Virus record (IMG/VR): IMGVR_UViG_3300044678_003532 | Coordinates: 1-24,219 of that record | Source of the DNA: a virus | DNA length: 24,219 nt | Strand: one strand, 5' to 3' | Notes under the pieces: model-generated | Seen by the model: only the letters and a program-made list of their open reading frames with translations | Database searches by the model: none | Told to the model about the DNA's origin: nothing | Program-made: the position numbers and the translations under genes | In this document: positions 1-24,219 of the stretch, one piece after another | How positions within the stretch are numbered: position 1 is the stretch's first letter | How the letters are laid out: each line of letters opens with the position of its first letter

Positions 1-1
1 A

Positions 2-118
2 ACTTTACCTCACTCAACGAATGTTGATTTTATCATGTATTCTGATTATAATGATAAAAAGAAATTAAATAGCGGCGAAATTAAATTCTATCGCGACTTT
101 TTCATTAATAATGCCTAA
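2..118 (+). CDS. C-terminal end of an unidentified protein, cut by window edge
   Basis: An open frame enters from the left edge and runs 38 codons to a TAA at 116-118. The visible part is rich in Asp, Asn and Lys and ends in FFINNA; I recognise no motif. It stops two bases before the next ATG, so the two genes are probably cotranscribed and translationally coupled. The start and function lie outside the window. Confidence 0.6.
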   Translation, partial: TLPHSTNVDFIMYSDYNDKKKLNSGEIKFYRDFFINNA

Positions 119-120
119 AA

Positions 121-378
121 ATGAACCCAGAACAGCTACAAAACCAGCAAATTCAGCAAGAAATAGACCAAATTATTCAAGACCTTGAAAGTCAAAAGGT
201 TTCTCTTGATTCTCCCGATGGTGAGGTTGGTTTAGGCGATGTTGTTGAGAGTATTTTGCAAAAGTTTGGCATCACAGAAGAACGTTTTAAATTTTGGTTT
301 AACTTGAAAGAGTGTGGATGCTCCAAAAGAAAAAAATACTTAAACAAGCTAAAACTATGGAAAAAACCCACAAATTAA
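121..378 (+). CDS. small phage protein with CGCxKRKxxLN motif, unknown function
   Basis: 85 residues. The N-terminal half is Gln/Glu-rich and probably helical (about residues 3-25). The C-terminal part has a hydrophobic FGITEERFKFWF segment followed by CGCSKRKKYLNK. From memory, a CGC-x-KRK-x2-LN ending recurs in small hypothetical proteins of tailed phages, but no function is known to me. The ATG follows the upstream stop by two bases with no Shine-Dalgarno sequence. The next gene starts inside its 3' end. Confidence 0.7.
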   Translation: MNPEQLQNQQIQQEIDQIIQDLESQKVSLDSPDGEVGLGDVVESILQKFGITEERFKFWFNLKECGCSKRKKYLNKLKLWKKPTN

Positions 379-512
379 AATCCAATACTAAATGTGACTG
401 CGGCGAAACGCTAAAAAATCACCCAAACGGCGGAGCGTGCCTAAAAAATGCTTGCACTTGGTTTCATCCAAACATTCAATATATTCGCCGCAAGTTGAGA
501 AAAGAAAGTTGA
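357..512 (+). CDS. small cysteine-rich protein, possible zinc knuckle
   Basis: 51 residues if the ATG at 357 is used; an in-frame ATG at 312 would add 15 residues wholly inside the upstream gene. Four Cys lie in the first half (CDC, then two more before a WFHPN segment), followed by a basic tail (RRKLRKES). The Cys/His arrangement suggests metal binding, but the spacing matches no family I can name. It overlaps the previous gene by 22 bases in another frame and ends just before a promoter. Confidence 0.6.
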   Translation: MEKTHKLKSNTKCDCGETLKNHPNGGACLKNACTWFHPNIQYIRRKLRKES

Positions 513-536
513 CAGTGGCCTTTCTTGAGTTAGATT
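509..536 (+). promoter_or_regulatory. sigma70-like promoter of the lysin gene
   Basis: -35 TTGACA (509-514), 16-bp spacer, -10 TAGATT (531-536). The -35 overlaps the TGA stop of the upstream gene. There are 32 bases to the ATG, so this mRNA has a short A/C-rich leader containing TTAACCAAACTC and no Shine-Dalgarno site. Confidence 0.7.
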
Positions 537-568
537 AGTGCGTCGAAAGCATTAACCAAACTCATCTC

Positions 569-1222
569 ATGAAAAAAATCACAACACTCTTCTTTGCTCT
601 CATGAGCATCATTGTCGCAGCAGTTTCATTTTCGCATGCACAAGACACTGAAACGCCCAAAAAGATTTCTTTGCTTGATGCATTCCGAGGAATGGTTTCA
701 AAGATAAAGCAGTCAACGTCTTCAAAAACGCACAAAGCTCAGCCAGTTAAGTTTGTTGCAGTTTCAGAAAGTTACGATGCTCGTCAGCACAGCATTGTGA
801 CTGCTGCTCGACTAGATATGTTTTTAAAAGGTGTTTTGCGAAACAAAGGCAGTTTGTTCATTAGTGTGGCGCGAGACAATGACATTTGTCCAATTGTTCT
901 TGCAGCAATCGCCATGCACGAATCAGCAAATGGCAACAGCAAATTCTCTCGCGAACGAAATAATGTTTTTGGTATTTATTTGCGGGGAAAATATCATTAT
1001 TTTGATTCTGTGGATGAGTGCGTGAAGTATGCAGGCAAACTTCTTGGCGGCAAAATGTATTGCGGCGGCAGAAATTATACTGTTAAAAAAATCCAGCAAA
1101 TTTACTGCCCAGTTGGCGCAGGTAATGATCCTCGCGGCATCAATAAATATTGGCTGAGCGGTGTGTTGGACAAAATGAAAACGCTTTGGGGCAGAGAAAT
1201 CTGCGTTCTTATTAATGCATAA
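569..1222 (+). CDS. secreted glucosaminidase-type peptidoglycan hydrolase (putative lysin)
   Basis: 217 residues. Residues 1-24 form a Sec signal peptide: KK at positions 2-3, a hydrophobic core and a likely signal peptidase I site after SHA. A linker follows to about residue 85. Residues 95-205 resemble the FlgJ/LytD glucosaminidase fold: AIAMHESANGNS holds the candidate catalytic Glu118, followed by ERNNVFGI, a YFDSVDECVKYAGKLL helix and a C-terminal INKYW segment. The family cleaves glycan strands of peptidoglycan. With a signal peptide it would be exported by Sec, so it could act as a secreted endolysin; a virion-associated role cannot be excluded. No holin gene is obvious nearby. It has its own promoter at 509. 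Confidence 0.8.
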   Translation: MKKITTLFFALMSIIVAAVSFSHAQDTETPKKISLLDAFRGMVSKIKQSTSSKTHKAQPVKFVAVSESYDARQHSIVTAARLDMFLKGVLRNKGSLFISVARDNDICPIVLAAIAMHESANGNSKFSRERNNVFGIYLRGKYHYFDSVDECVKYAGKLLGGKMYCGGRNYTVKKIQQIYCPVGAGNDPRGINKYWLSGVLDKMKTLWGREICVLINA

Positions 1223-1226
1223 GTAT

Positions 1227-1254
1227 TTGACAAGATCAAAAACCTCTCTATATT
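1227..1254 (+). promoter_or_regulatory. leaderless promoter of the 1261 gene
   Basis: -35 TTGACA (1227-1232), 16-bp spacer, -10 TATATT (1249-1254), then six bases to the ATG. The predicted transcription start falls at or beside the A of the start codon. Confidence 0.8.
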
Positions 1255-1260
1255 AACAAC

Positions 1261-1500
1261 ATGAAAGAACAACCATCCAATCCATTTGCAGAACTGAACG
1301 AGAGTTCTTCATTGGGAGAAATTAATGCAGCAGTTAGACCTTTTGATTACATGATTAGTCTTCGTTACTTTGGCGAATACACTGGTAAAGCTATTTTCCT
1401 CGGCGCAGGTGGGCCTTGCCAGTGGAAAATTGTCAAAGACTCTCAGGACTGCTGGTGTTTGGTGCCTAAAACTCTTAAAAAACAACTAGAAAACAAGTAA
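1261..1500 (+). CDS. hypothetical protein
   Basis: 79 residues, no recognised domain. The N-terminal third is polar (NPFAELNESSSLGE); the C-terminal half (GKAIFLGAGGPCQWKIV, CWCLVPKTLKKQ) looks like a compact beta-rich fold. Probably the first gene of a small operon: the next ATG follows its stop by five bases, and two further genes follow or overlap before the next promoter at 2151. Confidence 0.7.
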   Translation: MKEQPSNPFAELNESSSLGEINAAVRPFDYMISLRYFGEYTGKAIFLGAGGPCQWKIVKDSQDCWCLVPKTLKKQLENK

Positions 1501-1505
1501 AAACG

Positions 1506-1688
1506 ATGAAGGACGACAGTTTTTTATTACTAATGGGAGCTGGATTTGGGTTATTTTTTGGCTCTTTTATTGGATGGGGAATAACCGCTGACCATTTTCA
1601 TCAAGAAATTATTGATAAAGGTTTCGCAGAGTGGCGCATTATCGCTGGAACAAGAGAAGTCGAATTTAAATGGAAAGAAAACAAATAA
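1506..1688 (+). CDS. small single-pass membrane protein
   Basis: 60 residues. Residues 6-27 are a hydrophobic, Gly-rich transmembrane segment (LLLMGAGFGLFFGSFIGWGI). A soluble tail ends in TREVEFKWKENK. From memory this shape, a short transmembrane helix then a charged tail ending in F-x-WK, recurs among small phage membrane proteins of unknown role. It could be a lysis or envelope-active factor, but only its membrane nature is visible. Spaced five bases from the upstream stop. Confidence 0.7.
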   Translation: MKDDSFLLLMGAGFGLFFGSFIGWGITADHFHQEIIDKGFAEWRIIAGTREVEFKWKENK

Positions 1689-1692
1689 AAAT

Positions 1693-1953
1693 ATGAATTT
1701 TTCAGTATATGCAGAACGCAAGGTTGGATTTGATTCAACCATCGAAACCATCAAATTTACCAAAGACGGAACCGAATTTCATCTAAACAAAGAACAAGTA
1801 GATGAAATGCAAGCAGTTTTGGCGGGAAAACGCTTTTGTCTTAGTTTTTTTCAAACAAAAAGCGATTATTCACCTTATCAAGTTATTCTTTGCTCCAGTG
1901 AAAATGGCGAACAACTTAACGCAACAACCTTTGACGATGAAAGCGACTCTTGA
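1693..1953 (+). CDS. hypothetical protein
   Basis: 86 residues from the ATG at 1693 (MNFSVYAERK). A longer in-frame start at 1612 would run through the upstream gene and is not favoured; the chosen start is four bases after the upstream stop. The sequence alternates hydrophobic and charged residues (TIETIKFTKDGTEFHLN), suggesting beta strands, and ends acidic (FDDESDS). No domain recognised. Its last 17 bases overlap the next gene. Confidence 0.65.
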   Translation: MNFSVYAERKVGFDSTIETIKFTKDGTEFHLNKEQVDEMQAVLAGKRFCLSFFQTKSDYSPYQVILCSSENGEQLNATTFDDESDS

Positions 1954-2158
1954 ATTTGAACTGCCCCAAGATGCCATTGAGCACCAGACAGCCATTGACG
2001 GCTGGAAATGGCGCATGATTGTGAACGAAATCATTGAAAATCTTCGCCAAGATTTAAAATACAATAATAATCTGCATGCCGAAGCTGGCAAAAGTCTCGA
2101 AAGTTTGCGGGGTTTCATCTATCAAAGAATAGCAGAAGAGAACATTATCCTTGACTAA
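1937..2158 (+). CDS. small phage protein beginning MKATLEFELP, unknown function
   Basis: 73 residues. The N-terminus MKATLEFELPQDAIEHQTAI and the following GWKWRMIVNEIIENLRQ helix resemble a small protein type common in phage genomes (M-[RK]-A-x-LEF-x-LP start, about 70-80 residues), which I know without a function. Reading from an in-frame ATG at 1802 would add 45 residues from another gene's coding region, so the internal ATG is preferred. The stop TAA (2156-2158) overlaps the -35 region of the next promoter. Confidence 0.7.
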   Translation: MKATLEFELPQDAIEHQTAIDGWKWRMIVNEIIENLRQDLKYNNNLHAEAGKSLESLRGFIYQRIAEENIILD

Positions 2159-2178
2159 ATCAATAAACTCGCTATATT
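2151..2178 (+). promoter_or_regulatory. leaderless promoter of the 2185 repeat-protein gene
   Basis: -35 TTGACT (2151-2156), 16-bp spacer, -10 TATATT (2173-2178), six bases to the ATG. The upstream stop codon shares its T with the last base of the -35 and runs into the spacer. Confidence 0.8.
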
Positions 2179-2184
2179 AAAGAC

Positions 2185-2643
2185 ATGAAAACCGAACAAA
2201 CCATCGCTCAATTTCTAAAAGTTAATACCTTTCCATTTGTTATTGAAGATAAAAATGGTAAACTAATCTATCGTGAAATTTCAGATGGATTTTGGAGCAA
2301 GCGTGAGTACGATGATGAAGGCAATGAAATCCGTTATGAATCTTCAGATGGATTTTGGGTCAAGAGAGAGTACAATGATGAAGGCAATGAAATCCGTTTT
2401 GAAAATTCATATGGATTTTGGGGCAAGAGTGAGTATGATGATAGAGGCAATGAAATCCATTATGAATCTTCAAATGGATTTTGGATCAAGCATGAGTATG
2501 ATGACGAGGGCAATGAAATCTATAGTGAAAATTCAAATGGAGAAATCATTGATAACCGCCCTAAGCCGATGATTGAATTGACTCTTGAAGACATCGCAAA
2601 GCTCAAAGGCGTTGATGCAAGTCAAATCAGAATCAAGGAATAA
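2185..2643 (+). CDS. tandem-repeat protein with four 21-residue GFWxK-EYDDEGNEI units
   Basis: 152 residues. Four units with a strict 21-residue (63-bp) period start near residues 34, 55, 76 and 97; each reads roughly (D/N)GFWxKxEYDDEGNEIxYE(S/N)S, with a truncated fifth. The period and Y/W/G/N pattern recall YD-type beta repeats. The C-terminus (LTLEDIAKLKGVDASQIRI) is a separate helical segment. The DNA units are very similar, so repeat number may vary by recombination. Similar acidic repeat proteins occur in phages; the function is unknown to me. Confidence 0.75.
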   Translation: MKTEQTIAQFLKVNTFPFVIEDKNGKLIYREISDGFWSKREYDDEGNEIRYESSDGFWVKREYNDEGNEIRFENSYGFWGKSEYDDRGNEIHYESSNGFWIKHEYDDEGNEIYSENSNGEIIDNRPKPMIELTLEDIAKLKGVDASQIRIKE

Positions 2644-2650
2644 AAAAATT

Positions 2651-2860
2651 ATGAACTACTCAATCCATCAATCATTCGAGATTCATGATCACGCAAACAA
2701 CTTTTCTTTTAAAGTGGGAGAAGACCCTGATGATCTTGGTTGCGTAAGTCTTTCTAGCGATGCCGCACATTCAATGTATTTTGAGCCAGAAATGGCAATT
2801 CTTGTGGCAGAAGCCCTAATCAAAGTGGCGAAAACAATACAAGAAAAGAGCAAAAAATAA
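2651..2860 (+). CDS. hypothetical protein
   Basis: 69 residues from the ATG at 2651, seven bases after the upstream stop; an in-frame ATG at 2585 lies inside the previous gene. The N-terminal two thirds look beta-rich (FEIHDHANNFSFKVGE); the last third is an amphipathic helix (EMAILVAEALIKVAKTIQEK). No domain recognised. It is the last gene before the structured non-coding region at 2873. Confidence 0.65.
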   Translation: MNYSIHQSFEIHDHANNFSFKVGEDPDDLGCVSLSSDAAHSMYFEPEMAILVAEALIKVAKTIQEKSKK

Positions 2861-2872
2861 CAAATAAAAATT

Positions 2873-3104
2873 TGCCTGCCGCGCTTACGCTGGCGGAAGT
2901 ATGTCGCCAAAGTGGATTGGGCGTTCTCGACGAACGAGTAGTGGCAGAAAAGCGAGAGATAGCGTAAACTTCGACCTTTTCGGGGAATCTCTCGGCGGCA
3001 GGCATTTAATTTCTTAAATAATGAGAGCCTAATGCAAAACGGACTGCTGCCCGCAAGGGGGGAGTAGGGACTTTCCAACATACTTGGAAGCGGTAATTCT
3101 CATT
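2873..3104 (+). ncRNA. candidate structured non-coding RNA, two domains with a possible pseudoknot
   Basis: This 302-bp gap has no convincing gene, is more G+C-rich than its neighbours and is dense in exact complementary segments. Domain 1 is closed by a perfect 9-bp stem (2873-2881 with 2996-3004). Inside are TTACGCT/AGCGTAA (2885-2891 with 2961-2967), a GGCG/CGCC hairpin (2892-2895 with 2905-2908) and a CGTTC/GAACG hairpin (2922-2926 with 2932-2936). GAGAGAT (2954-2960), inside the second stem, can pair with ATCTCTC (2987-2993) outside it, a pseudoknot topology. Domain 2 is closed by AATGAGA/TCTCATT (3020-3026 with 3098-3104) and holds CTGCT..AGTAG capped by CCC-GCAA-GGG and a TTCCAA/TTGGAA hairpin. 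The GNRA loop exists only on the + strand, matching the flanking genes. The class is unknown to me. Confidence 0.6.
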
Positions 3105-3128
3105 TCCAATTTTAAATGCAGATAACAG

Positions 3129-3156
3129 TTGACTAACCTCAAAAACTGCATATTGT
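3129..3156 (+). promoter_or_regulatory. leaderless promoter of the 3163 gene
   Basis: -35 TTGACT (3129-3134), 16-bp spacer, -10 TATTGT (3151-3156), six bases to the ATG. It lies about 25 bases past the structured RNA. Confidence 0.65.
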
Positions 3157-3162
3157 TATAAC

Positions 3163-3456
3163 ATGCAAAAACTAAAAAGAAACAACTGGTCAAACGACGA
3201 AATCGTTCATCTAGTGAACGCCATGAAGGTTAACGAAACAGCAAAAATTTTTCACTGGAGCATTGAAAGCTATAATGAAGCCATTAATGATGTTATAACA
3301 TTGTTTTTGGAGTTCGATCAGCCCGTCACTGAATGGGGCGCAATAGCCTACGGCTTGCAAGATAAGATGATTGTTAACACAGGCGGCGTTCCAGAAGACA
3401 AAGAAGAAGAGTTTATCTTGGAAAGAATAGATAACAGCACAAACATTTTACTCTAA
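3163..3456 (+). CDS. hypothetical protein
   Basis: 97 residues, mostly helical, with a basic start (MQKLKRNNW) and an acidic C-terminal third (VPEDKEEEFILERIDN). The segment WSNDEIVHLVNAMKVNETAKIFHWS could be a small helical fold, but I identify no family. Followed after ten bases by the 3467 gene, so the two are probably one message. Confidence 0.65.
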   Translation: MQKLKRNNWSNDEIVHLVNAMKVNETAKIFHWSIESYNEAINDVITLFLEFDQPVTEWGAIAYGLQDKMIVNTGGVPEDKEEEFILERIDNSTNILL

Positions 3457-3466
3457 AAAACAATTT

Positions 3467-3643
3467 ATGGACACATCAAACGAACAAAAGATCGGAAACA
3501 TTGGCAACTATTACGGCGGTCTTTGGGTCAAAACTGAAAACAACAAGTGCTACTGGAGCATCGAAAACTATGACGGCCAAAACTGGCGAGAAATCCCTGA
3601 AAGTTTATATCGCGCCCTTGTGGAATACGAAACTGCACGATAG
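3467..3643 (+). CDS. small phage protein (GNYYGGLWVK type), unknown function
   Basis: 58 residues, TAG at 3641-3643. The sequence is Trp/Tyr-rich (GNIGNYYGGLWVKTE, CYWSIENYDG) and ends with a helix (IPESLYRALVEYETAR). From memory it matches a short conserved phage protein type with the same GNYYGGL..IENWDG..W.EIPESLY pattern; no function is known to me. Its starting context (ATTTATGG) has no Shine-Dalgarno sequence. Confidence 0.7.
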   Translation: MDTSNEQKIGNIGNYYGGLWVKTENNKCYWSIENYDGQNWREIPESLYRALVEYETAR

Positions 3644-3670
3644 TCTCTTACGAAGATGCACTAACGTAGT

Positions 3671-3724
3671 TTGTAATGATTTTTTAATAAAATATACTAT
3701 TTATAATGATTTCTTAATGAAATA
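3671..3724 (+). repeat. two 24-bp direct repeats, AT-rich
   Basis: Units at 3671-3694 and 3701-3724, period 30 bp, pattern TTRTAATGATTTYTTAAT then RAAATA. They fill the gap between the 3467 and 3785 genes. About 20 bases further on, GTGTAATATT (3743-3752) resembles the motif ahead of the late genes. No gene in this stretch. Confidence 0.55.
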
Positions 3725-3784
3725 AAACATTTTCGCCGCATTGTGTAATATTTTAATGCCATTTTAAACCATTTAAAACATCAA

Positions 3785-3982
3785 ATGAAACTCTTGGGAA
3801 AGCTACTTTGTAAATTTTTAAGTTACTGGCTGAGCAGTAAAGAAGAACGCGAAAAAGAATTGAGCGAATGCTTGCGTTGTTTGGAGCCTCAAAAACCCTT
3901 GAAAAACAACAAAATTTATCAGCGCAAAAAGCCTAAATTCTTGCCTAAAAAAAGAAACAATTTTGGAGCGAAGAAAAGCTGA
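3785..3982 (+). CDS. small highly basic hypothetical protein
   Basis: 65 residues. A hydrophobic or amphipathic N-terminus (MKLLGKLLCKFLSYWL) is followed by a charged helix with CLRC and a very Lys-rich tail (QRKKPKFLPKKRNN). It could bind membrane or nucleic acid. No TTGAC-type promoter precedes it. Confidence 0.5.
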   Translation: MKLLGKLLCKFLSYWLSSKEEREKELSECLRCLEPQKPLKNNKIYQRKKPKFLPKKRNNFGAKKS

Positions 3983-4410
3983 GTTTTTCCTTGATTATCA
4001 AGGGATTGCGAGGCGTGGGCGCTGGGATTTCAATAGGCCCAAAGACCCTCAAGAATAAGAGAAAGAATACTAGAGAAAACAATAAGAGTATATATAGAGA
4101 ATAATAGAGAGAAACAATGGGAAAATAAGAGAATAAAAAGAGAGTTTAGGGGTGTTTAAGGGTGTTTTAGGGGGTTAAGAGCTTCCACAGCAATTTAAAT
4201 GTATTAAAAATCCCCCAAAAACCTCTCAAAAATGCGAATTTTTCCCCAAAATTACCCCACCAAAAGCGGCAAAGTATGCTTTTTTACTGGCTAAAATACA
4301 AAAAGTATGCTTTTTTACTGGGCTAAATACAAAAAATAAGGTTTTTCACTGGGCTAAATACAAACCCATGCAAATTTTGCAGCTTTGAAAGCGATTTCTC
4401 TTAAAAGAGG
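3983..4410 (+). other. non-coding, origin-like region (polypurine tract, G- and C-runs, tandem repeats)
   Basis: No gene in this stretch. In order: a CCTTGA/TCAAGG hairpin near 3990-4004; a strongly purine-rich + strand from about 4051 to 4145; three G-runs (4149-4152, 4160-4162, 4170-4174) in TTTAGGGGTG-like units; matching C-runs at 4212-4216, 4244-4247 and 4255-4258; then three tandem repeats (4271-4363). Strand asymmetry, G-runs and iteron-like repeats together are typical of replication origins or large regulatory regions. This is inference; no initiator gene is adjacent. Confidence 0.45.
4271..4363 (+). repeat. three tandem repeats of about 32 bp (iteron-like)
   Basis: Units at about 4271-4302, 4303-4334 and 4335-4363. 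The first two are near identical: AAGTATGCTTTTTTACTGG followed by CTAAAWACAAA. The third is diverged at its start (AATAAGGTTTTTCACTGGG). A period close to three helical turns would put the same base pattern on one face of the DNA. Possible initiator or repressor binding sites. Confidence 0.75.
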
Positions 4411-4438
4411 TTGACAAAAGAGTTTTCGCCCCTATACT
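4411..4438 (+). promoter_or_regulatory. strong promoter ahead of the 4524 gene and tRNA cluster
   Basis: -35 TTGACA (4411-4416), 16-bp spacer, -10 TATACT (4433-4438). It is 85 bases from the start codon, the longest leader in the window, and the transcript would run into the tRNA genes. Confidence 0.75.
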
Positions 4439-4456
4439 ATAGCAGTAAACTTTCAG

Positions 4457-4516
4457 GAAATTTGAACACTTCCTAGCCAAATAAAAGAAATTTGAACCAC
4501 ACTCAACCAAATAAGA
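4457..4516 (+). repeat. two exact-length 30-bp repeats in the leader of the 4524 gene
   Basis: Units 4457-4486 and 4487-4516 share GAAATTTGAA at the start and CCAAATAARA at the end. They lie wholly within the predicted 5' leader. They may be operator sites or an RNA element; no hairpin is evident. Confidence 0.65.
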
Positions 4517-4523
4517 GAAAAAT

Positions 4524-4940
4524 ATGAGTCAAAAATGCAACACACTTCTCTGCGGAAAAGAAGCAGTGTATAAGCACAGTCGCACTGGAGAATCTAAATG
4601 CGCCCATTGTCGCGATAAGAGAGGCGACAGATATTCCCTAGCATGGATTGCTCTTGAAGAAGACGACGATGGGTTTTTGAAACTCCCTCCTGCAAAAGTT
4701 AATCTTCCTTATAGCGTATATGAAACTAGCCACGGCCATCTTGTCGTGACAGAAGATGAAGAGAGTAGTGTTTATTTTTCCAAGAGAGAAGAAGAAGCAA
4801 AAAAAGTTTGCGGCGAATTAAATAAGGCATTTAAAAACGGCGCGAATTCTGTTCTTCACAAATTGGACTCTTTTTCTCTTGACCAGCGGCGAAACTTTGG
4901 TATAGTATGGGGAAACAATTCAATGAACGTGAATAATTGA
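4524..4940 (+). CDS. protein with N-terminal four-cysteine zinc-ribbon-like motif
   Basis: 138 residues. Cys5, Cys10, Cys26 and Cys29 (C-x4-C ... C-x2-C, the last pair within KCAHCRDKRGD) form a probable zinc site. The middle is acidic with beta character (LPYSVYETSHGHLVV); a helical segment follows (REEEAKKVCGELNKAF). No known family. The repeat-bearing leader suggests dedicated regulation. It precedes the tRNAs in the same transcript. Confidence 0.65.
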   Translation: MSQKCNTLLCGKEAVYKHSRTGESKCAHCRDKRGDRYSLAWIALEEDDDGFLKLPPAKVNLPYSVYETSHGHLVVTEDEESSVYFSKREEEAKKVCGELNKAFKNGANSVLHKLDSFSLDQRRNFGIVWGNNSMNVNN

Positions 4941-4972
4941 AACCAATTTATGAACGCGATTTTTCTTAATAA

Positions 4973-5047
4973 TCCCAAGTAGCTCAGCGGTAGAGCGGGT
5001 GGCTGTTAACCACTAGGTCGTAGGTTCGAACCCTACTTTGGGAGCCA
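4973..5047 (+). tRNA. tRNA-Asn (GUU)
   Basis: 75 nt, full cloverleaf. Acceptor TCCCAAG/TTTGGGA, D stem GCTC/GAGC, anticodon stem GGTGG/CCACT with loop CTGTTAA (anticodon GTT), T arm GTAGG-TTCGAAC-CCTAC, discriminator G and encoded CCA. Confidence 0.93.
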
Positions 5048-5075
5048 ATTTATGAACGCGATTTTCTTTAATAAT

Positions 5076-5151
5076 AGCAGGGTGGACAAGAGGTTAAGTC
5101 GTTTGGCTCATAACCAAAAGATCGAGGGTTCGAATCCCTCCCCTGCAACCA
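5076..5151 (+). tRNA. CAU tRNA with initiator features, probably tRNA-fMet
   Basis: 76 nt with encoded CCA. The anticodon loop CTCATAA gives CAU. Fixing the 5-bp T stem (GAGGG/CCCTC) leaves 3' acceptor CCCTGCA, so position 1 is A facing A72, an unpaired end; positions 2-7 pair fully (GCAGGG/CCCTGC). The D stem has A11:U24, G10:C25 and C12:G23, and the discriminator is A73. An unpaired 1/72, A11:U24, G2:C71, C3:G70 and A73 are known features of bacterial initiator tRNA and formylase recognition. The anticodon stem (TTTGG/CCAAA) keeps two of the three conserved G:C pairs, with U29:A41 in place of the third. Elongator Met or lysidine-modified Ile2 are less likely because they normally have a paired 1:72 and Y11:R24. 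Confidence 0.85.
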
Positions 5152-5235
5152 ATTTATGAATGCGATTTCTCGTAATAAGCAAAAAAACTCTAATTAAAAC
5201 GCGCCAAATAATGAGCGCAGTTTTCAGAAATAAAT

Positions 5236-5307
5236 ATGTTGGACATCACTTTTCTTGCTTTTGTAATAGCAGCAGCTTCTGTGCTTTTTCTACTGGTTAT
5301 GGAATAA
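5236..5307 (+). CDS. 23-residue single-helix membrane micropeptide
   Basis: ATG at 5236, TAA at 5305-5307. Almost the whole peptide is hydrophobic (starts MLDITFLAFVIA, ends LLVME), enough for one transmembrane helix. It follows directly on the last copy of the tRNA-spacer repeat. Translation is unproven, but the uninterrupted hydrophobic composition argues against chance. Confidence 0.45.
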   Translation: MLDITFLAFVIAAASVLFLLVME

Positions 5308-5339
5308 AAAATGGATAAAAAATGCGGCGAAAATAAATC

Positions 5340-5367
5340 TTGACGCGGATTAAAAACCCATTATATT
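5340..5367 (+). promoter_or_regulatory. leaderless promoter of the 5374 gene
   Basis: -35 TTGACG (5340-5345), 16-bp spacer, -10 TATATT (5362-5367), six bases to the ATG. Confidence 0.8.
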
Positions 5368-5373
5368 ATCCCC

Positions 5374-5535
5374 ATGCACACACTACTTGATCTCATTCCC
5401 CTCTTCAACGAATACTCTCACGAATGGGAGCTTCGCGAAACTGATGAAAACGATAACACGCTGGAAGTCTATGGCTTCGCCACAGAAGAAGAAGCAGAAA
5501 AGTTTATTGACGAGTGGCTTTTGGCGCAAAAATAA
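5374..5535 (+). CDS. small acidic hypothetical protein
   Basis: 53 residues, TAA at 5533-5535. Rich in Glu and Asp, with a short strand (NTLEVYGF) followed by a helix (EEEAEKFIDEWLLAQK). No family recognised. A single-gene unit: a promoter immediately upstream and another three bases after its stop. Confidence 0.7.
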   Translation: MHTLLDLIPLFNEYSHEWELRETDENDNTLEVYGFATEEEAEKFIDEWLLAQK

Positions 5536-5537
5536 CC

Positions 5538-5565
5538 TTGACACTGAATAAAAAGTCCTTATATT
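5538..5565 (+). promoter_or_regulatory. leaderless promoter of the 5572 gene
   Basis: -35 TTGACA (5538-5543), 16-bp spacer containing GAATAAAAA, -10 TATATT (5560-5565), six bases to the ATG. Confidence 0.8.
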
Positions 5566-5571
5566 ATTGCC

Positions 5572-6051
5572 ATGAACATTGATCCCAAAAACATGACAAA
5601 CTTCTCCCGCACCAATGCTGAACTACAATCGTTTTGGCTTTTTTCTTTGTTTGTAGCAGTAAAGAATAGCGACTATGCTGCTGGACGCTTGGCTCGTCTC
5701 TTGCACAAGGCAAGGCTTAACGAACAAAATCCTTTTGATTACTTGCGCGAACTTGGCGAGACTGGCATTCACAACGCACTGGTCGCCGCCAAGGCACGTT
5801 TCTTTTTGCTTCACTCTCGCCCTCAGTGTGAATGTGTTGTGCTGGACACTCACATCTTGGCATGGATGAGAAGCAAAGGTATTGATGCCCCAGCCGCTAC
5901 TCCAACAGGAGAAAAGTATTTGTTTCTTGAGCGAGTGTTCCTTAACTTGGCGCAGAGCGAATTCCCCCTCATGAGCATCGCACAAATTGATTTGTTGATT
6001 TGGATGAAGCAAAGCAATAGACTTGAAGACGATTTCCAAAATTCCTTTTGA
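5572..6051 (+). CDS. HhH-GPD DNA-glycosylase-like protein, apparently missing its HhH core
   Basis: 159 residues. The N-terminal part (NFSRTNAELQSFWLF to PFDYLRELGETGIHNAL) and the C-terminal part (ARFFLLHSRPQCECVVLDTH, then a TPTGEKYLFLE region) match my memory of a phage family related to HhH-GPD base-excision glycosylases. In that family a segment of some 40-50 residues with a G-I-G-P-K-T hairpin lies between the two parts. Here residue 74 runs straight into ARFFLL, so the hairpin and its catalytic Lys are absent while the candidate Asp (D92 in LDTHIL) remains. The frame is intact. Either an in-frame deletion has inactivated it or it has another role. The family assignment is from memory. 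Confidence 0.6.
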   Translation: MNIDPKNMTNFSRTNAELQSFWLFSLFVAVKNSDYAAGRLARLLHKARLNEQNPFDYLRELGETGIHNALVAAKARFFLLHSRPQCECVVLDTHILAWMRSKGIDAPAATPTGEKYLFLERVFLNLAQSEFPLMSIAQIDLLIWMKQSNRLEDDFQNSF

Positions 6052-6075
6052 CAAGCATTAAAAACCTCTTATATT
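6048..6075 (+). promoter_or_regulatory. leaderless promoter of the 6085 gene
   Basis: -35 TTGACA (6048-6053), 16-bp spacer, -10 TATATT (6070-6075), nine bases to the ATG. The TGA stop of the upstream gene (6049-6051) lies inside the -35. Confidence 0.8.
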
Positions 6076-6084
6076 ATTCTCACT

Positions 6085-6318
6085 ATGAAATTCATCCTCG
6101 AAGAAAATCAAGAGACAAATCTTCTCTCCCTGAAAGATGTAGAAGAGAATCAATTCTTTGTTGATTTAACTGGTTGTTTGTGCCAAAAAACAACCGATAG
6201 GTCATTTGTAGTTATTGCTCATTCAAATGGCCAGCCACATAGCGACCATTTTGCAGGGCAGTCCAACAACTTGCGCATCAACAGAATCCTACCAAAGGTG
6301 GTAAAAATTGAGTTTTAA
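6085..6318 (+). CDS. small phage protein (LKDVEENQFFVDxxGCLCQK type)
   Basis: 77 residues. Pattern LSLKDVEENQFFVDLTGCLC, a beta-rich middle (FVVIAHSNGQPH) and a C-terminal ILPKVVKIEF. This resembles a short conserved phage protein I recall with the same start and an ILPEV-x-KIEF end; its role is not known to me. Own promoter, single gene. Confidence 0.7.
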   Translation: MKFILEENQETNLLSLKDVEENQFFVDLTGCLCQKTTDRSFVVIAHSNGQPHSDHFAGQSNNLRINRILPKVVKIEF

Positions 6319-6319
6319 T

Positions 6320-6348
6320 TTGACAGCCGCGAAAACATCTCCTATATT
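6320..6348 (+). promoter_or_regulatory. leaderless promoter of the 6358 gene
   Basis: -35 TTGACA (6320-6325), 17-bp spacer, -10 TATATT (6343-6348), nine bases to the ATG. Confidence 0.75.
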
Positions 6349-6357
6349 AACAACCTT

Positions 6358-6528
6358 ATGAATACCACCTCATCCACTTATCTTGTTTTCATCACTAGCG
6401 AAGGCGCGAAAGTCCGAGTTTCAATCGAAAGCCTGCTGTATAGCGGTCATCCTATTGACAGCGCAACTGGCGACGATCTGGAATTGTTTTCTAGCGATCT
6501 TGTTGATTGCGATGGCGACCCAATTTGA
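6358..6528 (+). CDS. small acidic hypothetical protein
   Basis: 56 residues, TGA at 6526-6528. The N-terminal half alternates hydrophobic residues (TYLVFITSEGAKVRVSIESL); the C-terminal half is Asp-rich and ends DCDGDPI. No family recognised. A promoter lies directly on each side, so this is a single-gene unit. Confidence 0.65.
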   Translation: MNTTSSTYLVFITSEGAKVRVSIESLLYSGHPIDSATGDDLELFSSDLVDCDGDPI

Positions 6529-6531
6529 TTC

Positions 6532-6559
6532 TTGACAAAGAATAAAAACCCATTATATT
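6532..6559 (+). promoter_or_regulatory. leaderless promoter of the 6569 gene
   Basis: -35 TTGACA (6532-6537), 16-bp spacer with GAATAAAAACCC, -10 TATATT (6554-6559), nine bases to the ATG. Confidence 0.8.
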
Positions 6560-6568
6560 ATCCCTACC

Positions 6569-6850
6569 ATGAATACACAACCTAAACGCGGTCGTCCAGC
6601 AGGCGCAAAAAGCCTTGTTAACATCACTCTTAAACAACTAAACGAATTGTTCGGCCCTGAAACAGCGGTTCCAGTTGGTTCAATCTGGCTTCGCAATTAC
6701 GGTGTTAGCATTCAAACTCCATCTCCTATTGTAGTCACAGCAGCACCAGAAGAGACTGAAGAAGAGCCGCAGATTCAGTTCAGCGTCACTCACTTCGAGA
6801 AGGAAGAACTACCTTCCCCTCCAGAGGAAATTTATGTTGACGCGGAATAA
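6569..6850 (+). CDS. small protein with AT-hook-like RGRP start
   Basis: 93 residues. KRGRPAGAKS near the N-terminus resembles an AT-hook or basic DNA-binding start, followed by VNITLKQLNELFG and WLRNYGVSI, a layout I recall in small phage proteins beginning KRGRPKGSKS. The C-terminal third is acidic and Pro-rich (EETEEEPQ, SPPEEIYVDAE) and probably disordered. The stop lies inside the spacer of the next promoter, whose -35 TTGACG encodes part of the final VDAE. Confidence 0.65.
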   Translation: MNTQPKRGRPAGAKSLVNITLKQLNELFGPETAVPVGSIWLRNYGVSIQTPSPIVVTAAPEETEEEPQIQFSVTHFEKEELPSPPEEIYVDAE

Positions 6851-6864
6851 AAAACCGCTATATT
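6837..6864 (+). promoter_or_regulatory. promoter of the RuvB-like gene, embedded in the upstream gene end
   Basis: -35 TTGACG (6837-6842), 16-bp spacer that includes the upstream TAA, -10 TATATT (6859-6864). 31 bases to the ATG; the leader is A/C-rich with AACGAACCACCACTAAC. Confidence 0.8.
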
Positions 6865-6876
6865 AAAAGCCTTAAC

Positions 6877-7816
6877 AACGAACCACCACTAACTCATGAA
6901 CAAATCCTTCTCTCACATCATCGGACAAGAGCACATCAAGCGCCAATTGAACTTTTATCTTGATGCTTACAAGAACACGGCGATTCTTCCATTCCTCATG
7001 TTCAATGGCCAGCGCGGCATTGGCAAGACTGAATTTGCCCGCGCTCTCGGTGCCGCATGCAAGAAAACCTTCTACGAGATCAACAGCAGCAGCATCAAGA
7101 ACGAAAAACAGTTCTTCGAGCAGATGATGCCACAGGTTCAAGACACTGATTGTGTCCTGTTCTTTGATGAAGCTCATGAACTGCCTCGCAAGCTCATTGC
7201 TGCTTTTCTCTCTATCCTAAACACAGAAAAGAAAACAGTGGTGACATACACTCATCAAGAGGTTGAATATGTTTTCGACTTCTCCAAGATGAGCTTCATC
7301 TTCGCAACAACAGAAATGGATCGTTTGTTTGCTCCTTTCAAGGATCGCCTAACTGTTGTTGATTTTGTCCCTTACAGCAACAGCGAAGTCAAAGACATCA
7401 TCAAGAAGCGTGTGCCAGATGTGAAGTTTGCCGCTGGCGTTCTTGATGACATCTCCACCACGATTCGCGGCAATGCTCGCAGCGCAGTCAAGCGTGCCAA
7501 AGAAATTGAAATGTATTGTGAAGCAAAGAACAACCCTGACTTTTCCACCGAAGATTGGGCTAGCCTCTGCCACAAGGCCAACATCAACAAGCGCGGTCTT
7601 TCCAATACAGAGATTCAGATTCTCTCCGCCCTGAAAGAACGCGGCCCCTTGACTCTCACAATGCTCAGCGCCATCACTGGCCTCAGCGTTCAAGCTCTTC
7701 GCAAAGATGCAGAGCTTCACTTGCTCAAGATGAATCTCCTACGCATCGACACGAAACGCGAGATCACAAGCCAAGGCTTGCGCCTTCTTGAAACAATTGG
7801 TTAATGGTGGTTCGTT
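6877..7816 (+). repeat. 17-base inverted repeat flanking the RuvB-like gene
   Basis: Leader 6877-6893 (AACGAACCACCACTAAC) is complementary to 7800-7816 at the stop codon (GTTAATGGTGGTTCGTT) at 16 of 17 positions. In the mRNA the 5' leader could pair with the 3' end. The coordinates span both arms. Confidence 0.7.
6896..7804 (+). CDS. RuvB-like AAA+ ATPase (Holliday junction branch-migration type)
   Basis: 302 residues. Walker A GQRGIGKTE (38-46), Walker B VLFFDEAH (87-94), sensor-1 FIFATTE (134-140), candidate arginine finger in FKDRL (R151), sensor-2 RGNARSAVKR (191-200), and a C-terminal winged-helix region (about 235-300: IQILSALKERGPLTLTMLS, VQALRKDAELHLLK). The order and spacing fit RuvB, which drives branch migration with RuvA and RuvC in cellular systems. 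No ruvA or ruvC is visible here. It may act in recombination-dependent replication or be a clamp-loader-like ATPase. The gene is flanked by a 17-base inverted repeat and followed by tRNA-Arg. Confidence 0.85.
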   Translation: MNKSFSHIIGQEHIKRQLNFYLDAYKNTAILPFLMFNGQRGIGKTEFARALGAACKKTFYEINSSSIKNEKQFFEQMMPQVQDTDCVLFFDEAHELPRKLIAAFLSILNTEKKTVVTYTHQEVEYVFDFSKMSFIFATTEMDRLFAPFKDRLTVVDFVPYSNSEVKDIIKKRVPDVKFAAGVLDDISTTIRGNARSAVKRAKEIEMYCEAKNNPDFSTEDWASLCHKANINKRGLSNTEIQILSALKERGPLTLTMLSAITGLSVQALRKDAELHLLKMNLLRIDTKREITSQGLRLLETIG

Positions 7817-7820
7817 AACC

Positions 7821-7840
7821 GCCCCTCCGAAAGGAGGGGC
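7821..7840 (+). terminator. GC-rich hairpin with GAAA loop between RuvB-like gene and tRNA-Arg
   Basis: Perfect 8-bp stem GCCCCTCC/GGAGGGGC with GAAA loop and no U-tract, four bases before tRNA-Arg. It may stabilise or delimit the mRNA 3' end, or guide tRNA processing, rather than terminate. Confidence 0.5.
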
Positions 7841-7844
7841 AAAT

Positions 7845-7920
7845 GCACTCGTAGCTCAGTGGATAGAGCATCGGATTTCTAATCCGTTGGCCGTAGGTTC
7901 GATCCCTACCGAGTGCGCCA
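7845..7920 (+). tRNA. tRNA-Arg (UCU)
   Basis: 76 nt. Acceptor GCACTCG/CGAGTGC, D stem GCTC/GAGC, anticodon stem TCGGA/TCCGT with loop TTTCTAA (anticodon TCT), T arm GTAGG-TTCGATC-CCTAC, discriminator G and encoded CCA. It reads AGA codons, which are common in the phage genes here. Confidence 0.93.
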
Positions 7921-8101
7921 CCCTCTAATAAGCTAACGCGAAAACGAGTAATAATGAACTCGAAACGCCTTAATAGCAAATAAGAGAATGCTTAATAATG
8001 AAAGAGAAAATGAGTAATAATTGAACCTAATAATGCGTAATAAATACACCTAGGGAAGCCTAGTGAGATTTCTTACTTGAATTTCTTAGTGAGGGTAGGG
8101 G
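7921..8101. other. non-coding stretch with TAATAATG-type short repeats
   Basis: No gene seen. At least five variants of TAATAATG/TAATAATT/TTAATAGC recur at about 10-25 base intervals between 7926 and 8050, followed by the first CTAGG boxes. Related CCTAATASTAAATA strings occur before the palindromes near 12350 and 13985-14020. Confidence 0.5.
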
Positions 8102-8135
8102 TTTTACCTAGCCCAGGCGGGCCGCTATAGGTAAA
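8102..8135. repeat. CTAG palindrome copy 1 of 9
   Basis: Arms TTTTACCTAGCCCAGGC and GCTATAGGTAAA. This is the most diverged right arm of the family. It lies beyond the bidirectional terminator of the leftmost - strand gene; CTCCTAGG follows at 8137. Confidence 0.75.
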
Positions 8136-8155
8136 TCTCCTAGGTAGAGGGCACG

Positions 8156-8183
8156 AAAAAGCGCGGTTTCCCGCGCTCTTTTT
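8156..8183. terminator. bidirectional rho-independent terminator
   Basis: GCGCGG/CCGCGC stem (8161-8166 with 8171-8176). AAAAA lies on its left and TCTTTTT on its right, so each strand has a U-tract. It separates the converging RuvB/tRNA-Arg and 8182-gene transcripts. On the - strand the loop is GAAA. Confidence 0.85.
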
Positions 8184-8388
8184 ATTTAACAGAAACATTC
8201 ACGCTAATTTCCACGGGATAAGATTCGTCCCATGAAGTTGCGATTGATTGGTGCCAGCTTTCAAAGCGTTTGTTTTCACTTGTTAGTTTTATTTCATTAA
8301 CAAATTGGTCAAGGTGTTGATTTAGATCAGCCTCCGAAGCTTCTGAAGACATTGAGACTTGGATTATGAGGTTTTTTTGAATTGTCAT
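8182..8388 (-). CDS. hypothetical protein
   Basis: 68 residues from the ATG at 8388 (MTIQKNLIIQVS). An upstream in-frame ATG at 8421 is rejected because it lies in the -35 box. The protein has an alternating hydrophobic start, a polar helical middle (SEADLNQHLDQFVNEIK) and ends PVEISVNVSVK, a compact alpha/beta pattern. No family recognised. Single-gene unit with its own promoter and terminator. Confidence 0.65.
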   Translation of the reverse strand: MTIQKNLIIQVSMSSEASEADLNQHLDQFVNEIKLTSENKRFESWHQSIATSWDESYPVEISVNVSVK

Positions 8389-8393
8389 GGGAA

Positions 8394-8421
8394 AAGATAA
8401 CAGAAAAGAAGAAACCCGCAA
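8394..8421 (-). promoter_or_regulatory. leaderless promoter of the 8182-8388 gene
   Basis: On the - strand: -35 TTGCGG (8421-8416), 16-bp spacer, -10 TATCTT (8399-8394), five bases to the ATG. An A-rich tract just upstream resembles an UP element. Confidence 0.8.
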
Positions 8422-8454
8422 GGCTTTTTTTATTCTTTTTTATTGCTTAGGCGG

Positions 8455-8487
8455 TTTACCTACCCCAGGCCGCCTGGCCTAGGTATT
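8455..8487. repeat. CTAG palindrome copy 2 of 9
   Basis: Arms TTTACCTACCCCAGGC and GCCTGGCCTAGGTATT. It lies between the terminator of the 8551 unit and the UP-like tract of the 8182 gene promoter. Confidence 0.8.
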
Positions 8488-8512
8488 TTCCCTAGGACAT
8501 TGGCATAAGAAA

Positions 8513-8534
8513 GGGGGGCGGTTTCCCGCCCCCC
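8513..8534 (-). terminator. terminator of the 8551-9039 unit
   Basis: - strand hairpin GGGGGGCGG-GAAA-CCGCCCCCC followed by TTTCTT. The stop codon of the 8551 gene lies 16 bases upstream. Confidence 0.85.
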
Positions 8535-8550
8535 TTTGCCTAGAGAACAT

Positions 8551-8832
8551 TTATAAGTTTTTGTAGTATTCCTGCTGATCTTGGTCAGTGATGCCGAAAG
8601 CCTCGCGCAACTTGTCGAATGTGCTAACAGGCACGAAAACTTCCCGCACATAGTCGCCGCGAAGTTTACCAGCACTCAACACAGATTCCAGACTGCCAAG
8701 TGTGGTCAATTGGCGAGGGGCAGCGCCCCACTTGACACAGACGTTCAAGTTTGGAAAAATGCTTTTCAGTTCAGAGTGTGCCGCATCAGTAACGTAGCCG
8801 CCGTTCAGAAGGATTTCTTTCAGTGTGTTCAT
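8551..8832 (-). CDS. hypothetical protein
   Basis: 93 residues, mixed alpha/beta: MNTLKEILLNGGYVTDAAHS is helical, and later segments (VFVPVSTFDKLREAFGI) suggest another strand-helix unit. No recognised family. Its promoter is embedded in the 3' end of the upstream 8854 gene, so it can be expressed alone or from that transcript. Confidence 0.65.
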   Translation of the reverse strand: MNTLKEILLNGGYVTDAAHSELKSIFPNLNVCVKWGAAPRQLTTLGSLESVLSAGKLRGDYVREVFVPVSTFDKLREAFGITDQDQQEYYKNL

Positions 8833-8839
8833 GGTGATG

Positions 8840-8867
8840 AATTTAATATATTTTTATTCTTTGTCAA
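8840..8867 (-). promoter_or_regulatory. leaderless promoter of the 8551-8832 gene, inside the end of the upstream gene
   Basis: -35 TTGACA (8867-8862), 16-bp spacer with GAATAAAAA, -10 TAAATT (8845-8840), seven bases to the ATG. The -35 encodes Asp in the final VVDKE and the stop TAA lies in the spacer. Confidence 0.75.
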
Positions 8868-9039
8868 CTACTTCTTCGCAATGAATGGGAAAGCGTGTTT
8901 CAAGGTTTTTTGCGTGGCATTCTTCCATTGCCAAGTAAAGAGCCTCTTCTTTATCGTTTGCTTTCACCTCTACAAGGGAGGGGTAAAAATTGCCGATTGC
9001 ATTGCGTGAGCGGGTTTCAAAAACAACGTTGTATTTCAT
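8854..9039 (-). CDS. hypothetical protein
   Basis: 61 residues. Beta start (MKYNVVFETRSRN), then VEVKANDKEEALYLAMEECH as a strand-helix unit, ending VVDKE. No family recognised. First gene of the 8551-9039 unit. Confidence 0.65.
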   Translation of the reverse strand: MKYNVVFETRSRNAIGNFYPSLVEVKANDKEEALYLAMEECHAKNLETRFPIHCEEVVDKE

Positions 9040-9046
9040 GGCTTAT

Positions 9047-9074
9047 AGAGTAACAGAAAAAACAAAAGCCGCAA
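9047..9074 (-). promoter_or_regulatory. leaderless promoter of the 8854-9039 gene
   Basis: -35 TTGCGG (9074-9069), 16-bp spacer, -10 TACTCT (9052-9047), seven bases to the ATG. Confidence 0.8.
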
Positions 9075-9106
9075 ATCTTTTTTATTCTTTTTTATTGCTT
9101 AGGTAG

Positions 9107-9140
9107 TTTACCTAGCCCAGGCGGCCTGGCATAGGTAAAA
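9107..9140. repeat. CTAG palindrome copy 3 of 9
   Basis: Arms TTTACCTAGCCCAGGC and GCCTGGCATAGGTAAAA, followed by CTCCTAGG. It lies downstream of the DUF932-like gene. Confidence 0.8.
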
Positions 9141-9164
9141 CTCCTAGGCGTAGGGCATAAGAAA

Positions 9165-9184
9165 GGGGGCGGTTTCCCGCCCCC
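9165..9184 (-). terminator. terminator of the DUF932-like gene
   Basis: - strand hairpin GGGGGCGG-GAAA-CCGCCCCC followed by TTTCTT. Confidence 0.85.
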
Positions 9185-9204
9185 GTAGGGTTATTATTTA
9201 GTTA

Positions 9205-10005
9205 TTATTCGCGATAGTCCGCGCCGTCTTCTTCGGGTGCGTCTTCACATCCTGCCGTGACAATCTCTTGAACTTCGATGGTTGGGGTATGGCAAGCAAT
9301 CGGATCAAGAATGCTCTGGCAGGTCATGGTGCGGAATGGCAGCTTGCTTAAATCGGAACCTTTCAAGATTTCTGTAACAGCATTGTAAAGAGTCCACAAA
9401 CTGCCGCCGTTGAATTCTTCATGGCTTGGCGTGCGGAATTCTGTCACAACATTGTAAATGTCACGGGCTGGCACGGCTTTAGCGTCCACCAGTTTAACGA
9501 TCAGGTTTTCGGCCTGCTCGCTGGTAATGATTGTTTCTTTGTATTTTTCAATACGCGCTCCCATGTCGTTCCAATGGCTTACACAGCGGCCAACTGCATC
9601 AGCCAGAACGCGGGGAAGGTCTGAAAGAATGTGGAGTGTATGGCGGCGGGCCAGTTTGATGTCGGAAGCAAAGCACAAATTTTCACAGCAAATGACGCGA
9701 TTTCCGATGCAAACGGCAGCGGCAAAAGCCTTGTCATGGCTATTGCGAATTGCAAGAACGACTTGGCGATCATTCCCGCTTATTTCCTTGCCTGAGAGAG
9801 AGAATGCCCCAAAGTAACGCTGACCCATGCGAGCAAGCGCGTGTTCTTCTTCCAAGATTTCCAAACCTGCGTTTTCGATAGCTTGGCGAGTAAGCACAAC
9901 TAAAGTATGATGAGGAATCGGCATGAAGCTATCAGTGGCATCTGGAGTCTTGACAGTGGCGAGTTCTTCGGCGGAAACTTTGTTTTTAGCGATGAGGAGA
10001 GACAT
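9205..10005 (-). CDS. DUF932-like phage/plasmid protein
   Basis: 266 residues. From about residue 30 the pattern HHTLVVLTRQAIENAGLEIL, then EEEHALARMGQRYFGAFSL, then DRQVVLAIRNSHDKAFAAAV and VICCENLCF fits the DUF932 family found on phages and plasmids, whose biochemical role is not established as far as I know. The C-terminal tail is acidic (EDAPEEDGADYRE). It is the largest gene of the - strand cassette block and a single-gene unit. Unlike most neighbours it has a 57-base leader, A/C-rich and containing TTAACGAACCA, which also occurs in the RuvB-like gene's flanks. Confidence 0.75.
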   Translation of the reverse strand: MSLLIAKNKVSAEELATVKTPDATDSFMPIPHHTLVVLTRQAIENAGLEILEEEHALARMGQRYFGAFSLSGKEISGNDRQVVLAIRNSHDKAFAAAVCIGNRVICCENLCFASDIKLARRHTLHILSDLPRVLADAVGRCVSHWNDMGARIEKYKETIITSEQAENLIVKLVDAKAVPARDIYNVVTEFRTPSHEEFNGGSLWTLYNAVTEILKGSDLSKLPFRTMTCQSILDPIACHTPTIEVQEIVTAGCEDAPEEDGADYRE

Positions 10006-10062
10006 ATTATTTTTCGTGTTTTGTGTTTTGGTTCGTTAAGCGTTCTGTTTTGAACGTGCATA

Positions 10063-10090
10063 AAGATACCACATCAAAAACAAAAAGCAA
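10063..10090 (-). promoter_or_regulatory. promoter of the DUF932-like gene
   Basis: -35 TTGCTT (10090-10085), 16-bp spacer, -10 TATCTT (10068-10063); the leader is 57 bases and has no Shine-Dalgarno sequence. Confidence 0.7.
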
Positions 10091-10188
10091 CATCTTTTTA
10101 CTCTGGCGCGAAAATTAACCCGAAAAGTTTTTTTCAACTTGGCACGATAATTGAATGCTTAGGAGAATTTCTTACGGGGGCATAGGTG

Positions 10189-10222
10189 TTTTACCTAGCC
10201 AGGGCCGCCTGGCCTAGGTAAA
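10189..10222. repeat. CTAG palindrome copy 4 of 9
   Basis: Arms TTTTACCTAGCCAGGGC and GCCTGGCCTAGGTAAA, followed by CCCTAGGG. It lies downstream of the 10279-11229 unit. Confidence 0.8.
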
Positions 10223-10246
10223 TTCCCTAGGGAAGGAGCCTAAAAA

Positions 10247-10266
10247 GGGGGCGGTTTCCCGCCCCC
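10247..10266 (-). terminator. terminator of the 10279-11229 unit
   Basis: - strand hairpin GGGGGCGG-GAAA-CCGCCCCC followed by TTTTTAGG, 12 bases after the stop of the micropeptide gene. Confidence 0.85.
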
Positions 10267-10278
10267 CGTGCCTAGGAA

Positions 10279-10338
10279 TTATCTTGATCTGACTAGCGTG
10301 GCCAGTATTGCTATAAGAAAAACGATTAGAATCTCCAT
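10279..10338 (-). CDS. 19-residue membrane micropeptide, coupled to the GP88-like gene
   Basis: The upstream gene's stop and this ATG overlap as TAATG, an arrangement typical of translational coupling. The peptide starts MEILIVFLIAILATL and ends RSR, a single transmembrane helix with a basic end. The terminator follows its stop directly, so the reading frame fills the space to the unit's end. Function unknown; it could be a membrane toxin or accessory factor. Confidence 0.5.
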   Translation of the reverse strand: MEILIVFLIAILATLVRSR

Positions 10339-10970
10339 TAGTGTTTAGGGTAAAAGACTACTGCTTGATTCTTATCCCAACAAGCGCGGCAACTACCGCA
10401 CACGCCGCCTTGATTGTAGGCAGGGCAGGAAACTTTCTTAGGGTCGCTAGTAACGCCCGACATGGTAACGCCGAGGCGATTGGCCGCGCCATCTGGCAAT
10501 GGACCATCTACCATGTAAGCGGAAAGCCTAATGTTGAGGTTATCAGGGAAGCTGCCATGCTTTTCCTTGTAGGCTGTGACTAGGGCATATTCCCTAGTCG
10601 GGAGCCAGTGGCGAACGTCTGGAGTCAAACGGCAAACTTGCGCGATGCGTTCCAAGTGTTCGAGGTTTTGAATGTCGCCGCTGTCATGCCAGCGAAAGAC
10701 ATTTATGCCCGTTTGGTTGATTTGAAAAACCATCGCTTCCACCCATTCCGAATGGATGAGAGAAGCGAGGCGACGTTGCAAGGCTTTCTTCACATTGCCG
10801 AAAACGTAACGCCCTTTTAGAGCGTAGCATTTAGAGCAAATGGAGCCTTGCACAGAACGGAGGCGAGAGCCTACGTTGCACGCTTGGGCAGGGATGCTGT
10901 AAGCAAACCCTGGCATTTTGGATGGCTTGGAAAGGCCACCAGTAATTTCTTTAGCAAGTGCGGGTGTCAT
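10338..10970 (-). CDS. GP88-like cysteine-rich phage protein
   Basis: 210 residues from the ATG at 10970. An in-frame ATG at 11105 would read through the upstream gene. The pattern CSKCYALKGRY, VFRWHDSGDIQNLEHLERIA, RHWLPTREY and a C-terminal cluster (CPAYNQGGVCGSCRACW) matches my memory of the 'Gene product 88' family of phage proteins. At least six conserved Cys (CSKC near residue 45, the last four near the C-terminus) suggest a metal or Fe-S site; the reaction is unknown. It follows the 10990 gene by 19 bases and is coupled to the micropeptide. Confidence 0.7.
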   Translation of the reverse strand: MTPALAKEITGGLSKPSKMPGFAYSIPAQACNVGSRLRSVQGSICSKCYALKGRYVFGNVKKALQRRLASLIHSEWVEAMVFQINQTGINVFRWHDSGDIQNLEHLERIAQVCRLTPDVRHWLPTREYALVTAYKEKHGSFPDNLNIRLSAYMVDGPLPDGAANRLGVTMSGVTSDPKKVSCPAYNQGGVCGSCRACWDKNQAVVFYPKH

Positions 10971-10989
10971 AGGTTGAGAAGTTAGCAGC

Positions 10990-11229
10990 TTATTCTTCAA
11001 TGTCAACGCCCATAGAGCGCAATTCTTGACGAACGCGGGAGAGAGGCACAAGATGACCGTCGCCGTCATCTTCGTCATCTTCGCCATAGGCGAAGTCGAA
11101 AGCATTGAAAACCGTATCAGCGTCCAGTTTCAAAGCTTCAAAGGCAGGCGCGAGGTTTTCGCGGCTGTTATTCATCAGCCAGTCAACTAGGTTGACCAGC
11201 ACATCAATGGCTTGTGTTTGTTTTTTCAT
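10990..11229 (-). CDS. small acidic hypothetical protein
   Basis: 79 residues from the ATG at 11229, chosen because the promoter lies just upstream. A longer frame to 11343 includes the promoter. Helical N-terminal half (AIDVLVNLVDWLMNN), a middle EDDEDDGDG run, then LVPLSRVRQELRSMGV. No family recognised. First gene of the GP88 unit. Confidence 0.65.
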   Translation of the reverse strand: MKKQTQAIDVLVNLVDWLMNNSRENLAPAFEALKLDADTVFNAFDFAYGEDDEDDGDGHLVPLSRVRQELRSMGVDIEE

Positions 11230-11239
11230 AGGCAAGGTA

Positions 11240-11268
11240 AACTTAGCACACGCAAAGAAAGAGCGCAA
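11240..11268 (-). promoter_or_regulatory. promoter of the 10279-11229 unit
   Basis: -35 TTGCGC (11268-11263), 17-bp spacer, -10 TAAGTT (11245-11240), ten bases to the ATG. Confidence 0.6.
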
Positions 11269-11411
11269 ATCATTTTGGCGCATTTTTAATCTTTTTTTAT
11301 TCGCGAGACTTGGCACGGGACGTGCTAGGGGAAAGCGTGTCAAATGATTTATTTATTTATTTTTTGCTTGACAAGGGAGGCTTAGGAGTTTTTCCTAGCG
11401 AGGCATAGGAA

Positions 11412-11444
11412 TTTTACCTAGCCAGGGCCGCCTGGGGTAGGTAT
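11412..11444. repeat. CTAG palindrome copy 5 of 9
   Basis: Arms TTTTACCTAGCCAGGGC and GCCTGGGGTAGGTAT, with more CTAG boxes at 11394 and 11462. No GC-rich terminator with a U-tract is seen for this unit; a GAGGC/GCCTC hairpin lies at about 11493-11507. Confidence 0.75.
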
Positions 11445-11545
11445 CTTTCTTAGTCCCCCACCTAGGGTAAGTCGCGGGATTTCTCCGTTGATCGAGGCAT
11501 GGAGCCTCTTGTCCCCTAGGCGAGAGAAAGATTTAGCATATTGAC

Positions 11546-11677
11546 TTAATCCATCTCGTCAAGCGCAAGAATGTGATCTTCTATCTCTTCAAAAGATTTT
11601 CCTTGTTTGGCCATTTTGTCGATGGTAAAACGATATTGCGGATATTCGGCTCTGAGGTCGTCAAGCGTGTTGTTCAT
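11546..11677 (-). CDS. 43-residue hypothetical protein
   Basis: Starts at the ATG at 11677, six bases after a -10 box; upstream in-frame ATGs lie in the promoter or the neighbouring gene. Sequence: MNNTLDDLRAEYPQYRFTID, then MAKQGKSFEEIEDHILALDE. Two helices with an acidic end. No family recognised. Confidence 0.6.
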   Translation of the reverse strand: MNNTLDDLRAEYPQYRFTIDKMAKQGKSFEEIEDHILALDEMD

Positions 11678-11683
11678 GCTGGC

Positions 11684-11711
11684 AAGATAACAGTTTTTAT
11701 TCTTCTGGCAA
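11684..11711 (-). promoter_or_regulatory. leaderless promoter of the 11546-11677 gene, inside the upstream gene's end
   Basis: -35 TTGCCA (11711-11706) encodes part of the final DLPEE of the 11697 gene; 16-bp spacer with its TAA, -10 TATCTT (11689-11684), six bases to the ATG. Confidence 0.8.
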
Positions 11712-11879
11712 GTCTTTTTTGTCTTTATTTTTGAGTCTCGCACGCGCAAGGGCGCGAGAGTATTTTTTGTGCTCGCTAACGTCTCGAATTTTGCGGCAGC
11801 AACGGCAACCATATTTGGCGCGTTTGTTTTTGCTGCTATCAAGGCATTCTTTCTTTTGTTCTGCTCTGAAGCTATCCAT
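11697..11879 (-). CDS. small basic Cys-rich protein
   Basis: 60 residues. KYGCRCCRKIRDVSEHKKYS carries three Cys and a His; the C-terminal half is very basic (ARARLKNKDKKD) and ends LPEE. Possible nucleic-acid or metal binding. Its last codons resemble those of the next upstream gene (DLLEE), explained by similar promoters embedded in both 3' ends. Confidence 0.6.
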   Translation of the reverse strand: MDSFRAEQKKECLDSSKNKRAKYGCRCCRKIRDVSEHKKYSRALARARLKNKDKKDLPEE

Positions 11880-11903
11880 TGTTTTTATTCTTTAATGAGC
11901 TTT

Positions 11904-11932
11904 AAGATAGCGGGTTTTTATTCTTCTAGCAA
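11904..11932 (-). promoter_or_regulatory. promoter of the 11697-11879 gene, inside the upstream gene's end
   Basis: -35 TTGCTA (11932-11927), 17-bp spacer with GAATAAAAACCC and the upstream TAA, -10 TATCTT (11909-11904). 24 bases to the ATG. Confidence 0.7.
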
Positions 11933-12067
11933 GTCTTTTTTGTTTTTTTCTTTGCGGCGGTAGTCCTTGGCGCTTTTATGTTTCTGCGGCGGCGGCGGAA
12001 GGTCTTTGCGCACGCGCTTTTTCAACTCACGATCACTAATTGTGCCGATGTGATGGGTTTTATTCAT
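11918..12067 (-). CDS. 49-residue basic hypothetical protein
   Basis: ATG at 12067, TAA at 11920-11918. Sequence features: MNKTHHIGTISDRELKKRVR, a PPPP run, and a Lys-rich end (KEKNKKDLLEE). No family recognised. It sits in a run of four closely spaced genes, each with its own promoter. Confidence 0.6.
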   Translation of the reverse strand: MNKTHHIGTISDRELKKRVRKDLPPPPQKHKSAKDYRRKEKNKKDLLEE

Positions 12068-12072
12068 GCAGG

Positions 12073-12279
12073 CTAGAGCTTATTATATTTCCGCACAAGG
12101 TCAAGGCGTTCTTCAAAATGTTTGGCAATTGTTTGATTGGTTACAATCAGGTGTTCAAGCATGCCTTTGTAGAACGCTGCGTTGAAAATGTGCGTTTGTT
12201 CACTTGTCAAGGCCGCGCCTCTGCTTTCTTCGCAGATTTGACGGAGTAGGTTGCTCGCGGTTTCGTATGTGTGGTTCAT
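12073..12279 (-). CDS. helical hypothetical protein
   Basis: 68 residues, predicted all-helical (TYETASNLLRQICEESRG, FNAAFYKGMLEHLIV, HFEERLDLVRKYNKL). No family recognised. Its final LDLV codons carry the TTGACC of the next promoter and its TAG stop lies five bases before the next ATG. Confidence 0.65.
   Translation of the reverse strand: MNHTYETASNLLRQICEESRGAALTSEQTHIFNAAFYKGMLEHLIVTNQTIAKHFEERLDLVRKYNKL
12077..12104 (-). promoter_or_regulatory. probable leaderless promoter of the 11918-12067 gene, inside the upstream gene
   Basis: -35 TTGACC (12104-12099), 16-bp spacer, -10 TAAGCT (12082-12077), nine bases to the ATG. A better-looking TATAAT lies just upstream but has no -35 at a normal distance. 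Confidence 0.55.
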
Positions 12280-12285
12280 GTTTCT

Positions 12286-12313
12286 ACTATAGAGGCAAAA
12301 GAGCTTCCGTCAA
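12286..12313 (-). promoter_or_regulatory. leaderless promoter of the 12073-12279 gene
   Basis: -35 TTGACG (12313-12308), 16-bp spacer, -10 TATAGT (12291-12286), six bases to the ATG. Confidence 0.8.
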
Positions 12314-12425
12314 ATAGAAAAAGATAAAAATCCAAATTCAAAACCCCCTAATACTAAATAGAAACCCTATAAATAGCTTTCTTAGGGAAGATTCTTACAG
12401 GGATTAGTCTGAGGTCTTAGGGAAA

Positions 12426-12458
12426 TTATCTAGGCCAGGCGGCCTGGCCTAGGTAAAA
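12426..12458. repeat. CTAG palindrome copy 6 of 9 (near perfect)
   Basis: Arms TTATCTAGGCCAGGC and GCCTGGCCTAGGTAA, among the most symmetric copies; CACCTAGG follows. Upstream on the + strand are CTAATACTAAATA and further CTTAGGG boxes. Confidence 0.85.
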
Positions 12459-12474
12459 CACCTAGGAAAACTGA

Positions 12475-12513
12475 GGGGGCAGGAAGGGCAACATCAAAAA
12501 CCTTCCCGCCCCC
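12475..12513. terminator. long GC hairpin ending the 12521-13262 unit
   Basis: Stem GGGGGC (12475-12480)/GCCCCC (12508-12513) plus GGAAGG (12482-12487)/CCTTCC (12501-12506) with one mismatch and a 13-base loop. The T-rich tract is on the + strand side, so terminator activity is clearer for + strand transcription; on the - strand only a short TTTT follows. Confidence 0.6.
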
Positions 12514-12520
12514 TTTTGTT

Positions 12521-12778
12521 TTACCGCCTAGAGAAATTTCTTACGAGGCTTGAGATTTTTTCTTCTGCTTTGAGCAAGAAAGTTTTGGCGCTCTTTTGGA
12601 TGTTCTTCTTAGATAGGATTTTCGCCTTGCTTTCGATTGGCGGCGAAGGTTTGAACTTTGCCTTTTGCAAGGCGCGAGGTGAAAAAGTGTTCACGCGAGA
12701 GCTAAAGCTGGCTTTATTTTCCAGCAGGTAATGCCATGCGGCATTCACGGAAGCGGTGGCGGATTCTAGGCGTAGCAT
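12521..12778 (-). CDS. basic hypothetical protein
   Basis: 85 residues from the ATG at 12778, 23 bases after the upstream stop; an in-frame ATG at 12811 overlaps that gene. Helical start (MLRLESATASVNAAWHYLLE), then a very basic Ser/Lys-rich C-terminal half. No family recognised. No separate promoter, so cotranscribed with 12802. Confidence 0.6.
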   Translation of the reverse strand: MLRLESATASVNAAWHYLLENKASFSSRVNTFSPRALQKAKFKPSPPIESKAKILSKKNIQKSAKTFLLKAEEKISSLVRNFSRR

Positions 12779-12801
12779 ATATTTTTTATTGATTAAAAAG
12801 A

Positions 12802-13086
12802 CTATTCCCAAGCCAGTTCAAGGCCAGCGACGTGAAGATTCCGATACTTGATTTCGCTGTTATCGTTCAAGTCCTCGACCTTGGCCGTGATGAATGTTCG
12901 GCCAGTTTTGCCAGTTCCAACGTGTTCGATGTCCAGAATCTTGAAGTTTCGCACCCCGTTGGGCTTGACCTTGCTTTCTCCCTCATTGAGGTAAACAACG
13001 TTTTTGCCGTTGAGAGCTTCAATGACAGCTTCTTTTTTGGAGCGGAGAAGGGCGACTAGGTTTTCTTTAGTGATGAGGTCTTTCAT
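12802..13086 (-). CDS. hypothetical protein
   Basis: 94 residues from the ATG at 13086; upstream in-frame codons up to 13296 overlap a separate gene and promoters. Helical N-terminus (LITKENLVALLRSKKEAVIE) and a beta-rich C-terminal half (FKILDIEHVGTGKTGRTFIT, KYRNLHVAGLELAWE). The GTGKTGR string is not a convincing P-loop: there is no preceding strand-glycine context or Walker B. Size and layout resemble the 14692 gene, a possible distant paralogue. Confidence 0.65.
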   Translation of the reverse strand: MKDLITKENLVALLRSKKEAVIEALNGKNVVYLNEGESKVKPNGVRNFKILDIEHVGTGKTGRTFITAKVEDLNDNSEIKYRNLHVAGLELAWE

Positions 13087-13109
13087 AGTGTTGTTTTGGT
13101 TACGGGTTA

Positions 13110-13137
13110 AAGATAAGCGAGAAAGGGGAGAAGTCAA
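13110..13137 (-). promoter_or_regulatory. promoter of the 12802-13086 gene
   Basis: -35 TTGACT (13137-13132), 16-bp spacer, -10 TATCTT (13115-13110), 23 bases to the ATG with an A/C-rich leader (GTAACCAAAACAACACT). The -35 overlaps the TGA stop of the upstream gene. Confidence 0.75.
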
Positions 13138-13262
13138 GCCTTTTTCGACACGCAGAAAGAAAAGACAAGTTTTCCCACGCGCACGAAACGAATGCCGCCG
13201 ACTTTGCGAGTGGAGAAGCGAAAGAGGAGGATTTTTGGCTTGCGAAATGTGATTTTCTTCAT
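13134..13262 (-). CDS. 42-residue very basic protein
   Basis: ATG at 13262, TGA at 13136-13134. Alternating Lys/Arg and hydrophobic residues (MKKITFRKPKILLFRFSTRK, then GGIRFVRVGKLVF). It could bind nucleic acid or membranes. Support for being real: a consensus leaderless promoter exactly upstream and a stop codon merged with the next -35. Confidence 0.55.
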   Translation of the reverse strand: MKKITFRKPKILLFRFSTRKVGGIRFVRVGKLVFSFCVSKKA

Positions 13263-13268
13263 GGCCAC

Positions 13269-13296
13269 AAGATAACAGAAAAAGAGATTCGCGCAA
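13269..13296 (-). promoter_or_regulatory. leaderless promoter of the 13134-13262 gene
   Basis: -35 TTGCGC (13296-13291), 16-bp spacer, -10 TATCTT (13274-13269), six bases to the ATG; A-rich UP-like tract upstream. Confidence 0.8.
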
Positions 13297-13320
13297 TGCC
13301 TTTTTTAACTTGTTTTTATT

Positions 13321-13340
13321 CTAGTAATTAGCATGCCAAG
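13321..13340. repeat. 20-bp repeat (pair with 16104-16123)
   Basis: CTAGTAATTAGCATGCCAAG, repeated at 16104-16123 with one difference. Shorter relatives containing TTGGCAYG occur near 10139, 11309 and 15050. Confidence 0.7.
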
Positions 13341-13375
13341 ATTGCAGGAAAGTTTTTTTTGTTTTCTCTTAGGGA

Positions 13376-13410
13376 TTTTACCTACGCCAGGGGGCGTGGC
13401 CTAGGTATTT
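13376..13410. repeat. CTAG palindrome copy 7 of 9
   Basis: Arms TTTTACCTACGCCAGG and GCGTGGCCTAGGTATTT; CTCCTAGG follows. There is no separate GC-rich terminator after the 13427 gene, so this palindrome is the only hairpin at the unit's end. Confidence 0.8.
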
Positions 13411-13426
13411 CTCCTAGGGCTTATGC

Positions 13427-13624
13427 TCACCAATGGTAATCGTCTTCTGGATGAGGCTGTGGAGGCCCGCAGTAAAAAGGATTCGGTTCCCACACATCAA
13501 AGTCCGTAAGAATCCAAGCGTGAGTTGGTTTTTCCGCGCCAAACAAAAGAGTCATTTCTGCATGGGCTTCCTGCGTGGGAGTGCCCCCATAAGAGGGGGG
13601 ATCATATTCGTCGGGTGTCATCAT
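13427..13624 (-). CDS. Pro/Tyr/Trp-rich hypothetical protein
   Basis: 65 residues; two adjacent ATGs (13624 and 13621) could serve. N-terminal MMTPDEYDPPSYGGTPTQEA is likely disordered, the middle is helical, and the end is WEPNPFYCGPPQPHP then EDDYHW. No family recognised. It follows the 13673 gene by 48 bases without a consensus promoter, so probably cotranscribed. Confidence 0.55.
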   Translation of the reverse strand: MMTPDEYDPPSYGGTPTQEAHAEMTLLFGAEKPTHAWILTDFDVWEPNPFYCGPPQPHPEDDYHW

Positions 13625-13672
13625 AAGATTTAAGTTTAGTTGTGTAAGGGCAACTTTCGCCGCCCTCGTAGG

Positions 13673-13870
13673 TCATTCACCGAAGTCGCATTCGGTCTGG
13701 CTTTCGTAGTAGCTATCAAGCCACTGATCCTCCATTGGCTCAACGTCATCATCGTGACTGTCAAACTCTTGATTGTCGGAGGGTTCTTCGCCCTCAAAAC
13801 CGTTGACCTCATCAAGGTCATAAGCGGGGCGGGCGGCGTGCATGTCTTCGGCGGTGATAGAGAATTGCAT
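13673..13870 (-). CDS. acidic hypothetical protein (MQFSxTAEDMHA family)
   Basis: 65 residues from the ATG at 13870. The N-terminus MQFSITAEDMHAARPAY is nearly shared with the 15250 gene (MQFSTTAEDMHADAIAY). The rest is very acidic (DEVNGFEGEEPSDNQEFDSH, then DDDVEPMEDQWLDSYYES). The two are clear paralogues diverging after the first dozen residues. Such acidity could mimic DNA, but that is a guess. Confidence 0.65.
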   Translation of the reverse strand: MQFSITAEDMHAARPAYDLDEVNGFEGEEPSDNQEFDSHDDDVEPMEDQWLDSYYESQTECDFGE

Positions 13871-13908
13871 AACAGAGGATATATTAATGGTTAACTGACT
13901 ACGCGCAT

Positions 13909-13936
13909 AGAATAACAGAAAACAAAGAACGCGCAA
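13909..13936 (-). promoter_or_regulatory. promoter of the 13427-13870 unit
   Basis: -35 TTGCGC (13936-13931), 16-bp spacer, -10 TATTCT (13914-13909). 38 bases to the ATG. Confidence 0.7.
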
Positions 13937-14059
13937 ATCTTTTTTTCATGTTTTTTATTCATCAAACTGCAAACTCGAAATCTCCTAATAGTAAATACTA
14001 AAGCGCCTAATAGTAAATAGACTTCTTAGGTAAGACTCCTAGGGTAAGAGTCTTAGGGA

Positions 14060-14093
14060 TTTTACCTATGCCAGACCCCCTGGCCTAGGTAAA
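14060..14093. repeat. CTAG palindrome copy 8 of 9
   Basis: Arms TTTTACCTATGCCAG and CTGGCCTAGGTAAA around ACCCC, followed by CACCTAGG. It lies about 17 bases past the 14111 gene stop with no other hairpin. Confidence 0.8.
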
Positions 14094-14110
14094 CCACCTA
14101 GGAGGCCCGA

Positions 14111-14353
14111 TTAGAGCGTCTGCGCTTCTTCTAGGGCTTTTCTGTAGGCATTCTGGGCGTTCTGGCTTTCCTGCCTCCAGAAGTTTACCGAGTCCTGCCA
14201 GAAAATGTCGTTGGGGAGTTCCTCGACTTTCTTAAGGGCGTTTCTTGCGTTGTTGTCGCAGATTGTCTGCTCGCGCTTAGCGAAAGCAAGCAGAGTGCAA
14301 AAAGTTTCGCGGGAAATTGTGATGGTGTCTTTCATGGGGATTTTGTTTGTCAT
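14111..14353 (-). CDS. helical hypothetical protein
   Basis: 80 residues from the ATG at 14353 (MTNKIPMKDTITISRET), eight bases after the -10; an in-frame Met at 14335 is an alternative. The rest is helical and coiled-coil-like (RNALKKVEELPNDIFW, RQESQNAQNAYRKALEEA). No family recognised. Confidence 0.65.
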   Translation of the reverse strand: MTNKIPMKDTITISRETFCTLLAFAKREQTICDNNARNALKKVEELPNDIFWQDSVNFWRQESQNAQNAYRKALEEAQTL

Positions 14354-14361
14354 AGGGTTAG

Positions 14362-14389
14362 AAGGTAACAGAAAAAAAGATTCGCGCAA
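14362..14389 (-). promoter_or_regulatory. leaderless promoter of the 14111-14353 gene
   Basis: -35 TTGCGC (14389-14384), 16-bp spacer, -10 TACCTT (14367-14362), eight bases to the ATG. Confidence 0.8.
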
Positions 14390-14397
14390 TGGTTTTT

Positions 14398-14655
14398 TTA
14401 TTTTGTTTTAGCCAAAATGTCTTTTCCTTTTTCTGTTAATTCCCAAGGAGCATAATGGAAAAAGTCTTGAATTTTGACATTGATTACGCCATCAAGTTTC
14501 GCGCATTCGGGAGCATCACAGAACGCTCGGCTTTTATTATCCAAAAGGAGCCAAAGCAAAGTATCAACATGAACATTTTCTTTTTTCGCCGCTTTTTTAG
14601 CAGTGCGCAAAGTTTCGCCGCTCAATTCTCTTTTGATTTGTTTCAAGTTTTCCAT
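14398..14655 (-). CDS. hypothetical protein
   Basis: 85 residues. Basic helical start (MENLKQIKRELSGETLRTAK), a hydrophobic helix (VDTLLWLLLDN), then a part with two Cys (FCDAPECAKLDG) and an end with ELTEKGKDILAKTK, the sort of segment seen at the end of winged-helix domains. A small DNA-binding protein is possible but unproven. Confidence 0.6.
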   Translation of the reverse strand: MENLKQIKRELSGETLRTAKKAAKKENVHVDTLLWLLLDNKSRAFCDAPECAKLDGVINVKIQDFFHYAPWELTEKGKDILAKTK

Positions 14656-14662
14656 AGGTTAG

Positions 14663-14690
14663 AAGGTAACAGGTTTTTTTGGCTTGGCAA
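14663..14690 (-). promoter_or_regulatory. leaderless promoter of the 14398-14655 gene
   Basis: -35 TTGCCA (14690-14685), 16-bp spacer, -10 TACCTT (14668-14663), seven bases to the ATG. Confidence 0.75.
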
Positions 14691-14691
14691 A

Positions 14692-14970
14692 TTAGAATTG
14701 AATTTGGGCAGTGAAGAAGGACTTGAACTTTCCATCGGACGTTTTAAACGTGGCGTATTGCTTGCCAGTGTTCTTGGAGATTGCAACGTGCTGGAAAGTT
14801 GCGCCTTCCACGCGAGTCACGCCATCCTCTTTCTCGTAGTTGAAAGAAGTGAGAGAAGCGAGAATGTTTTCCAGCGGAGTTTCATCTTTGGTGATGGTCA
14901 CGGCGCGGGGGGCGACGTTGTTGAGAAGGGCAAGAACTTGGTCGTTTGTAAGCAGTGTTTTCGTTTCCAT
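14692..14970 (-). CDS. hypothetical protein
   Basis: 92 residues. Helical start (TLLTNDQVLALLNNV), then a beta-rich region (RAVTITKDETPLENIL, GATFQHVAISKNTGKQYATF, KFKSFFTAQIQF). The helix-then-sheet design and length recall the 12802 gene. No family recognised. Its TAA lies one base before the TTGCCA of the next promoter. Confidence 0.65.
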   Translation of the reverse strand: METKTLLTNDQVLALLNNVAPRAVTITKDETPLENILASLTSFNYEKEDGVTRVEGATFQHVAISKNTGKQYATFKTSDGKFKSFFTAQIQF

Positions 14971-14975
14971 GACTT

Positions 14976-15003
14976 ATTATGCCACATGGCAAGAGAACTG
15001 CAA
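14976..15003 (-). promoter_or_regulatory. leaderless promoter of the 14692-14970 gene
   Basis: -35 TTGCAG (15003-14998), 16-bp spacer, -10 CATAAT (14981-14976), five bases to the ATG. Confidence 0.7.
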
Positions 15004-15132
15004 ACTCTTTTTTGTTTTGTTTTAATCTTTTTCATCTATGGAAATTATCATGCCAAGTTTGAAGAAAAGATTTTTTTCTTTTTTCTTGACAAGGGAAAGC
15101 GGGTTAGGGGAGCTAGGTGAACCTCTTAGGCG

Positions 15133-15166
15133 TTTTACCTAGCCCAGGCCCCCTGGCCTAGGTAAA
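15133..15166. repeat. CTAG palindrome copy 9 of 9
   Basis: Arms TTTTACCTAGCCCAGG and CCTGGCCTAGGTAAA around CCC. It is surrounded by the densest run of CTTAGG/CCTAGG boxes (15105-15255). Confidence 0.85.
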
Positions 15167-15206
15167 GTTCTTAGGGTTCTTTTCTTAGTTCTCTTAGGGA
15201 TGGCCC

Positions 15207-15231
15207 CTAGGGAGCTTCCCGTGCTCCCTAG
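15207..15231. terminator. 9-bp hairpin after the 15250 gene
   Basis: CTAGGGAGC (15207-15215) pairs with GCTCCCTAG (15223-15231) with a 7-base loop. No U-tract on either strand, so termination is uncertain. Confidence 0.4.
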
Positions 15232-15249
15232 AGGGTTTCCCCGTTGGCC

Positions 15250-15393
15250 CTAGAGGTCTTCCCTAGTCCATCTCGCTAGCCATTGCTCATCTGTTTCCTG
15301 CTCTTGAATAGCTTCTTCCCTTAGAGCGTCAAGGCGCTCATTGTAGGCGATGGCATCGGCGTGCATGTCTTCGGCAGTAGTTGAGAATTGCAT
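15250..15393 (-). CDS. 47-residue protein, paralogue of the 13673 gene
   Basis: ATG at 15393, TAG at 15252-15250. N-terminus MQFSTTAEDMHADAIAY nearly equals that of the 13673 gene; a QWL motif near the end (TDEQWLARWTRE against MEDQWLDSYYES) is also shared. Acidic and helical (NERLDALREEAIQEQE). It follows the 15425 gene by 31 A/C-rich bases without a consensus promoter, so the two are probably one message. Confidence 0.65.
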   Translation of the reverse strand: MQFSTTAEDMHADAIAYNERLDALREEAIQEQETDEQWLARWTREDL

Positions 15394-15424
15394 AGTAGGT
15401 AGTGTTGTTGCTTAGGTTGTTTGC

Positions 15425-15607
15425 TTATGCTCCGCACTGCTTTGGCGTGCGAAGGGAAAGACCGAGTTGACGCTCTACCTTGCAACTTGCACATTGGCAG
15501 ACGTAGGGCGCAGGGTTAACTAGGCGCGGGCCAAAGCCGTTGGCTAGGCCGCTGGCCTTGGATGTTCGGAGGGCGAATTTTTCACGTTTGGAGAGGGGGG
15601 CATTCAT
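15425..15607 (-). CDS. basic Cys-containing small protein
   Basis: 60 residues. Basic N-terminus (LSKREKFALRTSKASG), a central CQCASC cluster and a last Cys near the end (KQCGA), suggesting metal binding. No family recognised. First gene of the pair with 15250. Confidence 0.6.
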   Translation of the reverse strand: MNAPLSKREKFALRTSKASGLANGFGPRLVNPAPYVCQCASCKVERQLGLSLRTPKQCGA

Positions 15608-15616
15608 AGCAAGGGC

Positions 15617-15644
15617 AGAGTAGAGGGGAAAGGGAAGGGCGCAA
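15617..15644 (-). promoter_or_regulatory. leaderless promoter of the 15425-15607 gene
   Basis: -35 TTGCGC (15644-15639), 16-bp spacer, -10 TACTCT (15622-15617), nine bases to the ATG. From the -10 to the ATG it nearly equals the next promoter (15881). Confidence 0.75.
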
Positions 15645-15652
15645 GTCTTTTT

Positions 15653-15871
15653 TTATGCGATTGTCTTTTTCAATTCGCGAATGTTTTGCACTGCCTCCGC
15701 CATGCTAGCGGCGAGATTGTAAACGATTGCTTCGCTACCAGTGCCGCCAAGGTAATTGTAGTGAACGCGAAACTGGCTTTCGGTTTTTTCGATTTTGGTG
15801 ATCTTTTTTTCCGCGTTAGCGGAGACACGGGAGAGCAAGGCGGATTCGTCGGAGGTGAGAGAGATATTCAT
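15653..15871 (-). CDS. hypothetical protein
   Basis: 72 residues from the ATG at 15871; the frame is open to 16081 but overlaps another gene and its promoter. N-terminal helix (LTSDESALLSRVSANAEKKI), strands (ESQFRVHYNYLGG), C-terminal helix (LAASMAEAVQNIRELKK). No family recognised. Confidence 0.65.
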   Translation of the reverse strand: MNISLTSDESALLSRVSANAEKKITKIEKTESQFRVHYNYLGGTGSEAIVYNLAASMAEAVQNIRELKKTIA

Positions 15872-15880
15872 GGCAAGGGT

Positions 15881-15908
15881 AGAGTAGAGAGAGGAAAGAG
15901 GATCGCAA
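15881..15908 (-). promoter_or_regulatory. leaderless promoter of the 15653-15871 gene
   Basis: -35 TTGCGA (15908-15903), 16-bp spacer, -10 TACTCT (15886-15881), nine bases to the ATG. Begins three bases after the stop of the upstream micro-gene. Confidence 0.75.
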
Positions 15909-15911
15909 GCT

Positions 15912-16034
15912 TTATTTTGTGATTTTGGGGAGCCACTTGGCAACGTAAGCTTGCCAAGCTTCACGCGAGGCAAAGGCGGACACTGGCCAAAGCTTTTCGG
16001 CGATTTCAAGGAGGGGGGCGGGAATCTTTTCCAT
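15912..16034 (-). CDS. 40-residue hypothetical protein
   Basis: ATG at 16034, TAA at 15914-15912. Two helices (PAPLLEIAEKLWPVSAF and REAWQAYVAKWLPK). No family recognised. Supported by a promoter-like sequence six bases upstream and its fit between promoters. Confidence 0.5.
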   Translation of the reverse strand: MEKIPAPLLEIAEKLWPVSAFASREAWQAYVAKWLPKITK

Positions 16035-16040
16035 GCGTTT

Positions 16041-16068
16041 ATATTGCCACATTCTCGCAAGAGTGCAA
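16041..16068 (-). promoter_or_regulatory. probable leaderless promoter of the 15912-16034 gene
   Basis: -35 TTGCAC (16068-16063), 16-bp spacer, -10 CAATAT (16046-16041), six bases to the ATG. Weaker -10 than the others. Confidence 0.5.
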
Positions 16069-16469
16069 GCCCAGCGTGCATTCTTTTTCATTCTTTTTCT
16101 TTTCTAGTAATTAGCGTGCCAAGTATCCACCATTTATTTTTTTTCTTTTCTCTTGACGCGCCCACCCCTATTAAGATTGCTTAGGGGAAACCCTTATGGG
16201 TGACTAAGAAACTTTCCTAGGAGAACACCCCACCCCATTTCCTGGAAATTATAATCTCCATAACGCGCCAGGGGGGCCAGGGGTACGTTTTTTCAATCTA
16301 TCATTCGTTTTTCAATGTTTTAATATATTTCAACGTGTTTTAATCTATTCTTGTTCTCTTTTATATGTTTTCTATATATTTAGTCTGTTATACTGTATAT
16401 GCCACCGCCCTATTCTGGTAAAAACCAGCCTCCAAATAAAAACCCAGCCTATTAAAAAGAGAAAAAAAA
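16069..16469. other. non-coding boundary region
   Basis: No gene seen. It holds the second copy of the 20-bp repeat (16104-16123), a degenerate block of CTTAGG/CCTAGG boxes (16180-16222) without the palindrome, a CGCCAGGGGGGCCAGGGG string (16265-16282) that may be a remnant of it, then about 130 bases of T-rich sequence with repeated TTTTTCAAT and TTTTAAT words. It separates the cassette block from the deaminase and late genes. Confidence 0.6.
16104..16123. repeat. 20-bp repeat (pair with 13321-13340)
   Basis: CTAGTAATTAGCGTGCCAAG, one base different from the copy at 13321. Confidence 0.7.
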
Positions 16470-16877
16470 TCAGACCCCTAGTTCAAAAAACCCTTTTTCG
16501 CTAGAATAAAAAAGCCGCCTAAACCCAACTTGCCGCAAAACTCTTTCGCAATTAAGACACGGCTTTGCCAGCGCCAAGTTATTTCTGCCATCAATCCTCA
16601 CATTAACAAAAGAGTATTTGCGCAAATCTTCTTCGCCCAATTTTAAAATCGCGCTAATCTCTGAGTGCAAGCATGGCTGATACTTTTCAGGGTTGGACTT
16701 GTAACCAATGTATTTTCCCATTTTATGATACGGATGCATTTTGTTATAGTTGTTCCAGCCAATGCTCAAGATGCGATTTTTGTGCAAAATAAAAGTGGTG
16801 TGAAAACTGCGGCCATTTTGTTTGTTTGGCTTTAGTCCTCTTGTTATTTCCACGCATTTTTCTAATATTTTGTTCAT
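16470..16877 (-). CDS. cytidine/deoxycytidylate deaminase-fold protein
   Basis: 135 residues. HSE (H71, E73) and PCLNC (C107, C110) form the H-x-E ... P-C-x2-C zinc site of the cytidine deaminase superfamily; Glu73 would be the proton shuttle. The N-terminal strands (HTTFILHKNRILSIGWNNYN) and the KMHPYHKMGKYIG insert fit a phage nucleotide deaminase. Substrate is undetermined: dCMP or a modified nucleotide for metabolism are possible. The family's minimal length agrees. It is transcribed away from the late block, and its promoter overlaps the start of the 16911 gene. Confidence 0.75.
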   Translation of the reverse strand: MNKILEKCVEITRGLKPNKQNGRSFHTTFILHKNRILSIGWNNYNKMHPYHKMGKYIGYKSNPEKYQPCLHSEISAILKLGEEDLRKYSFVNVRIDGRNNLALAKPCLNCERVLRQVGFRRLFYSSEKGFFELGV

Positions 16878-16879
16878 TA

Positions 16880-16889
16880 GTGTAATTTA
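16880..16889 (+). promoter_or_regulatory. GTGTAATTTA motif ahead of late gene 16911
   Basis: One of three GTGTAATWTA sites ahead of late genes (also 17821 and 18554). It overlaps the divergent -10 of the deaminase promoter. Possibly a late promoter element; inferred only from recurrence. Confidence 0.35.
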
Positions 16890-16911
16890 CCATACCAGCA
16901 TCAAAGGTCAA
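16884..16911 (-). promoter_or_regulatory. leaderless promoter of the deaminase gene
   Basis: -35 TTGACC (16911-16906), 16-bp spacer, -10 TAAATT (16889-16884), six bases to the ATG. An overlapping alternative is TTGACA with TATGGT. Confidence 0.7.
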
Positions 16912-17819
16912 TGTCAAAATTCATTAAATATACAAATGTTCCTGTTTTCGCGAATTTTAGCGCAGAGAATCAAGCTCCACTAACAGGAGTTGGCGGTAGC
17001 GACTTGATGGCGGCAAACGAAGTGAGCATAAATTTTGACACATCTCTAGAGCCGCGAAAATACTTGGGCAAAAATCCCATCAGCAACGATTTCGCGCCAA
17101 CTGCTCCTTTGGCAGCAAAAGTTTCTTTTTCTTGGTTTCCTCTAGTGGGAGAGAACGCAAATTCTCGCGGAGTTTCTCAAACAGGAGTATTGGCGCTTAC
17201 TGGCGAGTTTGAAACAGGACATCAAATCAGAGTGGGCAATTTCTTGTTTAAAGACTGTCACTTGAATTCTTATTCGATTCAGATCACTCCTTACCAGCCA
17301 ATTGTTTTTAGCGCTGACTTTAATAGTTATGATGTTGATTCTATTGAGGGTTCAAAGTTTACTGGCATGGCAAACGCGCCAAGCCTTTTGCAGCAAAATG
17401 GCACAGGTGCATATTTTGATTCTTTGCACGCTTTAGCAGTGGGCATCACTGGCAATTTGGAACCTCTACCACAAAGCAAGAAAAGTGTTCAAATCAGCGC
17501 ATCTTGCGGGCGCACGCCAGTTTACACCATTGGCTATAAAACACCAGAAAGAGTGTTGTTGAATAGTGTTGAGCGCACAGTAACCATTGAGGGCGAAAAT
17601 GTGGGCGAAATTATTAATTTTAATGGAAGCGGCGATGGTTCTCTTGTGAGTTTTAGATTTTCTCCATTTAGATACTTTGTTACAGGAACTTCCTTTAACC
17701 CAAGAGAAGACTATAAATTTTCGATTGATGTGAGCGGCAAAATTACCAGCCAATCACTAACACAGCAGCAAGGAAATTCTTTAAATGGTTCAGTAACAAT
17801 TAGAGAAAATATTTATTAA
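16911..17819 (+). CDS. putative virion structural protein, possibly tail tube
   Basis: 302 residues, beta-rich, low in Cys, with no signal peptide. Segments such as NEVSINFDTSLEPRKYLGKN, the middle KDCHLNSYSIQITPYQPIVF and FSADFNSYDVDS, and an acidic/aromatic end fit a tail tube or other structural protein, but I recognise no diagnostic motif. First gene of the + strand block that leads to TerL, consistent with virion morphogenesis. Confidence 0.5.
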   Translation: MSKFIKYTNVPVFANFSAENQAPLTGVGGSDLMAANEVSINFDTSLEPRKYLGKNPISNDFAPTAPLAAKVSFSWFPLVGENANSRGVSQTGVLALTGEFETGHQIRVGNFLFKDCHLNSYSIQITPYQPIVFSADFNSYDVDSIEGSKFTGMANAPSLLQQNGTGAYFDSLHALAVGITGNLEPLPQSKKSVQISASCGRTPVYTIGYKTPERVLLNSVERTVTIEGENVGEIINFNGSGDGSLVSFRFSPFRYFVTGTSFNPREDYKFSIDVSGKITSQSLTQQQGNSLNGSVTIRENIY

Positions 17820-17820
17820 A

Positions 17821-17830
17821 GTGTAATATA
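17821..17830 (+). promoter_or_regulatory. GTGTAATATA motif ahead of the PhoH-like gene
   Basis: GTGTAATATAAT, containing a TATAAT, six bases before the ATG at 17837. No TTG-type -35 lies upstream, unlike the early promoters. Confidence 0.4.
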
Positions 17831-17836
17831 ATCTGA

Positions 17837-18559
17837 ATGGCAAAATCTAAAAAGTCTTCAGAGGGTTCCATTGAGATTGGTTCGATGGAACGAAAAATTG
17901 AGTTCAAACAGCGCAAATTTAAATTTTCCGAAAAACAGAAACAATTGCTAGATATTTGTTTAAACCCCGAAACAAAAATAGTATTCATTGCGGGGCCAGC
18001 AGGAAGCGCGAAAACTTACATGAGCGTGTATTCTGCGCTGAACATTTTAGCAACAAACAAAGATTACGATTTAACATACATTCGAAGCATTGCAGAGAGC
18101 GGCGATAAAGGCTTGGGCAGTTTGCCAGGCACTGTGGATGAGAAGTTCTTGCCTTTCTTGCTTCCTTTAGAGGACAAGATGGATGAAATCATTACTGCAC
18201 CAACAATGGTTTCTCTGCGCAAAGATGGCGTGATTAACGCTCTTCCAGTAAACTTTGTGCGCGGCTCAAGCTGGCAAAATAAAATTGTTGTTTGCGACGA
18301 GTGCCAAAACTTTTCTAAAAAAGAACTTGTAACGCTTGTAACTCGCGTTGGCGAGAATGCCAAGATTTTCTTCTCTGGTGATCTTATGCAAAGTGATATT
18401 CGCAATAGCGGGTTTGCGCAATTCATTGAATGCTTCGATAACGAAGAAAGTCGGGCCAATGGTATTCATGTTTTTAAGTTTGACAAAAGCGACATTTTCC
18501 GCAGCGAAATTCTCAAATTCATCATTGAAAAAATCGAAAACATGGATAAAAAAGTGTAA
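17837..18559 (+). CDS. PhoH-like P-loop ATPase
   Basis: 240 residues. Walker A GPAGSAKTY near residue 52 and Walker B VVCDECQNF near residue 151, then SGDLMQSD, in the order typical of PhoH (helicase superfamily I-like core). RSIAESGDKGLGSLPG fits the family's conserved segment between them. PhoH proteins are common in tailed phages, but their role is unsettled (RNA metabolism or phosphate stress). The Lys-rich first 30 residues look like an extension. The stop overlaps the next GTGTAAT motif. Confidence 0.85.
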   Translation: MAKSKKSSEGSIEIGSMERKIEFKQRKFKFSEKQKQLLDICLNPETKIVFIAGPAGSAKTYMSVYSALNILATNKDYDLTYIRSIAESGDKGLGSLPGTVDEKFLPFLLPLEDKMDEIITAPTMVSLRKDGVINALPVNFVRGSSWQNKIVVCDECQNFSKKELVTLVTRVGENAKIFFSGDLMQSDIRNSGFAQFIECFDNEESRANGIHVFKFDKSDIFRSEILKFIIEKIENMDKKV

Positions 18560-18563
18560 TTTA
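18554..18563 (+). promoter_or_regulatory. GTGTAATTTA motif ahead of the 18568 gene
   Basis: Includes the TAA stop of the PhoH-like gene; four bases before the next ATG. Confidence 0.35.
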
Positions 18564-18567
18564 AATT

Positions 18568-18849
18568 ATGCCAGAAAAAGCCCCACTTAACAAAATTAGT
18601 CTTGATTGGTTTGAAGCCATCAAGAGCACTGTATTGGTTGTTGTGGGAGTCTTAGTTTTGTGGCTAAATAGTAATTATGCGTCAACAGTGGATTTAAAAG
18701 TTCTAGATGATAGAGTGTTTGAAGTTGAGTCTAAAAATAAAATGCTTGACCAAAAAATGCAATCAGTAGTTGAATTGATCAATACCAAGCTTGAATATAT
18801 AAAGCGAGACACTGACGAAATTAAAAAAGAACTTAAATCTACTAAATAA
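18568..18849 (+). CDS. membrane-anchored coiled-coil protein
   Basis: 93 residues. Transmembrane segment at about 20-38 (AIKSTVLVVVGVLVLWLNS) and a coiled coil from about 45 to 92 (VLDDRVFEVESKNKMLDQKM, LEYIKRDTDEIKKELK). The topology suggests a cytoplasmic N-terminus and an external coiled coil, as in some spanins and phage membrane proteins; it has no lipobox. Holin or spanin is possible, but neither can be claimed. Confidence 0.6.
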   Translation: MPEKAPLNKISLDWFEAIKSTVLVVVGVLVLWLNSNYASTVDLKVLDDRVFEVESKNKMLDQKMQSVVELINTKLEYIKRDTDEIKKELKSTK

Positions 18850-18850
18850 C

Positions 18851-19192
18851 ATGGCCTTTTCATTCTGTACTCAATGCGGTAATAAAATGACTTACACAGT
18901 CTCACCGCCAAATTTTTGCGGAAAATGCGGTACATCATTAAACGGCTCTATTGCGAAAAAGATTTCTGCGCCAAATAAAACAAGAGATGATTTTGAGGAC
19001 GACGAAGAATCTGAAGAGTTTTCTAATTCTGATGAACTTCCCTCCATCTCATCCTTGGCTTATGAAATTGAAAACGATTCTGGAAACAGAAGTTATCAAC
19101 TAGGCGAGCTTTTTGGTCAACCAAAAAGTTTTTCTCGAAAGAACAGTCCAATGTCTTTATCTGAACTTAAAGACAAACATGCCAAGACGTAA
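18851..19192 (+). CDS. zinc-ribbon protein
   Basis: 113 residues. N-terminal C6-x2-C9 ... C23-x2-C26 (FCTQCGNK and NFCGKCGTS), the layout of a zinc ribbon. The remainder is acidic and low-complexity (DDFEDDEESEEFSNSDELPS), probably disordered. One base after the 18568 stop; its last 14 bases overlap the sigma-like gene. Possible regulator or scaffold; unproven. Confidence 0.7.
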   Translation: MAFSFCTQCGNKMTYTVSPPNFCGKCGTSLNGSIAKKISAPNKTRDDFEDDEESEEFSNSDELPSISSLAYEIENDSGNRSYQLGELFGQPKSFSRKNSPMSLSELKDKHAKT

Positions 19193-19865
19193 AAAAATTC
19201 TTTTCGAGGAAAAACTACCAATTATTGAAACTGAAATACGAAAGCGCCGAAATAAGTGGCAGCTTAATGTATTAAAATGGATGTCTTTTGAAGACGTTGA
19301 ACAAATCATTAAATTGCATGTGTTTAAAAAATGGCACATGTGGGATCAAGCTAAAGCTTTAGAACCTTGGCTCTCCAGAATCATCACTAATCAGATCAGG
19401 AATCTGATTCGCAACAATTACACAAACTATGTAAAACCCTGCATGAATTGTCCTCATAATTTGGGCGATGATTTTTGTGGGTTGAATATTAGTGGAACTC
19501 AAGACTCTTCTTGCGAGAAATATGCAATTTGGGAGAAGAGCAAGCGTCATGGTTACAATATCAAGCTTCCTTTAGAGTTGGAAAACCACTCAAGAGAAGT
19601 TGAAGAAATTTCTTGGGACCAAGTGGATTTTTCTCAATCTATTTCTTTGTTAAATGTTGAAATGAAAAAAGTTTTGTCCGAGAATTATTTTCGCGCTTAC
19701 GAAATGCTTTTCTTTGAAAAGAAATCTGACGAAGAAGTGGCGAAATTTTTAGGTTATCGTAGCAGCGAGAAGAATCGCAAAATTGGCTATAAACAAATTA
19801 AAAATCTTAAAAAGCTTTTTAGAGACAAAGCAATTGAGATTCTAAAAAATAAAGATATTCTATGA
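19179..19865 (+). CDS. putative phage RNA polymerase sigma factor with Cys cluster
   Basis: 228 residues from the ATG at 19179 (MPRRKKILFEEKL); an in-frame ATG at 19113 would overlap the previous gene further. The segment FEDVEQIIKLHVFKKWHMWD, then ALEPWLSRIITNQIRNLIRN, resembles sigma-70 region 2. Next comes a Cys cluster (PCMNCPHN, DFCGL, SSCEKY). The C-terminal YEMLFFEKKSDEEVAKFLGY with IGYKQIKNLKKLF resembles the helix-turn-helix of region 4. I recall similar proteins in phages as sigma-like factors. Late transcription is a likely role. It overlaps both neighbours, so is part of the late operon. Confidence 0.65.
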   Translation: MPRRKKILFEEKLPIIETEIRKRRNKWQLNVLKWMSFEDVEQIIKLHVFKKWHMWDQAKALEPWLSRIITNQIRNLIRNNYTNYVKPCMNCPHNLGDDFCGLNISGTQDSSCEKYAIWEKSKRHGYNIKLPLELENHSREVEEISWDQVDFSQSISLLNVEMKKVLSENYFRAYEMLFFEKKSDEEVAKFLGYRSSEKNRKIGYKQIKNLKKLFRDKAIEILKNKDIL

Positions 19866-20914
19866 ACTCTTTAACGGAAGAACAAAAAGATTTTATCCGT
19901 CAAAACTATTTAAATATTACTGATTTAAATGAGTTGACGAAGCGTTGTTTTAATGATCAGTCTCTTGATGGTCGTAAAAAAGAAGGCCGTTTAGTCAGAC
20001 AATTTTTAATTGATAACAATTACTCTTTTACAACAACTAAAAAAGAAAAAAATGAGAGCATTGAGTTGACTGATGCTCAAAAAGAGTTTGCTCTTTTGCA
20101 GACTCAAGCTGGAACATCAACGTTTCGCATTGCAGAATTAATTTTCCAAGACCGAGAGGTGAAAAAGCTCGGCATGGAACAAAGAGCAGTTTTGGATTAT
20201 GTCAGGTCTGTGAATCCAGACTTGGTTGGAAATTCTGAGTCTGCGCTTTTGACTGAATACATTCCGCCAAAAGCTTTTAGCCGCGTATTAAAAAAAGTTA
20301 ATGATGCAACAGGTTTAACACTGGACGAAAACAAGCTTTCGCGGCAATATAAAATTTGCATTGATAAACTTTCTGTCAATTTGTCAAATTCAAGATTTGT
20401 GACCATCATGAATAACTATTTGTCACAAAAAGACCGCGTTCTTTTTGAAGAAGAGTTTATTCGTTTAACATGGGACAAGCCAGACCTCTCTTCTGATGAA
20501 TTAAATCTTTACATGAACGTTTGTAAAGAAATCATCAACTTGGAAGTTATTGGCAAACATTTAAATAAATTAAATGAACAGTTTGATGAGATTAATGATC
20601 AAGAAGACATGACTGTTAGATTGGCTGAAATTATCAAAGCTAAGTCTAGCGAATATCATCAATGCGAAGGACGCATTGAGAACTTGACAAAAAAGCTGCA
20701 AGGTGATCGCGCCGAAAGAATGAAAAACAAATACAAGGAAAACGCATCAATTATTTCCTTGGTTCAGCTTTTCCAAGACGAAGAAGAACGCAAGAACATG
20801 GTGAAAATTGCAGAGATGCAAAAAAAGATGGTTAGCGAAGAGGCCAACCGCTTAGAAAGCATGGGAGAGTGGAAATGTCGTGTCTTGGGAATTAATAAAG
20901 AAGATGTTATTTAA
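19862..20914 (+). CDS. helical hypothetical protein upstream of TerL
   Basis: 350 residues, almost entirely helical and highly charged, with a coiled-coil-like region at about 215-330 (KHLNKLNEQFDEINDQEDMT, RIENLTKKLQGDRAERMKN). The start overlaps the sigma-like stop as ATGA, so they are coupled. It contains no recognised motif. The position two genes before terL is where a small terminase subunit or DNA-recognition protein may sit, but I cannot show that. Confidence 0.6.
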   Translation: MNSLTEEQKDFIRQNYLNITDLNELTKRCFNDQSLDGRKKEGRLVRQFLIDNNYSFTTTKKEKNESIELTDAQKEFALLQTQAGTSTFRIAELIFQDREVKKLGMEQRAVLDYVRSVNPDLVGNSESALLTEYIPPKAFSRVLKKVNDATGLTLDENKLSRQYKICIDKLSVNLSNSRFVTIMNNYLSQKDRVLFEEEFIRLTWDKPDLSSDELNLYMNVCKEIINLEVIGKHLNKLNEQFDEINDQEDMTVRLAEIIKAKSSEYHQCEGRIENLTKKLQGDRAERMKNKYKENASIISLVQLFQDEEERKNMVKIAEMQKKMVSEEANRLESMGEWKCRVLGINKEDVI

Positions 20915-21827
20915 TTGTTTAGAGTGTCAACAAGAGTTCGATAGTGAACGCAGTCTGCGTGCTCATATTAAAAAGCATGACATGTTCTTGCATGATTATT
21001 ATGTAAAGCATTTTAGGCGCAAAGATTTACTCACTGGAGAATTGCTGCCTTTCAAAAACAAAGAGCAGTATTTTCAAACTTACTTTCTCAATAGTGAGAA
21101 TCAGGACAAGTTTTTTGACAAGCAATATCCAAAAGACTTGGGTGTTTGCATGATTCTATTAGACATGCTTTGCTCCAAAACAAAAGAAGGTTTTGCTCCG
21201 TGTGAAGTTATGCTGAACAGTTATGGTTTGCCAAAAATCTCAGTTTTTAAAAAGTTTTTTGGTAGTTACTCTGCAATAGCAGAAAGCTGCGGTTCAAAAC
21301 TAATGTTTAGCGGCAAATTTCCCAAAGACTGTTTGGTTAATCCAAACCCAAAGATTTTCATTGATACGCGAGAGCAGCAACCTCTTTCTTTTCCTAATCA
21401 AGAATTGATGAAGTTAGATTTGGGCGATTATGGTGTTGAGCCAAAGTATTTTAATTATACTTTTGTGGATAGAAAATCAGAGTCGGATTTTAAATCCACT
21501 CTTAGCGAAGACAATTTAGAAAGATTCAAAAGAGAACTCTCGCGTGCGCGAGAACAAGACTCTTACATCTTTGTTGTTGTTGAAAGCGACTTTCAACAAA
21601 TTCAGCAAAACAACGGCAAAAATTCTCACAAATCAAATTTAGCATACATATATCACAACATGAGAGCTTTGCAAATAGAATTCAGGGATTGCTGTCAATT
21701 TGTCATGACAAGCAATAGAAAAAATAGTGAAAAATTAATTCCCCTGCTTCTTGTTCATGGCAAAAAGTTATGGAATGTGGATTTGCAATTTTATATCAAC
21801 GGAGGAATATTAAATGGCTTGGATTGA
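20904..21827 (+). CDS. ERCC4-type nuclease with N-terminal C2H2 zinc finger
   Basis: 307 residues from the ATG at 20904, overlapping the upstream gene by 11 bases. Residues 4-21 (CLECQQEFDSERSLRAHIKK, then H) form a C-x2-C-x12-H-x4-H finger. From about residue 150: FIDTREQQPL, LDLGDYGVE, FVDRKSESDF, LERFKRELSRAREQ and FVVVESD, the ERCC4/XPF nuclease order (D-x-RE ... GDY ... (E/D)RKS-x2-D). It would cut DNA, perhaps branched or packaged DNA. Its end overlaps the terL start. Confidence 0.8.
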   Translation: MLFNCLECQQEFDSERSLRAHIKKHDMFLHDYYVKHFRRKDLLTGELLPFKNKEQYFQTYFLNSENQDKFFDKQYPKDLGVCMILLDMLCSKTKEGFAPCEVMLNSYGLPKISVFKKFFGSYSAIAESCGSKLMFSGKFPKDCLVNPNPKIFIDTREQQPLSFPNQELMKLDLGDYGVEPKYFNYTFVDRKSESDFKSTLSEDNLERFKRELSRAREQDSYIFVVVESDFQQIQQNNGKNSHKSNLAYIYHNMRALQIEFRDCCQFVMTSNRKNSEKLIPLLLVHGKKLWNVDLQFYINGGILNGLD

Positions 21828-24219
21828 AGGAAATCAAAAAAGGCGCAAACACTTTTTAAACATTAATCAAGAGATTCTTGATTCAAGAGACTTCTTGGAA
21901 GAAAGAGAGGCAAAAATTCTTTTATATAAATTTTTAAAAGAGAATCCTTCTTTTACTTGCGAACTATTAACAGGAATTAAATTGTTTCCGTTTCAGCACA
22001 TGGCTATCAAATCCATGATGCTCACAGATTACTTTTTGGGGGTTTGGTGTTTAGAAAAAAATGAATACGTTTTAACTTCCGAGGGATTTAAAAAAATCAA
22101 AGACATTAATATCGGAGACGAAGTACGATCTAGAAAAGGGTTAAATAAAGTTTTAGATAAATGGGAAAATCCAAACCAGCTTGGACTTGAAATTATTTTA
22201 AAATCTGGAGACTCCTTTAAAGCCAAAAAGGGGCATAAGGTTTTGACATATAACGCTGGACAATTTGACTTTAAAAAGATTGAAGATTTAAAAATTGGCG
22301 ATCAAGTACCCGTTAAATTAGCAACAAATATTTGGGGAGACAATGATATTTTAAAAAACAGCGGTTATAAAAATAATGCGCATTTATTTTATTTATTAGG
22401 TTATGTCTTAGGAGATGGATACGTTTCCAAAGATGGTTACGGAATGCATTATTGCAGTGAACATATTGAGGTTCATGAAACTATTTTAAAATTTATACAA
22501 GACAATAATTTAAAAAGCTACGCTCGCCAAAGAAGCTCCAATCTTAATTTTTATGAATATGCAATTTTTAATCGCGAGTTTATAAAATGGATCGAATCTA
22601 TTGGTTGGGATATTTCCTTAAAATCTGCTAATAAAATTATTTGCGACCAGCTATTAACCGCTTCTAAAAACGAAATCTGCGCTTTGATCGGCGGATTATT
22701 TGATGCGGATGGTTACGCTTCTTATCAAGAAGGAGGTAGTAAAATTGGATTAAAAAACACTTCTTTACAACTACTTCGGCAAGTTAAAATGCTGTTAAAT
22801 AATCTCGGCGTCGAATCTTGTGTAAGATTATCTGGAGAAAACAAAGGAGTTAAATATTACGATCTAGTTCTATCGAATGATTTTAATAGTTTAAAAACTT
22901 TTCAAACAGAAATTGACTTTATTGTTAGTCATAAAAAAAATAATTTAGCCAAAAGCTTAGAGCGCTCTAAAACTAGAAATTATCAAAATAAATTAGTTCC
23001 TGAGCTGTCTAGCTTATTAAAAACAGACGGCCCCTTTGAAAAAGTAGTTGGCAAGAAAGGTTCTTGGGCAAATTCATTTTCTCAAAATGAGTTTGATAAA
23101 TTAAAAAATCTATCTCATAAAAACCAAGCCATTATCAATAGCATTAAAGAAGAAGGCGTAGTTTTTAGTCCTGTTAAATTTATTAATGAATGCGAAGTCG
23201 AATCTATTGATATAACTGTAGATAATGAAGAATGTTATATTGGAAATGGCATTGTTCATCATAACTCACGCGGGCAATCAAAGTCGTTTACAACAGGTTT
23301 GTTCGCCGCTCTAGACGCTGTTCTGCATCAAGGAGTGCATATTGGCATCATATCTAAATCGTTCCGTCAGAGTCGAATGATCTTCAGCAAGATTGAAGAC
23401 ATTATGAAAACTCCTAAAGCTTCCATGTTTGCAGAAGCAGTAACAAGAGTTTCGAAAACAAATGATCAGTGGGTCATGGAAATTGGCAGAAGTAAAATCA
23501 CTGCTCTTCCTCTTGGAGATGGCGAAAAACTTCGCGGCTTTCGCTTCCAACGAATGATTATTGATGAGTTTTTGCTCATGCCAGAAAGAATCTATAATGA
23601 AGTTATTGTGCCGTTCCTTTCTGTCGTGGAAAATCCCACAGAGCGCCAAGAAATTTATAACTTGGAAACTCAAATGATTGAAGCGGACAAAATGACAGAA
23701 GATGAGAGAACCCAATGGCCAAACAATAAAATTATTGGTCTTTCTTCTGCTTCTTATAAATTCGAATATTTATATAAATTATATCAGCAATACGAACATC
23801 TTATTCTCAATCCTGAGAAAAGCGATGTGGCTCATCGAGTCATTATGCACTTGAGTTACGACTGCGCTCCAACACAGTTGTATGATCAGTCTTTGATTCA
23901 ACAAGCAAAATCTACCTTGAGTCAGTCTCAGTTTGATCGAGAGTTTGGTTCAATTTTTACTGATGATTCCAGCGGTTATTTCAAAGTTAGTAAAATGGCA
24001 GCTTGCACAATTGAAGATGGCCAAGGTCAGTGCGTGGAAGTTGCTGGAGAACCAAACGATGAATATATTTTATCTTTTGACCCTTCTTGGTCAGAAAGCG
24101 AAAGCTCCGATGACTTTGGTATGCATGTTATCAAGCTAAACAAGGAAAAACGAATTGGAACTGTTGTGCATAGCTACGCTATCTCTGGAACAAGACTCAA
24201 AGATCATATTTTTTATTTT
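21814..24219 (+). CDS. terL: large terminase subunit with intein (partial, no stop in window)
   Basis: Start ATG 21814 has a clear Shine-Dalgarno sequence (GGAGGA, spacing about 8) and overlaps the nuclease gene by 14 bases. The frame is open to the window end (802 codons). N-extein: 78 residues ending YFLGVW. C-extein begins SRGQSKSFTTG, so the joined GVWSRGQSKSFTTG is the P-loop of a packaging ATPase. Later RMIIDEFLLM is Walker B, and ILSFDPSWSESESSDDFG looks like the start of the RuvC-like nuclease domain. TerL cuts and pumps DNA into the capsid. The C-terminus lies outside. Confidence 0.88.
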   Translation, partial: MAWIEGNQKRRKHFLNINQEILDSRDFLEEREAKILLYKFLKENPSFTCELLTGIKLFPFQHMAIKSMMLTDYFLGVWCLEKNEYVLTSEGFKKIKDINIGDEVRSRKGLNKVLDKWENPNQLGLEIILKSGDSFKAKKGHKVLTYNAGQFDFKKIEDLKIGDQVPVKLATNIWGDNDILKNSGYKNNAHLFYLLGYVLGDGYVSKDGYGMHYCSEHIEVHETILKFIQDNNLKSYARQRSSNLNFYEYAIFNREFIKWIESIGWDISLKSANKIICDQLLTASKNEICALIGGLFDADGYASYQEGGSKIGLKNTSLQLLRQVKMLLNNLGVESCVRLSGENKGVKYYDLVLSNDFNSLKTFQTEIDFIVSHKKNNLAKSLERSKTRNYQNKLVPELSSLLKTDGPFEKVVGKKGSWANSFSQNEFDKLKNLSHKNQAIINSIKEEGVVFSPVKFINECEVESIDITVDNEECYIGNGIVHHNSRGQSKSFTTGLFAALDAVLHQGVHIGIISKSFRQSRMIFSKIEDIMKTPKASMFAEAVTRVSKTNDQWVMEIGRSKITALPLGDGEKLRGFRFQRMIIDEFLLMPERIYNEVIVPFLSVVENPTERQEIYNLETQMIEADKMTEDERTQWPNNKIIGLSSASYKFEYLYKLYQQYEHLILNPEKSDVAHRVIMHLSYDCAPTQLYDQSLIQQAKSTLSQSQFDREFGSIFTDDSSGYFKVSKMAACTIEDGQGQCVEVAGEPNDEYILSFDPSWSESESSDDFGMHVIKLNKEKRIGTVVHSYAISGTRLKDHIFYF
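22048..23265 (+). mobile_element. LAGLIDADG homing-endonuclease intein in terL
   Basis: 406 residues. Starts Cys1 (CLEKNEYVLTSEGFKKIK), with block B-like GHKVLTY, and ends VESIDITVDNEECYIGNG then IVHHN before Ser+1. Two LAGLIDADG motifs: LLGYVLGDGY and LIGGLFDADGY. All splice-critical residues (Cys1, His-His-Asn end, Ser+1) are present, so it should splice. The coding DNA is more A/T-rich than the exteins (many TTA and AAA codons), consistent with horizontal arrival. Confidence 0.93.

Follow-up and report, generated by a model that had tools for sequence, protein, structure and literature searches.

Published determinants of formylation and initiation (PMC7949028, PMC9976931) were followed here, the initiator features being the absence of a Watson-Crick pair at 1:72, a purine 11:pyrimidine 24 pair and three G:C pairs at 29–31:39–41 (3GC). 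Formylation is aided by G2:C71, C3:G70 and A73, with G4:C69 as the fourth minor determinant (PMC9976931). The 3GC pairs of the anticodon stem have been described as universal in initiator tRNAs (review PMC4611024). Initiator-type tRNAs are already known from phages: examples occur in PA5oct, CcrColossus and other phages, where the annotation reads simply tRNA-Met or is lacking. Raised fMet-tRNA strongly enhances the translation of leaderless messages and only mildly that of canonical ones (PMC9031893). Toxins of the VapC type cleave tRNA-fMet, phage tRNAs have been proposed to evade such nucleases, and phages reportedly tend not to encode tRNA-fMet where it is a VapC target (PMC10264068).

Sequence features of the CAU tRNA

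The window, that is the whole stretch of DNA analysed, is a virus record of 24.2 kb and probably a fragment. The tRNA gene at positions 5076–5151 on the plus strand is real; ARAGORN called it as tRNA-Met(CAU) with exactly these boundaries, and the match to the Rfam tRNA family scored 63.4 bits (E 7.6e-12). An earlier note had pointed to initiator hallmarks in this gene, and direct reading of the sequence bore out each of them: A1 faces A72 and is unpaired, G2:C71 and C3:G70 are present in the acceptor stem, the discriminator is A73, the D stem (G10:C25 A11:U24 C12:G23) includes A11:U24, and the anticodon stem (U27:A43 U28:A42 U29:A41 G30:C40 G31:C39) retains two of the three G:C pairs. The tRNA thus lacks a Watson-Crick pair at 1:72, has a purine at 11 opposite a pyrimidine at 24 and possesses these three formylation aids. 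The fourth determinant is replaced by A4:U69, as in several viral relatives, and the 3GC set is incomplete owing to U29:A41. The anticodon loop is CUCAUAA, CCA is encoded, and the D stem consists of three pairs only, with A.A at 13:22. When the tRNA was folded alone as a single strand, the minimum was not the cloverleaf.

With tRNA-fMet of the Escherichia coli metZWV/metY type, the tRNA has in common the 1x72 mismatch, G2:C71, C3:G70, A11:U24, A73, the CUCAUAA loop, G30:C40 and G31:C39, at 72% identity. It differs in having A1xA72 instead of C1xA72, U29:A41 instead of G29:C41, a T loop of UUCGAAU instead of UUCAAAU and the three-pair D stem. The paired 1:72 and Y11:R24 of elongator tRNA-Met are both absent, and so are the paired 1:72 and the likeness to ileX expected of tRNA-Ile2; identity was 55% to metU and 53% to ileX.

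Assignment to the initiator class

A CAU anticodon is compatible with initiator tRNA, elongator tRNA-Met and lysidine-modified tRNA-Ile2. We therefore aligned 287 distinct CAU tRNAs, labelled them by their 1:72 pair, masked that pair and scored the remainder. Held-out accuracy was 98% for initiator-labelled and 86% for paired tRNAs, some of the errors resembling mis-set acceptor ends. The tRNA of the window scored +29.6, and +27.6 when its whole D-arm family was left out, a score that is not independent of all assumptions because the labels derive from 1:72 and many of the initiators were found through D-arm patterns. E. coli references scored +26.7 and +28.0 (fMet), −15.2 (elongator metU) and −26.2 (Ile2 ileX). 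A clear score as Ile2 or elongator Met, named in the earlier note as one outcome that would overturn the initiator reading, was thus not obtained.

Phages with two CAU tRNAs point the same way. One phage genome (G016) encodes a C1xA72 tRNA that is 93% identical to that of the window over the aligned 74 nt, together with a second CAU tRNA with G1:C72; in the part compared, this genome and the window phage have only tRNA matches in common. Two clamp-loader relatives of the window phage (G010 and G011) each encode one CAU tRNA with C1xA72 and one with A1:U72. Such pairs of an unpaired and a paired CAU tRNA correspond to the division of labour expected between an initiator and an elongator or Ile2 species. 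That the tRNA is an elongator tRNA-Met or a tRNA-Ile2 with an odd acceptor end is very improbable: the incomplete 3GC set and D-loop positions 17 and 19, which score slightly against an initiator, would fit it, but A11:U24, the classifier scores, the presence, in phages both related and unrelated, of a further CAU tRNA that is paired, and the retention of the 1:72 mismatch in unrelated phages all speak against it. Together with a 1:72 mismatch that drifts in identity but is kept (below), these results give good support to the initiator type, and judged from its sequence the tRNA is very probably an initiator. We file it as a 2GC initiator-type variant and not as a canonical tRNA-fMet, because its 3GC set is incomplete, 3GC itself not being universal (below).

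A D-arm family with an unpaired 1:72 position

The D-arm of the tRNA, GGACAAG-N-GGUUAAGUC, defines a family that is nearly confined to viruses: a search with this pattern found 27 viral contigs and a single match among 84,980 cellular genomes. Eleven distinct CAU tRNAs of the family could be parsed cleanly, a count that omits members with a weaker acceptor parse including two A:U cases (L025, L036); in the eleven, position 1:72 was A.A, C.A, U.U, C.C, A.C or, once, A:U, and never G:C. It was thus unpaired in 10 of 11, vs 29 of 1,185 distinct non-CAU viral tRNAs (Fisher p 4e-15). Position 1:72 therefore changes yet stays unpaired, as predicted by selection for an initiator. The particular mismatch A1xA72 was also found in a canonical 3GC initiator (L098).

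The sole cellular copy of the pattern is an initiator-scoring CAU tRNA with U1.G72 and C73 at positions 1616–1689 of an Armatimonadetes MAG contig (L163) with ordinary chromosomal genes; it is perhaps of phage origin. A canonical initiator (L200) is also encoded in this genome, so that the match pointed to no host for the window phage.

Neighbouring tRNA gene and spacer repeats

Immediately upstream of the CAU tRNA lies a gene for tRNA-Asn(GUU) on the plus strand (4973–5047; ARAGORN, Rfam), and the two are probably co-transcribed. A candidate promoter for both, TTGACC-16-TATAGT, matches the consensus at 10 of 12 positions and lies on the plus strand at 4879–4906, within the end of an ORF at 4524–4940. 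Repeat comparison identified three plus-strand copies of a spacer repeat flanking the tRNAs, at 4942–4972 (AATTTATGAACGCGATTTTTCTTAATAAT), 5046–5075 and 5149–5178. This noncoding repeat, AATTTAYGAACGCGATTTTTCTTAATAAT, surrounds both tRNAs (4942–5178) and is also found around the tRNAs of L004, the closest relative of the window phage; it is possibly a processing or recombination element. A coding mini-gene (MNAIFxNN) was ruled out because the copy in L004 has ACG instead of ATG.

At positions 1809–1884, L004 carries a different, partly degenerate CAU tRNA that likewise has A1xA72, with U73 as discriminator; its D-arm is too degenerate for a class to be assigned. This degenerate tRNA and the spacer repeats around the tRNAs of the window would suit a passenger, a decaying and functionless tRNA gene moved among phages with its flanking repeats. 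We regard such an origin as improbable, given that the stems, CCA and identity elements of the window's tRNA are intact and that the unpaired 1:72 is maintained across deep divergence.

Loss of G29:C41 in viral initiator-type tRNAs

Viral initiators were searched with an initiator D-arm pattern that left the anticodon stem free. Full 3GC was present in only 24 of 94 distinct viral initiator-type tRNAs. Among 107 newly fetched, non-deduplicated viral matches (contigs L414–L521), G30:C40 occurred in 104 and G29:C41 in 27, position 29:41 being A:U in 52 and U:A in 27. The U29:A41 stem of the window's tRNA is therefore ordinary for a viral initiator. For a cellular baseline, the same pattern was applied to the genomes of one phylum, Armatimonadota, where approximately 96 of 117 matches had GGG and 20 had A29 (a count made by eye); the three A29 cases checked had the pair A29:U41 and kept G30:C40 and G31:C39. 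Cells thus also have stems without G29:C41, but at a far lower frequency than the viral sample, cells being represented by this one phylum. These Armatimonadota initiators resemble the window's tRNA in naturally lacking G29:C41 while retaining G30:C40 and G31:C39, but differ in having a canonical GGAGCAG D-arm, C1xC72 and A29:U41. The CAU tRNAs of PA5oct, CcrColossus, Xanthomonas phage DoCa5 and Vibrio phage V05 have an unpaired or weak 1:72 and two G:C pairs only, the UUUGG/CCAAA stem of CcrColossus being identical to that of the window's tRNA. Their D-arms differ, and the D-arm family of the window stands apart from them.

The literature searched, whose coverage was limited, contained no account of phage initiators with a relaxed 3GC. 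Viral initiators that mostly lack G29:C41 while keeping G30:C40 and an unpaired or weak 1:72 offer a natural mutant series for testing initiator features.

One reading of the altered stem is that the tRNA stands in for host tRNA-fMet that VapC-type toxins have cleaved, the changed anticodon stem making it resistant. The known cleavage of tRNA-fMet by VapC, the proposal of evasion by phage tRNAs and the far more frequent alteration of 29:41 in viral than in the sampled cellular initiators are in keeping with this, and like the phage tRNAs described as evading nucleases (PMC10264068) this would be a phage-encoded tRNA replacing a host species. Unlike in those, the anticodon loop is unchanged, being the same as in E. 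coli fMet, and the tRNA is an initiator, a species that phages reportedly avoid in general where it is the nuclease target; we consider evasion unlikely.

Leaderless-type promoters in the window

The pattern TTGAC-N16-18-TATATT-N4-9-ATG has seven exact matches in the window, vs none expected from 100 shuffles. All are on the plus strand. Four are leaderless-type promoters, preceding the ATG codons at 1261 (1227–1263), 2185 (2151–2187), 5374 (5340–5376; TTGACG..TATATT, 6 nt before the ATG) and 5572 (5538–5574); three are leaderless or near-leaderless, preceding those at 6085 (6048–6087), 6358 (6320–6360) and 6569 (6532–6571). From the distance between −10 box and ATG we infer leaderless starts for these genes. 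No excess of Shine-Dalgarno (SD) motifs was found before the genes of the window (0.07 vs 0.10 at internal ATGs), and SD-like GGAG/GGAGG precedes the genes at 14455 and 21814. The description of this DNA in the earlier note as full of leaderless genes accordingly holds for the left arm and does not extend to all genes.

In the right arm, AGTGTAATATAATCTGA-ATG (17800–17840) and AGTGTAATTTAAATT-ATG (18530–18570) directly precede genes; these boxes may represent a second type of leaderless promoter. TAAGTAT boxes occupy the same place before genes in unrelated contigs (L019–L021).

Relation of the initiator tRNA to leaderless genes

The earlier note had also suggested that the tRNA and the leaderless genes may form a matched pair. 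On this reading the phage would keep an initiator tRNA specifically because its leaderless genes need high fMet-tRNA. This is biochemically plausible given the response of leaderless translation to fMet-tRNA, and the seven promoters of the window are in its favour. Among the matches listed, and with simple SD and −10 measures and crude ORF calls, contigs with strict relatives of the tRNA (L016–L022) were SD-less in 4 of 6 cases vs 8 of 95 controls, and SD-less with a −10 box just before the ATG in 3 of 6 vs 3 of 95, although they have almost no proteins in common with the window phage beyond the tRNA match. Initiator contigs as a whole were SD-less in 22 of 82 cases vs 8 of 95 tRNA-Asn contigs (p 0.001), again among the matches listed.

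Contigs with the tRNAs most like the ordinary elongator tRNA-Arg of the window, however, taken with a relaxed pattern since the exact one matched nothing, were equally SD-less (4 of 6), and one of these contigs is the same contig that carries an initiator relative; a shared host pool would explain the bias. Among the matches listed, moreover, an SD excess was seen in 60 of 82 initiator-bearing viral contigs, the leaderless-like share was not significantly raised (6/82 vs 3/95, p 0.3), and tRNA-Asn controls were SD-less in 0 of 8 cases with an initiator vs 7 of 47 without. In the SD-less fragment of one relative (G009), which has 20 tRNAs, no initiator was found. The comparative tests therefore do not single out a matched pair: the closest relatives of the tRNA are indeed mostly SD-less, but so are those of tRNA-Arg, and most initiator contigs use SD motifs. 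We regard the specific pairing as doubtful. The general claim that an initiator tRNA implies a leaderless phage was not supported among the matches listed.

A wider proposal, which we hold only tentatively and think rather unlikely, is that the initiator tRNAs of viruses constitute a relaxed class keeping only 1x72 and G30:C40, jointly with a virus-only lineage (GGACAAG-type D-arm, 1:72 unpaired, G29:C41 given up) common to large phages of SD-poor hosts, which would raise or re-tune initiation toward leaderless phage mRNAs. Lying beside strong leaderless-type promoters, the tRNA is well suited to testing whether initiation is tuned by viruses via an initiator tRNA.

Proposed role of the CAU tRNA

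With considerable confidence we read the gene as that of a viral initiator tRNA that would be charged, formylated and added to the fMet-tRNA pool during infection. Host MetRS would charge it via the CAU anticodon. Formylation by the host formyltransferase is predicted because 1:72 is unpaired beside G2:C71 and C3:G70, with A73. G30:C40 may let the P site of the 30S subunit accept the tRNA despite U29:A41. The fMet-tRNA pool would thereby be enlarged at a time when it is contested by many phage start codons. Leaderless messages of the phage, being strongly fMet-tRNA-dependent, would benefit, and so would all other messages. Simple supply of initiator tRNA, topping up the host stock, is probably the best explanation.

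Other features of the window

The window further encodes a clamp-loader protein (6896–7804), tRNA-Arg(UCU) (7845–7920), a PhoH-like protein (17837–18559) and a terminase-like protein (from 21814). Between minus-strand genes at 8070–15174 there are nine copies of a repeat of ~74 nt with the palindromic core TTTTACCTAGCCCAGGCCGCCTGGCCTAGGTAAA, several of them followed by a GC-rich GGGGCGGTTTCCCGCCCC hairpin; from their sequence they look like terminator and promoter units separating single genes. Three tandem direct repeats of 31 nt (AAAGTATGCTTTTTTACTGGGCTAAATACAA) at 4271–4363 are iteron-like. The ORF at 2185–2643 contains four in-frame 63-nt repeats (2265–2579) encoding GFWxKxEYDDEGNEIxYE units.
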